A DNA stretch of 64,000 nt from Sideroxydans sp. GTDB taxonomy: Bacteria; Pseudomonadota; Gammaproteobacteria; Burkholderiales; Gallionellaceae. Positions 1-64,000 of this stretch are shown in pieces (positions within the stretch are counted from its first letter, which is position 1; each line of letters starts with the position of its first letter). Location: the NCBI GenBank assembly GCA_028707175.1, contig JAQTUV010000002.1:1-64000 (forward strand). Reading direction: 5' to 3'. The notes beneath the pieces are model-generated. The model saw only the letters and a list, made by a program, of their open reading frames with translations, searched no databases and had not been told where the DNA came from. The position numbers and the translations under genes were made by a program.

Positions 1-1230
1 TGACCGCACCCAATACCGAGCCACTCACGCTCGCGGATGTTGCGGATGTTGTGCCGTCATACACTTTGCTTAGCGTGCCGCCGATGCTCGCAGTTGATGT
101 CAGCGCTTTGGTGCTGATCGTCACGGCAGCATTCGCTGCGTTAAGTGTGGGTAGTTGGTAGTTGCTGGCGAGGCCACCGGATAGGTCGGTGGCATCAGCT
201 AGGGTGAGTGCGCTGATGTATTTGTTTGCCGTCGCTACGTGTGCATCGTTCGCCGTTGCGCCGCTGTACGTCAGCGTTTCGCCTGCGATACCTGTGCCCA
301 GCGTCACCGCACCCGTTAGGCTGGTGGTGCCGTCGTAGGTCTTGCTAGCTGACAGCGTCACGGACTTAGCCGTGATAGTGGCAGCCACATCCACGCTGGT
401 GGCGGCCAATACGTAGTCAGAGATCGCTGAGCTTTGACTGCCAGCGATGCCGGTCAGACTGACGCCAGAGACCGTGACTTTGTTCGCTGTGGTTACGTCT
501 TTGCTGTTATAGGCTGCACCCGTGCTCGTCACACTCGCTGTGGTGTCTCCCGTTACCAATCCCGAGAAACCCCAGCTTGGGGTAAAGCCTGTTGGGGCAG
601 CTAGTGTGCCGTCGTAAGTCTTGCTCACGCCGGTGTTGGTTAGGCTCAGGGTGAGTGTTGCCTCTGTGATGCTGGCCGTAGCATCGGCAATCGTTGGATT
701 GCTAAAGCTGTAGTCGCTGCTCAGGCTGCCGACCGTGCTGCTGATGATGTAGCCAGCATTGCCGCTTGCTGAAATGCGGTTAGCCCCCACCACGTGCGCT
801 GAGTTATACGCCAACGTTACGCCGCTGGTGTCGAGCGAGAGGGTGTCGCCACTGACTGCACCCGATACCGAGCCACTCACGCTCGCGGCTGTTGCGGATG
901 TTGTGCCGTCATACACTTTGCTTAGCGTGCCACCGATGCTCGCAGTTGATGTCAGCGCTTTGGTGCTGATCGTTACGGCGGCATTCGCTGCGTTAAGTGT
1001 GGGTAGTTGGTAGTTGCTGGCGAGGCCACCGGATAGGTCGGTGGCATCAGCTAGGGTGAGTGCGCTGATGTATTTGTTTGCCGTCGCTACGTGTGCATCG
1101 TTCGCCGTTGCGCCGCTGTACGTCAGCGTTTCGCCTGCGATACCTGTGCCCAGCGTCACCGCGCCCGTTAGGCTGGTGGTGCCGTCGTAGGTCTTGCTGG
1201 CTGACAGTGTCACTGTCTTGGCGGTGATAG
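1..1230 (-). repeat. Near-identical 852-bp-period direct repeat in the YDG/MBG region of tpsA
   Basis: Bases 1-378 recur almost unchanged at 853-1230, offset by exactly 852 bp (284 codons), with only scattered single substitutions. The unit encodes two YDG modules, and a third, diverged module lies between the copies. Because the offset is a multiple of three, gain or loss of a unit would keep the frame. The repeat runs into the left edge, so further copies may exist beyond it. Confidence 0.9.
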
Positions 1231-4200
1231 TTGCCGTTCCGCTGGCACCAGTTAGCGTGTAGTTGTTGGCAAGGGTACTGCCGAGGGTGAGCCCATTTAG
1301 CGTGAGCGTTTGACTGCCCGCATTCACGTTTTGGCTAGCAAAACTAGCGCTGCCAGTCACGCCGCAGGTTGCCAGTCCACTGGCGCAGTCACTTCCAACC
1401 AGATTGCTGGCGATCAGTGCGCTGACTGAAATGCTCGTTGTGCCATCGTATACACGACTTCCAGATAGCGTTAGAGGGCGTTTGTCGATGTTCAGAGCAC
1501 CGTTAACGTAAGTGAAGCTGTAGTTGTTGCTGGTCAGACCAGTGGGCACGATGGTGTAGGTACCCGAGTTTGTCGCCGCTTGGCTGGAGCCAGAAAAAGA
1601 CAATGTGCCGCCCAGTACGCTGCTGCTTTCACCATTGGCGAAAGCACTATAACCAACGCTATAACCGCCGCCATAGGTCGCACCGTCATAGACCTTGTTT
1701 GCAGTATTTGCAGTGACCGTCAGAGGCGCTTTGGCCTGGGTATAGGTGGTGGCCGTTGAGTAGGGATTGAGAATGAAATCCAAAGCATTCGCGCCCGTGA
1801 AACTCAAGCCACTGAGATAGGACAGGCTGTAAGTGCCCGGCGTTGTCGTGTTGCCAATATCAAGGCTGTAGTGGGCTGTCCCCGTGGTGCCGCTCAATCC
1901 AGCGTAACTACCCGTACCCAATGTGATCGGGTTGCCTAAAGCATCAACCAACTGGTATGCCGTCGATGCGTTGCCGTAAGTTCCCGAGCTGGTTGATTCC
2001 TTCACATAGATCTGAGTCGGTGGGGTCGGAATTGATTTCAATGTTGGCCGAGAACTGACTCCCCATTCGTTCGATGAGAAGCCTGAAGGCAACACCGTGC
2101 CGCCCGAGGTGTTCAATGTTGAGGCGTTATAAACGCTAGTGCCTGTGCCACCGGTCATGGAACCGACTGTGCTCTGCGTGGTGTACAGCCGATCAAACGT
2201 CCCGGCAAGTGCAAACCCAGCGATACCCCCGAAGGAGCTGCCATTGCCGACCACATTACTCCACGAATAGCTGTCTAGGATGGAGTTACCCGACGAGAAA
2301 ACCACGCCCACCAAACCGCCGGTGCCGTAGTAACCGCCATGACTTCCTTCGACGATTGAACCGGTTGAATAACCCTTGCTGATCGTGAAAGCGACTGTGC
2401 TGCTGGTTGTCAGTGTGTGGGCCGTAAGCACATTCGTGTTAATGCCGATATCGCCAATCAAACCACCAATGGCAAGGTTGCTTGAGTACGAACCTTGTGA
2501 ACTGACGTTAGCCAGACTGTAGGAGCGTGACAGATTCATGGTCCCGCCGTTCTGGCTGCCCACTAGACCGCCAGCGAAGAAGAATTTCTGGCCGCTGCCT
2601 GCCGTCGTTGAAATAGTCCCCGTACTCCAGATGCCGTCGAGCGTAGTCACCGATGATGTTGGCGCGCCCGCGCCGCCGACATTGCCGATGACACCGCCCA
2701 CTCGGGGCTCGGTCGTATTGGCACTCGTGCCGAGATTAGTCGAGTTGGTGGTGATGCTCATGTTCGTTACGCCCACCTGACGCACCGTGGCGCCATTCAC
2801 TTGGGCGAACAGACCGAGATTGCCACCGGCCGTGTTGCTGATGGTCAATCCATCAAGGGTGTTGCCCAAACCATCGAACTTGCCGGTGAACGTTGGGGTG
2901 TAAAAGGCCGTCGAATAGCTTGTGCCCGCCAGCGACAAACCGTGGCCCAGCGCGTAATTACCGCTGGCGCTCATGCCTTGTAATGCCGTCACGTCATTCA
3001 CCACCGTGTAGCTGATATTGCCGAGCGTCAGTGTCGGCGCACTGCCGGTGAGTTGGATAGTGTTACGGTTAGCTAGGTTGACAAAATAGCTCGTGCCCGC
3101 TGTCGGTGCCGTCGTACCGTTGGTGCCACCGTAGAAAATATTCAGCGCAGCGGCGGCATTGGAGGCAGCCAGATTGGCGTTCACAAAAATGTTGTTGCCC
3201 GCCTTCAACGTCAGGCTGTTGGCGTGGCTCCAACTCATATTGCCAACCACTTGCAGGTCGGATCCCGTACCCGCCTGAGCAACCAGGGGATCATTCCAAG
3301 TCGACAGCCCGCCGATCTGAACTGCCCCAGTAGTGCTGCCACCTAGAGTGATGCTGGAGAATCCATCCTGTAACCAAGCCAACTGATCCGCACCAATCTG
3401 CACCGTGCCGCTACCCGTACCGATGCCCAGCGTGGCGCCAGTAGTCTTAGGCTGGATTTGCAGCGCGCCCGTCGAAATGACATTGGCACCCAAAGCAAGA
3501 CTGTCTGTGCTCAGTGTGATGTTGCTGCTGCCCGCGTTGATAGCTTGCGTGGTTGTCAGCGTTCCCGAAGTCAGCGCAACCGCGCCCGTGGCCGTAATGC
3601 CGTTGGTGCTGCCCACTGAACCGATGGTCAGCGCATTGCTGTCGGTATAGGTCAGGCCGCTGACACCGCTCGCGGCTAGCGTGTTCACGTTGTTGCTAGC
3701 ATGGTCGAGCGTGACGTTGCCCCCCAAGAGGAGCAAATTGTCCGCCACGAGGTAACCGCTGACACCGTCGGTGATATTGCCACTACCGGTGAGTGAGATC
3801 GTGCTGTTGGTGGCGGTCAGTGCCGCGTTGACGGTGATATTGCCGCCGTAGATGTTGATCGGGCCGGTGATGTTCTGTGCACTGCCCACCGTGATGTCGG
3901 CGGTGTTGCCCGCTTTACCCAGACGTAGGCTGGAGGGGTTGCCCGAGATGCTCAACCCGCTGGTGGAAAACGCACTGCTGAAGCTGGTTGTCAGCGGTTC
4001 GATCACGAGCGCACCGCTGGATTGCAATGCCCCTGCGAGCAACAGCGTGTCGGACGTGAGCGTAATGTCACTGCTGGAACTGGCGACCAAATTACTGTCA
4101 TAGCCGATGACGGAGCCTGCCAGCATCCGGATGCCAGAACCGATATTGGGCGACGAACCCACCGTACCGTTCAACGAAATGGCACCACTGGTCGAGAGAA

Positions 4201-7200
4201 TATTGGTGCCTGAGCCCCAGAGGTAAATACCGCTATTGTCCTGGTTGTTGCTATTGCCACCCCCGTGCCCAACGATATTAATCGCGCCGCTACCGGATTT
4301 GATGACGCCGGAGGCCATGCCGATGCCGGTGGTATAGCGGTTTGTCAATCCGGCCCCACCCCATCCGTTGAGGCTGATGGTTCCGGCATTGTTGGTCTGA
4401 ATGACGGGCTGGGAACCGGTACCAATGAACCCCAGCAAAATCCCTTCACCACCTGTCGTCCCCTGACCATTGAGTACGATATTGCCACCCGTTGCCGAGC
4501 CTCGGGCATCCAGTGTCGTGCCCAGTGTTGTCCAGATGCCGCGCTGTGCCGACGCACCTGTCCCCACGGCATAGGTGGTGGTCGGCGTCAGGCCGCCGCC
4601 CAAGGTGATATTGCCGCCGTTGCTGGTGATGCTCGCACCTGAATACATGACAATGCCGCCGGAACCACTGCCCGTACTGTTGGCATCGTAGGTCACACTG
4701 CCGCCATTGGTGGTGACCGCCACGCTGGCGGCCTGCAAGATATTACCGGTGGCCTGCGCCAGAATCGCTGTATTGCTGGCCGTGCTGGTCAGATTCGCGT
4801 TGAGGTTAATGTTGCCGCCGTAGATGTTGATCGGGCCGGTGATGCTCTGTGCACTGCCCACCGTGATGTCGGCGGTGTTGGTGGTCTTGCCAAGAGTCAA
4901 ACTACTGATGCCGCCAGCCAGAGTCAAACCACCTTGCGACCAGGTTAAAGCGCTGGTGAAACTGTTGCCGTAAGGTGCTACGGTGACGGCACCCGAAGTG
5001 TTGATCGCTAACGTATCAGCCGTCGCAATCGCATCGGCTTCGATCAGCACATTACTCGTTGAACTCGTGACAACACTGCCCGCTTTGGCGCCGAGATAGA
5101 CCCCGTTGCTGCCATTCCAGTTTGAAATGTTGAGGCCACCTGCGCTCCGGCCGATCAGGCTGATATTGCCGCTAGCCGCCAGCACATCCACCCCTGTCAG
5201 CCGAATGTCGGTTGGAGAAGTGCCAGTCGCTTGGCCGTCCAAGGTGACCGAGCCCGTGCCCGTCGCCGCAAAGATATCGCGGTTGGTGCTGGTGCCATCA
5301 ATTGCCATTGCAAAGTTGGATGTTCCACCGGAAGCGCGTCCCACGATCAGGACATTTCCATTCGCCGTGGTGAACGTACTAGATGCCACGTAGCCGTTGC
5401 TGCGCCAAGCGGCCAAATCCATACCGAGGGTCACGACTCCACTCACTGCCGAAACCCCGACGAGCGTCAAATCACCAGAAGTACCGGCATTGACGGTCAG
5501 CCCTTGGTAGGCCCCAACACCCACCGGCCCCCCGCCCACGAGTGTGGTCGCCTTGCCGTGGATGGCGATGTCGCCACCGCCTGAATACAGATTGATCGCA
5601 GCGTTGTGTCCCACTCCCGTGTCATTGCCGAACAAGACACCAGTTTGAGCATTGAGGCTGCCTAGGTTGACAGCATAACCATCGGGCCTGCCGTCACTGG
5701 CAAGCAATCCGCCATCCAAGCTGTTGCTACCAGAGGCCGCACCGCCATCGTCGAGACCGCCCGCCAGCGTGATGCTGCCACCGCCGCTGGCAGTGCTGGT
5801 GTTGCCCGCAGTGCGGTCGCTGGCTGTACGGCTGTCGAGCGTCCTGTTGTCCGTGACTTGAATGCCACCCGCACCCGATGCATCACTATCCGCCCACAGT
5901 GTGATGTCACCAGCGTTGGTGACTAGGTTGGCATTGGCAATGACATTGCCCGATCCCTTGAGCAAGATGTCCGCGCCCGATGCCGTGCTGGTCAGGTTGG
6001 TATTGACGGTGATGTTGCCGCCGTAGATGTTGATCGGGCCGGCGATGCTAATCGCGCTGCCGATGGTGATGTTCTGGGTATTGCTGGTCTTACCGATGGT
6101 CAGACCAGTAAGCAAGCTGCTCAAAACAGAAGCAGAAGGCACTGTAAAAGCAGATGCAAACGAAGTGCCATAAGATTGAAGCGTAAGCTGTCCTGTTGAG
6201 GCAATCGCGCCTGTCAGCGATAAAACATCTCCGTTAACCGTGATATTGGAAGATGAACTCGCAATGGTGGAGCCTGATTTTTGCCCGACGTTGCTACTAA
6301 TATCCACCGCTGAATAACCTGCACCATAGCCTGTCCCAGTCAGCGCAATCGCACCGGAGTTGGCTAGTACAGATGAACCAGTATCTACTTTCACGCCTGA
6401 ATTTTTTGCACCACTGCCAGTGATATTGATACCACCGCCATTTGTCGCCAAGATACTTGTGCCACCCCATAGATAGACACCCCAAGCATTCAGTGCAGCG
6501 GCGGTTATAGCTGTGCCGTCCAGAGTGATAGCATTTGCCGAAGTGGATGATGACCTAAATACAGAAGTCCCTGTGCCACTAGTTTCAATCCCGTTACTGT
6601 TACCCGATGTTGCTTGAGCATACCCATATAGACTCAGCAAACCACTACCGCTATCTACGGTCACACTCCCATGTGTACGAATACCATTCGTACTGGCGCT
6701 AACGTAATCAGTTGACGCATAGTTAGTTACGGCACCTGTTGTACTTTTTCCTCGGATAGCAATATCTCCGCCATACGAGTTCAATGTCGCCGCATCTAGC
6801 GTGACACCATTACCCATGGTAGTGGTCATCCCCATAGCGTAGCCAGTCGTTCCCAAATCGCCTTGGGCTACATTGCCGCCAGAGAGGATGATATTTGCCG
6901 CAGAGGTGGTCGAGATACTACTGCCCGAATTCAGCCAGATATAACCACCGTTTGTGCTGTCGCTATCCGCCCAGAATGTGACATCCCCACCTGTTGTAGA
7001 AATAGATTTATTACTAGCCAGCGTTATGGAACCCGAACCCTTGAGCAAAACATCCGCACCCGATGCCGTGCTTGTCAGATTCGCGTTGACGCTGATATTG
7101 CCGCCGTAGAGGCTGATCGGCCCATTGACGCTTAATGCATTGGTACTAACAACATCTTGCGTATTCGTACTTTTACCGACAGTGAAACCGGATAACGTTG

Positions 7201-10200
7201 ATGGAAAGTAGAACCAAGCCGTATCGACACCTTGACCAAAGCTGGCATCGCTGGATTCAAATGTGAATGTGCCGGTGGTGGAAGTGATGGTTGGGCTTTG
7301 GCCAACACCCACAGCCCAGCTCATTGTCTCACCGCGCACCACCACATTGCCGCTACCGGCACTCATGGTGGTGTAATCCAGATCCAGCAGACCAGCACCG
7401 TTTGCATCGGCATCAGCAATAAGCGAGAGGTTGCCGTTATTTGTCGTGATCGTTTTTGCCGTATTGGCGGTAGAGATATTGCCGTTCGCGCTGATCAAAA
7501 TCGTTGCGCCGGAAGCTGTTGCGGTGAGGCTATTGTTAAGCGAGACATTTCCGCCATAAATGCTGATCGGCCCCGCAACACTGCTTGGGCTATCAACGGT
7601 GATATTGCCAGTTGCGTTGAGCGATAGGGCTTGGTTTGCGTTGGTGATGGTGAGCGCACTCGCAGCGACGCGCAAATCAGCGGTGCTGTTCGCAGTCAGT
7701 GCGTTGTTGTAGGTCTGCGCGCCCGTGGTGACCAGTGCCGAACCGTTGATGGTGGTTGATGCAGCATTCACGGTAAGTGAAGCCAGTGCCTTGCTGCCAC
7801 CCACGCCTCCATCAATCGTCACTTGGCCTGTTCCGGCATTGATGGTGACAGCGGAGGATGCCAGATTGGTTTCGCGAACGTAGCCGAGTACGGCGTATTG
7901 ATTGGTGCTCGGCGTAGCACTGAAGGTGGTATTGGGTGTCAGGTCATTCCACAACCCTGCCGTGCCGAAGAATTGGCCTGCCGACTCGTTGCCCGCTAAA
8001 GTGCCATTGGGTTCACCTGAGCCAAAGTTTGAGTAGTAGCTGGCTGTCGTTGTACCGCCACCTCCGGTGCTGTTTTGTGTGTAGAACTGCGCGCCAGCTT
8101 CAGGCCCGTCGGCCCAGGTCCACGCAAAAGTAGACGTGGGGTTGGCGCGGTAGGCTCCGATCCATCCGCCTTTATAACCGGCAGCCAAGCCAGCAAGGGC
8201 ATTCTCCAGACGCGAGGTGATGGTCACCAGATAGCTGTTGCCTACGGCTGCCCCACCCGCCGTCCCATTCTTTGCATCGGTTCTGGCCCAAGTCCACGAT
8301 TGCGTACCATCTGGGCCATCCACATAGGTGTAGAGATTGCCCGAGTTGAGGACCCCGTGCAGTCCGACATTGCCGCCGCCGCTGTCAAACGTTATTCCGC
8401 CGGTGTTACTGACGATGGTTTCGCCATAAATATCCAGTGCGCCACCGCCTGTGGAAATCGTCTGAGCCGAGACGCCATTAAAATACACATCACCACCCAC
8501 CAGTACCGTACTGCCGTTGATACTGGCTGTCTGGTTGTTACCGAACTTCAGCCAGCCGCCGTTGGTATTGAGGCTGGTGCTGGTCACCTGCACGATGCCA
8601 TCCCCTGAGTTGTCCGAGTCCGCCCAGAGTTGAAGATTCAATAATCCGCTGCTTGCGTTGATCGTTGCGCCGCTTTGCAGCGAGATGTGCCGCGCCGCTT
8701 TCAGTGTGAGTGTTGCGTTGCCCCCCAAGGTTTTGTTGATGGCAGCCGTCACCATAATGTCGCCGGCATCCGCAGGGTTTCCTGATGAACCGTAACTGCT
8801 GTTAGTGAGCGCGGTATCCACCGTCACACTCGTGCCGCTATTCAAGCCACTATTGGCGTCACCGACTATGGCTGAAATCTGGGAAGCACCGATCGTGTAA
8901 CTGTAGGGATCGATCAACCACTCACCGCCCGCCCCCGCTGGGGCGCCAGCATTGACTTTTGCACCATCGATGCCGACTTGGTGGCCTGATGTTTCGACCT
9001 GTCCGCCATTGCCGCCCAGCGGGCCGCCGAGTGCGGTGATGCTGCCGTTGACCGTGGTTTGCGAGTCGGCGTTATGCACATCACTCCACAACACAACTTT
9101 GCCGCCGTTGCCTTGTTGCGTTGCACTAGCATCAATACGAGCACCTGCCGCCATGGTCACGGTTGTGGCTTGGGCGATGTCGCCGCTGCCTTGCCAGTCA
9201 CCACCGATGTTGACGCTGCCACCACCAGTCGCACCCGAGGCGTTGATGCTGGCGTTGTCTGTGATGAGTACGTCGTGAGCGGTGGCGATGAGGGTGCCGC
9301 CGTTGCCGGTGGTGGATGAAACATCCACGGTGCCGCCGATATTAGCGGTTCCCGCCGTTGTCCCTGCCGATAGGATGATGGTGCCGTTTTGATTCTCTAC
9401 CGCGTGTGCCTCGAGGATGCCGGTGTTGTTCACGACGCTGGCGAGCAGTGCATTCTGTGCGCCGGCGGTCATGACGATTTGCCCGCCATTGGCTTGTATG
9501 AGGCCGCCGTTTTCGGCGAGGTTGTCTAGGGTGCTTTGGTCAACCTGCATGTGCGCCAATCCGCTGCCGTTGAAGGTGAGCGTGGCGGCGCTGCTCGCGC
9601 CCAGTACGACGCTGCCGAGTTGGGCGACGATGCTGCCTTGGTTGCCAACGTGATTACCGAGTAATGCGACATAGCCGCCGTTGGCTGCGTTGATCGTGCC
9701 TTGGTTGATGATGCTGCCGCTGCCATTGCCTGAGAAGGCAACGCTGCCGCTGCCTATTTGGGCATCATTAAAATCTAGGGTGGAGGCAACAAGGCCGCCG
9801 ACGTTGACTTGTGCGCCTTGTCCAAACAGTACGCCATTCGGGTTGATGAGCCACACTTGGCCGTTGGCATTCAGGTGGCCGAGGATTTGCGAACCGTTGG
9901 TATCAAAGATGCGGTTGACGGCGATAGCAGTTGCCGAGGGTTGCAGGTAGTTGACGGTTTCATTGGGGGATACGTTGAAGGTTTGCCAGTTGAGCGATAA
10001 GTTCTGTGAGGTTTGCTGAATGTTGGTGGTGCTGCCAGTCTGAGCGATGGTGCCGCTGCCTGATACGACTTGTCCGCCGGTGGGGGCGGCTTGCGCTAGC
10101 GGCGCTAGGCTTAGGGCTAGGGTTGAGATGAGTACTTTGCGCTTTGTGGCGCTCTTACCGCGTCCTTTGGTGTTTTCAGATACAGCAATCCATGTGCTGA

Positions 10201-10237
10201 GCACATGACTCCAAATAACACGAAAGATACGGTTCAT
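1..10237 (-). CDS. Giant two-partner secretion exoprotein (TpsA, filamentous haemagglutinin-like), C-terminus beyond left edge
   Basis: The frame reads open from an ATG at 10237 to the left edge, 3412 codons without a stop, so this is a 5'-complete, 3'-truncated gene. Residues 1-25 (MNRIFRVIWS..., WIAVSE) form an extended signal peptide region (ESPR); a hydrophobic stretch ends in AQA at about residue 50. A TPS haemagglutination domain follows, with the NPNG motif at residues 132-135 that TpsB partners recognise. A long beta-helix-like repetitive region comes next, then GLUG repeats (GGLVG, GGLIG, GGVIG; about nt 2200-2760) and at least seven YDG/MBG modules marked by K-x-YDGT (nt 50-1690). 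The expected role is a secreted, surface-exposed adhesin exported through a TpsB barrel. No tpsB is present in the window. A good ribosome binding site (AAGGGG) precedes the ATG. Adhesin function is inferred from family. Confidence 0.93.
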   Translation of the reverse strand, partial: MNRIFRVIWSHVLSTWIAVSENTKGRGKSATKRKVLISTLALSLAPLAQAAPTGGQVVSGSGTIAQTGSTTNIQQTSQNLSLNWQTFNVSPNETVNYLQPSATAIAVNRIFDTNGSQILGHLNANGQVWLINPNGVLFGQGAQVNVGGLVASTLDFNDAQIGSGSVAFSGNGSGSIINQGTINAANGGYVALLGNHVGNQGSIVAQLGSVVLGASSAATLTFNGSGLAHMQVDQSTLDNLAENGGLIQANGGQIVMTAGAQNALLASVVNNTGILEAHAVENQNGTIILSAGTTAGTANIGGTVDVSSTTGNGGTLIATAHDVLITDNASINASGATGGGSVNIGGDWQGSGDIAQATTVTMAAGARIDASATQQGNGGKVVLWSDVHNADSQTTVNGSITALGGPLGGNGGQVETSGHQVGIDGAKVNAGAPAGAGGEWLIDPYSYTIGASQISAIVGDANSGLNSGTSVTVDTALTNSSYGSSGNPADAGDIMVTAAINKTLGGNATLTLKAARHISLQSGATINASSGLLNLQLWADSDNSGDGIVQVTSTSLNTNGGWLKFGNNQTASINGSTVLVGGDVYFNGVSAQTISTGGGALDIYGETIVSNTGGITFDSGGGNVGLHGVLNSGNLYTYVDGPDGTQSWTWARTDAKNGTAGGAAVGNSYLVTITSRLENALAGLAAGYKGGWIGAYRANPTSTFAWTWADGPEAGAQFYTQNSTGGGGTTTASYYSNFGSGEPNGTLAGNESAGQFFGTAGLWNDLTPNTTFSATPSTNQYAVLGYVRETNLASSAVTINAGTGQVTIDGGVGGSKALASLTVNAASTTINGSALVTTGAQTYNNALTANSTADLRVAASALTITNANQALSLNATGNITVDSPSSVAGPISIYGGNVSLNNSLTATASGATILISANGNISTANTAKTITTNNGNLSLIADADANGAGLLDLDYTTMSAGSGNVVVRGETMSWAVGVGQSPTITSTTGTFTFESSDASFGQGVDTAWFYFPSTLSGFTVGKSTNTQDVVSTNALSVNGPISLYGGNISVNANLTSTASGADVLLKGSGSITLASNKSISTTGGDVTFWADSDSTNGGYIWLNSGSSISTTSAANIILSGGNVAQGDLGTTGYAMGMTTTMGNGVTLDAATLNSYGGDIAIRGKSTTGAVTNYASTDYVSASTNGIRTHGSVTVDSGSGLLSLYGYAQATSGNSNGIETSGTGTSVFRSSSTSANAITLDGTAITAAALNAWGVYLWGGTSILATNGGGINITGSGAKNSGVKVDTGSSVLANSGAIALTGTGYGAGYSAVDISSNVGQKSGSTIASSSSNITVNGDVLSLTGAIASTGQLTLQSYGTSFASAFTVPSASVLSSLLTGLTIGKTSNTQNITIGSAISIAGPINIYGGNITVNTNLTSTASGADILLKGSGNVIANANLVTNAGDITLWADSDASGAGGIQVTDNRTLDSRTASDRTAGNTSTASGGGSITLAGGLDDGGAASGSNSLDGGLLASDGRPDGYAVNLGSLNAQTGVLFGNDTGVGHNAAINLYSGGGDIAIHGKATTLVGGGPVGVGAYQGLTVNAGTSGDLTLVGVSAVSGVVTLGMDLAAWRSNGYVASSTFTTANGNVLIVGRASGGTSNFAMAIDGTSTNRDIFAATGTGSVTLDGQATGTSPTDIRLTGVDVLAASGNISLIGRSAGGLNISNWNGSNGVYLGAKAGSVVTSSTSNVLIEADAIATADTLAINTSGAVTVAPYGNSFTSALTWSQGGLTLAGGISSLTLGKTTNTADITVGSAQSITGPINIYGGNINLNANLTSTASNTAILAQATGNILQAASVAVTTNGGSVTYDANSTGSGSGGIVMYSGASITSNGGNITLGGGLTPTTTYAVGTGASAQRGIWTTLGTTLDARGSATGGNIVLNGQGTTGGEGILLGFIGTGSQPVIQTNNAGTISLNGWGGAGLTNRYTTGIGMASGVIKSGSGAINIVGHGGGNSNNQDNSGIYLWGSGTNILSTSGAISLNGTVGSSPNIGSGIRMLAGSVIGYDSNLVASSSSDITLTSDTLLLAGALQSSGALVIEPLTTSFSSAFSTSGLSISGNPSSLRLGKAGNTADITVGSAQNITGPINIYGGNITVNAALTATNSTISLTGSGNITDGVSGYLVADNLLLLGGNVTLDHASNNVNTLAASGVSGLTYTDSNALTIGSVGSTNGITATGAVALTSGTLTTTQAINAGSSNITLSTDSLALGANVISTGALQIQPKTTGATLGIGTGSGTVQIGADQLAWLQDGFSSITLGGSTTGAVQIGGLSTWNDPLVAQAGTGSDLQVVGNMSWSHANSLTLKAGNNIFVNANLAASNAAAALNIFYGGTNGTTAPTAGTSYFVNLANRNTIQLTGSAPTLTLGNISYTVVNDVTALQGMSASGNYALGHGLSLAGTSYSTAFYTPTFTGKFDGLGNTLDGLTISNTAGGNLGLFAQVNGATVRQVGVTNMSITTNSTNLGTSANTTEPRVGGVIGNVGGAGAPTSSVTTLDGIWSTGTISTTAGSGQKFFFAGGLVGSQNGGTMNLSRSYSLANVSSQGSYSSNLAIGGLIGDIGINTNVLTAHTLTTSSTVAFTISKGYSTGSIVEGSHGGYYGTGGLVGVVFSSGNSILDSYSWSNVVGNGSSFGGIAGFALAGTFDRLYTTQSTVGSMTGGTGTSVYNASTLNTSGGTVLPSGFSSNEWGVSSRPTLKSIPTPPTQIYVKESTSSGTYGNASTAYQLVDALGNPITLGTGSYAGLSGTTGTAHYSLDIGNTTTPGTYSLSYLSGLSFTGANALDFILNPYSTATTYTQAKAPLTVTANTANKVYDGATYGGGYSVGYSAFANGESSSVLGGTLSFSGSSQAATNSGTYTIVPTGLTSNNYSFTYVNGALNIDKRPLTLSGSRVYDGTTSISVSALIASNLVGSDCASGLATCGVTGSASFASQNVNAGSQTLTLNGLTLGSTLANNYTLTGASGTATITAKTVTLSASKTYDGTTSLTGAVTLGTGIAGETLTYSGATANDAHVATANKYISALTLADATDLSGGLASNYQLPTLNAANAAVTISTKALTSTASIGGTLSKVYDGTTSATAASVSGSVSGAVSGDTLSLDTSGVTLAYNSAHVVGANRISASGNAGYIISSTVGSLSSDYSFSNPTIADATASITEATLTLSLTNTGVSKTYDGTLAAPTGFTPSWGFSGLVTGDTTASVTSTGAAYNSKDVTTANKVTVSGVSLTGIAGSQSSAISDYVLAATSVDVAATITAKSVTLSASKTYDGTTSLTGAVTLGTGIAGETLTYSGATANDAHVATANKYISALTLADATDLSGGLASNYQLPTLNAANAAVTISTKALTSTASIGGTLSKVYDGTTSATSASVSGSVLGAV
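3832..7585 (-). repeat. Dispersed repeats encoding an 'IYGG' beta-helix module in tpsA
   Basis: A segment of roughly 40-75 bp, centred on a block that reads PINIYGG on the coding strand, recurs at about 3832, 4805, 6008, 7095 and 7545. The copies at 3832 and 4805 are nearly identical over about 70 bp; the others are more diverged. Spacings are about 970, 1200, 1090 and 450 bp, so these are duplicated beta-helix blocks of unequal length, not a simple tandem array. Confidence 0.75.
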
Positions 10238-10255
10238 GAGAATGCCCCTTAACTT

Positions 10256-10268
10256 ATCTCAATGAGAT
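10256..10268. promoter_or_regulatory. Dyad overlapping the predicted tpsA transcription start
   Basis: ATCTCA-A-TGAGAT is a perfect 6-bp dyad with a 1-bp centre. It sits where the tpsA transcript would begin, between the -10 element and the ribosome binding site. It could be an operator or a short 5' hairpin. There is no direct evidence of a binding protein. Confidence 0.35.
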
Positions 10269-10270
10269 TT

Positions 10271-10299
10271 TTTATACTTATAAATTCAATGCATTACAA
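10271..10299 (-). promoter_or_regulatory. Predicted sigma-70 promoter of tpsA
   Basis: Read on the minus strand, a -35 of TTGTAA (10299-10294) and a -10 of TATAAA (10276-10271) are separated by exactly 17 bp. Transcription would start near 10264, leaving a leader of about 27 nt that carries the AAGGGG ribosome binding site before the ATG at 10237. Confidence 0.6.
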
Positions 10300-10342
10300 A
10301 TTTTACGAAATAAGATCCGCGCGAATTTTAGTCGTTTTTCCA

Positions 10343-10362
10343 TATGTGCTCGAACGCACATA
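10343..10362. promoter_or_regulatory. Perfect 7-bp dyad upstream of the tpsA promoter
   Basis: TATGTGC-N6-GCACATA lies about 45 bp upstream of the predicted tpsA -35. Arm length and position suit a regulator binding site, but no family can be named. A run of T beside it is on the wrong side for an intrinsic terminator of the minus strand. Confidence 0.35.
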
Positions 10363-10586
10363 ACTATGCATCTCGGCATTATTTTAATAATCTTTAATAG
10401 AAGGGCTTTTGCCCTGCAATTCGAGCGCTAATAAGGAGACAGCATTTTTACTTTCGACCATCCGGCTCAAATCATTCTTAAAATGTTTTATGTCTCCGTC
10501 AACGCAAGCGCTCAAGATAGCGTTGCTAGCCCCCGACACTCATCGTGTCGTAAATGTTTATTCAACCTACTGAACTGGAGCCACAC

Positions 10587-10919
10587 ATGAAACTGTTGTC
10601 CACCCTGATCGCTGCTGTATTCGCTGCCGCTTCTTTCTCTGCTTCCGCTGACAACCATTCTCATGCAGCCGTAGCTGCTCCAGCAGCCGCTGCCGCTCCA
10701 ATGATGGCTGAAGAGCACAAACACGAAGCTAAGGAAGAACACCACGACGCAAGCAAGGCTGAACGTAAAGCCAAGAAGGATGCTGAAAAAGCTGCCAAAA
10801 AAGCGAAGAAAGAGGCTGAGCGCGCTGCAAAGAAAGAAAAACACGAAGAGCACGATGGTAAGAAAGAACACGAAGAGCACCACGACCACAAAGCTGCTGC
10901 ACCAACAGCCGCACACTAA
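10587..10919 (+). CDS. Small exported His/Lys/Ala/Glu-rich protein
   Basis: 110 residues. The ATG at 10587 has a GGAG ribosome binding site 8 nt upstream; an in-frame upstream ATG at 10554 has none and lacks a sensible signal sequence. Residues 1-22 form a signal peptide ending in a SASA-D type cleavage site. The mature part is an Ala/Pro linker, then a highly charged segment of repeating A-K-K-E type heptads flanked by His-rich clusters (EEHKHE, EEHHDH). The composition suggests a periplasmic, largely helical or disordered, possibly metal-binding protein; function is not recognised. It is followed at once by a strong terminator, so it is probably monocistronic. Confidence 0.8.
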   Translation: MKLLSTLIAAVFAAASFSASADNHSHAAVAAPAAAAAPMMAEEHKHEAKEEHHDASKAERKAKKDAEKAAKKAKKEAERAAKKEKHEEHDGKKEHEEHHDHKAAAPTAAH

Positions 10920-10930
10920 TCGAGTGTTGT

Positions 10931-10965
10931 TCCAAAAAAAGGCAGGGTCGCCCCTGCCTTTTTTT
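10931..10965 (+). terminator. Intrinsic terminator after the His/Lys-rich gene
   Basis: GGCAGGG-TCG-CCCCTGCC followed by seven T. A run of seven A on the left side makes it potentially bidirectional. It separates the small gene from nudJ. Confidence 0.9.
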
Positions 10966-10985
10966 ATTTCGTTTAAAATCGCACC

Positions 10986-11432
10986 ATGATCTGGAAACCA
11001 CACGCCACCGTCGCCGCCGTCCTTGAACAAGATGGCAAGTTCTTACTGGTGGAAGAACACACCCCTCAAGGTATTCTCTTTAATCAACCTGCTGGTCATT
11101 GGGAGCCCAATGAGACCTTACCTGCGGGCGCGATACGCGAGGTGTTAGAAGAATCCGCCTACGATTTCTCACCCGAGTTTCTCATCGGTGTCTATCGCTG
11201 GCATTCGAATGCATCCGACACGACGTACCTACGCTTTGCTTTTGGCGGAAAGGTATTGGCACACCATCCAGAACGCAGTTTAGACAAAGGCATCATCCGC
11301 GCTGTATGGATGACGATTGATGAGATTCGTGAGACACAATCTCGCCACCGCAGCCCCCTCATTTTGCGCTGCGTAGAAGACTACATCGCAGGCAAACGTT
11401 ATCCGCTCGACTTGATCACCCACTATGAGTAA
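10986..11432 (+). CDS. nudJ: Nudix phosphohydrolase, NudJ-like
   Basis: 148 residues, close to the E. coli NudJ length. The Nudix box starts at GHWEPNE and continues to REVLEESAY, keeping the catalytic REUXEE core but with Ala in place of the usual Gly after EES. NudJ acts on nucleoside tri/diphosphates and on the thiamine precursor hydroxymethylpyrimidine diphosphate; substrate here is inferred. It overlaps mnmA by 8 bp, the same nudJ-mnmA pair as in E. coli. There is no clear ribosome binding site; a TAAAAT lies only 7 bp before the ATG, so a short-leader or leaderless message is possible. Confidence 0.88.
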
Positions 11433-12501
11433 AAAACATATCGTCGTTGGCCTGTCTGGTGGCGTCGACTCTGCGGTCACGGCTTTGCTCTTAAAACAGC
11501 AAGGTTATGAGGTCACCGGCTTGTTCATGAAAAACTGGGAAGATGATGACAACAGCGAATATTGCTCATCACGCCAAGATCTGATCGATGCGGTGTCAGT
11601 TGCCGATACGATTGGCATTCCCATTGAGGCGGTGAACTTTGCCAAAGAATACAAAGACCGCGTGTTCAGTTATTTCCTGCGTGAATACGAAGCCGGGCGC
11701 ACGCCTAACCCAGATATCCTTTGCAATTCCGAGATCAAGTTCAAGGCGTTCTTAGATCACGCGATCCGATTAGGCGCTGACGCCATCGCCACAGGGCACT
11801 ATGCTCAAGTGCGTGAATCTGATGATGGCTTCCAACTATTGAAGGCTCAAGATGACAGCAAAGATCAAAGTTATTTCTTGCATCGTTTGAGCCAGCAACA
11901 ACTTTCAAAAGCGATGTTCCCTCTCGGCCAGATTCTTAAATCGAAGGTGCGCGAGATTGCTCGTGAACATGGATTGTCCAATCATGCGAAGAAAGACAGC
12001 ACAGGAATCTGCTTCATCGGCGAGCGTCCATTCCGAGAGTTTTTAAACCAATACCTCCCTACCAAGCCAGGCAATATGCTGACGCCTGAAGGTAAAGTCG
12101 TTGGACGTCACATGGGACTTTCTTTCTACACCCTTGGTCAGCGCCAAGGATTGGGGATTGGCGGTTCGCGTGATACGAACGGTGAACCTTGGTTCGTGGC
12201 CGGTAAGGATATGAAGCAAAACCACTTGATCGTCGTGCAGGGACATGGACACCCACTGCTGCTTGCTCATCAGCTTGATGCATTAGAAATGCATTGGATC
12301 AGCGGACATGCGCCTGACTTCAATCGCAACTTCGCGGCAAAGACTCGATATCGGCAAGTCGATGCAAGATGCAATATCTCAAGCACTTCACCCGAACTGA
12401 CTCACTTTGATTTCATCGATGCTCAATGGGCGGTAACACCAGGCCAATCTGTGGTCGCCTATGATGGTGAAGTTTGCTTAGGCGGGGGCATCATTAAATA
12501 A
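11425..12501 (+). CDS. mnmA: tRNA-specific 2-thiouridylase MnmA
   Basis: 358 residues. The enzyme activates U34 of tRNA(Lys/Glu/Gln) with ATP and inserts sulfur delivered by the Tus relay, giving the 2-thio part of mnm5s2U. Visible hallmarks are the PP-loop GLSGGVDS (residues 9-16), the catalytic Cys100 in NPDILCN and the persulfide Cys196 in DSTGICFIG. The C-terminal tRNA-binding barrel runs to the end. It starts inside the nudJ stop region (8-bp overlap), indicating translational coupling, and is followed after 1 bp by the MscS-type channel gene. Confidence 0.97.
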
Positions 12502-12502
12502 T

Positions 12503-13570
12503 ATGAACCTGTCAATCAACGACCTGAGTCCGGAGCTGCTTAGATTACTTCTCGTGCTATTCAGCACGATAGCAGCTCACGTGTTAGTGAATCGTGCATT
12601 GAAGCGCGCCGAAATGGCTGCATCGAACACGAATAACATTTGGGACGACTCACTGATCGCCGCCGCAAAAAAACCACTGCCAACACTTGTTTGGCTCACC
12701 GGCCTTGCGGTCGCTTTACATCTTGTACAACGTCAAACTGGGGAGCAGTTACTCGACTACCTTGCCCCCGTACGTAATATCGGATTCATTGTTTGTATCG
12801 CTTGGTTTTTGTTCAAGCTGATCCGTGAAGCGGCAGATCGCGCGGTTGCCGCGCGCTCACAACCGGGTGATGCCGAAGATCGCACTACCGTCGATGGCAT
12901 CAGCAAGATCGCACGCATTGTCGTTGTGGTGATCGCAGCACTGATGGTGATGCAAACGCTGGGGTTCAGTATTTCAGGCGTCCTTGCGTTTGGCGGGGTG
13001 GGCGGTATCGCTGTCGGTTTTGCAGCAAAAGATCTGTTGGCGAACCTGTTTGGCGGATTGATGTTGCACCTTGATCGCCCATTCAATATCGGCGACAAGA
13101 TTCGTTCACCCGACAGACAATTGGAAGGTGTGGTTGAGCATATTGGCTGGCGACAATCGAGCATACGCGCCAACAACATGGCACAACTTTTTGTGCCCAA
13201 TTCCTTATTCACCTCGATCATTGTTGAAAACGTCTCGCGCATGTCCCATCGACGTATCGAAGAGGTCATTGGCTTACGTTACGAAGACCTTGCCAAAATT
13301 CCCGCCATCACCGCAGATATTCGCAGCATGTTGCTGGCACACCCAGATATCGACACCGAGCAAAGTGTGATGGTCGCCTTCAATAAGCTGGGAGAATCTT
13401 CTTTGGATTTGGCCTTACTCGCTTTCACTAAGACCTCAGTGCTCGTCGAGTATCACTCGGTTAAGCAGGATGCTCTACTGCAAGTGACCGCCATCGTTGC
13501 GCATCACGGCGCAGATTTTGCCTTCCCTACCCGTACACTTCTATCCCCTCATCCGGCGCACTCAGCATAG
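12503..13570 (+). CDS. MscS-family mechanosensitive ion channel
   Basis: 355 residues. Three hydrophobic segments (about residues 10-30, 55-75, 90-108) precede the pore-lining TM3, which has the glycine/alanine-rich GGVGGIAVGFAAKD pattern, followed by FGGLMLHLDRPF and the beta-domain GDKIR of MscS channels. It should open under membrane tension to release solutes during hypo-osmotic shock. It begins 1 bp after mnmA and has no ribosome binding site of its own, so it is probably co-translated. In E. coli hflD lies between mnmA and purB; here this channel occupies that slot. Confidence 0.93.
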   Translation: MNLSINDLSPELLRLLLVLFSTIAAHVLVNRALKRAEMAASNTNNIWDDSLIAAAKKPLPTLVWLTGLAVALHLVQRQTGEQLLDYLAPVRNIGFIVCIAWFLFKLIREAADRAVAARSQPGDAEDRTTVDGISKIARIVVVVIAALMVMQTLGFSISGVLAFGGVGGIAVGFAAKDLLANLFGGLMLHLDRPFNIGDKIRSPDRQLEGVVEHIGWRQSSIRANNMAQLFVPNSLFTSIIVENVSRMSHRRIEEVIGLRYEDLAKIPAITADIRSMLLAHPDIDTEQSVMVAFNKLGESSLDLALLAFTKTSVLVEYHSVKQDALLQVTAIVAHHGADFAFPTRTLLSPHPAHSA

Positions 13571-13585
13571 ACCTGCGCTTTAACG

Positions 13586-13591
13586 TAAAAT
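13586..13591 (+). promoter_or_regulatory. Possible -10 element of purB
   Basis: TAAAAT followed by a GC-rich GCGCGCC discriminator lies 32 bp before the purB ATG. No good -35 is found at 16-18 bp spacing, so this is a weak call. A G/C discriminator would fit growth-rate control. Confidence 0.35.
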
Positions 13592-13601
13592 GCGCGCCTA
13601 A

Positions 13602-14993
<1,392 letters not shown>

Positions 14994-15011
14994 CTTTGCC
15001 ACAGCGCCCTA

Positions 15012-15048
15012 AATGAACAAGCCCGCAATGCGGGCTTGTTCATTTTTT
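15012..15048 (+). terminator. Intrinsic terminator after purB, probably shared with the convergent FecR gene
   Basis: A 15-bp perfect stem (15012-15026 with 15030-15044), loop AAT, followed by six T on the plus strand. Read on the minus strand it also follows the FecR-domain gene, though the T-tract there is weaker. Confidence 0.92.
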
Positions 15049-15065
15049 GCCTAGAAAAACACGCC

Positions 15066-18000
15066 TTAGCGATGGAAGGCCGCCACACCACTCATTGAGG
15101 TTGTGCCATTTTGGAAACCATACACCACGGCGGCTCCGTTACCATTTGCCCCCGTAAATGCTCCGCCAATAGTGGCGTTCGTTGTGGTGACGCCATTAAT
15201 GCTCGCCGTTACCGTACCGCCATTAGCGAATCCAAAGGTGCTGCCAGGCTGAATCGGCAGGTTGCTTCCATTAACAATGTAGCTTGTCGCATTCACCGTA
15301 GCATCCACACCAAGGTTCACGGTCTGCGCTGTGAAGTTGGCTTGCAAGGTTGCACTGTTCACCGTGCCCACATTGCCTAAGCTATCGCTAGGTTGCGTAC
15401 CGCCGGCATGCACATAATTAAATGTACCCGTCGTAGGCAAGACCACTTGCCCGACCATCGTCGGGCCTGCAATCCAGTGCGCATTCGTATTCGCCTTGCT
15501 CGTCACAATCCCGGTGACTCGATCTGTCATCGTCAAATTACCGCCACTCCAACGCCCCCAACTGATTCCCGATACTGGATCGGTAGCGACATTCATCTGC
15601 GTCACTGCGGTGTCAATCGCGATTGAAGATGAAGCTGAATTGGCATATTGATTCCCGTTATTGTTATTCCCCATATCCAATCCGGTTACGCCATTGGTCT
15701 GCGTATCAATCACAACACGACTTGCATTGTTCGCGCCTCCATTCATTTGCATGCCCTTAACAGGGTCCGCCAAAGTCAGGATGACTAAACGAGATGCAGG
15801 AATAGTGAGACCTGCACCTGCCACGCCATTCACCGCTGTTTGGTTAAAAGCAGCGACACCATTAACTGACACCGTATTCGTTACACTCGTTACTGCATCA
15901 GTTTGAGATGAGGTCAGCGCATATTGCATGACAGCGCCATTTAACAATGTGCCTGTCAACTGACCTGAAACATAAGAGCCCGTTGTATTACTCACGGCCA
16001 CACCATCCAACGTAATCGAAAGCGCGCCAGATCCTGTCGCCAAATTGGACGCTTTGAATTCAGAGGTGGTATTCCCGTTATTGCTGGCTAAAGGTGCCGC
16101 ATTTGCTGCGGGTGTACTCACCACCCAAGTGTGACCATCTGCCACTACCGTAAAGTTGATCGCAACCGCTTGTTTGTTAAAGTCTGCCACCAAACTGGCA
16201 TTGGACACAGCCCCCGTTACCACGGGGTTAAGCGTTCCTGACAGCGTTTGTGAGGTGGGAGTGGTTCCACCGTCAAAAGAGTAGGCTGCCGTACCGAGTA
16301 GCGATTCCACAAAAAACTCAGGCACTGCGGGGCCCGTTATCCAATGAAACTGCGTATCGGCCGCTGGATTGGTGCTCGCATAGGTAGAACTGCCCACATC
16401 CCATGTTCCCAAGCGAATGCCTGTACTAGCTAGTCGTCCAGAACACGTTGCGCAAACGACCGTGTTAGAAAAAGCATATCCGCCATTGGCCACCGTCGCT
16501 GTTGAACCATAACTGGTTAATACGTTATTAGCATCAACCGTCACGGTTGATGCATTTTGCACATCCGTTCCCATATTCGTGCCCGCAGTCGCCACCAAAT
16601 ACGTCAGCGGAGTTACGGGTGCGGCATTGGCCACTGTTGGGTTCGTTGCCACGCCTGCACGCGTCATCGCAGCAACACCCGTCACACCATTGCCCGTGCC
16701 CGTTGCGTTGTCATACAAATGATAGGCAAGCACGGCACCCGCGTAATTTTGCCCAGTGAATCCACCATTGATACTGAAGCTACAACTTGGACAGGATTCC
16801 GTGCCTGTAGCCCCCATCGTGATACTTGACGATGCATTGGCCGCAGCAGCAGCCCCTCCATTGAGGTAAAAGTTTGCCCCGGAAAGGGGCAACCCACTTG
16901 CAGTCGCGTTCCAAATCGTCGCGCCCATGGTGGCACTCAAGGCAGAACTGATCGTGCTATTTGCAAAATCAGCGGTGAGGGTCAGTGAATTGAGCGTCCC
17001 CACTTGTCCATTCCAATCTGTCGGAGCCGTTTGAACACCATCCAATACATAAGCAAAAGTTCCGGTAATGCCCGCCCCAGTAGCCGCAGACAGACTAGTG
17101 GGCGTGTCTAAATAGCCCGTCTCGCCATATGCCCAGCGCCCCGATTGATTGCCATTATTGATTCCCCCGAAGGTATTGCTATAGCCCTGGGTGATCGAGC
17201 TAATACTTGCGTAACGACCAAACTGAATGCCCGTGCTGGCAGACGAAGTTGCACTGCCATTGATCGCACCTGTCGCGCCGACCAAAGCCGTTGAGTTACC
17301 CGAATTACTGCCGCCCCAACTAAACGCGAAGCTAGGGCTAGGCAAGGCCGTGACGACATTGCTTGGCAAGGTGGTGAAAGAGTTATTCCAGTTTTGAGTG
17401 AAGCCATAGCCACTTTGCGAACTCAAACTCACTGCGATATCTGAACTGGCAGTAGGTGCGGCAGCGGTCGCGACACTCGGCGCAGTTGCGGTGTCAAAGG
17501 CCACATAGCCCGCGACCACATCAGACAAATTAGTTGCACCCACAGCGCCAAAACCATAGCCCAACAAAACACCACTAGACGTTGCTCCCGTAAAGCCGCC
17601 CTTGATATCGCCCGCAAACCTTCCCGTGCAAGGCCCTACCATACAGGCAATCACACTTGGGTTATTCGTTGAAGTTGAGAACGACTGTTGGCTAATCGGC
17701 AGATTACTCGCGCTGAGACTAAACACACCCCCCGCATAGGTGCCGGTGTTCATCGTAATGTTGAGCGCAGCGTTCACGCTTTGATTGGCGAAATCGGCAC
17801 TCAAGCTTGCGCTATTCAATACGCCCATCCCACCTTGCGTATCAAACGGTGTCGTATTGGCTGTCTTGGTATAACTCGATGTGCCCGTCAAAGTTTGCAC
17901 GTAGCCATTGACCGGAGAGATTGCATAGGCCCAAACACTACTTGTCGGGCCCACCATCGCACCACTCTGCGCGAGACTGATTGCAAAAGGAGCGAACGCG

Positions 18001-20507
18001 CCCGTCGTCGCTTGATCGACAACATCCAAAGTGCCGCCCTGCCAACGCCCAAAAGTGATACTGCCATCGGCAGCTTGATATTGATCCGCCGCTACCCCAC
18101 CCGTCCATGCCAATTGCGCATTGGCAATCGCCATAGGTGTTGCGCCATTAACATAGTCCACGGCATTGTTCCTAAACTTCACGACATGACCGCTACCATC
18201 CAAAGTGATATCGGTATTCGACACAAGCAGTGCATTCGCACTGCCCAACAACTGATAACCACCGGTGACCGCGTAAGGTGTCAGGAACTGCCGGGCGTAA
18301 TTGCCGAGCGCGGGATTGTGATAAGCAGCGATGGGTGCATTTGTCGCCACCACGGCAGCATTGTTGTTTAACACAGCTAGTTGCGTGGAGATTGTTGTCA
18401 CTTCAGCACTGGCAGCTGCCACTGCCGTATTGGCAGCAGCAGCTTGAGTTTGCGCAGTGGTTGCTGCTGCAGCGGCATTATTGGCCGCTGTCACAGCCTC
18501 CGATACCGAGGTATTCGCCACCAAAGCGGCTGCTTGAGCCTCACTCAGTTGCGTATTAATCAGCGTCCGCGCATCGATTGCTTCCTTCTGTTTAGTTTGG
18601 GCAATGATCAACTGTTGTTGCGCAATCGCGAGTTGCGCTTGCGCGCCAGTCAAGTCTCCATCCACCTGTAAGGTGGTCGCTAGCGTGGCCGCCGCTTGGG
18701 CCGCTGTCGCAGCGGCTTGTGCCGCCGCATCTGCGGCTTGCGCAATATTCAACTGTGTCGACGCTAAAGTTTGTGCTGCCGCAATGGCCGTATTCTGCGT
18801 GCCGACTGAATTAACTTTATTCGTCGCCGATGACAGATCCGTCGTCGCAGCTGTCAAGGCTGCACTTGCGGCTGCCTGTGCGGAAGCAAGTGCGGTGTTG
18901 TTAGTCACGATACTGGCAGCACTTGTTTGCGCCGAATTCTTTGCCGACTGCACTGCCGCATTCGATGCTTGGATCGTTGTATTCGCAGTTGCAGCGACCA
19001 CATCAGCCAACGTCCCATTCGCAGTGAACGCTGCCTGCGCGGTCACTGCCTGTGCATCAACAGTGCTTGCCATTGTAGAGAAGCTAGTCACATTAGGGAC
19101 CGCACGTGCTGTCAGACCCGCTGCCGAGTTCACAGCAGTGTCCGCTGACGTTTTGGCCGTTGTCGCAGCGCTAATAGCCGATGTTGCTGGCGCCACACTC
19201 ACCGGCGCAATCGCTGCCAATGAATTCTTTGCCGTCACTGCCGCTGCTGTCTCTAACTGCGTCGCCGTCGCCGCGACCAAAGCAGCATCTGCAGCCGTTT
19301 TAGCCTGCGTAGCGTAAACGCCATTTTGAATCGATACCTTTTCACCTCCCGCTGTCAATGTTTGCGATGTGGTGTCTAATTGTTGCCCGCCATTGGATAA
19401 GGTGACAGGAAGCACGGTGGACGCACTAGGAAGTAGACCTGTTGGAGGACGACTAGTACTTTCTGGCTGTGCGACGACAGCCGGCATACTCGTGCCAATA
19501 TTGCTTGGCAATTGGGTGTTATCGACTACCGCCGAATCACGTATCGCACTAGGCGCCAAGTTACCATCTCTTAATGATTGACCAGTAGGGCTGTCCTGAA
19601 GATTGGATGAAGATGGATTCGAGTTTGCCTCACCGTTATTGGCCTCACGTGTATCGCGAGTTGATACTGGCTCTGGGGCGTTTTGTTTAGCTTGCCCCGT
19701 TTGTTGTTCATTTTCAGAGGAAGATTGCCCACCTTCTCCTGCTTGTGAAGCAGGCTCTGGTTTAGCCGCCTTGCGCTCAGATTTTTCATCCGCGCCAGTT
19801 GCCTTATTACTTTCTTTTGCAGGTTTTTCACTCTGCTCTTTTTCAGATTTATCCGACTTGATTGTTTTGGTTGGCGTTGCCGACACGGTATACAGCTGCG
19901 TGTTAATTGGCTGAATTTGCGGCGCTTGATCCAGCCCTCCAGCGAAGCCCATCTGATTAGGCAATACGCTGATCGTGCCCTTATCGGTGGTCAGCGTAGT
20001 CTCACCCACGTTGACTTTGCTATACGCTCCTGCATCCGCACCTTGAATGCCAGCGGGCAAATATACCGTTTCGTGATCCGTACCTCTAATACCGATCGTG
20101 GCTGCTGGCGTTCTAATCTTGTAGTCAGACTTGTTGATACGACCAATCAATCCTGTGACCGCGCGAAAACCTCCGCGAAACAAAGAAAATACGCCGCGCT
20201 CTGGCTGCCCAGCTTTACCAGAAAACTTAAACTCATCAAACTTGAGTTGCGTGTCTGGACGCACCGCAATAAAGCCACCATCTTTCATTTTGATTTGCGC
20301 TGAAGCATTGCGTGCAGTGCTGACCGTATCGCCCTCATTCACGGCGTCACCTTTACGCAAAGTGTGCGACTCTCCCGAGAGCTCGGTAAGCGTCACTCCG
20401 CCATACACGAACTGCACCTGGCCTGCGACAGTTGCCTCTGCGATACCTGATTGCAGCATCAACACAAACAAACTCAAAGTTCCTAAAAAGCTTTTTTTGC
20501 TATTCAT
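15066..20507 (-). CDS. Giant FecR-domain exported protein with Ala-rich coiled coil and four C-terminal beta modules
   Basis: 1813 residues from the ATG at 20507, which has GGTGAGG just upstream; an in-frame TTG at 20534 is a poorer start. Order: Sec signal peptide (about 1-25, ending AEA, no lipobox Cys), FecR domain (about 27-155, with GDTVSTARNASAQIKM and RTPAATIGIRGTD), a charged K/E/Q/S-rich linker (about 215-390), an Ala-rich predicted coiled coil (about 395-740), then four diverged modules of about 200 residues. Each module runs from a GxxxGRW-like start, through an HWIxGP/TGTxxY stretch and a TLNSAxLxADF block, to GGFTGxxxxGAxLxY and GVAAF, resembling the beta-barrel domain of Slam/T11SS cargo. 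It follows a Slam-like translocon gene by 23 bp, so it is the likely cargo. Surface or secreted function is inferred. Confidence 0.88.
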   Translation of the reverse strand: MNSKKSFLGTLSLFVLMLQSGIAEATVAGQVQFVYGGVTLTELSGESHTLRKGDAVNEGDTVSTARNASAQIKMKDGGFIAVRPDTQLKFDEFKFSGKAGQPERGVFSLFRGGFRAVTGLIGRINKSDYKIRTPAATIGIRGTDHETVYLPAGIQGADAGAYSKVNVGETTLTTDKGTISVLPNQMGFAGGLDQAPQIQPINTQLYTVSATPTKTIKSDKSEKEQSEKPAKESNKATGADEKSERKAAKPEPASQAGEGGQSSSENEQQTGQAKQNAPEPVSTRDTREANNGEANSNPSSSNLQDSPTGQSLRDGNLAPSAIRDSAVVDNTQLPSNIGTSMPAVVAQPESTSRPPTGLLPSASTVLPVTLSNGGQQLDTTSQTLTAGGEKVSIQNGVYATQAKTAADAALVAATATQLETAAAVTAKNSLAAIAPVSVAPATSAISAATTAKTSADTAVNSAAGLTARAVPNVTSFSTMASTVDAQAVTAQAAFTANGTLADVVAATANTTIQASNAAVQSAKNSAQTSAASIVTNNTALASAQAAASAALTAATTDLSSATNKVNSVGTQNTAIAAAQTLASTQLNIAQAADAAAQAAATAAQAAATLATTLQVDGDLTGAQAQLAIAQQQLIIAQTKQKEAIDARTLINTQLSEAQAAALVANTSVSEAVTAANNAAAAATTAQTQAAAANTAVAAASAEVTTISTQLAVLNNNAAVVATNAPIAAYHNPALGNYARQFLTPYAVTGGYQLLGSANALLVSNTDITLDGSGHVVKFRNNAVDYVNGATPMAIANAQLAWTGGVAADQYQAADGSITFGRWQGGTLDVVDQATTGAFAPFAISLAQSGAMVGPTSSVWAYAISPVNGYVQTLTGTSSYTKTANTTPFDTQGGMGVLNSASLSADFANQSVNAALNITMNTGTYAGGVFSLSASNLPISQQSFSTSTNNPSVIACMVGPCTGRFAGDIKGGFTGATSSGVLLGYGFGAVGATNLSDVVAGYVAFDTATAPSVATAAAPTASSDIAVSLSSQSGYGFTQNWNNSFTTLPSNVVTALPSPSFAFSWGGSNSGNSTALVGATGAINGSATSSASTGIQFGRYASISSITQGYSNTFGGINNGNQSGRWAYGETGYLDTPTSLSAATGAGITGTFAYVLDGVQTAPTDWNGQVGTLNSLTLTADFANSTISSALSATMGATIWNATASGLPLSGANFYLNGGAAAAANASSSITMGATGTESCPSCSFSINGGFTGQNYAGAVLAYHLYDNATGTGNGVTGVAAMTRAGVATNPTVANAAPVTPLTYLVATAGTNMGTDVQNASTVTVDANNVLTSYGSTATVANGGYAFSNTVVCATCSGRLASTGIRLGTWDVGSSTYASTNPAADTQFHWITGPAVPEFFVESLLGTAAYSFDGGTTPTSQTLSGTLNPVVTGAVSNASLVADFNKQAVAINFTVVADGHTWVVSTPAANAAPLASNNGNTTSEFKASNLATGSGALSITLDGVAVSNTTGSYVSGQLTGTLLNGAVMQYALTSSQTDAVTSVTNTVSVNGVAAFNQTAVNGVAGAGLTIPASRLVILTLADPVKGMQMNGGANNASRVVIDTQTNGVTGLDMGNNNNGNQYANSASSSIAIDTAVTQMNVATDPVSGISWGRWSGGNLTMTDRVTGIVTSKANTNAHWIAGPTMVGQVVLPTTGTFNYVHAGGTQPSDSLGNVGTVNSATLQANFTAQTVNLGVDATVNATSYIVNGSNLPIQPGSTFGFANGGTVTASINGVTTTNATIGGAFTGANGNGAAVVYGFQNGTTSMSGVAAFHR
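15069..18065 (-). repeat. Four diverged C-terminal modules of the FecR protein
   Basis: Approximate copies in coding order: 18065-17490, 17235-16655, 16425-15835 and 15575-15069, with a period of about 820-830 bp. They share the order FGRW or LGTW, a GT-x-Y strand, T(L/V)NSAxLxADF, an LPI/LPL strand, I.GGFTG, GAxLxY and a closing VAGYVAF/GVAAF. Modules 1-3 have paired cysteines near the middle or start (C-x4-C, CPSC, CATC); module 4 has none. Divergence is high, so this is an old duplication. Confidence 0.8.
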
Positions 20508-20530
20508 GGCGTACCTCACCGATACAAAAT

Positions 20531-21994
20531 TCAATTAAATTCGTGGCGCATCATTACGGATGCATCGCTACGGTCATAACTATAAATAGGGATGTTGGAT
20601 TGATTTCGTGACAGCGCGATCTGCGGACGTACGCTCCACTTTTTATTCACATGCCAGATTAGACCTGCACTCATATCGGAGGATGTATCGCTGCGTTGCG
20701 CTAGGAAAGTTTGGTTTTCTTTGTCGTATTGACCACGCTGAACGCCTACGCCTAGAAAACAATCCAGCGTTTCGTTCATCGCGAATTGCGCCCCTACACG
20801 CATGCCTGACATGGCTTTATTCCCATCTGGGCGCCCCCCACTTGGATTGAGCAATGTTTTCGGTGCCACCTCCGCTTCACGACCACCAAAGATACTGCCG
20901 TACACCACGGACTTTCCATTACCCAAAACATGCATCCAACTACTACCTAATAAAGATAGATCGTGGTCTTGCACTTTTGTGCTGCTATCCACAAAACGAT
21001 TTTGCGTGAGCTGTGCAAAGAAAGTGACTTGGTTGCTTGGACTCAAGCTATGACGCCATTCCGTAGTGAGCCCCATCGTGTTCCGGTTGGGCTTAACATT
21101 CGCGCCCAAGCGATATTGATCGCCGATAAAACCAAAGCGGATGACCTCACTCGAAAAGGCGTAAGAAACACCTCCATGAGCGGCGAGATCAAGAGAATTA
21201 AATTGTTGGCGTCCTGAATTTATTCTGCCCCGCAAATCTGCTCCCGCATACAGCCCCCAATTTTCATTGGCGGCATGATTCACTTCTGCACCACCCGCGA
21301 TATTTGCGTAATAGCTGGGTGTTTTCAAACTTCCCTGATCTAAGGTGAACATCAGATTGCCGAACGCTGGCACAACGATCTGTGCCTGGCTGGTTGCACC
21401 ATTAATGTTGCTGTCCCGCCCTAATGTTTCTTCTATGTAGGCAGTAATGCGCGTCTTTTGGGCTTGCTCATTAGCTTGAATCGCATCCAGATATTTTTGG
21501 ATCGTGATCCGTGCAGCCTCAGGGGGATTTTGTTTGAGCACCGCGTCGAATTCAGTCCTTGCTCGCGCGAGATCTCCAAGCTGATAGTAAGCACGTGCCA
21601 AATCCAAACGCGCTCCAGCAAAATTCTCATCCACGGCCAACACTCGCTCAAAGGCCAATGTTGCTTTATCTGGGAAGCCACTATCCAGTGCTGCTATTCC
21701 GAGCAGATAGTCAAAACGAATCGTTCCGGAATATTCGAAATCGAGCGGAGCCAGTAATTGATAGGCCGCCAGTGGGTGATTGGCATCAAGCAACTCAGTG
21801 GCATTGAGCAATGTTCTCTCAAACGCCTGCGCTTTTTCTTTGTCGTCAGATTGATCGGACTGAGTAATCGCCCCACCTGATGTCGCTTGTACACCAAGAT
21901 CAACTTCAGCCGCACCGCTCGTTACACTCTGGAAACACAGAACGCAAAAGACCGTAGCCCCTGCGGGTAGTTTTGACAGCATTGGAAGTTTCAT
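20531..21994 (-). CDS. Slam-like (DUF560, type XI secretion) outer-membrane translocon
   Basis: 487 residues. A signal peptide (about 1-28) is followed by TPR-like helices (about 50-180, with ARLDLARAYYQLGDLARA) and a C-terminal membrane barrel (about 190-487). The end pattern SNIPIYSYDRSD...MMRHEFN matches surface lipoprotein assembly modifier proteins, which end in strands with SNIxxYxYxR and a final aromatic. Known members move TbpB-like lipoproteins or haemophilin-like proteins across the outer membrane by recognising their C-terminal barrel. The next gene, 23 bp downstream, encodes a protein with four such barrel-like modules. No ribosome binding site is obvious at 21994; a small GCCCAA/TTGGGC hairpin abuts the start. 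An alternative is a general TPR outer-membrane protein. Confidence 0.8.
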   Translation of the reverse strand: MKLPMLSKLPAGATVFCVLCFQSVTSGAAEVDLGVQATSGGAITQSDQSDDKEKAQAFERTLLNATELLDANHPLAAYQLLAPLDFEYSGTIRFDYLLGIAALDSGFPDKATLAFERVLAVDENFAGARLDLARAYYQLGDLARARTEFDAVLKQNPPEAARITIQKYLDAIQANEQAQKTRITAYIEETLGRDSNINGATSQAQIVVPAFGNLMFTLDQGSLKTPSYYANIAGGAEVNHAANENWGLYAGADLRGRINSGRQQFNSLDLAAHGGVSYAFSSEVIRFGFIGDQYRLGANVKPNRNTMGLTTEWRHSLSPSNQVTFFAQLTQNRFVDSSTKVQDHDLSLLGSSWMHVLGNGKSVVYGSIFGGREAEVAPKTLLNPSGGRPDGNKAMSGMRVGAQFAMNETLDCFLGVGVQRGQYDKENQTFLAQRSDTSSDMSAGLIWHVNKKWSVRPQIALSRNQSNIPIYSYDRSDASVMMRHEFN

Positions 21995-22070
21995 TGCGCG
22001 CCCAAAAAAAGGAATTGGGCTAGGAGGGTATCACACGATATTACTTGCTTTCACTAAATAATATCGCATT

Positions 22071-22098
22071 AAAACAGTAGGTTGTATAAGCCCTACAG
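22071..22098 (-). terminator. Possible terminator at the panD 3' end
   Basis: On the minus strand CTGTAGG-N10-CCTACTG is followed by TTTTAA. The stem overlaps the panD stop codon. The stem is short, so this is tentative. A second dyad (CGATATTA/TAATATCG, 22037-22067) lies between it and the Slam-like gene. Confidence 0.4.
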
Positions 22099-22473
22099 CG
22101 CTTGAACGGGGATGCTGTCGCGCTTGCTGGTGATCCCGTTGTTCTCGTCAACATAAACGAGAGTGGGGTGAAAATTTTGAAGCTCTGCTTCTGAATAAAT
22201 CGCGTAGGCTGCAATGATGAGGATGTCACCAGGATTAGCTTTATGCGCAGCCGCACCATTCACGGAGATCGTACGTGAACCGCGTTGCGCACGGATAGCG
22301 TAGGTGGAGAAACGTTCACCATTCGTGACGTTGTAGATGTCGATCGCCTGATACTCTTTGATGCCCGATGCATCGAGCAGGTCATCATCAATGGCGCACG
22401 AACCCTCGTAATGCAGCTCGGACTGCGTCACGCGTACGCGGTGCAATTTGGCTTGTAGCATGGTTCGTTGCAT
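22093..22473 (-). CDS. panD: Aspartate 1-decarboxylase
   Basis: 126 residues. It makes beta-alanine from aspartate for pantothenate synthesis. The proenzyme self-cleaves between Gly24 and Ser25 (YEGSC), and the serine becomes the pyruvoyl cofactor. MQRTML at the start is typical. The ATG at 22473 has a near-ideal GGAGGAAG ribosome binding site; a longer frame beginning at 22512 does not. It follows panC by 55 bp, completing panB-panC-panD in one direction. Confidence 0.97.
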
Positions 22474-22528
22474 AGTCACTTCCTCCGTCCCCAGATTCGC
22501 AGGGGCGCGCATTATAAACGCCTGTGCC

Positions 22529-23356
22529 TTAAAGACAAACTTCGAGATTATCGATCAACCGAGTCTTACCCAGCCGTGCCGCAGCAAGCACCACCCATTG
22601 TCGATCCGTTACTGTTGGCGCGCCCAGATCACTGGGATTCCGCACCGTCACATATTCGACCTGCCAACCTCGATCAGACAGTGCTTTTTTAGCCTGCGCT
22701 TCCAACTCCACATAATCTCTAACACCTGCAAGCAATCGATTTTGCACATCCCTGAGTATTCGACTCAAAGTCGTCGCTTCAGTTCGCTCAGTATCGCTCA
22801 AATATTGATTGCGCGAAGACAATGCCAATCCATCCGCCGCTCTAACCGTCTCAGCCCCCACGATGTCGATGGGGAGATTAAATTGATTAACCATCTGACG
22901 AATGATGGCAAGTTGCTGGTAATCCTTTTTGCCAAAGATTGCGACTTGCGGCTGCACCAAATTGAGCAGCTTGAGTACGACGGTCGCCATTCCTCGAAAA
23001 TGTCCGGGACGAAATTCTCCACAAAGCTGGCTCGCGATCTCTGGCACTTCAACGTAAACCGTTTGCTTCTCTGGGTACATTCCTTCTACGTCAGGTGCAA
23101 ATACGACATCCGCCAAACCTTCCAACTTCGCGCAATCCGCCACCAAGGTACGTGGATATTTATCGAAATCTTCATTTGGCCCAAATTGCAGTGGATTCAC
23201 AAAGATGCTCACAACAACACACTCACCGCGAGTACGCGCGTGACGCACCAAATCCAGATGCCCTTCGTGCAGATTGCCCATGGTGGGCACAAAAGCAACT
23301 CGCGACTCCGCTGACAAGCGATCGCGCAACGCAGTGACTGAATGGATCAGTTGCAT
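22529..23356 (-). CDS. panC: Pantothenate synthetase
   Basis: 275 residues. It condenses pantoate with beta-alanine via a pantoyl-adenylate. Visible motifs: [10 protein letters not shown] (HIGH-like, about 24-34), [20 protein letters not shown] and SSRNQYLS (KMSKS-like). The ATG overlaps the panB TGA by one base (TGATG), so the two are translationally coupled. Confidence 0.97.
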
Positions 23357-24147
23357 CAGAAAGAGTGCTCCATAGCGGGGAACGAACCGGACTTCACTTC
23401 GGCAACATAATTCGCGACAGCCTGAGCGATCGAGCCTGAGCCCGGCATGAAGTCCTTCACAAAACGCGCCTTCTTGCCCGGGTAGATGCCTAACATGTCA
23501 TGCAAAACCAACACTTGGCCAGAGCATCCGGCACCTGCTCCGATACCAATAGTGGGGACGGAAAGACTCTCGGTAATCTCAGCCGCTAACACTGCGGGGA
23601 CAGCCTCCATCAAGACCATTCCCGCCCCTGCTTGTTGCAACGCAAGCGCGTCATCACGCAGCCTTTGCGCTGCGGCATCGCTTCTTCCTTGCACTCGATA
23701 GCCACCTAACTGATGCACAGACTGTGGGGTCAGTCCAATATGTGCGCAAACGGGGATACCGCGCGAGGTAAGGAAGTGAATGGTTTCGGCCATCTCGACA
23801 CCGCCTTCCAGTTTCACCATCTCAGCCCCTGCCTGCATCAGCTGAACGGCGTGTGAAAAAGTCTCACGTGCAGAAAATTGGGAGGTGCCGAACGGCATAT
23901 CGGCGATGACAAAGGCAAGCTGCGCACCGGCGGCAACGCAAGCGGTGTGATAGGCCATTTGTTCGATGGTGACCGGCAACGTGCTTTCACGCCCCTGAAT
24001 AACCATCCCTAAAGAATCGCCCACTAGGAGCACATCCACGCCACTGTTCTCCAACAGCGTCGCAAAACTTGCGTCGTAACAAGTCAGCACGGCGATCTTT
24101 TCACCCTTGCCTCGCATGTTTTGTAATGTCGTAAGCGTCTTGCGCAT
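23356..24147 (-). CDS. panB: 3-methyl-2-oxobutanoate hydroxymethyltransferase
   Basis: 263 residues from the ATG at 24147, preceded by GGGGAG; a GTG 45 bp upstream is in frame but adds a non-conserved tail. PanB transfers a one-carbon unit from methylene-THF to ketoisovalerate to give ketopantoate. [21 protein letters not shown] and HIGLTPQ mark the metal- and substrate-binding barrel. The length matches E. coli PanB (264). It lies 60 bp after the deoxynucleoside kinase. Confidence 0.97.
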
Positions 24148-24207
24148 CACAGCTCCCCGATCTGACGGATCTTTATCATTAAGGTGAAGCACCTATATTT
24201 AGGCATC

Positions 24208-24852
24208 TCAGTCTCGGCCTACATTAAAGAATTCGCGGCTTCCACGCATCTTGCCAATGCGCTCCAACAACACTTGGAAATCGTCCGCATTATCCACAAA
24301 ATTAAGGTGTTCGCTATTCACGATTAGGATAGGTGCTGCCTCATAATGATGGAAGAACTCGCCGTAACTATTTGCTAATTGCGTCAAATACGCCTCTTGA
24401 ACACCTCGCTCATATCGATGGCCTCGCCGCTGTACGCGCTCAACCAAAGTGTCGGTGGTGGCTTGTAGATAAATGACGAGATCTGGCGTTGGGACTTGCG
24501 GTTTCAAACTTTGAAAGATCGCTTGATACAACTTGTACTCATCATCACTCAGATTGAGTCTTGCGAATAATTGATCTTTTTCGAACAAATAGTCAGAGAC
24601 TGTTCGGCTTTGGAACATATCCATCTGCGCCAAATCCCTGACTTCATTGATCCGCTGAAATAGAAAGAATAGTTGCGTCGGAAAAGCATAGCGCTCTGCA
24701 TCTTCGTAGAAGCGAGCCAGGAATGGATTCTCATGCGGACGCTCTAATAAAGTTTGCGCATCGATGTGCTCAGCCAAACGAGTGGCGAGTGTGGTCTTCC
24801 CCACCCCTATTGGACCTTCAACGACGATGTAACGATACTTACTCAGCGGCAT
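24208..24852 (-). CDS. Deoxynucleoside kinase (dNK/dGK family)
   Basis: 214 residues from the ATG at 24852, which overlaps the folK stop region by 14 bp and follows GGAAAG; a GTG at 24882 is less likely. The P-loop GPIGVGKTT occupies residues 13-21, an ER-P motif follows near residue 40, and a LID with RGHRYERG is near 145. The family phosphorylates deoxyribonucleosides for salvage; which bases are used cannot be read from sequence. Its position between folK and panB recurs in related bacteria. Confidence 0.88.
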   Translation of the reverse strand: MPLSKYRYIVVEGPIGVGKTTLATRLAEHIDAQTLLERPHENPFLARFYEDAERYAFPTQLFFLFQRINEVRDLAQMDMFQSRTVSDYLFEKDQLFARLNLSDDEYKLYQAIFQSLKPQVPTPDLVIYLQATTDTLVERVQRRGHRYERGVQEAYLTQLANSYGEFFHHYEAAPILIVNSEHLNFVDNADDFQVLLERIGKMRGSREFFNVGRD

Positions 24853-25330
24853 CTGAACGTCTTTCCAATTGCTGACCTTCACAACGCGCTAGCAATTCAC
24901 TTGCCAATCCGATTTGGGGTATCACACACTCAGGAGCAATCTCGCAGAGCGGTTGCAACACAAAGGCTCGCAAGTGCATTTGAGGATGCGGGATGGTCAG
25001 TCCATGCTCATGATGAACAAGCCCGTCATAGAGCAACAAATCCAAATCTAAGGTGCGGGGGGCATAAATAAACTCGCGTGTACGCCCACATTCCAATTCG
25101 AGCGCAAGCAAAGCATCCAGCAATTCACGCGGGGCGAGCGCTGTCTCAATCTGAGCCACGGCATTGATGAAATCAGGCTGATTCAGATAGCCAACTGGCG
25201 CACTGCTATAGAGCGATGAATATTTCAGGACTCGGCTACGCGGCAGATCATTTAAAGCAATGAGTGCATGCCGTACTTGCGCAACAGGGTCAGCTAGATT
25301 GCTGCCCAATCCAACGAATGCGACCGCCAT
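24839..25330 (-). CDS. folK: HPPK, 2-amino-4-hydroxy-6-hydroxymethyldihydropteridine diphosphokinase
   Basis: 163 residues. It pyrophosphorylates 6-hydroxymethyl-dihydropterin in folate synthesis. Features: FVGLGSNL at the N-terminus, SSLYSSAPVGYLNQPDF in the loop region and the signature PRTLDLDLLLY. It starts 2 bp after the pcnB stop, the common pcnB-folK arrangement, and overlaps the next kinase gene by 14 bp. Confidence 0.96.
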   Translation of the reverse strand: MAVAFVGLGSNLADPVAQVRHALIALNDLPRSRVLKYSSLYSSAPVGYLNQPDFINAVAQIETALAPRELLDALLALELECGRTREFIYAPRTLDLDLLLYDGLVHHEHGLTIPHPQMHLRAFVLQPLCEIAPECVIPQIGLASELLARCEGQQLERRSDAAE

Positions 25331-25332
25331 GA

Positions 25333-26682
25333 TTAGTCAATGGGCAGTTCGGATTGAACTGCAGATGAAGTTGATTTTTTACTACGGCGGCGACGCTTCT
25401 TCGGGGCGCCAGTATCTGGCATCAGCATCGCCGCGCGGCGATCATCGTTGGCATGCTGAAATTCTTCCCACCACTCACCCAGCTCAACATCGGCCTCACC
25501 ACTTTGACAGCGGAGCAACATAAAATCGAAGGCTGCACGAAAACGCGGCAATGCAAGCAAGCGAAGCGGACGCTGACCGCTCCGTTGCTCAAAGCGCGGC
25601 TGCAACACCCACAATTCTTTCATTACCGTATCGTACCGACGCGGGATGGCTAACTGAGCACGCTGACGCTCCAAGACCTCATCCATTGCAAAATGCAGGA
25701 CAGCCACAGCCTTTTCACCGGCGTCTTGCTTGAGTTTCCACGTCGCCAATACTTCATGCCACAACAAAGCGGCAAACAAAAATGCGGGGGACGTCGGCTT
25801 TTCATCGGCAATACGCTGATCGGTATTCTGCAACGCAGACATGACGAATTTTTCACCCATTGGCTGTTCTAATATCACGTCCAGCATTGGCAACATTCCG
25901 TGGTGCAACTCCATCTCGTGCAACTTTTTAATGCACTCCATCGCGTGCCCAGACAACAACAGCTTGAGCATCTCATCGAACAATCGCGCTTCGGGGACGT
26001 TGCTCAACAACTCTTTCAATTTAGCAATTGGTGCAGCCGTTGCCGGATCGAGCTTCATACCCAGCTTGGCAGAAAGTCGCACCGCACGCAGCATACGTAC
26101 TGGGTCTTCGCGATAGCGCACCTCGGGGTCTCCGATCATGCGTAAGGTGTTAGCACGGATGTCTCCATAACCGTTGTGATAATCAAATATCTCTTGCGTG
26201 CTGGGATCGTAGAACAGGGCATTGGCGGTGAAGTCACGCCGAGCGGCGTCCTGCTCTTGATCACCGAATTCGTTATCTCTCAGGATGCGGCCATGTTCAT
26301 CAGTCTGCGCATCCTCGGCATCGATAGCTCGGCGAAAGGTCGACACCTCCACCGTTTCCTCACCGAATATCACATGGACTAAGCGAAAACGACGCCCGAT
26401 GATCCGCGCACGGCGGAACACACGGCGCACCTCCTCAGGGGTCGCATTGGTCGCCACATCAAAATCTTTAGGGTGCTTGTTTAACAACAAGTCTCTGACT
26501 GCCCCCCCAACAACATATGCTTGAAAACCTGCCGCCTGCAACCCATCCGTGACGCGACGCGCCCCGAAGCTGATACCGTCACGATCGACCGCATGCGCTT
26601 CGAATGGAATCACCTGGGCCGCACCAACCGACTTGACCTTGGCAGATTTACCGAACACGCGTTTGATTAGTTTTTTTATCAT
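25333..26682 (-). CDS. pcnB: Poly(A) polymerase I
   Basis: 449 residues. It adds 3' poly(A) tails that promote RNA decay. The nucleotidyltransferase core shows GGAVRDLLLNKHPKDFDVATN with the catalytic acidic pair, then RRDFTANALFYDP and REDPVRMLRAVR. The basic C-terminal tail (KKRRRRSKK) fits RNA binding. MIKKLIKRVFGK at the start resembles other proteobacterial PcnB. The ribosome binding site is weak, as is typical for this gene family. A hairpin lies just upstream of the start. Confidence 0.95.
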   Translation of the reverse strand: MIKKLIKRVFGKSAKVKSVGAAQVIPFEAHAVDRDGISFGARRVTDGLQAAGFQAYVVGGAVRDLLLNKHPKDFDVATNATPEEVRRVFRRARIIGRRFRLVHVIFGEETVEVSTFRRAIDAEDAQTDEHGRILRDNEFGDQEQDAARRDFTANALFYDPSTQEIFDYHNGYGDIRANTLRMIGDPEVRYREDPVRMLRAVRLSAKLGMKLDPATAAPIAKLKELLSNVPEARLFDEMLKLLLSGHAMECIKKLHEMELHHGMLPMLDVILEQPMGEKFVMSALQNTDQRIADEKPTSPAFLFAALLWHEVLATWKLKQDAGEKAVAVLHFAMDEVLERQRAQLAIPRRYDTVMKELWVLQPRFEQRSGQRPLRLLALPRFRAAFDFMLLRCQSGEADVELGEWWEEFQHANDDRRAAMLMPDTGAPKKRRRRSKKSTSSAVQSELPID

Positions 26683-26697
26683 TGTCTGAGAAGTTAA

Positions 26698-26724
26698 ATC
26701 GCCGCTAAGGTGCGGCGATGGCTT
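26698..26724 (-). terminator. Hairpin between the HAD phosphatase and pcnB
   Basis: ATCGCCGC-N6-GCGGCGAT (26698-26705 / 26712-26719), followed on the minus strand by TTTAACTT. It ends the HAD gene but sits only about 15 bp before the pcnB start, so it could also attenuate pcnB expression. Confidence 0.5.
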
Positions 26725-26750
26725 GATTATACACCTGCCCCTACATCACC

Positions 26751-27413
26751 TCAGCGCAGGGAAAGAATGTCCCACTGATGCTGCTGCGCATGTGCGCGTA
26801 ATGTCGCGTCAGGATCCACTGCAACAGGATGTGCCACCTTCTCCAATAACGGCAGGTCGTTTAATGAGTCGCTGTAGAACCATGTCGCAAAAAAGCTTCC
26901 CCATGTCCATCGGCGCTCTGCCAGCCAAGCTTCCATACGCACCACCTTACCTTCACGAAAGCTCGGCGTACCCGCCACACGACCAGTGAACTCACCGGCT
27001 ATTTCTTCTGGATCAGTAGCAATCAAATTTTCGATATCGAACTCACGCGCGATGGGCGCAGTCACAAAGCTGTTCGTCGCCGTCACAATCAAACAGACAT
27101 CACCTGCCGCACGATGTTTAGCCACTAATGCACGGGCTTTATCCCCCATCATCGGGCGAATTTTCGTCTGCATGAACTCTTCATGCCATGCATCCAAAAC
27201 AGTCCGTGGATACTGGGACAAAGGTTTTAATTGAAAATCCAAGAACTCGAATATGTCCAAAGTCCCCGCTTTGTATTGCTCGTAAAAAGCCACATTCTTC
27301 GCTTCAAACACTTCACGTGACAGCACACCTTTATCGATCATGAATTGCGACCACTCGAAGTCACTATCTCCGCTCAACAAAGTATTGTCCAAATCAAATA
27401 GAGCCAGATTCAC
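26751..27413 (-). CDS. HAD-superfamily subclass IB phosphatase (SerB/CicA-like)
   Basis: 220 residues from a GTG at 27413, which has AAGGTG upstream. A longer frame from 27449 would start inside the terminator of the preceding gene and is rejected. HAD motifs: DLDNTLL (motif I, near the N-terminus), TATN (motif II) and YSDSLNDLPLL (motif IV). A helical cap with FLDFQLKPL lies between I and II. It probably dephosphorylates a small phosphomonoester; the substrate is unknown. Confidence 0.88.
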   Translation of the reverse strand: MNLALFDLDNTLLSGDSDFEWSQFMIDKGVLSREVFEAKNVAFYEQYKAGTLDIFEFLDFQLKPLSQYPRTVLDAWHEEFMQTKIRPMMGDKARALVAKHRAAGDVCLIVTATNSFVTAPIAREFDIENLIATDPEEIAGEFTGRVAGTPSFREGKVVRMEAWLAERRWTWGSFFATWFYSDSLNDLPLLEKVAHPVAVDPDATLRAHAQQHQWDILSLR

Positions 27414-27428
27414 ATTCACACCTTTTTG

Positions 27429-27458
27429 AAAAAACGAAGCCTGCATCACTGCAGGCTT
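27429..27458 (-). terminator. Intrinsic terminator of the outer-membrane barrel gene
   Basis: On the minus strand AAGCCTGCA-GTGA-TGCAGGCTT is followed by CG and six T. It lies between the barrel gene and the HAD gene. Confidence 0.88.
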
Positions 27459-27478
27459 ACGTCACATCATCAACCTGA

Positions 27479-28150
27479 TTAGAAACGATAAGAAATGCCC
27501 AAGTTAACCACTGGCAAGTATTTAAAGTCTTTTGTATCAGCTTCCAATTTTGCTGCTCCCGCCGCAACGTCGGACTGCATCTGCGCACAAGTAAGCGCGG
27601 GAACGCCAGCCCCACAAGTCACTGCATTGCTAATTTTGGGCGAACCTTGAAATAGCACACCAATATCCATGGTCATCCCCCATTGCTTGTCTTGTGCTGC
27701 GGGATTACCCCAACCGATACCCAAATATGGAGCAACACTATTGAAAGTCATCTCCCCAGAAAACGAACCAACATCTGCTGAGCTATAGGTCTGGCCGTTA
27801 AACACGTAAGAGCCACCGCCTACAGGTTGTGCTGTGATTGCGGCCTTATTGCCGTTGTACACAGCGCCCAATGTCGTTCTGAACTTACCCGCCCATGGGT
27901 AATAATCCGCCAAGCCCGATACAGTCATCAATTTCAGATCAATACCATAATTGCCATTTGCGTCCTGCTGAGTGGTACTCACCTTGAATGTGTTGAAACC
28001 TAATCGAGCGCCAAAATTATCATTAATGGCCGTGCCTGCCCCCAATCCAAGTCCATTCGTACCGGCACTACCGTAAACCGCGAAGTTCGATGCATTCGCC
28101 ATCATAGGAAAAAGTGCTGCCGCTACTAGTGCCAACATTTTGATGTTCAT
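27479..28150 (-). CDS. Small outer-membrane beta-barrel protein
   Basis: 223 residues from the ATG at 28150 (AAGGA 7 nt upstream); the longer frame from 28207 has no signal peptide at its start. Residues 1-20 form a signal peptide (ending ANA-S). The mature part alternates polar and hydrophobic residues in barrel-like strands, such as FAVYGSAGTNGLGLGAG, and ends NLGISYRF with the terminal Phe recognised by the BAM complex. One pair of cysteines sits near residue 180. Family is not recognised; an OmpW-like size is the nearest comparison. Confidence 0.75.
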   Translation of the reverse strand: MNIKMLALVAAALFPMMANASNFAVYGSAGTNGLGLGAGTAINDNFGARLGFNTFKVSTTQQDANGNYGIDLKLMTVSGLADYYPWAGKFRTTLGAVYNGNKAAITAQPVGGGSYVFNGQTYSSADVGSFSGEMTFNSVAPYLGIGWGNPAAQDKQWGMTMDIGVLFQGSPKISNAVTCGAGVPALTCAQMQSDVAAGAAKLEADTKDFKYLPVVNLGISYRF

Positions 28151-28225
28151 ATTTTTTTCCTTAATTTGATTGATCGTGAAATTAACTATTGGGGGGACGA
28201 ATTGCAACGAGATTTAAACACAGCC

Positions 28226-28876
28226 TCAGCCATTCATCACCTCCTTCAGTATCGGCACAGAAGCGCCGCGCTTTAATTGCAGACACCGTTCATCCAGCGC
28301 ATCCAAGGTACTCAGTAACGAAGGAAGATCTCGCCGTCCATGGCGAAGCAGGTAAGCAACCACTTCATTTGGCAACTCAAAGCCGCGTGCGTGAGCATGT
28401 TGCCTCAGTGCATCAGCCTTCTCCGCATCATTGAGCGCATGTAATTGGTAGACCAAGCCCCAACACAAACGGGTACGCAAATCATCTCGCAAACGCAACA
28501 GCGTGGGCGTCTGTGGGCCGCTCATAAGAAGCAATCCCTTACTTTCGCGCATCTGGTTATACAGCGCAAACAACTCGATCTGCGCGCGCTCGTCTAAACG
28601 ATCAACATCATCGATTGCGACGACTTGTGCTTCAACTGGTACGTGGCCGCTTGCGTAAGATACCGACAATCCTTTCGACGCAGCCACACCAACTGCGGCC
28701 TTGAGCAAATGAGACTTCCCCCCGCCCGCATCACCCCACACATAGATAGCCCGTTCGCCCTGAGCCGTATCTAGCGCAGATCTCACGGCGGCCAAAACTT
28801 CCACATTGCGACCCGCAACAAAATTTTCAAACGTGGGCACCCACTCAGGCGCGATCCCTAGCAGCATCTGTGTCAT
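28226..28876 (-). CDS. hda: DnaA regulatory inactivator Hda
   Basis: 216 residues. Hda binds the DNA sliding clamp and stimulates ATP hydrolysis by DnaA after initiation. It has a short clamp-binding N-terminus (QMLLGI), Walker A GDAGGGKSH, Walker B VVAIDDVDRL and sensor/arginine residues further on. Its ATG overlaps the TGA of the perM-like gene (ATGA), so the two are coupled. Confidence 0.94.
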   Translation of the reverse strand: MTQMLLGIAPEWVPTFENFVAGRNVEVLAAVRSALDTAQGERAIYVWGDAGGGKSHLLKAAVGVAASKGLSVSYASGHVPVEAQVVAIDDVDRLDERAQIELFALYNQMRESKGLLLMSGPQTPTLLRLRDDLRTRLCWGLVYQLHALNDAEKADALRQHAHARGFELPNEVVAYLLRHGRRDLPSLLSTLDALDERCLQLKRGASVPILKEVMNG

Positions 28877-29931
28877 GTTTTTTTGTACATCGAGCTATTT
28901 AGATACTGCTCACGAGAGTGTCGAAGCACAACCAACAGAATCGCCGCTAAGGGAAGGGCCAGCAACAAACCAAAGAAGCCAAATAATTGACCAAAGGCAA
29001 GCAAAGCAAAAATCACGGCGAGTGGGTGCAAACCAATGCGCTCCCCGACCAACCACGGGGTGACCACCATTCCCTCTAGCAATTGGCCCGCACCGAACAC
29101 TGCCCACACGAACACAATGTCGCTCAATGTTGTGAACTGCATAACAGCAGCCAACGTCGCGAGCAACAACCCCAGCACCATCCCCAGATAAGGAATAAAG
29201 ACCAACATCCCAGCCACAATGCCGATTGGCAGTGCGAATTCCAATCTGACCAGCCACAACGCCACCACATAGAACAAGCTCATCAACAGCATGACGGCAA
29301 TCTGGCCGCGCAAAAATTCCGCCAAGACGACATCAACCTCACGCGAAATCTCAAGCACTTTGGCATGCCAATGACGCGGGATAAGCTCTTCGACTTTGGC
29401 CAATAGCCCACCCCAATCACGCATCAAATAAAACGTCACCACGGGGATGAGCAGTAAGTTAGCAGCCACCTCCAACAACACGCCCCCCCTATCGCCAAGC
29501 CAAGGCAACACCTTTGCCGCAACACCGCCCGCACTTTGCCAGTGACTCAGTAAGAGATTTTTGATCGCCTGCGTATCCCATTCAATGCTGACCCCCAGCC
29601 ATTGCTGTAAAAGTGGCAGTAAATAAATGCGCGCCTGCTCAATCCATTCAGGCACCCGCACCATCAGCAAGCTGATTTCCTTCTGTAATAGGGGCAACAT
29701 GATGAGCAACAACGTGGCGCCAACCAACAGCAAGCCGACCATCACCAATACCACGGCAAAAGTACGGGGTAACTTCCATGCTGACAATTTAGCCACCAAT
29801 GGATTGCAGATGTAAGCCAAGATCGCCGCCGCCACAAAGGGGGACAAGATTGGGCCTAACAAATATAACGCCCCAAAAAGGACGGCCGCGACCAACGTCC
29901 ATTGCACAGCGACAGAGCGAGAGAGAGTCAT
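28873..29931 (-). CDS. AI-2E family transporter (PerM-like)
   Basis: 352 residues from the ATG at 29931; an upstream extension to 30042 would run into the purM region and adds no membrane segment. About eight hydrophobic helices are visible, with the family [20 protein letters not shown] segment and the [28 protein letters not shown] loop. Function in most members is unsettled (AI-2 export or ion/proton transport). It is divergent from purM and upstream of hda, a frequent beta/gammaproteobacterial order. Confidence 0.9.
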
Positions 29932-29995
29932 TTCGGGTAAAATTCGAAAACGAAAAATGTGCGGCACTCTATCCCGAAGAAAGCGAGAACTCAAC

Positions 29996-31036
29996 TTGAG
30001 CCAGACAAATTCCCTCTCATACCGCGATGCGGGCGTTGACATCGATGCAGGCGATCAACTCGTCGAGAACATCAAACCTTATGCCAAGCGCACTATGCGT
30101 CCTGAAGTCTTGTCCGGTATCGGCGGATTCGGCGGCCTTGTAGAAATCTCGAAGAAATTCAAAGAACCCGTGCTAGTTTCGGGAACTGATGGCGTCGGCA
30201 CAAAACTCAAACTTGCGTTCGAATTGAATCGCCACGACACCGTTGGCATCGATTTGGTCGCCATGAGCGTGAACGACATCTTGGTACAAGGTGCCGAACC
30301 CCTTTTCTTCCTCGACTACTTTGCTTGCGGAAAATTAGACGTACCTGCAGCAACCGAAGTGATCAAGGGTATTGCCAAAGGATGCGAAGACTCAGGTTGC
30401 GCACTCATCGGTGGAGAGACCGCCGAGATGCCAGGCATGTACCCTGTCGGCGAATATGACCTTGCAGGTTTCGCAGTTGGTGTGGTCGAGAAATCCAAGA
30501 TCATCACAGGTGAACACATCAAAGCGGGTGACGTGGTACTTGGCTTAGCTTCGAATGGCGCTCACTCCAACGGTTATTCGCTGGTGCGCAAAATCATCGA
30601 GCGTAGCAAGCCAGACCTGAACGCCAAGTTCGATGGCGACCGCTCGCTTGCCGACTGCATCATGGCTCCGACTCGCTTGTACGTGAAACCGTTACTGTCA
30701 CTCATGCAAACCATCACCGTCAAAGGGATGGCGCACATCACTGGCGGCGGGATCACAGAAAATGTCCCCCGTGTTTTACCTGCCAACGTTGTGGCAGATA
30801 TCGACAGTAGTACATGGCAAATGCCCAAGCTGTTCAACTGGCTACGTGAAGGCGGCAACGTGGATGCGCAAGAGATGTTCCGCACCTTCAACTGCGGCAT
30901 CGGGATGGTAGTGGTAGTGGCTGAAGCCGACGCCGACGCTGCGATCAAACAATTGCAAACAACCGGCGAGACAGTCTCCCGCATTGGAGTGATTCGCGCG
31001 CGAAGCGGCGACGAACATCAAACTCAGGTTCGATAA
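29996..31036 (+). CDS. purM: Phosphoribosylformylglycinamidine cyclo-ligase
   Basis: 346 residues from a TTG at 29996, which gives the conserved N-terminus [18 protein letters not shown]. An ATG at 29957 is in frame but adds 13 non-conserved residues; neither start has a good ribosome binding site. PurM (AIR synthetase) closes the imidazole ring of FGAM using [24 protein letters not shown] and the GGGITEN loop are present. It is 5 bp before purN. Confidence 0.95.
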
Positions 31037-31041
31037 TTATC

Positions 31042-31680
31042 GTGAAGCGCATCGTCATCCTCATCTCCGGCCGTGGTAGCAACATGCAAACGTTGCTAGA
31101 CGCAAAGTTACCCTGTGAGATTGCGGCGGTGATCAGTAACAAGGCAGATGCGGTCGGACTTGAGATCGCCGGTGCACGCGGGATACCTACTGTTGCTATC
31201 TCGCACAAGGATTTCGCCAGCCGCGAAGATTTCGATGTCGCGCTGGCTCAAGAGATTGACCGTTACCAGCCGGATCTAGTGGTACTTGCTGGCTTCATGC
31301 GCATCCTCACTGCAAATTTTGTGAACCACTACGCAGGTCGCCTAATCAACATCCATCCCTCTATTCTCCCGGCTTTCTCCGGCGTGAATACGCATGAGCG
31401 TGCATTGCAAGAAGGCGTGAAAATTCACGGCTGCACCGTGCATTTTGTTACTGCAGAGTTGGATCACGGCCCGATCATCATCCAATCTGCCGTCCCCGTC
31501 TTGCTGAATGACACCCCCGCCACCTTGTCTGCACGTGTGCTACGCGAAGAACATCGTATCTTCCCTCAAGCCGTGCGGTGGATATGCGAGGAACAGGTTT
31601 GGTTAAATGAGCAAGGCCACGTAGCCTCAGATAGACTTGAGCAACTCGGTTCGACCCTCACCTCGCCCGGATTGGATTGA
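31042..31680 (+). CDS. purN: Phosphoribosylglycinamide formyltransferase
   Basis: 212 residues, GTG start at 31042. It formylates GAR with 10-formyl-THF. Catalytic Asn and His lie in NIHPSILPAFSG and the Asp in ELDHGPIIIQ; the N-terminal VILISGRGSN loop binds phosphate. It is tightly linked to purM and to the DUF3108 gene 6 bp downstream. Confidence 0.96.
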   Translation: MKRIVILISGRGSNMQTLLDAKLPCEIAAVISNKADAVGLEIAGARGIPTVAISHKDFASREDFDVALAQEIDRYQPDLVVLAGFMRILTANFVNHYAGRLINIHPSILPAFSGVNTHERALQEGVKIHGCTVHFVTAELDHGPIIIQSAVPVLLNDTPATLSARVLREEHRIFPQAVRWICEEQVWLNEQGHVASDRLEQLGSTLTSPGLD

Positions 31681-31686
31681 TACACT

Positions 31687-32385
31687 ATGCGCATCGCATT
31701 AGCACTGTTGATCGGCTTATTCTCTACGACGCTGTGGGCGGAGATACCCCATCGCATCGAGTCCAAGTATGACATCCTCGTCAAAGGCGTAAAACTTGCT
31801 GAAGTGCGTGAAGTTTTCACACACGATGGCAATGAATTCCACATTCAAGCCATCACCAAACCCGTTGGCCTACTGGCACTCTTCAAACCTGAAACCATTT
31901 CGGTGATCAGCGAAGGGACCATTGGTAGCACAGGATTGCAGCCAACCAAATTCACCCAGAAACGGGTCAGTGACACAAAAATGAATAGCGCAGCCGAATT
32001 TGACTGGGCTCATCATGAACTCACGCATCGAGACAATGCGGGATTACGGCAACTCGACTTAGCCGTCGGAACCCAAGATCGCTTAAGCATGATGTATCAA
32101 TTCGTCGCCGCCCCACCGCGAGGCAAATTGGAATTAAAGTTCGACATGTCGAATGGCAGCCGTATTGAAAAGTTGCACTATCAGATTAAGCCAGAGCAGA
32201 CCGTCACCACCTCCTTTGGCACCATGCGCAGCTACAACCTAACCTCACTACCATTCAACGTTCCCAAAAAGTCTGAGATCTGGTTGGCTATCGACCACAA
32301 CTTCGTCCCCTGCAAAGTCGTATTTACAGAAGACGGCAGCAATTCACTGGTACAAGTTCTAACTGACCTCAAAATATTTCCGTGA
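31687..32385 (+). CDS. DUF3108-domain exported protein
   Basis: 232 residues. A signal peptide (about 1-18, ending LWA) precedes one DUF3108 domain covering almost the whole mature chain (YDILVKGVKLAEVREVF to the C-terminus). Function of the family is not established; it is predicted periplasmic. Its 3' end overlaps the next gene, which carries the same domain. Confidence 0.85.
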   Translation: MRIALALLIGLFSTTLWAEIPHRIESKYDILVKGVKLAEVREVFTHDGNEFHIQAITKPVGLLALFKPETISVISEGTIGSTGLQPTKFTQKRVSDTKMNSAAEFDWAHHELTHRDNAGLRQLDLAVGTQDRLSMMYQFVAAPPRGKLELKFDMSNGSRIEKLHYQIKPEQTVTTSFGTMRSYNLTSLPFNVPKKSEIWLAIDHNFVPCKVVFTEDGSNSLVQVLTDLKIFP

Positions 32386-33467
32386 TCCGCTTGTTGGGTA
32401 CTTCAAAACAACGCATCGTCGCAGCACTCACCCTTTCGCTCACCGCACACGCACTGCTGCTTTGGATGACCGACATCGAATTACCTGAGACAACATCGAA
32501 CCTCCCACCCTTGATTGCTCAATTGCAAACACTCCCGCGTGCAAGCTCAGCAACAACAATCGCCCCAAAAGGCAAGACGTCGGAAACGCTTACGCCTGAG
32601 AATATCGCCACCTCCCCAAAAATCTTGCCGACTAGTGACGTGATCGCCTCTGATGATCTTTCAACAGAATTGGCCCCTCTCATTGCCAGCCAAGTTCTAG
32701 CGGACGACGCGATGCCCCATGATGATGTCATTGCTGCAAGTAGCGTTGCGCCCCATACGGTTGATTCACCCGTTACGCGCTCAGTAACAGAAACACCGAG
32801 TAGTGCACCGCCTCGACCAGCCTTACCTAAACATGCGAGCCTTAAATTTGAAGTTCGCATGGGGGACGATGGTGTGGTCGTCGGAGAAACGCGCCACACA
32901 TTTGATCTGATTGACGGACAATACACACTACGTTCGACGACCAAGACCATTGGGCTCGCTCGTTTGGTTAAATCCTACATGCTGACTCAATCCAGTGTCG
33001 GCACGTCAGATGGACAAGTGCTCAAACCAAACAGATTCAGTGAAGAAAAGTTAGATGATGGCACCCTCAAAACTAGCAATGTGAGCTTTGATCGTGAAAT
33101 GAACAAACTGCTTTTTGATTCAGGGAAAGAAGTCCCTCTCGCCGAGAATACGCAAGACATGTTGAGCATTCTCTATCAGTTCCCTCCACTGCCCTCGTCA
33201 GGTGATGTGCTTCCGATTTCAGTCACTAATGGCCGCAAGATTGAACAATTCAAGTTTGAATTCACAACCGATGAGATGCTGATTACGCCAATGGGCAAGC
33301 TACACACGGTACACTTCCGAAAACTACGTAAACCAAACAACGAAGGATTGGAGATTTGGTTCGCACAAGAATACCGTTTACTCCCTGTTAAAGTCCGCTA
33401 CATAGACCCTAACGGACAGATTGGCGGCGAAGCCCTCATCAGCGAGATTCGCGTCTCAGATAATTAA
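32382..33467 (+). CDS. Membrane-anchored DUF3108 protein with a TonB-like N-terminus
   Basis: 361 residues, GTG start at 32382 overlapping the previous gene by 4 bp. A single N-terminal membrane helix (about 13-29) is followed by a Pro/Ser/Thr/Ala-rich spacer (about 30-145) and a DUF3108 domain (about 150-361) clearly related to the preceding protein (KTIGLARLVKSYMLTQSS against KPVGLLALFKPETISVIS). The layout suggests one soluble periplasmic copy and one tethered to the inner membrane. A TonB-like role is possible but unsupported: the C-terminus is not a TonB domain. Confidence 0.85.
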   Translation: MIRLLGTSKQRIVAALTLSLTAHALLLWMTDIELPETTSNLPPLIAQLQTLPRASSATTIAPKGKTSETLTPENIATSPKILPTSDVIASDDLSTELAPLIASQVLADDAMPHDDVIAASSVAPHTVDSPVTRSVTETPSSAPPRPALPKHASLKFEVRMGDDGVVVGETRHTFDLIDGQYTLRSTTKTIGLARLVKSYMLTQSSVGTSDGQVLKPNRFSEEKLDDGTLKTSNVSFDREMNKLLFDSGKEVPLAENTQDMLSILYQFPPLPSSGDVLPISVTNGRKIEQFKFEFTTDEMLITPMGKLHTVHFRKLRKPNNEGLEIWFAQEYRLLPVKVRYIDPNGQIGGEALISEIRVSDN

Positions 33468-33489
33468 GTCATTTACAGAAAGTTACACC

Positions 33490-34767
33490 ATGCTACTCAC
33501 CGAATACCGTCTCGACCTCACCATCCAAGCCGTACGTGCCGCACTCAAGATGGAGCACCCTGCCGATGCTGTGCTGCGACATTTTTTCCAACAAGAACGT
33601 ATCGGCTCAAACGAGCGCTCACTCGTTGCTGAGACTCTGTTTGGCGTACTACGCCATCGCTTGTTTTTGGAACACGCCTGCACCCTAGAAGAAAAAGGCT
33701 TGGCCTCTGCTCGCCGAATCACACTCGCCTATTGGGTAAAGTTCGGTGGCTACAATCTAAGAGAGCTCAAACCGCTGCTCAAAGTAAAAGAAGAAGAATG
33801 GCTAGGCATGGTGAAAAGCACAGACATAAATGCCTTGCCTTTGTCTATCCAAGCTGAGCTACCCAATTGGATCGTTGAGAAGTTGCGCGCACATCACAGC
33901 GATGCAGAGATCTTGGAAATTGGCCGTTCCATGCAGCAAGTAGCCCCGCTAGATCTGCGCGTGAACACCTTGCTTGCGGGACGAGACGAAGTCTTGCAGT
34001 CGCTCCAATCCGAAGGGATGGATGCAAAAGCCACGCCCTACTCACCGATGGGTATCCGCCTAAAGTACAAACCTGCCTTAAACAAACACGCACTTTTCCT
34101 TACAGGAAAATTCGAAGTCCAAGACGAAGGTAGTCAATTGCTCGGTCTCATGTTGTCGCCGAAACGTAACGACATGGTGGTAGATTTTTGCGCAGGTGCG
34201 GGTGGCAAAACATTGATGCTGGGTGCCATGATGAACTCGCAAGGCCGTTTGTATGCGTGGGACATCTCCGAGAAACGCCTCACCAATCTGAAGCCTCGTC
34301 TAAAACGCTCCGGCCTATCCAACGTACAACCACAACTCATCGCACACGAGAACGATGCGAAGGTAAAACGCTTGGCTGGCAAGATAGACCGCGTATTGGT
34401 CGATGCACCATGTAGTGGCTTAGGAACACTACGTCGCAATCCAGATTTGAAATATCGCCAATCCGTGCAAAGTGTTGCCGAGCTAAATGTGAAACAAGCA
34501 GCCATCTTGGCCTCTGCGGCTCGCCTACTGAAGCAGGGTGGACGTTTGGTCTATGCTACCTGCAGCCTGTTACACGAAGAAAACCAAGCCATCGTGCAAG
34601 CTTTTCTGACCGCGCACCCAGACTTCACCCTCGTTCCTGCAAGCGATGTGCTGAAGCACCACCACATCGATATTCCAATGGGTGACTATCTGCAACTCAC
34701 CCCCCAACAGCACAATACAGATGGATTCTTTGCGGCCGTATTGGAAAAGCGTAGTTCAGCAGAATAA
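33490..34767 (+). CDS. RsmB/NOP-family SAM-dependent RNA methyltransferase
   Basis: 425 residues from the ATG at 33490; the frame extends upstream to 33421 inside the previous gene but without a good start. The SAM-binding core has VVDFCAGAGGKT, and motif IV DAPCSGLGTLRRNPD and motif VI YATCSLLHEEN carry the two cysteines of RNA m5C methyltransferases. The family methylates cytosines in rRNA or tRNA; whether this is RsmB or a paralogue is unclear because the N-terminal part is not obviously NusB-like. It is co-directional with the DUF3108 pair. Confidence 0.88.
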   Translation: MLLTEYRLDLTIQAVRAALKMEHPADAVLRHFFQQERIGSNERSLVAETLFGVLRHRLFLEHACTLEEKGLASARRITLAYWVKFGGYNLRELKPLLKVKEEEWLGMVKSTDINALPLSIQAELPNWIVEKLRAHHSDAEILEIGRSMQQVAPLDLRVNTLLAGRDEVLQSLQSEGMDAKATPYSPMGIRLKYKPALNKHALFLTGKFEVQDEGSQLLGLMLSPKRNDMVVDFCAGAGGKTLMLGAMMNSQGRLYAWDISEKRLTNLKPRLKRSGLSNVQPQLIAHENDAKVKRLAGKIDRVLVDAPCSGLGTLRRNPDLKYRQSVQSVAELNVKQAAILASAARLLKQGGRLVYATCSLLHEENQAIVQAFLTAHPDFTLVPASDVLKHHHIDIPMGDYLQLTPQQHNTDGFFAAVLEKRSSAE

Positions 34768-34835
34768 CTTCAAGATAAGGAATAGAATGCCCCTAAGAGC
34801 TCGCAGGTAAAGAGCCAGCGCAGTTCGGAGGGGAC

Positions 34836-35942
34836 ATGTTGTCGCAGGTCAGCACATGGGTTCACTGGGGAGTCGAGTCGCACCTCGATCACACCACCAA
34901 ACGCAAGATATTGCTCACCAATATCGCCGCGTTGTTGGCGATTGTCTCGCTCGGCTCTTATGCTTTGCTGTTCACGTTCATCGGCAATCCTGCACTCATC
35001 AATGTTATCTATACCCAGATACCGTTCTACCCCATGCTGGTGCTGGTCTTGCACCTCAATAGTCAGGGGAGGAACTGCCAAGCACGTTGGCTGCTTGTTT
35101 TCGCCATCGTTGCTTCCCAAATTGTTGCCAGCCTCATTTCGTTTGGCTCTTTCGTTAATTCTTACTACTCATACATCCTCTTTGCATTGGGCGCCATCGT
35201 CGTATTCCCTCTAGAACGCTGGAAGTCGATTGCATTCATCTTCGTCGTCAACATTGGATTGTTCCTCTACTTTGAATTCAACTGGGTCGAACCTGCCCCT
35301 GCATTGCTTCAGCTCGACAATGATGTCGCCCGACTGATTCGCCAACTCTTCCCCACCACCTCTTTCGTCTCTGTTTTGCTATTAATGGGGATAGTGGAAT
35401 TCATCGCAGCGCGCAGTGAGCGCAGATTGGAAGGATTGAGCATCACCGATCCTCTCACCCTGTTGCCCAACCGCCGCTATTTCGAAAACACTTTCAAGCT
35501 TGAAGTGGCACAAAGTCAGAGAAGCGCGACACCGCTGGCGTTAGCCATTTTGGATATCGACTATTTCAAACAAGTGAACGATACCTATGGGCACGATGTG
35601 GGAGACCAAGTGTTAGTACACATCTCAACGCTACTACGTCGCTCGACGCGGGCTGGTAATGTGATCGCACGTGTTGGAGGAGAAGAATTCGCTTTGCTTT
35701 TACCCAACACGAAACCGAGCGAAGCCTTGGAGATAGCGGAGCGTATCCGCACCAATATTGAAGAAACATCGTACAGCCATGATGGCCGACGTTTGCCTGT
35801 CACCGTCAGCATCGGCATCAGTCAAGTGGCGTACAACGAAGCACTGGAATATTCCTACAAACTGGCTGATGAAGCACTATACGAAGCGAAAAACAGGGGA
35901 CGAAACTGCGTGTTTATCCACCCTCAATCACCTGCTACCTAA
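34836..35942 (+). CDS. Membrane diguanylate cyclase (GGDEF domain)
   Basis: 368 residues with a strong ribosome binding site (GGAGG). About five or six membrane helices (25-195) are followed by a GGDEF domain (about 205-365) whose active site reads RVGGEEF, with LDIDYFKQVNDTYGH binding substrate. It should make cyclic di-GMP. The allosteric I-site, normally RxxD before the active site, reads RAGN here, so product inhibition may be lost. No phosphodiesterase or effector gene is adjacent. The membrane part is not a recognised sensor family. Confidence 0.9.
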   Translation: MLSQVSTWVHWGVESHLDHTTKRKILLTNIAALLAIVSLGSYALLFTFIGNPALINVIYTQIPFYPMLVLVLHLNSQGRNCQARWLLVFAIVASQIVASLISFGSFVNSYYSYILFALGAIVVFPLERWKSIAFIFVVNIGLFLYFEFNWVEPAPALLQLDNDVARLIRQLFPTTSFVSVLLLMGIVEFIAARSERRLEGLSITDPLTLLPNRRYFENTFKLEVAQSQRSATPLALAILDIDYFKQVNDTYGHDVGDQVLVHISTLLRRSTRAGNVIARVGGEEFALLLPNTKPSEALEIAERIRTNIEETSYSHDGRRLPVTVSIGISQVAYNEALEYSYKLADEALYEAKNRGRNCVFIHPQSPAT

Positions 35943-35984
35943 AGCGTATATCAGCCTGAATAAAACTGTCGGCTCACCACCCAA

Positions 35985-37463
35985 CTAGCGTCCTGCAAGC
36001 CCAAAAGAAACATTTACACCCAAATCAATCACACGACTATTCAACGTACCGTTCATTGATTTAATTTGCCCGCCGCTCAACTTCAACCCAACTGTCGGGA
36101 AAATATCCATGCCTAAATACACCATCGGCTGTATGACTGCGCCACCACTCGTATCGACAAACCCACCGCCAGCGGCACCTACCAAAAACTCCGCCCCTGC
36201 ATGCACCCCGCGCTGTATTTTTTGAGTTCGATAACCGACACCAATCAAACCCACTGCATATCCGCCTGAATCTCCACCATAAGCACTACGCGCTTGCCCC
36301 GAGATGTAGATGTTTTCCCCGAGATAAAAATTCTCTTTCAGCGAGATCGCATTTAACGTACTCATCTCACCGTTCTTATGCCGCACCTTCAGATAATGCT
36401 CCGTACCGAATACCCATTCATTTTCTGACACAAATGCAGTCGTACTAGCTGAGAAAGGATGATCCAAGTCGAATGCCAAATTAGCGGAAGCGAAAGAAGC
36501 ACTGAACGAACCCGTTGGCGTTTTTGCATAGCCGACTTCACCCACGGCGTGTAAGTTCTTACTGAGCGCGACTGACGCATTCACACTTAACTTATCCAAC
36601 TGACCACCACCCACGTGAATCAATGCAGAACTCCCACCGCCCATCCCAGCAGAGACGCGCGCCCCCACCGAAACAGGCCCATCAAACAGTGCATATTCAG
36701 CCCCCAACGTGCCTAACAACTCAGCATAGCCAGAGGCATTCCCACTCGCCGCACCGGCCGTTTCAATTCCCCAAAACACGCCGGGCATCATGAATCGATC
36801 AAAACGCGCCCCCGCATATCCTATCGAGCTAGAAACTGCGCCCTGTTTCGTTTGATAGGCTCCCGCTACGGCACTGGCACGATCAAAACCCAACCCCTGT
36901 CTCGCCTCGATGTGGGACTCCCGCCGCACTTGTTCCGCAGAAGTAAAAGTGAAATCGCCTTCATGAGACAACACGAGACCGATCTGATTGCTGCTGATGA
37001 TGCCGCTCGGAAAATAGACATGTGAAATAGATAGCCCAGCACTCAGGGCCGCATCACGCAGCACCAAATCCAGATGAGGGCGAACCATCAAGCCGCCACC
37101 GACCATCGAAGGTCCCCCGCCACCGCCACCGATAAAGATACCCGGCTGCAACTCAACGTGACGACCTAAAGCGTGCGTCCAATTAGCCTCTGATCCAACC
37201 GTAAAAAATCCACCGCGCTTCCCCGCAATCGAACCATACACCGCAGGTCCAAGATGGAATCCTGGCGCCATTTCCAACAAATAAGCCACGCTCATCATCC
37301 CCATATTTTCTCCTGCGGGGAGCGCATAGGATTCATAACCCAACTGCAGAGAAGCCGCGACATGTGAAGTTTCAGATAGCGGATTAACAGCGTCATTCGC
37401 CCACGAATATTTGGGCAACACCGATAGCCATCCCAAGCACAACAATAATTTCCAATAAGGCAA
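35985..37463 (-). CDS. Unrecognised outer-membrane-like protein
   Basis: 492 residues from a TTG at 37463, chosen because GGAGGA lies 7 nt upstream; a TTG at 37478 is in frame. A signal peptide (about 1-22, ending SWA) is followed by a glycine-rich chain of alternating polar and hydrophobic strands throughout, e.g. VGARVSAGMGGGSSALIHVG and GGYAVGLIGVGYRT, consistent with a large beta-barrel. The C-terminus (GLAGR) is not the usual terminal aromatic. I do not recognise the family. It converges with the diguanylate cyclase and lies downstream of greB. Confidence 0.65.
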   Translation of the reverse strand: MPYWKLLLCLGWLSVLPKYSWANDAVNPLSETSHVAASLQLGYESYALPAGENMGMMSVAYLLEMAPGFHLGPAVYGSIAGKRGGFFTVGSEANWTHALGRHVELQPGIFIGGGGGGPSMVGGGLMVRPHLDLVLRDAALSAGLSISHVYFPSGIISSNQIGLVLSHEGDFTFTSAEQVRRESHIEARQGLGFDRASAVAGAYQTKQGAVSSSIGYAGARFDRFMMPGVFWGIETAGAASGNASGYAELLGTLGAEYALFDGPVSVGARVSAGMGGGSSALIHVGGGQLDKLSVNASVALSKNLHAVGEVGYAKTPTGSFSASFASANLAFDLDHPFSASTTAFVSENEWVFGTEHYLKVRHKNGEMSTLNAISLKENFYLGENIYISGQARSAYGGDSGGYAVGLIGVGYRTQKIQRGVHAGAEFLVGAAGGGFVDTSGGAVIQPMVYLGMDIFPTVGLKLSGGQIKSMNGTLNSRVIDLGVNVSFGLAGR

Positions 37464-37516
37464 AATCCAGTCCTCCAACGAATCAATTTCTACCGCAACT
37501 TTAGCCGGAGAGTGAA

Positions 37517-38080
37517 TTAAAAAATGATTGTCTGGTACACCACCTGTACCACCACCAGTTCTTCCACGCCATCTGGCAGCGGCAACTTCACGGTATCGTC
37601 CTCACGCGCTTTGAGCAGCGCACGCGCCAACGGAGACACCCAACTGATGAGCCCTTTAGTCGCGTTCGCCTCATCGATACCAACGATGCTATAGGTACGC
37701 TCCACCCCATCCCCGTGACACACCGTCACCGTCGCACCGAAAAACACTTGATCGCAATCGCCGCGTTGCGCGGGATCAAGCACGAGGGAATTTTCCATAC
37801 GCTTGGCAAGGAAACGTAAGCGACGATCGATCTCGCGCAGACGCTTCTTACCGTAGATGTAATCACCGTTCTCGGAGCGATCTCCGTTCCCTGCCGCCCA
37901 CGACACCGTCTGCACCAAAGCAGGACGCTCAACGTCCAACAGATGCATGTACTCCTCCTTCAGGCGACGATAGCCTTCAGGGGTCATGTAATTCTTAGTG
38001 CCTAATGGCAATGCAGGTAACGACGGTGAATCCTCATCGTCGTCAGCGTCATCATTCTCGCGGGTGAAGGCTTTGCTCAT
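37517..38080 (-). CDS. greB: Transcription elongation factor GreB
   Basis: 187 residues. GreB enters the RNA polymerase secondary channel and stimulates cleavage of backtracked RNA. The coiled coil includes the tip acidic residues (GNGDRSENGDYIYGKKRLREID), followed by the C-terminal FKBP-like domain ending VVYQTIIF. The N-terminus has an extra acidic stretch (DDADDDED). It is downstream of ssb, with a hairpin between. Confidence 0.93.
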   Translation of the reverse strand: MSKAFTRENDDADDDEDSPSLPALPLGTKNYMTPEGYRRLKEEYMHLLDVERPALVQTVSWAAGNGDRSENGDYIYGKKRLREIDRRLRFLAKRMENSLVLDPAQRGDCDQVFFGATVTVCHGDGVERTYSIVGIDEANATKGLISWVSPLARALLKAREDDTVKLPLPDGVEELVVVQVVYQTIIF

Positions 38081-38097
38081 AGTTCCCTAAAATCAAG

Positions 38098-38122
38098 AAA
38101 GGTCGCCAAGTTGACGACCTTT
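38098..38122 (-). terminator. Hairpin after ssb
   Basis: An 8-bp perfect stem (AAAGGTCG / CGACCTTT) with a 9-nt loop, followed on the minus strand by CTTGATTTTA. The T-tract is interrupted, so termination may be partial with readthrough into greB. Confidence 0.5.
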
Positions 38123-38152
38123 CGGATGGTACAAACGAACGTATGGTGAAAA

Positions 38153-38626
38153 TTAAAAAGGAATGTCGTCGTCGAAGTTATCAAAACTGCTCTTTGCGAC
38201 AGGTGCCGCAGGTTTAGCAGCAGGGGCGCTACGTGCAGGTGCAGAAGTAGCTTGCCCTTGATTCTCTACCACCTCGAAGCTACCGCCACCAGATGATTTG
38301 CTACCCAGCATAGTCATCTCATTGACGATGATCTCGGTGGTGTAACGATCTTTCCCTGATTCTTTGTCCTGCCACTTACGAGTCTGGATACGGCCTTCGA
38401 CGTAAACCATAGAACCTTTTTTCAGATACTCGCCTGCGATCTCTGCTAAGCGGCGATAGAACACAAGATTGTGCCATTCAGTGCGCTCTTGTTTTTCACC
38501 GCTTTTGTCTTTGTATGTCTCGGATGTCGCCAGTGACACATTGGTCACCGCCTCGCCGTTGGTCATGTAACGCGTCTCTGGATCTTTGCCCAAACGACCA
38601 ATTAGGATTGCCTTATTCACCGACAT
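38153..38626 (-). CDS. ssb: Single-stranded DNA-binding protein
   Basis: 157 residues. N-terminal OB fold ([40 protein letters not shown]) followed by an Ala/Pro-rich linker and the acidic tail DDDIPF that docks repair and replication partners. It starts 1 bp after the MFS stop, an arrangement common in related bacteria, often near uvrA, which here is 12 kb away. Confidence 0.97.
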
Positions 38627-38627
38627 G

Positions 38628-40004
38628 TCATGCCCCTTTCACTAGATATTCAACTCCGTCTTCATCGAACCCACTCATCTCAACTTTGAGACAGGCGATC
38701 TGTTCGTTTGCGACGATTAGCACTTCATTCACACCGCGCAATTGTGCCAGAGACTGCTTCAACGCGCGCGCTTCCTCTTCGTTCATTTGTTTCAGGTGAT
38801 ACATCTTGGTCTGCAATGCTTTTGGGGGCTGCATGCTAGAGGCGACCAACAGCCAAAGAACCAGCATGACAACAGCAAAGGTAAGCACTGCATTGCCTCC
38901 ATACACCTGCATCAACAAGCCGCCCATCGCTGATCCGAAGAACGCGCCTAAGAACTGCACGCTACTGAACACGCCCATTGCAGTACCTTTCGCATCGAGC
39001 GGAGAAATTTTGCTGACGATGGAGGGTTGGGTGGCTTCCAGCACGTTGAACGCGGTAAAAAATATCAACAGTGAAATCGCCACGCCCCACAGACTATCTT
39101 GCAATAGGTAGATGCCAATTTGTGCGATGGCTGCCATCACGATGGCAACCATGAACACTTGCTTGAGCTTGGCTTTTTTCTCAGCAATGATAATAGGCGG
39201 CACCATCAACACAAAAGCGATGAGCATGACCGGCAAATACACCTGCCATTGATGCTGAATATCCAAGCCGTTCGCACGCAAAATGAAGGGCACTTGCATG
39301 AACACAGACATCAAGATGGCATGCAAGGTGAACACACCGAAGTCCATGCGCAGAAGATCTTTGTTGCGCAACACCTCTTTGAGTTTGCTGGTGTTCGCTT
39401 GCGTATCCGAATGGAAGCGCGTGATGGCCGGGTTAGGGATGAACCAGATCACCATGGCGATGGAAATAAATGCCAATACACCGATCAAGGTGAAGATACC
39501 TGCCATGCCAATCAGTTGGTAAAGAATGGGGGACAGCACCATGGAGATGGCAAAGGTGATGCCGATGGTGATACCGATCATGGCCATGGCTTTGGTGCGA
39601 TGTTCTTCACGCGTCAGGTCGGCTGTCAGCGCCATCACCGCCGCGTTGATCGCACCTGCACCTTGTATGACACGGCCCGCGATGATCCAGTAGATGTCAT
39701 CTGCTGAGGCCGCAATAAAACTACCCGCTGCGAACAACAACAAGCCCGTGATGATGATGGGTTTGCGCCCGTAGCGGTCGGACAGCCATCCCGCAGGGAT
39801 CTGCAATATGGCTTGTGTAAGTCCGTATGCACCCAGCGCGATACCAATCAAAAAATGGTTGTGTCCACCCGGCAAGTCTTCGGCATACAGCGCAAAGATG
39901 GGCAGAATGATGAACAGGCCCAACATGCGCAGGCCATAGATGCTCGCCAAGCCGATACTGGCGCGGCGCTCAAAGGGTGTCATTGCAGAATCTGAAGCGG
40001 ACAT
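38628..40004 (-). CDS. MFS transporter with C-terminal YAM-like domain (YajR-like)
   Basis: 458 residues from the ATG at 40004; a start at 39983 is also possible. Twelve membrane helices with the MFS motif-A loop [11 protein letters not shown] after helix 2 and [17 protein letters not shown] in helix 4 (drug/proton antiporter type). After the last helix a soluble tail of about 70 residues (about 385-458, [17 protein letters not shown]) matches the position and ferredoxin-like pattern of the YAM domain of E. coli YajR. Substrate unknown. Confidence 0.88.
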
Positions 40005-40145
40005 GAAACGGAACGTGAACTTTGATGAGGCGCGCATCTTAACAGTTCACCCCCAGCCTCGTCAGCCGTCATACCGACCTCCCCAGCTATTCTTTGGCAC
40101 ACTATTCGCTATATCTCCCTACAAACAACTACACGGGAGAACTTC

Positions 40146-41597
40146 ATGGAAATCGCTTCGACTGAATATGCCGCTGTCACGGCCTATGACGAGCTGTTGG
40201 ATCACAGCCTGAAACCACGATCCGCCGCACAGCCGTTCTTTGATTATTTGAATTCACTGGATGCCGATGAGCTATTGGCACGCCGCGAGGCGGTCGAAGC
40301 CACCATCATGGCGATGGGCATCACCTTCACCATCTACAGCGAGGCCGGCAACATCGACAGGGCATGGCCTTTTGATGTGATCCCGCGTGTGATGGGGCGT
40401 AGCGAATGGGACCCCATCCAAGCCGGATTGAAGCAAAGGCTGAAGGCGCTCAATCTGTTCATCAACGACCTGTACAACGAGCAACGCATCATCAAGGACG
40501 GCATCTTCCCGGCTGACGTGCTGGAAGGCTCGGTCAACTTCCGCAAACAATGTATCGGCGTGACGCCCCGTTTTGGCGTGTGGGCCCATGTATGTGGCAC
40601 CGACTTGGTGCGTGACAAAGATGGCACCGTTTATGTGCTTGAAGATAATCTGCGCGTTCCATCTGGCGTGTCATACATGCTGGAGAACCGCCAGATCATG
40701 AAACGCATCTTCCCCGAGGTGTTCCGCACGACGAACATCTTGCCGGTCGATGATTACCCCACCCAGCTCTATCACACACTGGCCGCACTTTCGCCGCGCC
40801 CCGGCGACCAGCCCGTTATCGTGGTGTTGACACCCGGCATCTACAACTCCGCCTATTTTGAACACAGCTACCTCGCGCAACAGATGGGCGCTTTCTTGGC
40901 CGAGGGACAAGACCTGTTGGTAGGCGCAGATGATGTGGTGTACATGAAAAACATCTTCGGCTTACAACGTGTGGATGTGATCTATCGCCGCATCGACGAC
41001 AACTTCCTCGACCCCGAAGCGTTCAGCCCCGATTCCATCCTCGGTGTACCCGGGCTGTTACGTGCATGGCGTAAAGGCAATGTCGGCATCGCTAATGCAC
41101 CCGGTGCTGGCGTGGCAGACGACAAGGTGGTGTATGCCTTCGTGCCACAGATCATCAAATATTATCTGGATGAGGAGCCCATTCTCGCCAACGTGCCAAG
41201 TTATCTGTGTATGTATCCAGACCAATGCGAATACGTGCTGAACAATCTGGACAAGTTGGTGGTGAAACCCGCGAACGAATCCGGCGGCTACGGCATGCTC
41301 ATCGGGCCACGTGCAACACAGGAAGAACGTGATCAATTCGCCAGACTCATCCGCGCCAATCCGCGCAACTACATGGCGCAACCGACGCTGGAAATATCCA
41401 CTGCCCCAACCTTGATTGATGGTGAATTAGCGCCGCGCCATTTGGACCTGCGCCCCTTCGTGCTGCAATCCGACAAGCTCTATGCGACAACGGGTGGACT
41501 GACGCGTGTGGCGCTGCGCAAAGGCTCATTGGTGGTGAACTCATCACAGGGCGGCGGTAGCAAAGACACTTGGATCGTGGAGGACACATCATGCTAG
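40146..41597 (+). CDS. Circularly permuted type 2 ATP-grasp protein of the Anbu locus
   Basis: 483 residues, GGGAGAA ribosome binding site. Recognised by GRSEWDPIQAGLKQRLKALN, LEDNLRVPSGVSYMLENR and KPANESGGYGML, features of the DUF404/DUF407 ATP-grasp group. Such proteins are expected to form an amide or ester bond with ATP, perhaps ligating a peptide or amino acid; the substrate is unknown. The stop overlaps the start of the alpha-E gene (ATGCTAG), so they are coupled. Co-occurrence with alpha-E, Anbu and transglutaminase genes is a known conserved cluster. Confidence 0.93.
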   Translation: MEIASTEYAAVTAYDELLDHSLKPRSAAQPFFDYLNSLDADELLARREAVEATIMAMGITFTIYSEAGNIDRAWPFDVIPRVMGRSEWDPIQAGLKQRLKALNLFINDLYNEQRIIKDGIFPADVLEGSVNFRKQCIGVTPRFGVWAHVCGTDLVRDKDGTVYVLEDNLRVPSGVSYMLENRQIMKRIFPEVFRTTNILPVDDYPTQLYHTLAALSPRPGDQPVIVVLTPGIYNSAYFEHSYLAQQMGAFLAEGQDLLVGADDVVYMKNIFGLQRVDVIYRRIDDNFLDPEAFSPDSILGVPGLLRAWRKGNVGIANAPGAGVADDKVVYAFVPQIIKYYLDEEPILANVPSYLCMYPDQCEYVLNNLDKLVVKPANESGGYGMLIGPRATQEERDQFARLIRANPRNYMAQPTLEISTAPTLIDGELAPRHLDLRPFVLQSDKLYATTGGLTRVALRKGSLVVNSSQGGGSKDTWIVEDTSC

Positions 41598-42568
41598 CCC
41601 GCGCCGCAGAGAATCTGTATTGGATGGCTCGCTATCTGGAACGTGCCGAGAACACCGCACGCCTCATCAATAGCACCACCGACGTACTGCTGGACTTGCC
41701 GCATGGTGCGACACTGGGATGGGACACGCTGATCAAAGTCGCCGGTTTGGATGAATCGTTCAGCAAGCTATACAAGACCGCCAACGAAGATGCCATCATG
41801 CGTTTCATGATCGAGGACGAGCGTAATCCCAGCTCGATCCTATCGTGTGTGAAATATGCGAGAGAGAACACACGCACTCTGCGTGAGTTGTTGCCCGAGG
41901 AATTGTGGGAACGCATCAACAGTCTGTACCTGTATCTGAAAGACAATGCCACTCAGACGCTGAACAGTCGACGCGAACGTTACATCGTATTGCAGAACGT
42001 GGTCGCGCAACGACATGCCATCGTCGGCTTGATCTCAGGTGTGATGGCGCATGATCTGGCCTATCAATTCATCCGCCTCGGTCGCAACATCGAACGTGCG
42101 GACATGACCACACGTATCCTCGACATCAACTTCGCCGTATCTATCCCTAAAGACATGCCGCTGTACGAAGTGAGTGTGGAGCGACTCTGGATGAGCACAC
42201 TCAAAGCGCTGTCCGCATACCAAACTTATCGCAGGCTCAAAGCGGTGCATGTCACCGGCACAGGCGTGATCGAGTTCCTCATCAATGACGAACGCTTCCC
42301 GCGCAGCTTGGAGTATTGCTTGAAAGAAGCGGAGTCTTGTTTGCAGGCGATGCCATTCAGCGGCGTGGTATTGAGCAGCGTGCAGTCTGCCCGCACGAAC
42401 TTGCAACGATTGAACGCGAGCGACTTGGATTCGGGTGAGTTACACGAGCTGCTGGATGTGACTCAAAAAGAATTAGGGCTGATCAATAGCGCCCTCGCCA
42501 CACAATATTTCCACGCATACGATGATCCGAGCAAGACATCCGCCGTGCAGACCCAACAACAAGCTTAG
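41591..42568 (+). CDS. Alpha-E domain protein of the Anbu locus
   Basis: 325 residues from the ATG at 41591 with GGAGGA 7-8 nt upstream, overlapping the ATP-grasp stop. MLARAAENLYWMARYLERAENTARL at the start (here shown by its first and last parts: MLARAAENLYWM, ERAENTARL) is the family signature. All-helical, no catalytic motif recognised. It is likely a partner of the ATP-grasp enzyme, as these occur together or fused. Anbu copy 1 starts 9 bp downstream. Confidence 0.93.
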   Translation: MLARAAENLYWMARYLERAENTARLINSTTDVLLDLPHGATLGWDTLIKVAGLDESFSKLYKTANEDAIMRFMIEDERNPSSILSCVKYARENTRTLRELLPEELWERINSLYLYLKDNATQTLNSRRERYIVLQNVVAQRHAIVGLISGVMAHDLAYQFIRLGRNIERADMTTRILDINFAVSIPKDMPLYEVSVERLWMSTLKALSAYQTYRRLKAVHVTGTGVIEFLINDERFPRSLEYCLKEAESCLQAMPFSGVVLSSVQSARTNLQRLNASDLDSGELHELLDVTQKELGLINSALATQYFHAYDDPSKTSAVQTQQQA

Positions 42569-42577
42569 ATATCAACC

Positions 42578-43318
42578 ATGACATATTGCCTAGCTATCAA
42601 CACCAACGAAGGGTTGGTATTCTGTTCGGACTCTCGCACCAACGCGGGGTTCGACAATGTATCGACCTATACCAAGATGCACTCTTTCGTCTGGCCACAA
42701 GATCGATTCATCGTCTTATTGTCGGCAGGCAATCTGGCCACGACGCAATCGGTCGTCAAACGCATCAACGCCGATCTTGAAAAATCACTCCTACCCAATC
42801 TGCTGTCAGTCACCAATATGCACGAGGCGGCTGACTATGTGGCCTCGGTGAGTACCGAGGTGCAGAAACAGCAATCGATACGCGATAGCTCGGGTAGCAC
42901 CTACGAAGCCACGTTCATCTTGGGCGGGCAGATCGGCAGCGCTACGCCAGAGACGCTTCTGATTTACGCACAGGGCAACTACATCCACGAATCGAGCGCA
43001 CATCCCTTCCTGCAAATCGGCGAGATCAAATACGGCAAGCCCATCCTCGACCGCGTCATCCAACGCCATACTCATTTGGAAGCTGCAGCGCGCTGCGCAC
43101 TGGTATCGATGAACTCGACCATGCGCAGTAATCTGACCGTCGGCCCCCCTGTAGATATGATGATCTACGAAAAGGATTCACTGAATGGCGGTCGGCGCTT
43201 CAACCTGACCGAAGACGACCCGTTCGCCAAGAACATCGCTCAATCGTGGAACGCAGGTTTGACGCAAGCACTGGAGAACTTGCCGCGCTTTCCGTGGGAA
43301 AGTGAGCCAGCGAAATAA
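42578..43318 (+). CDS. Anbu proteasome-like peptidase, copy 1
   Basis: 246 residues. After removal of Met1 the N-terminal Thr would be the nucleophile (TYCLAINT), with Asp17 in SDSRTNAG and a Lys near 32, as in 20S/HslV-type Ntn hydrolases. This N-terminus and the conserved AGNLATTQ and EIKYGKPILDRVI blocks mark the ancestral beta subunit (Anbu) family, which forms ring or open-helical oligomers. Substrates are not known. It has no ribosome binding site of its own and follows the alpha-E gene by 9 bp, so is probably translated by coupling. Confidence 0.92.
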   Translation: MTYCLAINTNEGLVFCSDSRTNAGFDNVSTYTKMHSFVWPQDRFIVLLSAGNLATTQSVVKRINADLEKSLLPNLLSVTNMHEAADYVASVSTEVQKQQSIRDSSGSTYEATFILGGQIGSATPETLLIYAQGNYIHESSAHPFLQIGEIKYGKPILDRVIQRHTHLEAAARCALVSMNSTMRSNLTVGPPVDMMIYEKDSLNGGRRFNLTEDDPFAKNIAQSWNAGLTQALENLPRFPWESEPAK

Positions 43319-43594
43319 CGCACGGAAAGGTCTGCTCATCTCTGATGCTCTCAGCCTCACTTCGACACCGCCACCCCTCACGATGCACGGGGTGTCTTGG
43401 TATATCGTTTTAGGTAAACACCTCAGATCACCCACATCAAAGTGGCTGACGACAAGCAGCCCACTCAAGAGATCGGCTCGGCATCACTCAGTTCTTCTGT
43501 GATGGATGAATGGCGTAATAGCGAACGCATCTGTTTCATGTCGCCCCTCTTCAGTCCCGGACTCTTCATCTCGGCACTTCCTGAGCCAACTCCC

Positions 43595-43623
43595 AAAAAA
43601 ATGGGCATCCCTAGAGGATGCCC
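43595..43623 (-). terminator. Orphan intrinsic terminator on the minus strand between the Anbu genes
   Basis: GGGCATCC-N5-GGATGCCC, an 8-bp perfect stem, followed on the minus strand by A and seven T (T-run 43601-43595). There is no recognised minus-strand gene ending here, so it could end an antisense or small RNA starting in 43624-43953. Confidence 0.7.
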
Positions 43624-43820
43624 GAATCAGAGAGGAGAGAAACGAAAGTAACTTGCACATGCAATACAAGCACTCTCACTTTAGTTGTCAGCAAGCAGCA
43701 TGCCACTCGCGCACCACCATATTTATCAGTAACTTAGGTGTTTTCGATACGCTCACTGATGTGAGCTTTCGCACCATACTGTTGCTTACCGCACAGCATT
43801 GGTGAATGGAGAGGTGTCAA

Positions 43821-43852
43821 ATCACGCTGTTGCAAGCTCGCATCAGCGTGAT
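43821..43852. other. 9-bp inverted repeat upstream of Anbu copy 2
   Basis: ATCACGCTG at 43821-43829 and CAGCGTGAT at 43844-43852 are perfect complements around a 14-nt loop, about 100 bp before the copy 2 ATG. It could be an mRNA stem-loop or an operator. Confidence 0.5.
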
Positions 43853-43953
43853 GTTTCATACAGAGGGAAACGTTTGCCGCCCAGCGAGGCACATGCTACT
43901 GTTTCGCTAATCGTTGCTCGCAGCAGCACCCGCACTCCAAGTTAAGGAAGAAC

Positions 43954-44724
43954 ATGACTTATTGTTTGGCCATCAACACCGATACAGGCTTCGTCCTTTG
44001 TTCAGATTCGCGCACTAATGCCGGGTTCGACAACATCTCCACCTACTCCAAGATGCACACCTTCGTATGGCCTAACAGTCGTGTGTTCGCGTTGCTGTCT
44101 GCGGGCAATCTGGCTACCACGCAATTGGTGGTGAAACGTATCAAGGCCGATCTTGAGAATGCGGTGACACCCAATCTGCTTTCCGTGAACAGCATGCAAG
44201 AGGCGGCTGATTACGTCGCCACAGTGAGCATGAGCGTGCAGAACCTACATGTCGTGCGCGATACGGGCAACACCAGTTTCGAGGCTACTTTCATCTTGGC
44301 CGGACAGATCGGCGCATCACGCCACGAGACCCTGATGATCTATCCGCAAGGCAACTACATCAACGAATCGGATGCGCATCCCTTCTTGCAGATCGGTGAG
44401 ATCAAATATGGCAAGCCCATTCTTGATCGCGTGATCAAACGCGACACACAATTGAACCCCGCCGCACGTTGTGCCTTGGTGTCAATGAACTCTACCGTGC
44501 GCAGCAATCTGACCGTCGGTGCACCTATCGATTTGCTGATCTACGAGAAGGGTAGCTTGGGTTTCTCCCAGCAGATGTGTTTGACGGAAGAAGATCCATT
44601 CGCAAAACAATTGTCCGAGGCTTGGAACAAGGGCTTGGTGGCGGCACTGGATAATCTGCCCAGGTTCTACTGGGAATCCAGCGCGAACGAGACGACGACG
44701 GAAGCAATATCGTTGCGCAAATAG
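43954..44724 (+). CDS. Anbu proteasome-like peptidase, copy 2
   Basis: 256 residues with a good AAGGAAG ribosome binding site. It aligns along its whole length with copy 1 (most positions identical by eye) and keeps the Thr nucleophile (TYCLAINT), SDSRTNAG with Asp17, the Lys near 32, AGNLATTQ and EIKYGKPILDRVI. It differs mainly in the 115-130 region and has a longer C-terminal tail (NETTTEAISLRK). Both copies therefore look catalytically intact. A strong terminator follows, so copy 2 ends the first Anbu transcription unit. Confidence 0.92.
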   Translation: MTYCLAINTDTGFVLCSDSRTNAGFDNISTYSKMHTFVWPNSRVFALLSAGNLATTQLVVKRIKADLENAVTPNLLSVNSMQEAADYVATVSMSVQNLHVVRDTGNTSFEATFILAGQIGASRHETLMIYPQGNYINESDAHPFLQIGEIKYGKPILDRVIKRDTQLNPAARCALVSMNSTVRSNLTVGAPIDLLIYEKGSLGFSQQMCLTEEDPFAKQLSEAWNKGLVAALDNLPRFYWESSANETTTEAISLRK

Positions 44725-44752
44725 TTGTTCCCTCTCGCCCGTATCGTTTTAT

Positions 44753-44789
44753 AAAGACCGCAACAGCCAAAAGATGTTGCGGTCTTTTT
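44753..44789 (+). terminator. Intrinsic terminator after Anbu copy 2
   Basis: A 13-bp perfect stem (AAAGACCGCAACA / TGTTGCGGTCTTT) with a 9-nt loop; the T-run is TTTTT including the last stem bases. It marks a clear end to the ATP-grasp/alpha-E/Anbu unit. Confidence 0.9.
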
Positions 44790-44928
44790 CATGCACCACG
44801 CGATTCTTTAGCGCCCTGTTTCAGTGCGCACCAAACAGATGCGCCCCGCAAACACATTGATAAACGTAGCGAATCCATCTGGCGTAGTTCGTGCTTAATC
44901 TTAGGTAATCATTTAGAAGCTACAACAT

Positions 44929-45026
44929 CCCCTCCCCCTTGCAGGGGGAGGGTTAGGGAGGGGGTAGAAGTGTTGAGCCTCACAGAGTCTACCCCCATCC
45001 TAGCCTTCCCCCTGCAAGGGGGAAGG
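44929..45026. repeat. Inverted pair of REP-like palindromes
   Basis: Two copies of a roughly 38-40 bp element in opposite orientation (44929-44968 and 44989-45026) separated by 20 bp. Each contains its own hairpin, built on CCCCC-TTGCA-GGGGG, and an outer TACCCCC-type tail. The two copies are similar but not identical. The structure is like paired REP/BIME elements and is probably present elsewhere in the genome. Confidence 0.7.
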
Positions 45027-45123
45027 AACAGATTTTCTGAGCTCAAGGGACGCAGATACAAGCATGGGCACGTTAGCGTACCCACGAAATGAGTTAACAA
45101 AATAACAACAGGAAAGATGCCCG

Positions 45124-48100
45124 ATGACTATCCGTGTCGCACTGAATCACCAGACCACTTATCGCTTCGATCGAGCTGTGAAGCTTTGGCCGCACGAGAT
45201 CAGGTTGCGTCCTGCTGCGCATAGCCGCACGCCGATACATAGTTATTCACTCAATGTCGAACCCGAGGGGCATTTTCTGAATTGGCAGCAAGATCCATTC
45301 GGTAACTGGGTGGCACGTTTGGTGTTCCCCGAAAAGACCAAAGAGTTGAAGGTCACTGTCGATCTCATCGCCGACATGACAGTCATCAACCCTTTCGATT
45401 TCTTCATCGAAGAATATGCGGAGAACTTTCCTTTTGCCTATCCCGAAGCGTTGGGGCGCGAGCTTGTGCCTTATCTGGAGAAAGAAGACGCGACACCGTT
45501 GTTGGCCGCTTGGATCGCGTTAGCACGTAAAGAATTTTTGAATAAAGAGATGCGCACCATCGACATGTTGGTGGGCATCAACCAACGTGTGCAAGCCGCT
45601 GTGGGTTACATCGTGCGCCTTGAGGCGGGTGTGCAAACGCCTGAGCAGACGCTGGAACTGAAACGTGGATCGTGCCGAGATTCGGCGTGGCTGCTGGTGC
45701 AGGTGTTGCGTCATCTTGGTTTGGCTGCACGCTTTGCTTCCGGGTATTTGATCCAACTCAAAGCTGATGTGAAAGCATTGGATGGCCCCTCTGGCACCGA
45801 AGTCGATTTCACCGACCTGCATGCATGGACGGAAGTGTATATCCCCGGCGCAGGTTGGATCGGCCTTGATGCCACCTCGGGTTTGTTGGCTGGTGAAGGA
45901 CATATCCCGCTGGCATGTACCGCGATGCCTTCATCCGCTGCACCGGTGATCGGTGCGACTGAAGTTTGTGAGACCGCGTTCGACTTCTCCATGAAAGTGA
46001 CACGTATCCACGAAGACCCACGCGTCACCCAGCCCTACACCGAAGCACAGTGGCAAGCCATCCAAGACTTAGGTCATCAAGTCGATGTCGAGCTGAAGAA
46101 ACAAGATGTGCGACTGACCATGGGTGGTGAACCAACCTTCGTCTCTATCGATGACATGGATGGACCCGAGTGGAACTTCACCGCATTGTCGGATAAAAAA
46201 CGTGCGCTCGCGGGCGACCTGCTCACACGACTGCAAGGGCACTTCGCCAAAGGTGCGATGTTGCATTTCGGTCAGGGCAAGTGGTATCCCGGCGAGCCGC
46301 TACCGCGCTGGGCGTTGGGTTGTTACTGGCGCACGGATGGCGAACCGTTATGGAAAGACCGCACGCTGTTAGTAACGTCGGATGACGGTGGCAAACACTG
46401 CACGACGGATGCACTGCGCTTCATGCAAGGGCTCGCTCAGCATTTGACCTTGGATGAAAGATTCATCATCCCCGCTTTCGAAGACGTGACGCAGGTCATC
46501 AACGAAGAACAGCGCTGGCCGGAAAACTTCGATCCGCATTCAGCAGACCTGAAGAATGCCGATGAGCGAAAACGTTTAGCGAAACTCATCGAACGAGGAC
46601 TAGGCGAGGCAGTGGGTTATGTGTTGCCCTTGAAGGCACTGCCCCCTGCAACACCCCAACGCGCAGCAAAGGCCATCGTCGCGAACGGTTTCCGTTCTAG
46701 CCCGTGGCCACTCAAGCGCGAGCATCTATACCTCATCGCCGGCGATTCACCACTCGGACTGCGCTTGCCATTGGCCTCGCTGCCGTGGGTGTTGCCTGAA
46801 GACAAAGAGGAAGCGTTCGGACGCGACCCCTTCGATGCGACGCACGAAGCACCCGCCGCAAAAGTGAGCAGCAAGAAATCTAAAGCTGCAATCAGCAAAG
46901 AGAAGTACGACCCGCGCGAAGTGGTGCACACCGCCTTGTGTGCCGAAGTGCGCAAAGGTGTGTTGTGTGTGTTCCTGCCGCCCGTGCCTTTGCTCGAAGA
47001 TTTCATCGTGTTGCTCGATGCGATCGAAGCTACTGCTTCCGCTTTGAAATTGCCGCTACGACTGGAAGGTTACACACCTCCATCTGATGCGCGTGTGAAA
47101 GAATTTCGCATCACGCCTGATCCCGGTGTGATCGAAGTGAACATCCACCCTTCCAGCACATGGGAACAATTGGTGGCGAACACGCAGACACTTTACGAAG
47201 AGGCGCGCCAAACAAGATTGGGCACAGAGAAGTTCATGCTAGATGGTCGCCACACAGGCACCGGCGGCGGCAACCATGTGACATTGGGTGCAGCCACTCC
47301 CGCCGATTCGCCGTGCCTGCGTCGCCCCGATGTGTTGATGAGTCTCATCACCTATTGGCAACATCACCCCGCGTTGTCGTATCTGTTCTCAGGCATGTTC
47401 ATCGGCCCTACCAGCCAAGCGCCGCGTGTGGATGAAGCACGCCACGAGAGCTTGTACGAGCTGGAGATCGCCTTTCAGCAGATGGCGGAGAAATTAAAAC
47501 CGGGTGAAGAGAGTCAGCAACCATGGCTGGTAGATAGATTACTGCGCAACTTGTTGGTCGATCTTTCCGGCAACACACATCGTGCGGAATTCTGTATCGA
47601 CAAACTGTATTCACCCGACAGTGCGACAGGACGGTTGGGATTGGTCGAGTTCCGAGGCTTCGAGATGCCGCCCCATGCGCAGATGGCGCTGTTGCAGATG
47701 TTGTTGCTGCGCGCACTCGTCGCCCGATTCTGGAAGACACCTTACAGTGGCAATCTAAATCGTTGGGGAACAGAGTTGCATGACCGCTTCATGTTGCCGC
47801 ACTTCGTAGCGCAAGATATGCGCGACGTGGTGCTCGATCTGCAACGCGCGGGTTATGCCTTCGAGTTCGATTGGTTCGCGCCCTTCCTTGAATTCCGCTT
47901 CCCACGTTTCGGCACGGTGGCTTATCACGGCATCGAGATGGAGCTGCGCCAAGCCATCGAACCGTGGCATGTGTTGGGCGAAGAAGTGAGCGCGGGCGGC
48001 ACAGCTCGCTATGTGGATTCCTCCATCGAGCGTATGCAGATCAAAGTCAGCCACATGAACGACAACCGCCATATCGTCACCTGTAACGGTCGTCAGCTCC

Positions 48101-48483
48101 CGCTCACCCCCACGGGCACACGCGGCGAGTATGTGGCGGCAGTCCGTTACCGCGCTTGGTGCCCACCTTCAGGTTTGCATCCCACCATCGGCGTGCAAGC
48201 CCCGCTGGTATTCGATTTGGTGGATAGCTGGAGCGGACGCTCCATCGGCGGCTGCACCTATCACGTGGCACACCCAGGCGGACGTAACTACGACACCTTC
48301 CCTGTGAACGCCAACGAAGCCGAGGCGCGCCGCGTGGCACGTTTCTGGAACCACGGCCACACACCGGGCGAGATGCATGTTCGCCGCGAAGGTCGCAATC
48401 CCGACTACCCGTTCACGCTGGACCTGCGCCGTGCACCTGAGCCGATGATGGAGGGAGTGGCAACTATCCGCCCCACTAGCTGA
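45124..48483 (+). CDS. Transglutaminase-like protein fused to DUF2126
   Basis: 1119 residues. The N-terminal part (about 1-270) is a bacterial transglutaminase-like cysteine domain with a probable triad of Cys184 (RGSCRDSAW), His233 (DLHAWTEVY) and Asp249 (GLDATSG). The rest (about 300-1119) is the large DUF2126 domain ([42 protein letters not shown]). Such fusions accompany ATP-grasp, alpha-E and Anbu genes and may process or form peptide bonds; function is inferred from the cluster. It is separated from the others by a terminator and a palindrome pair. Confidence 0.94.
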
Positions 48484-48508
48484 ATCACCAACGCCATGGT
48501 TGATTTGT

Positions 48509-50569
48509 TTAGGCTTGACTCTCAACTGCTTCCAGCAATGAAACGACGCGTTTAGAAAGGCCGTCCACCTTGGAGTACAACTTTTCTGCTGTTGCTTTAT
48601 CGCCGGACTGCATCGCCTTTACGATTTCCTTGATCGTGCGATGCAGTTCGGCATGCGGCTCTTCGACATCTCGCAACGCTTGGATATGTCCAAAATTCTT
48701 CAAGCCCTCGCCGTAATACCATTTTCCAAACACGCATTGCTGATGAGAGACCGCTTCCGCTTCAGTCAGCGTCCCTCGTCCATCTAGAAAAGAACGTAGC
48801 CTCACCTTCCAATTCAGGTGCGCCGACTTTGCACTCGACAGATCCAGCTTGTTGGAACCGACCTTGAATTGCCCAACCAACAACTTCAGCTCGTCCAACA
48901 ATTTGGCCAGATCGGCGACGGCATCTTCAGTGCTTTGCACGCCTGCAGATGTCTCACTTGCCATCTGATTGATTGTTACAAGGCTAGCATTGATCGCCTC
49001 GGCCACGCCCAGCTGCTCCTTGGCGGAACTGGCAATCTCACCATTCATGTCACGGATGCTCGCCACCGCCTTGGTGATCTTATCCAGAGAGGTACCCGCA
49101 GTTCCAGCTTGTCCGACACTTGCATCAACACGACTTCGGCCTTCCTCCATCACTTTCACTGCAGCCAATGATCTTTCCTGTAAACGTTCAATCAACTTTT
49201 GTATCTGCGAAGTTGCCTCTTGAGTGCTTTGTGCTAATTTCCGCACTTCATCCGCAACCACTGCGAATCCACGTCCCTGTTCGCCCGCTCGCGCAGCTTC
49301 AATCGCCGCATTAAGCGCCAGCAAATTAGTCTGATCGGCGATACCTTTAATCGTATCCAGTATCGTACCGATGTTGCGACTATCATCCGCAAGCTCTTCA
49401 ATCACCTGAGTTGCATGCCCCACCTCATCCGCAACTGACTGTATAGAAACAATGGTTTCACCAACGATCTTCATACCTGTATTCGCCTCGGTATCCGCCT
49501 GCCGTGCGGCAGTGACCGCTTGGTTTGCATGTTCGGCGACCTGTCGAACCTTCTCCAACATGCCTTGCACCGCCTTTGCGACCGATTCGGTTTCTTGATC
49601 TTGCTGATTGATGCTGGCTCCAGTCTGTTGCGCCACCGATGCAAGTCGTGCGGAATCCGCGTTGATCAAATGCGTCGCTTCCACCACCTGCAGCATCGCC
49701 TTCTGAATCTTGGCTGCGAACAAATTGAAACCTGACGCCAACTGCACGATCTCCTTGCCACCATGTTCGGACAAACGTTGCGTCAAATCTCCCTCACCTT
49801 CGACTATTTCCCGCATCGCGTTTGTCACTTCATCCAATGGACGCGTGATGCTGCGCCTCAACATCCCCGCAAGCAACAATATCCCAAGAGAGGAAATAAG
49901 CACGATCCCCGCCGTATGCCATGCGCGGAGAGTCACCGCAGCATCCACGTCATCTACGTAAATACCCGAGCCTACGAGCAGTCCCCATGGCTCAAATTTT
50001 TTCACATAAGATAATTTTGGATACACCTCGTCAGATGTACCTCCGCCTACTTTTGGCTTAGGCCAGTTGTAGGTGACATATCCCTTTCCACTCTGATTGA
50101 CCACATCGACAAATGCTACAAACAAATTCTTTTTCCCATCTGTCTCGATAGGTTCCCATCGGTCTCCCAAACTTTGGCTAGTTGCACAGTTGAACTTCTC
50201 AGCACTCAACTCTTTGCCATCTAGGGTCGGCACTGTCGGGTGCATAATCATCTTGGGATAAGGCTTACTCAAGTCATTCAGCCAAAAATACTCCGTTCCC
50301 TCATAACGTAGCGCCTTGATAGTAGCGATAGCAGCGCTACGTGCTTCAGCTTCCGACAATGCTCCTGATTTTTGCAGTTCATAATTCTGAACCAACACGC
50401 TATATGCGACCTCAACCAGATGCCTAGTCTTAAGCTGCTTCTCAGCCCACAATGTTTTCCGTATCTCGATCACATCCATCACACTTCCAATGGCAATTGC
50501 ACTAAGGAACAAAGCCATCATCAGCCCTAATTTATTGCGGATGCTGAGATTGTCGAGAAATCGATACAT
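48509..50569 (-). CDS. Methyl-accepting chemotaxis protein with Cache, HAMP and CZB domains
   Basis: 686 residues from the ATG at 50569 (GGAGGAAAT site); the frame extends to 50635 without a good start. TM1 (about 12-32), a periplasmic single-Cache domain (about 35-215, with [16 protein letters not shown] and [18 protein letters not shown]), TM2 (about 218-236), HAMP, and a signalling hairpin whose tip reads [23 protein letters not shown]-terminal CZB zinc-binding domain shows [15 protein letters not shown] and PHAELH. It should link an extracellular ligand and a cytoplasmic zinc/redox input to CheA. It is divergent from uvrA. Confidence 0.95.
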
Positions 50570-50822
50570 ATTTCCTCCCATGTCAAAATTGCGTGCCCTA
50601 GAAGCCAATTCGAGGCCGTGGATGTCTTTCGGCAATGGCCGTATATTCTTTAAGGCTTTTTCGCGACATTTGGCTTTCAGCTAGATTTATGCGCTAAATC
50701 AGAAGCTGATGCCCCGCTCTCAAAATTAGAGAATTGCTTCCTGTGATTCATGCTTAAGCAGTTTGGGGAAGCTCCCGTTTTCGCGTATATTGACGAGTCG
50801 TTTTTCGGACTCACTTTCCAGC

Positions 50823-53639
50823 ATGGAATACATCAAAATTCGCGGTGCTCGCACCCACAACCTGAAGAACATCAGCCTCGATCTGCCACGTAATCAGTTG
50901 GTGGTCATCACAGGCCTGTCTGGCTCGGGCAAGTCCTCTCTCGCGTTCGATACGCTATATGCCGAAGGTCAGCGGCGTTATGTGGAATCGCTGTCGGCGT
51001 ATGCGCGCCAGTTCTTGCAGTTGATGGAGAAGCCGGATGTGGACCTAATCGAAGGTCTCTCCCCCGCTATTGCCATCGAACAGAAAGCCACATCTCACAA
51101 CCCGCGCTCGACGGTAGGTACAGTCACCGAGATACACGATTACTTGCGCCTGTTGTTTGCGCGAGCAGGCGATCCTTACTGCCCACAACATGACATCGTG
51201 TTGCAGGCGCAGTCGGTCGGGCAGATGGTCGATCATGTGTTGGCACTGCCTGCCGACACCAAGGTGATGATCCTGTCGCCCATCGTGGTGGAACGCAAAG
51301 GTGAGCAGGAAGATCTGTTTGATGAGTTACGCGCACAAGGTTTCGTGCGTCTGCGCGTGAACGGCAAGATCTGCGAGATGGATGCATTGCCAAAACTTGC
51401 GAAGAATTCCAAGCACACCATCGAAATCGTGGTGGATAGACTGAAGGTGTCACCGGATATCAAACAACGTTTGGCGGAATCATTCGAGACAGCGTTACGT
51501 CATGCCGATGGTCGTGCACTGGCGGTGGAAATGGATTCGGGCAAAGAGCATCTGTTCTCTGCCAAGTTCGCCTGCCCCATCTGTAACTATTCGCTGCAAG
51601 AGTTAGAGCCACGCCTGTTCTCGTTCAACAGCCCGATGGGCGCGTGTCCGAAGTGTGATGGCTTGGGTGTCATCTCTTTCTTCGATCCGGCTCGCATTGT
51701 CGTGTTTCCTTCTTTGTCTTTAAGCGCTGGAGCAATTAAAGGCTGGGATAAGCGCAATCAATTTTATTTCCAAATGCTCGACAGCTTGTCGAAGCATTTT
51801 GATTTCGACTTGGAACAATCGTTCGAGAGCCTGCCTGAGAAAATCCAGCAGGTGGTGCTATACGGAAGCGGGCACGAAGAGATCCCTTTCCAATACCTGA
51901 ACGAGCGTGGCAAGAAGATGACACGCGAGCATGCATTCGAGGGCATCGTGAACAATCTGGAGCGTCGCTATAAAGAGACCGACTCCCCTACCGTGCGTGA
52001 AGAGTTGGCGAAATATTTAAACAGTTGCTCTTGCACAGAATGTAAAGGCACACGCCTACGTGAAGAAGCGCGCCATGTTCGCGTCGCCGACCGCGCCATC
52101 TTTGAATTAAGCGCCTTGCCGCTTAAGCAGGCACTGACTTTCTTCCAAAGTGTTACCTTGCCTGGCAATAAGCAAGCCATCGCCGAAAAGATTGTGCAAG
52201 AAATTGCGAGTCGCCTGACTTTTCTGAATAACGTCGGATTGGATTACCTTTCCCTTGATCGCTCTGCTGAAACCCTATCTGGAGGCGAAGCACAGCGAAT
52301 CCGTTTGGCGTCACAGATTGGCTCCGGACTGACGGGAGTAATGTATGTACTAGATGAGCCTTCTATCGGCCTACATCAGCGCGACAATGACCGCTTGTTA
52401 GATACGCTAAAACGTCTACGCGACATGGGTAATAGCGTAATCGTGGTAGAGCACGACGAAGACGCCATTCTAAATGCTGACTACGTTGTCGATATGGGAC
52501 CGGGTGCTGGAGAGCATGGTGGCATCGTGATCGCACAAGGTACGCCACAAGAAGTGATTGCTAATCCTCAATCGATTACAGGCGATTATTTATCAGGGCG
52601 GCGCAGCATTACCCCGCCTACTTCTTATCACAAGCCTGACAAAAAACGCTCACTGAAAATTATTGGGGCATCCGGGAATAATCTAAAAGATGTGACACTA
52701 GACCTCCCCATAGGTCTACTCACTTGCATCGCTGGCGTATCCGGTTCTGGCAAGTCCACCCTCATAAATGACACACTATATAACGCGGTCGCAAAACATT
52801 TGTACGGCAGTAATGCCGAACCAGCGCCATATCAAGAGATACAAGGTTTAGAACATTTCGACAAAGTAATTAGCGTCGATCAATCTCCAATTGGTCGCAC
52901 GCCACGCTCCAATCCGGCGACGTATACCGGTTTGTTCACGCCCATACGAGATTTATTTTCTGGGGTGCCGACTGCTCGCGAAAGAGGTTATGGGCCAGGA
53001 CGCTTTTCATTCAACGTGAAGGGCGGACGCTGCGAATCCTGCCAAGGTGATGGCGTCATCAAGGTAGAGATGCACTTTCTACCAGACGTATATGTGCCTT
53101 GCGACGTCTGCCACGGCCATCGCTATAACCGCGAAACATTGGAAGTCCAATATAAGGGGAAGAACATCCATCAAGTATTGAATATGACCGTGGAGCAAGC
53201 GCATGAATTCTTCTCTGCTGTTCCCATCCTCGCGCGCAAACTGAAGACATTGCTTGAGGTTGGCTTGGGATACATCACTCTCGGTCAAAGTGCTACCACG
53301 CTGTCTGGAGGTGAAGCACAGCGGGTTAAGTTGTCACTGGAACTCTCCAAACGCGACACAGGACGCACTCTGTACATCTTGGATGAGCCGACCACTGGCC
53401 TACACTTCCATGACATCGACATGCTACTCAAGGTCATACATACATTGCGCGACCAGGGAAATACACTGGTAGTTATCGAGCACAATCTTGACGTCATTAA
53501 GACAGCCGATTGGGTAATAGATTTGGGCCCCGAGGGTGGCGCTGGTGGCGGGTACATCCTGGCCCAAGGCTCCCCCAAAGAGGTCGCTGCACACCAAGAC
53601 AGTGTAACGGGACCGTATCTGAAGAAGCTTCTTAGCTGA
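50823..53639 (+). CDS. uvrA: UvrABC system protein A
   Basis: 938 residues from the ATG at 50823; an in-frame extension to 50763 is not conserved. UvrA is the ATP-dependent damage-recognition dimer of nucleotide excision repair. Walker A motifs are at residues 31-39 (GLSGSGKSS) and in the second half (GVSGSGKST), ABC signatures are [13 protein letters not shown] and [12 protein letters not shown], and zinc-finger cysteines lie in CPICNYS...CPKCDGLG and CESCQGDG...CDVCHGH. No clear SOS box was found upstream. A weak 6-bp hairpin follows the stop (53647-53665). Confidence 0.98.
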
Positions 53640-53673
53640 TCTACTTCTCCCGTGTAATGCGGGAGTATTCCTT

Positions 53674-53707
53674 AAAAACAACAAGGCCGGGATGTACCCG
53701 GCCTTGT
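53674..53707 (-). terminator. Terminator of the ribosomal/alpha operon
   Basis: An 11-bp perfect stem (ACAAGGCCGGG / CCCGGCCTTGT, 53681-53691 with 53697-53707), loop of 5, followed on the minus strand by TGTTTTTAAG. It lies 25 bp beyond the rplQ stop and between rplQ and the convergent uvrA. Confidence 0.85.
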
Positions 53708-53732
53708 GCTTTGTTGCTTATGCTTTATTAGC

Positions 53733-54125
53733 TTACTCGCCAGCGACTTCCACTGGTTGAGCTTCTGCTGGACGATCCAACAGTTCGACCAATGCCATAG
53801 GAGCATTGTCGCCCTTGCGGAAACCGAACTTCAGAATGCGAGAGTAACCACCGTTGCGAGCAGCATAACGAGGACCGAGTTCGTCAAACAATTTGCAGAC
53901 GATTTCACGATCACGCAAGCGAGCAAATGCTAAACGACGATTTGCCAAGCTTGGATTTTTGCCAAGTGTCAGGATAGGTTCTGCAACACGGCGCAGTTCC
54001 TTTGCCTTTGGCAATGTGGTTTTAATGACTTCGTGACGCAACAGCGAAACAGTCATATTGCGCAACATTGCCAAGCGATGGCTACTGGTGCGGTTGAGTT
54101 TTCTTAGTCCTAAACGATGACGCAT
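53733..54125 (-). CDS. rplQ: 50S ribosomal protein L17
   Basis: 130 residues. [20 protein letters not shown] opens a typical L17, which binds 23S rRNA near the exit tunnel. It is the last gene of the alpha operon here, 45 bp after rpoA, and is followed by the operon terminator. Confidence 0.98.
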
Positions 54126-54170
54126 GATTTTCCTCTTTTGCTTTCTTGCCTAGATTGATCTAGGCGAGCT

Positions 54171-55142
54171 TTAACTTTCGGTCACTGAAGACCAATTATC
54201 CAACTTCATACCCAGTGACAGGTCGTGTTCTGCAAGCACTTGCTTGATCTCATTAAGCGATTTGCGACCCAAGTTAGGAGTACGCAACAGATCTGCTTCG
54301 GTGTACTGAATCAGGTCGCCGATGTAATGGATACTTTGAGCTTTTAGGCAGTTTGAAGAACGTGGAGTTAACTCCAAGTCATCAACTGGGCGCAACAGCA
54401 TCGGATCAACCTTCGGAGCTTGTGGCTTCTCAACAGGTGCTGGTGTACCTTCCAATGCAGCAAACACAGAGAACTGCTCAACCAAAATGCGTGCTGCATA
54501 ACGGATAGCTTCTTCTGGATCAATCGCACTATTGGTCTCGATGTCCATGATCAGCTTGTCGAGGTCTGTGCGCTGTTCAACACGCGCGCTCTCAACAGCA
54601 TAGCTAACACGAGAAATTGGACTAAAAGATGCATCCAAAGCGATATGACCAACTGGACGTGTTGCACCAGGTTGCAAGCGAGAAATTGCAGAAACATATC
54701 CGCGCCCCTGCTCAACCTTGATCTCCATATCCAATTTGCCACCTGCAGTGAGGTGTGCAATTACATGGCTTGGGTTGATAACCTCTGTGTCAGCATCAAC
54801 TTCGATGTCTGCAGCAGTAACTACACCTGCACCTGACTTCTTCAGATGAAGCGTGGTAGATGGTGAGCCATGTAGCTTAAGCACCAAACCTTTAAGGTTC
54901 AGCAAAATCTCAACGACGTCTTCTTGCACGCCATCAATAGATGAGTATTCATGCAAAACACCTGCAATCTTAACTTCAGTTACAGCGTAACCTGGCATGG
55001 AAGAAAGCAGAATACGACGCAATGCATTACCCAATGTGTGACCATAGCCACGTTCGAACGGCTCCATCACTACCTTGGCTTGTGTCGCCGAGATGCGTTG
55101 AACGTCGATGATTCGAGGTTTCAACAAATTATTATTAGGCAT
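54171..55142 (-). CDS. rpoA: RNA polymerase subunit alpha
   Basis: 323 residues. N-terminal dimerisation domain ([23 protein letters not shown]) that nucleates core assembly, a linker around residues 235-250 and the C-terminal domain that binds UP elements and activators ([21 protein letters not shown]). Located between rpsD and rplQ as in other proteobacteria. Confidence 0.98.
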
Positions 55143-55159
55143 ATCCGACTCCGCGTAGA

Positions 55160-55789
55160 TTACTTGGAATACAACTCAACTACGAGATGTTCGTTGATTG
55201 TTGCTGGCAATTCAGAACGTTGAGGCAACGCCTTAAATGTTCCTTTGAAGCCCTTGGTATCCACGTCAATCCATTCTGGGAAACCGCGTTGTTCCGCAGC
55301 AGCCAAAGAAGCCTTCAAACGCAATTGACCTTTAGATGCTTCTGCCACTTCGACCACATCACCTGGCTTAACTGTGTAAGACGGGATGTTTACGCGCTTG
55401 CCGTTAACCAATACGCCGTTGTGGCGAACGGTTTGACGAGCTTCTGCGCGGGAGCCACCGAAACCCATGCGATAGGCAACGTTGTCCAAACGAGATTCCA
55501 AAATCTGCAGCAAGCTTTCACCAGTAATACCACGAGCTTTTTCAGCACGTTTGTAAGTCAAACGGAACTGACCTTCCAAAACACCGTAGATACGACGTAG
55601 CTTTTGCTTTTCGCGTAACTGACCACCGTACTCAGACTGACGTGAATTTTTCTTCTGACCATGTTGGCCAGGAGCGTACGCACGGCGTTCAACAGCACAT
55701 TTATCCGTAAAGCATTTTTCCGCCTTAAGGAACAGTTTTTCGCCCTCACGGCGGCACTTACGGCACTTTGCATCAAGATTTCTAGCCAA
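55160..55789 (-). CDS. rpsD: 30S ribosomal protein S4
   Basis: 209 residues. S4 nucleates 30S assembly and in enterics represses its own operon; whether that applies here is not shown by sequence. [23 protein letters not shown] lies in the S4 RNA-binding domain. N-terminal cysteines in CRKCRREG suggest a zinc-binding form of S4. Confidence 0.98.
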
Positions 55790-55799
55790 GATCTACTCC

Positions 55800-56189
55800 T
55801 TAAATACGACGCTTTTTCGGAGGACGGCAACCGTTGTGCGGCACCGGCGTAATATCCGAAATACTGGTAATTTTGAAACCTGCGGCATTCAGTGCACGCA
55901 CTGCGGATTCACGACCAGGGCCTGGACCCTTGATGCGCACTTCCAAATTCTTAACACCGCACTCAGCAGCGGATTTACCCACCACTTCGGCCGCGATCTG
56001 AGCAGCGAAAGGCGTACTCTTACGAGAACCTTTAAAACCTTGCGCGCCACTAGTAGACCATGCCAAGGTATTTCCTTGACGATCTGTAATGGTCACAATG
56101 GTGTTATTGAAAGAAGCATGAACGTGGGCGATACCTTCCGCTACGTTCTTCTTAACTTTTTTACGCACTTTCGTGCTGGGCTTTGCCAT
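55800..56189 (-). CDS. rpsK: 30S ribosomal protein S11
   Basis: 129 residues. S11 sits on the platform near the 3' end of 16S r[23 protein letters not shown] and the C-terminal [13 protein letters not shown] are diagnostic. Gap to rpsD is 10 bp. Confidence 0.98.
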
Positions 56190-56209
56190 AGTTACTGTCC
56201 TCTACTAAA

Positions 56210-56575
56210 TTACTTCTTCGCGCCAGCGATAGACTTACGCGGGCCTTTACGAGTACGTGCGTTGGTACGTGTGCGCTGGCCACGGCACGGCAAGCCGCGA
56301 CGATGACGCAAACCACGGTAACAACCCAAGTCCATCAATCGTTTGATGTTCATGGAAATTTCACGACGGAGATCACCCTCTACTGTGAACTTCGCGACTT
56401 CGTCGCGCAGCTTCTCCATATCTGTGTCATTAATATCTTTGACCTTGGTGGTCGTCTTCACGCCAGCCGCTGCACAAATTTCCTGTGAGCGTGTGCGTCC
56501 GATGCCATAAATGGCAGTCAACGCAATTACAGCGTGTTGATGGTTTGGAATGTTTACACCGGCAATACGAGCCAT
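56210..56575 (-). CDS. rpsM: 30S ribosomal protein S13
   Basis: 121 residues. [19 protein letters not shown] at the N-terminus and [19 protein letters not shown] at the basic C-terminus are typical. S13 contacts the 50S subunit and P-site tRNA. It begins the alpha gene group, 60 bp after rpmJ. Confidence 0.98.
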
Positions 56576-56635
56576 GCAGCTACCCTATCGTTCAAAAAGT
56601 TGCGAATTCTATCATCCAGAGTCGATTTATCTCAA

Positions 56636-56752
56636 TCAACCTTGGCGCTGTTTATGACGTGGATCACTACTGCAGATCACACGGACTACACGGTTGCGAC
56701 GCACGATCTTGCAGTTGCGACACACTTTCTTTACGGATGCTTGTACTTTCAT
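56636..56752 (-). CDS. rpmJ: 50S ribosomal protein L36
   Basis: 38 residues, found by reading between secY and rpsM. The chain [20 protein letters not shown] continues to [12 protein letters not shown] with the Cys/His set of zinc-binding L36. TAAGGAG-like sequence precedes the ATG. No infA gene lies between secY and this gene. Confidence 0.95.
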
Positions 56753-56809
56753 TTAATTCTCCTTACTTCTTCAACTAACCACTTACTCTGCAGAAGGCAT
56801 CAACTCAGG

Positions 56810-58117
56810 CTACCGAGCTGAACCACCCTTAAAATTTGCCTTCTTTAACAAGTTCTCATACTGATGAGTCATTAAATATGACTGAACTTGGGACATGAAA
56901 TCCATTGTTACTACAACCAAGATCAACAGCGAAGTTCCACCGAAGTAAAAAGGAACATTCCACTTAACGACCAAGAACTCAGGTAGTAAACAAACCAAGG
57001 TGATGTAAAGCGCACCAATCAGTGTCAAACGAAGCATGATTTTTTCAACATACTTTGCAGTTTGATCACCAGGTCTGATACCAGGCAAAAATGCACCACT
57101 TTTCTTAAGATTGTCAGCGGTCTCTTTTGGGCTAAAAACTAAAGCTGTATAAAAGAAACAGAAGAAAACAATTGCAGCGGCATAAAACAATACGTAAATC
57201 GGCTGACCAGGCGATAACTTCTCACTAATATCCTTCAGCCAACTCATCCCTTCACCAGCACCAAACATTCCAGCAAGAGTCGCAGGGAAAAGGATGATGC
57301 TTGAAGCAAAGATTGGAGGAATCACACCAGCCATATTTAGCTTCAATGGGAGATGCGAGCTTTGCCCACCATAAATCTTATTGCCAACTTGGCGTTTTGC
57401 GTAGTTTACCAAAATCTTACGCTGACCTCTTTCAACGAAGACAACCAAGGCTGTAACCAAGATTGCTCCGAAGAACAATGCAAGAACAAGCGGGATTGAA
57501 AATGCGCCTGTACGAGCCATTTCCAAAGTATTACCAATAGCATTTGGCAATCCCGCCGCAATTCCTGCGAAGATGATCAAAGAGATACCGTTGCCCAAAC
57601 CACGCTCAGTAATTTGTTCGCCGAGCCACATCAAAAACATAGTCCCAGTAACTAAAGTAATTACTGTTGTGAACTGGAACATTGGGCCTGGATTAAGCAC
57701 AAGCCCAGCTTGAGACTGAAGCATTACAGCGATACCAAAAGACTGAAACAAGGCTAGAACGAGGGTTCCGTATCTAGTGTATTGAGTAATCTTACGGCGA
57801 CCCGCATCACCATCTTTTTTAAGTTGCTCAAGATGCGGAACCGCAATTGTCGCCAGCTGCATGATAATTGATGCTGAAATGTAAGGCATGATGCCCAACG
57901 CCAGAATCGTAAAACGCTCCAGCGCGCCACCTGAAAACATATTGAACATACCCAATATGCCATTTTTCTGGGACTTGAATAGATCGGCCAATACGGACGG
58001 ATCAATTCCCGGTACAGGTATATGCGCACCAATTCTGTAAACAATTAGCGCAAGAAGCAGAAACCAGAGGCGTTGCCCCAAGTCACCATACTTTCCCTTT
58101 GTAACAGCTTTTGTCAC
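56810..58117 (-). CDS. secY: Preprotein translocase subunit SecY
   Basis: 435 residues from a GTG at 58117, which gives the usual short N-terminus ([18 protein letters not shown]); a start at 58171 would lie within rplO. Ten membrane helices forming the protein-conducting channel; [14 protein letters not shown] and [10 protein letters not shown] are recognisable family segments. It is in the spc group between rplO and rpmJ. Confidence 0.96.
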
Positions 58118-58124
58118 GAATGCA

Positions 58125-58559
58125 TTACTCCGAGATACTTCCGCCAGCAGCTTCAACAGCTGCACGAGCACCCTTAGTCAGGGTTAGCCCTTGCAGCTTG
58201 ACTGCTCGAGTAATTTCTCCAGCCAAAATCACTTTGGCGTGCAATGCGATTGCAGGAATAACACCCGCTTGTTTCAAAGCGAGCACATCAATCACATCGA
58301 CAGGCAGTTGCTGAAGGTCTGACAAACGTACTTGAGCCGTATCATTGCGCGTCAAAGAGACGAAGCCGCGTTTAGGCAAGCGACGTTGCAAAGGCATCTG
58401 ACCACCTTCGAAACCCACTTTATGGAAGCCGCCAGAACGTGATTTTTGACCCTTGTGACCACGGCCCGCTGTCTTACCCAAGCCGGATCCGATACCGCGA
58501 CCAACGCGACGTTTCGAACGTGTGGCACCTTCGCCAGGTTTAATTTGATTGAGTTCCAT
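58125..58559 (-). CDS. rplO: 50S ribosomal protein L15
   Basis: 144 residues. The glycine/arginine-rich N-terminus ([20 protein letters not shown]) is the extension that penetrates 23S rRNA. It immediately abuts rpmD and is followed by secY. Confidence 0.98.
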
Positions 58560-58745
58560 TTATGCCTCGCACTTGACCAAGTAGTACACCTTGTTAATCA
58601 TTCCGCGAACAGCCGGAGTATCTTCCAACATTACTACATGGTTGATACGACGCAAGCCAAGACCGCGAACAGTAGCTCGGTGAGACTGCTTAGTTCCATT
58701 GGTACTTTTGACCAACGTCACTTTTAATGTTTTTGGTAGTGCCAT
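58560..58745 (-). CDS. rpmD: 50S ribosomal protein L30
   Basis: 61 residues, the short bacterial L30 ([29 protein letters not shown]). It lies 3 bp after rpsE and abuts rplO. Confidence 0.97.
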
Positions 58746-58748
58746 GAT

Positions 58749-59273
58749 TTACCCCGTGATCTCTTCTACGCTTTTGCCGCGTTTTGCTGCAATTTCAGAA
58801 GGTGAATTCAGCGACTGCAAACCGTTGAGGGTTGCACGAACAACGTTATATGGATTACTAGAACCCAAGCATTTCGCCAAAACGTTACGAACGCCTACAG
58901 CCTCAAATACAGCACGCATCGCCCCACCAGCAATAATTCCGGTACCTTCAGATGCTGGCAACATTACAACCTTTGCAGCGCCATGACGACCGATAACCGC
59001 GTGATGCAATGTGCCATCTTTGAGGTTAACTTTTACCAGCTTGCGACGGCATTCTTCCATCGATTTTTGAACGGCAACAGGAACTTCCTTAGACTTTCCC
59101 TTACCCATCCCAACACGTCCATCACCGTCGCCAACAACTGTCAGCGCAGCGAAACCCATGATGCGACCACCCTTAACAACTTTAGTAACGCGATTGACAT
59201 GAATCATCTTTTCGATGAGACCGTCTCCCTTGTCTTCTGGTTGTTGATTTTTACCTTGTTGAGCTTTTGCCAT
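58749..59273 (-). CDS. rpsE: 30S ribosomal protein S5
   Basis: 174 residues. S5 contributes to decoding fidelity and the mRNA entry site. The RNA-binding half begins [19 protein letters not shown], and the C-terminal half has [21 protein letters not shown]. Confidence 0.98.
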
Positions 59274-59286
59274 GATTCACTCCAGA

Positions 59287-59643
59287 TTAGAACTGCAAGC
59301 CATGTTCGCGCGCGGCATCTGCCAGCGCCTTGATGCGACCATGGTACTTGTTACCAGAGCGGTCAAATGCAACCGCCGTTACGCCCGCTGTTTTAGCCTT
59401 CTCAGCGATTCTCTTACCTACAGCAGACGCCGCAGCAGCATTGCCGCCATTGCCCACAACGCTTCGAACTTCAGCTTCCAAAGTAGATGCGCTTGCAATA
59501 ATTGTTCCGCCATCAGCAGAAATTACTTGCGCATAGATATGCTGGTTGGTTCTATGGATTGCCAAGCGAATTGACTTTTGATTAGCAATACGGGCACGAG
59601 TTTTACGTGATCTGCGAAGACGCGATTCATTCTTATTCAACAT
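59287..59643 (-). CDS. rplR: 50S ribosomal protein L18
   Basis: 118 residues. L18 binds 5S r[23 protein letters not shown] and [20 protein letters not shown] are typical. Confidence 0.98.
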
Positions 59644-59654
59644 ATCAACCTCGA

Positions 59655-60188
59655 TTATTTCTTCTTGGTTTCTTTGAGGATTACTACCTCATCGGAATAA
59701 CGCACACCCTTGCCCTTGTAAGGCTCAGGTTGACGATATGCACGAATTTCAGCAGCAACTTGACCAACTTGCTGCCTATCGGCACCAGTCAGAACTATTT
59801 CGGTTTGCGTTGGTGTCGCAACCTTTACTCCAGCAGGCATCTTGTGCACGACTGGGTGTGAGAAACCCAAAGTAAGATTCACAGCATCACCAGCAGCTTG
59901 TGCACGGTAGCCAACGCCAACAAGCGTCAACTTACGCTCAAAGCCTTTGCTAACACCCGTCACCATGTTTGCCAACAAGGCGCGCACAGTTCCAGACATT
60001 GCATCTGCCTTTGTAGAATCATTTGTGGCTTTGCACAAAAGGGAATCACCACTACGCTCAACGGACACATCACCAACCAATACCTGAGTTAGAGATCCAA
60101 GAGGACCTTTAACTGAAATTTGATTTGCGGCCACTGTAACCTCAACACCAGCGGGAACAACAACTGGATTTTTAGCAACTCTAGACAT
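59655..60188 (-). CDS. rplF: 50S ribosomal protein L6
   Basis: 177 residues from the ATG at 60188 ([12 protein letters not shown]); an in-frame extension to 60248 is not conserved. L6 has two similar domains and ends [11 protein letters not shown]...KKK as expected. Confidence 0.98.
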
Positions 60189-60198
60189 GTTCTCCCCT

Positions 60199-60594
60199 TT
60201 ACGCGACGATACAGAGAACTTCACCGCCAATACCATTGGCGCGAGCACTACGGTCTGTCATCAAGCCCTTAGAGGTAGAAACGATCGCAATACCAAGACC
60301 GTTCATAACACGCGGGATATCTTCGCTACCTTTATAGACACGAAGGCCAGGACGACTTACACGCTGAATCTTTTCGATTACAGGACGATTAGCGTAATAC
60401 TTCAAGCCAATCTCCAATGAAGGCTTGCCTTCATGATCAATCACTTTGAAGCCATCAACATAACCTTCGTCTTGAAGAACTTTGGCAATCGCCACCTTAA
60501 TTTTTGATGAAGGCATCGAAACCACTATTTTTTCCGCCATTTGCGCATTGCGAATGCGCGTTAGCATGTCGGAGATTGGATCACTCATACTCAT
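60199..60594 (-). CDS. rpsH: 30S ribosomal protein S8
   Basis: 131 residues. [16 protein letters not shown] and [20 protein letters not shown] are diagnostic. S8 binds 16S rRNA and in E. coli represses spc translation. MSM at the start allows either of two neighbouring ATGs. Confidence 0.98.
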
Positions 60595-60604
60595 AAATTC
60601 ACCC

Positions 60605-60910
60605 TTACCAACTGGCCTTAACTACACCGGGAATCTCACCGCGCATTGCGTATTCACGCAACTTGGTGCGCCCCAAACCGAACTTGCTAAACACACCACG
60701 TGGACGCCCCGTTAGCGCACAACGGTTGCGCAAACGTACCGGACTAGAATCACGTGGCAACGCTTGCAATTTTTGACGAGCAGCAAAACGCTCTTCATCA
60801 CTTAACGACATATTGGTCGCAATCGCTGTCAGCTCTGCGCGTTTAGCGGCAAATTTCTTCACCATCTCACGGCGCTTTTGATCGCGGTTAGTTACAGCTA
60901 TCTTTGCCAT
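60605..60910 (-). CDS. rpsN: 30S ribosomal protein S14
   Basis: 101 residues, the long zinc-independent form without CxxC pairs. [20 protein letters not shown] and [19 protein letters not shown] are typical. Confidence 0.98.
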
Positions 60911-60917
60911 TTTGCCC

Positions 60918-61457
60918 TCAGCCTTTCAATGGGAATTTGAATGCCAACAACAATGCCTTGGCCTCTTCATCGCTTTTCGCAGTCGTTGTGATAGTAATAT
61001 TCATACCACGCAACGCATCGATCTTGTCATACTCAATCTCAGGGAAAATGATCTGCTCTTTGATACCCATGTTGTAATTACCACGACCATCAAATGACTT
61101 ACCCGAGATACCACGAAAGTCGCGAATACGAGGAATCGCAACAGTCACCAGGCGATCCAAGAACTCAAACATGCGATCACGGCGCAACGTTACTTTGCAG
61201 CCAACCGGATAGTTTTCGCGAATCTTGAAACCTGCAATAGATTTTTTCGATTTGGTCACAACAGGTTTTTGACCGGCAATTTTCTGCATGTCTGAAACAG
61301 CATGATCCATCACTTTTTTGTCAGCAACCGCCTCACCAACACCCATATTCAAGGTGATTTTTTCGATGCGCGGCACTTCCATCACAGACTTGTAGCCAAA
61401 CTGCTTCATCAGCTGCGGCGCCACTGTCTTTGTGTAGTAGTCGTTTAAACGAGCCAT
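60918..61457 (-). CDS. rplE: 50S ribosomal protein L5
   Basis: 179 residues. L5 binds 5S rRNA and contacts P-site t[23 protein letters not shown] and [19 protein letters not shown] are family segments. Confidence 0.98.
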
Positions 61458-61467
61458 TTATTACCCC

Positions 61468-61779
61468 TTACGCAATCACTTCGCCACTGGACTTGAACAC
61501 ACGCACCTTGCGACCGTCCTCCAGCAACTTCACGCCAACACGATCTGCCTTCTTGGCAGATGCGTTATAGATGGCGATATTGGAAATATGAATTGGCTTC
61601 TCGATTTCCACGATGCCGCCAGCCGTACCTTTAACAGGATTCGGTTTCTGATGTTTCTTAACCTTGTTGATACCACTTACCAAAACAAAGTTCTCAGCAA
61701 CGCTCAAAACGCTACCGCGATTTCCTTTGTCTTTACCAGCCAAGACGATTACATCGTCATTTTTTTTGATCTTGCGCAT
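61468..61779 (-). CDS. rplX: 50S ribosomal protein L24
   Basis: 103 residues. The KOW motif is in [18 protein letters not shown], followed by [11 protein letters not shown]24 is an assembly initiator. It is 20 bp after rplN. Confidence 0.98.
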
Positions 61780-61799
61780 GTTTTATCCTCGACTATCGC

Positions 61800-62168
61800 T
61801 TACAGCACTTCCGGCGCCAAGGACACGATCTTCATGAAGCGCTCAGTGCGCAACTCACGTGTAACTGGTCCAAAAATACGCGTCCCAATAGGCTCCAATT
61901 TATTATTAAGCAACACAGCAGCATTGCCATCAAATTTGATAAGTGACCCATCAGCACGACGAACACCCTTGGCCGTACGCACAACAACCGCGCTATAGAC
62001 CTCACCTTTTTTGACGCGCGAACGCGGAGCGGCATCCTTGATGCTAACTTTAATAACATCACCAACGCTCGCATAGCGACGCTTAGAGCCACCCAAGACC
62101 TTAATGCACATAACTGAGCGCGCACCGGTATTGTCAGCAACATTCAAAACAGACTGCATTTGTATCAT
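61800..62168 (-). CDS. rplN: 50S ribosomal protein L14
   Basis: 122 residues. [20 protein letters not shown] at the start and [20 protein letters not shown] at the end are typical. It is the first gene after the predicted spc promoter, which starts transcription about 90 bp upstream. Confidence 0.98.
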
Positions 62169-62204
62169 TTATCAATCTCCAACTTTTTCCGCCTGCAGCG
62201 GCTA

Positions 62205-62256
62205 GTTTTGGAACCCGTTCGGGTTAGGCCGCCGCAAGCGACGGTGAAACGAAGCC
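62205..62256 (-). other. Structured leader of the spc group
   Basis: Between the predicted spc promoter and rplN lies a stretch with short complementary arms, including AACCCG/CGGGTT at about 62211-62225. It could fold as a leader hairpin. No known r-protein binding structure was recognised. Confidence 0.3.
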
Positions 62257-62260
62257 GCGC

Positions 62261-62289
62261 ATTCTACTCAAACTTGCCACAACGCGCAA
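62261..62289 (-). promoter_or_regulatory. Predicted spc promoter upstream of rplN
   Basis: On the minus strand a -10 TAGAAT (62266-62261) and a -35 TTGCGC (62289-62284) are spaced by exactly 17 bp, followed by a GC-rich discriminator GCGCGG. It lies in the 142-bp gap between rpsQ and rplN, the position of the spc promoter in E. coli. The G/C discriminator is consistent with stringent control. The -35 is a poor match (TTG only). Confidence 0.6.
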
Positions 62290-62310
62290 GCACTAAATGA
62301 AAACCTACTA

Positions 62311-62565
62311 TTAAGCTTTTTCGATCAACTTCGATACGCGCCAAGATTTGGTCTTTGACAGTGGGCGAGTTTCCTCGATTGTCACAACGTCACCTTCTGC
62401 ATATTCATTGTTTTCAGAATGAGCGTGATATTTTTTAGATACCCGCACAATCTTACCCAAAACTGGGTGCTTAACTTTTCGCTCTACCAATACAGTGACA
62501 GTCTTATCCATCTTGTCGCTGACGACAGTACCAGTCAACTCTCGCTTCAGATTAGTTGCAGTCAT
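62311..62565 (-). CDS. rpsQ: 30S ribosomal protein S17
   Basis: 84 residues. [20 protein letters not shown] is the OB-fold start, and [17 protein letters not shown] follows. It is the last gene of the S10 group and overlaps rpmC by 4 bp. Confidence 0.98.
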
Positions 62566-62756
62566 TGCTGGACACCCTTCTCAGTCAATACAGTTTTAAC
62601 GCGTGCGATATCACGACGCACTTTGCTCAGTTGACTATTATTGCTCAACTGTTGAGTTGCCAATTGCATGCGCAATCCGAATTGCGCCTTGTTCAAGGAC
62701 AGCAATTCTTGCTGCAAATCGGCAACAGATTTTTGTTTAAGTTCACTTGCCTTCAT
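62562..62756 (-). CDS. rpmC: 50S ribosomal protein L29
   Basis: 64 residues from the ATG at 62756, preceded by GGAG at 7 nt; the TTG at 62762 is less likely. [20 protein letters not shown] is typical. L29 lies at the exit tunnel. The ATG falls just after the rplP stop. Confidence 0.97.
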
Positions 62757-62758
62757 GA

Positions 62759-63175
62759 TCAAGCTCCTACCTGTCTAACAACGAAAGTGGTTGCGATAGG
62801 CAATTTCGCAGACGCCAACGAAAATGCTTCGCGAGCCAACTTCTCATCTACACCGTCCATTTCATACAACATTTTGCCAGGACGAATCTCGGCAACGTAG
62901 TACTCCGGATTACCTTTACCGTTACCCATACGAACTTCGGCAGGTTTCTGCGAAATTGGCTTGTCAGGGAAAATACGGATCCAGATACGACCGCCACGCT
63001 TAATGTGACGAGTCATAGCACGACGCGCAGCTTCAATCTGACGCGCAGTCAATCGACCACGCGCAATGGCCTTAAGACCGAACTCACCGAAGCTGACTTT
63101 ATTGCCGCGAGTAGCAACGCCGTTATTACGACCTTTTTGCTCTTTGCGGTACTTTCTTCTAGCTGGCTGTAGCAT
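62759..63175 (-). CDS. rplP: 50S ribosomal protein L16
   Basis: 138 residues. [19 protein letters not shown] at the start and [20 protein letters not shown] in the middle are diagnostic. L16 helps shape the A site of the 50S subunit. It overlaps rpsC by 17 bp. Confidence 0.98.
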
Positions 63176-63872
63176 GTTTAGCTCCCGACTTTCTTACTTT
63201 TTTTTCTGGCTCAGCCGCAACTGGTGCAGCGACTTCTTGCTGTGAATTTGCATCGCCCTTATAGACCCACACCTTTACACCGATGATGCCGTATGTTGTC
63301 TTTGCTTCAGAGAAGCCGTAATCGATGTCAGCGCGCAGTGTATGCAATGGCACACGACCTTCGCGATACCACTCAGTACGTGCAATCTCAATACCGTTCA
63401 GACGACCGCCGCTCATAATCTTGATACCTTGAGCACCTAAACGCATTGCATTTTGCATCGCACGCTTCATTGCACGACGGAACATGATGCGTTTTTCCAA
63501 CTGCTGAGTAATAGACTCAGAGATCAGTTGAGCATCGATCTCAGGCTTGCGCACTTCCTCGATGTTTAGGCCGACGTCTGGCAACCCCATACGCTTCTTC
63601 AACTCATTGCGCAGATGTTCGATGTCTTCACCTTTTTTGCCAATCACCACACCTGGACGTGCTGTGTAGATAGTGATCTTTGCATTTTTGGCAGGACGCT
63701 CGATGACGATCTTAGAAACACCAGCACCTGCCAGCTTCTTCTTCAGATAGTCACGAACCTCGATGTCTTTGAGCAACAACTCAGAGAAGTTCTTGCTGCT
63801 GGAATACCACTTGGAAGTCCAATTTTTTTGGACACTCAGGCGAAATCCGATTGGATGAATTTTCTGACCCAT
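63159..63872 (-). CDS. rpsC: 30S ribosomal protein S3
   Basis: 237 residues. [18 protein letters not shown] starts the protein, the KH domain contains [13 protein letters not shown], and [20 protein letters not shown] is in the C-terminal domain. S3 forms part of the mRNA entry channel. The C-terminal tail is Ala/Lys-rich. Confidence 0.98.
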
Positions 63873-63875
63873 GGC

Positions 63876-64000
63876 TTAGCTCCCGACGATGATCGTGATA
63901 TGACAAGATTGCTTCTCGATACCTGTACCGCGGCCTTTAGCCCTAGGAATCATGCGCTTCAGAGAAGTGCCCTTATCAACATAGATTGTTGTAACTTTCA
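63876..64000 (-). CDS. rplV: 50S ribosomal protein L22, C-terminal part (5' end beyond right edge)
   Basis: The last 40 codons or so are present, reading [19 protein letters not shown] and then AKGRG...HITIIVGS before a TAA. The PRAKGRG loop followed by HITIIV is the L22 signature. It ends 3 bp before rpsC. Confidence 0.95.

Follow-up and report, generated by a model that had tools for sequence, protein, structure and literature searches.

What does a large, apparently non-lipidated protein headed by a FecR domain do beside a translocon of the type 11 secretion system (T11SS, Slam)? The question arises from two adjacent genes in a 64,000-nucleotide stretch of a Sideroxydans sp. assembly (GCA_028707175.1, contig JAQTUV010000002.1, hereafter the window), which very likely encode a type 11 secretion pair composed of a 487-aa translocon and an 1813-aa cargo. 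The translocon, its parts and the cargo gene are located as follows:

20531..21994, minus strand: Slam/T11SS-type outer-membrane translocon gene, 487 aa (PF04575 SlipAM, residues 193-486; AlphaFold2 pLDDT 88.3)
21461..21856, minus strand: TPR part, residues 47-178, seven helices, expected to be periplasmic (Pfam TPR families over cut-off; model)
20534..21454, minus strand: membrane barrel, residues 181-487, 14 long strands (AlphaFold2 model)
15066..20507, minus strand: cargo gene, 1813 aa from its ATG

The preliminary description placed the two genes 23 bp apart, and this is the distance from the translocon stop to the cargo ATG, from which the 1813 aa are counted; an alternative TTG start at 20534, giving a longer frame, was listed mechanically. 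A sigma-70 scan (one promoter-like site vs. 6.7 in shuffles, 21 terminator-like sites vs. 8.5) was not used further.

The upstream protein scored 37.1 bits against SlipAM (Pfam cut-off 22) and exceeded the cut-offs of TPR_16, TPR_19, TPR_2 and TPR_14 ahead of the barrel; PF24575 TPR_Slam was not among its Pfam matches, and no NCBIfam model exceeded its cut-off for either the 487-aa or the 1813-aa protein. Slam barrels are 14-stranded, and the model combines a TPR part with 14 long strands. As in Slam pairs, the gene next to it encodes a predicted cargo that ends in an 8-stranded barrel lobe. Judged by sequence and model, the 487-aa gene is thus assigned to the Slam/type 11 secretion outer-membrane proteins, in agreement with its earlier reading as a TPR protein with a Slam-type barrel. 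The best solved folds found for the model by Foldseek were BcsC, FadL, PelB and OmpG, and no solved Slam structure was among the matches listed, so that Slam membership rests on Pfam and gene context.

With BcsC first and PelB fourth in this comparison, the upstream protein might instead be a polysaccharide exporter of the BcsC/PgaA/PelB type, with the FecR-lobe protein as a periplasmic or polysaccharide-associated partner, and PgaA/HmsH proteins do fall within the DUF560 set, from which they were removed according to an excerpt of PMC8406197. This is nevertheless very improbable, as the query TM-scores to BcsC and PelB are only 0.30-0.34, SlipAM is over its cut-off and the two genes are arranged like a Slam pair, with Slam-cargo lobes in the partner. 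Moreover, the barrels of BcsC and PgaA have 16 strands against the 14 long strands of the model, and these TPR-containing exporters have polysaccharide genes nearby. The genes flanking the window pair, an aspartate decarboxylase (the one neighbouring gene scanned) and what we take to be purB, are not polysaccharide-making genes.

The Slam reading directs attention to the N-terminal part of the cargo, which contains the following segments:

20433..20507, minus strand: putative Sec (SPI-like) signal peptide, residues 1-25, AEA/T, no Cys (read by eye; Cys positions)
20073..20330, minus strand: FecR domain, residues 60-145 (PF04773)
18318..19925, minus strand: linker, residues 195-730, a Pro-containing part followed by an Ala-rich, helical-looking part (composition)

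T11SS cargo carries an SPI or SPII signal, and one is present here, as read by eye; the earliest Cys is residue 955, and the cargo therefore lacks a lipobox. The PF04773 score of 30.1 bits is above the cut-off, which is 24. Both the plain Sec signal without a lipobox Cys and the FecR domain had been proposed before and are borne out. The hydrophobic stretch starts after just six residues; an anti-sigma-type cytoplasmic N-terminal part is absent, and no further N-terminal Pfam family was found. FecR anti-sigma transducers and the LysM-FecR/CHASE2 operon of Burkholderia share a PF04773 domain expected outside the cytoplasm, and CHASE2 is near some of the loci described here, but the window FecR differs from the transducers in lying directly behind a Sec signal and in heading a protein with Slam-cargo lobes. 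Residues 385-730 (33% Ala, 4 Pro per 346 residues) have a composition that fits a long helix. Beyond the linker there are four modules:

17490..18224, minus strand: module 1, residues 762-1006 (module profile 87.9 bits, i-E 3.7e-29)
16659..17420, minus strand: module 2, residues 1030-1283 (62.8 bits, i-E 1.7e-21)
15840..16592, minus strand: module 3, residues 1306-1556 (33.2 bits, i-E 2e-12)
15069..15842, minus strand: module 4 as modelled, residues 1556-1813, a hemophilin-like handle and barrel lobe (pLDDT 88.9; Foldseek)

The module profile was built from 19 C-terminal modules, including the last module of the window cargo but not its modules 1-3. The matches of the latter are far above chance level, and by this sequence measure they are homologous to module 4 (7.8e-76 against the profile, of which it is itself part), which upholds the earlier count of four copies. 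A self-BLAST of the cargo at E<=10 returned only the self match and no internal repeat pair; the copies must therefore be strongly diverged. At E<=0.01, no other copies of the lobe region were found in the same genome outside the window.

Among the 50 best PDB matches of module 4 in Foldseek, 49 were titled hemophilin, TbpB, LbpB or fHbp and the remaining one was the surface lipoprotein 3hoe; the best match was 7re4. The query TM-scores were moderate (0.35-0.45, rmsd 7.8-16.3), and the modelled module appears to have the known Slam cargo fold, a handle plus an 8-stranded barrel. Searched against the PDB, the C-terminal-module profile had hemophilin 8gm3 as its only match at E<=10 (E 8.1e-5, with a large composition bias), and a wider 60-row profile lost it, leaving a chance-level match (E 1.2). 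Because of this bias and loss, 8gm3 is not counted on its own, and the fold argument is carried by the fold search and by profile-profile comparison. In the latter, TbpB_B_D domains that Pfam recognises aligned with the modules at E 1.9e-6 (prob. 89.7) and, in a second comparison, at E 3.6e-5 (prob. 71). In a homologous FecR-headed cargo, L139, Pfam itself recognises a TbpB_B_D domain between modules (41.4 bits vs. 26), and of 48 module proteins, 14 scored over 10 bits with a TbpB_B_D profile, compared with 0 of 480 shuffled proteins. The window cargo gave no row in that scan; neither TbpB_B_D nor FHBP_C was found in it at E<=1, and Pfam and NCBIfam together gave nothing over any cut-off on the modules. 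The Pfam comparison with TbpB-type barrels envisaged in the preliminary description was thus negative for this protein. Its reading of the modules as cargo-type barrels agrees with the fold of module 4, except that the unit extends beyond a small barrel and comprises an entire hemophilin-like lobe.

How does this cargo compare with known ones? The Slam1/Slam2 systems of Neisseria and relatives (T11SS cluster 1A), which serve TbpB, LbpB, fHbp and HpuA, likewise have a PF04575 TPR-barrel translocon and an adjoining cargo with handle-barrel lobes, two in TbpB. Most of their cargoes, however, are lipoproteins and have one lobe or two. The window cargo has no Pfam TbpB_B_D match; to our knowledge none of the Neisseria-type cargoes carries FecR. 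The soluble hemophilin-type cargoes (Hpl, HphA, HrpC) resemble it in being non-lipidated, with a Sec signal and the same lobe fold, but have a single lobe (234-244 residues in solved structures), in contrast to 1813 aa with four lobes, a FecR head and a long linker. Tandem lobes are already known, with two in TbpB and, in an excerpt of PMC12282271, two to three in surface proteins of Sphingomonas and Psychrobacter. The Sphingomonas and Psychrobacter proteins are predicted T11SS cargo in which handle-barrel pairs stand in tandem behind a low-complexity N-terminus, and they have Pro-Thr(-Asp) repeats. Compared with these, the window cargo has four lobes (up to six in its relatives), an Ala-rich linker and a FecR head. 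Since two to three copies were known, four copies alone are not categorically new, and the earlier claim of an unusual architecture stands for the FecR head, which is the new element.

From what was computed here (families, the fold of one module, the homology of the four modules and gene adjacency), together with the signal type read by eye, we infer the following course. The cargo would be exported by Sec, escape lipidation and be kept unfolded in the periplasm, where Slam would recognise it by its C-terminal hemophilin/TbpB-like lobe. It would then pass outward by way of the Slam barrel and display four handle-barrel lobes on a long linker at the cell surface, where the lobes may attach to a ligand or to a surface. 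In this Slam branch the FecR domain would be a conserved functional partner that anchors the exported lobes or reports on them; its most likely place is the periplasm, docked to the TPR part of Slam. The pair raises the question of how T11SS cargo is anchored without a lipid.

That the pair might co-occur in other genomes was part of the preliminary description, and it does. In a set of 79 related translocon loci, drawn from the best 80 of 411 confirmed candidates and retrieved with an alignment consisting mostly of translocons with a FecR neighbour, the next gene downstream encodes FecR in 67, and the FecR proteins so placed have 0-6 modules and up to 2949 aa. PF04773 was found in 76 of 77 N-termini scanned. 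Viewed from the modules, 36 of 40 loci encode FecR within the module frame and 33 have an adjacent translocon; at two loci, both from one genus, the module protein has neither FecR nor Slam alongside. The neighbourhood sets overlap (G006:C5 and VMTA01000004.1, for example, are equal in length), and their counts are not independent. By these sequence comparisons, the pairing of translocon and FecR cargo appears to be a family that recurs in many environmental bacteria, and it suggests an undescribed branch of type 11 secretion; the word FecR is absent from the main text of the T11SS papers compared. According to an excerpt of PMC12282271, only seven T11SS proteins have been verified as exporters, all in an animal-associated cluster, and most have no known cargo. 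The pairing supplies a concrete class of candidate cargo in an environmental branch with many relatives of iron oxidisers.

FecR is a steadier partner of the translocon than the modules are. Among the best-80 translocon loci, 18 are FecR-only by profile, or 17 without L174, whose sequence seems to contain a diverged module, and the FecR-only Slams form one cluster nested among module-bearing ones. At E<=1e-3, 15 of the 17 genomes, draft MAGs whose completeness is not stated, have no module; PF01298 was absent from all 17 at this threshold, in a search that was silent in controls too. In L147, L152 and L158, FecR is a separate secreted gene. All this would suit FecR itself being the exported substrate or the element recognised by Slam, with the lobes as passengers lost by one branch. 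We consider this rather unlikely, given that a C-terminal barrel is the element common to the studied T11SS cargo in the excerpt of PMC12282271. The natural range of lobe number, from zero to six, provides material for locating the part that the translocon recognises. It includes a one-lobe cargo of 544 aa in Sulfuricella sp. T08 (L175:11292-12926) and FecR-only proteins of 225-311 aa.

FecR may also sense the state of the surface lobes and signal to an inner-membrane CHASE2 cyclase or kinase. A CHASE2 gene occurs in 14 of the 40 module loci, against 0.36 expected when the 98 CHASE2 matches of the 34 module-locus genomes are placed at random; it precedes Slam in all three split-FecR loci and adjoins a second Slam-FecR pair in the window's own genome. 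An excerpt of PMC5192318 describes a biofilm-regulating operon of Burkholderia in which genes for a LysM-FecR protein and a CHASE2 kinase occur together. By contrast, CHASE2 was not found among the neighbours scanned beside the window pair, nor in the examined stretch of 26 of the 40 module loci and 70 of the 79 Slam loci (best 80 of 411; two of the three proteins in the CHASE2 profile come from contigs also within this set), and it may accompany FecR for Slam-independent reasons. We regard such signalling as possible but less likely than not. More speculative is a sensor spanning the outer membrane in one polypeptide, with FecR in the periplasm, the linker threaded in the Slam barrel and the lobes outside sensing a ligand or surface. 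Slam would then be both exporter and permanent socket, some loci would signal on to a CHASE2 cyclase, and a derived branch would have lost the lobes and kept socket and FecR; this elaboration is improbable as a whole.

Taken with the type 11 reading of the pair, these neighbourhoods connect T11SS with FecR; the connections with CHASE2 cyclases and GT41 glycosyltransferases are less firm. In HMW1A/B/C two-partner secretion, a large exported protein and its outer-membrane translocon are likewise accompanied by a GT41-type glycosyltransferase. The window pair differs in that its translocon is SlipAM and not TpsB and in that its locus has no GT41 gene; in a sub-branch of the family, a GT41 gene stands in one row with cargo and translocon.

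The two genes lie on the minus strand as follows.

20531-21994, minus strand: translocon gene, 487 aa
15066-20507, minus strand: cargo gene with an ATG start, 1813 aa, beginning 23 bp after the translocon gene

TPR repeats and SlipAM (Slam/T11SS family; 37.1 bits vs. 22) were found above the Pfam cut-offs in the 487-aa protein, and its AlphaFold2 model (50-row alignment, pLDDT 88.3) consists of seven helices followed by 14 long strands. The closest solved folds in a fold search were BcsC, FadL, PelB and OmpG. Since no solved Slam was among the matches listed for the fold search or the profile search (best 60 of 84), Slam membership is based on Pfam, layout and gene context.

FecR was the sole Pfam family above cut-off in the 1813-aa protein, where a profile of the C-terminal module delimits four repeated modules (residues 762-1006, 1030-1283, 1306-1556 and 1592-1813). 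The model of module 4, the last one (60 rows, pLDDT 88.9), is nearly all beta, and among the best 50 of its 54 Foldseek matches in the PDB (E<=0.001) 49 carry a title naming hemophilin, TbpB, LbpB or fHbp, the other being a surface lipoprotein (3hoe). The top match is Acinetobacter baumannii hemophilin (E 6.5e-6), and query TM-scores among the matches listed are 0.35-0.45. Against the PDB, the C-terminal-module profile matched hemophilin alone (E 8.1e-5, the composition bias being large), and in profile-profile comparison it aligned to TbpB_B_D domains recognised by Pfam in other genomes (E 1.9e-6); a wider module profile also aligned to these domains (E 3.6e-5) and did not match hemophilin in the PDB. 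In a homologous cargo (L139) a Pfam TbpB_B_D domain sits between modules; three other long cargoes, scanned likewise, have none. Of 48 module proteins, 14 exceeded 10 bits with a TbpB_B_D profile (67.7 bits for L139, 11-20 for the other 13), compared with 0 of 480 shuffled ones; the window cargo returned no row. From the fold matches of module 4 and the sequence-profile comparisons we conclude that the modules are all hemophilin-like lobes, the element that known Slam cargo have in common. Many module copies (window 15066-18311; L098-L176) contain a C-x(2-5)-C pair that may be a disulfide or a metal site: 54 of 68 internal and 33 of 42 C-terminal full copies. Window modules 1-3 have such a pair, and module 4 lacks it.

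Run against GTDB contigs, the translocon alignment gave 411 confirmed relatives, and 79 loci were retained. In 67 of the 79 the gene immediately downstream of the translocon gene encodes FecR (66 by a stricter rule). As to the other 12, four stop at a contig edge, four have a FecR or module gene upstream, and four have no FecR or module partner within the limits used. Of 77 N-termini, that of the window cargo among them, 76 were confirmed as FecR by Pfam. The 67 comprise 38 complete FecR-plus-module genes (544-2949 aa), 18 loci classed as FecR-only, with module-free proteins of 225-311 aa (17 after removal of L174, whose sequence, judged by eye, seems to hold a diverged module), eight cut by contig ends, and three in which FecR is a separate small secreted gene after Slam: L147 (5057-5524), L152 (3957-7293) and L158 (9119-14327). 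In the last two the module protein comes next and bears its own signal peptide, as judged by eye. The 38 complete genes carry one module in 5 cases, two in 9, three in 13, four in 7, five in 2 and six in 2.

PF04575 gave 35 matches in the genome holding the window plus 99 relatives, and once the window gene itself is set aside, 28 of the remaining 34 have a FecR-profile partner beside them. Among the six that lack such a partner, L063 (3816-7438), from a relative of the same family as the host, is a classical T11SS locus with two Pfam TbpB_B_D genes before the SlipAM gene. The window's own genome has a second Slam-FecR pair (L011:5497-9886, contig C14), in which a 449-aa translocon accompanies a 284-aa FecR protein with a Pro/Gly-rich tail and no lobe, with a CHASE2 cyclase gene behind; the two genes before this pair presumably form a two-component pair, which they resemble.

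Searched from the module side, 369 genomes of the class (272 genera) yielded 35 module-bearing genomes in 27 genera, the window's own included. Excluding the latter, 40 loci were fetched; FecR is in the same frame as the modules in 36, and a translocon gene adjoins the module gene in 33 (32 upstream, 1 downstream). Four of the remaining seven are at the end of the stretch, and L247 has FecR and translocon genes slightly further off. Two loci from one genus, L219 (G628) and L221 (G517), encode a protein with modules but have no FecR and no Slam gene next to it.

Neither the type of system nor the tandem arrangement of lobes is new, because two to three tandem handle-barrel copies are described in PMC12282271, a study covering clusters 1 and 3 out of ten. 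No word beginning with FecR occurs in the main text of the T11SS papers PMC12282271 and PMC8406197. A FecR head, four to six lobes, a separate FecR gene, a lobe-free branch, and links of CHASE2 or GT41 to T11SS did not turn up in our literature searches, which were confined to open-licence papers.

Protein families, one modelled fold and gene adjacency are what the analysis shows; beyond these, we infer the following as the most likely route for the window pair. The precursor would be exported by Sec and kept unfolded by a periplasmic holdase, a role that Skp has for TbpB according to PMC9090332. Slam would recognise the last lobe, and the lobes would cross its barrel and fold outside. In fused genes the FecR head is the first domain behind the signal; it probably remains at the TPR part of Slam and serves there as an anchor or a sensor. 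The host genome (2.89 Mb, 19 contigs), assigned to the same genus as G006, G009 and G021, very probably belongs to Gallionellaceae, an iron-oxidiser lineage; with such a host and a hemophilin fold, plausible ligands of the lobes are iron, heme or mineral surfaces.

In the translocon tree the FecR-only loci (without L174) and L162 form an 18-row fork that is nested among module-bearing translocons (support 90/94, not starred). Because of this nesting, and with a root placed only at the midpoint, loss of the lobes in the FecR-only branch is the likelier, though not the sole, reading. No modules were found at E<=1e-3 in 15 of the 17 FecR-only genomes, which are drafts; PF01298 matched in 0 of the 17, a search without a match anywhere, yet the same model matched 22 of 300 genomes elsewhere. 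The translocons of L136 and L144 are 90.9% identical in DNA, whereas their cargoes have six vs. three modules, one being about 1800 residues shorter than the other; lobe number can therefore change fast, as in adhesins.

A CHASE2 gene is present in 14 of the 40 class loci vs. 0.36 expected at random, and in 9 of the 79 translocon-side loci, the random expectation having been computed for the class set alone. It precedes Slam in all three separate-FecR loci (L147, L152, L158). In Burkholderia, a biofilm-regulating operon combines a gene for a LysM-FecR protein with one for a CHASE2 kinase, according to PMC5192318.

In L069, L065, L071, L072, L073, L075, L076, L081 and L217 the Slam and FecR-cargo genes are followed by a third, for an OGT-like GT41 glycosyltransferase, a layout like that of HMW1A/B/C. 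The L069 gene (4660-6816), the only locus on which Pfam was run for this, matched with E 2e-103. Of 36 loci from the genome and its relatives, 8 have a GT41 gene after the cargo, 6 of these 8 having built the profile, as does 1 of the 40 class loci; the set of 79 has no clear case, L163 giving a weak match (167 bits).

Elsewhere in the window, an open frame of 3412 aa with repeated YDGTTS-type units (2-10237, minus strand) runs off the window; its start is of what we take to be filamentous-haemagglutinin type, presumably marking another giant surface protein. In a 1119-aa protein (45124-48480, plus strand), transglutaminase domains occur together with an amidoligase-like DUF2126 domain.
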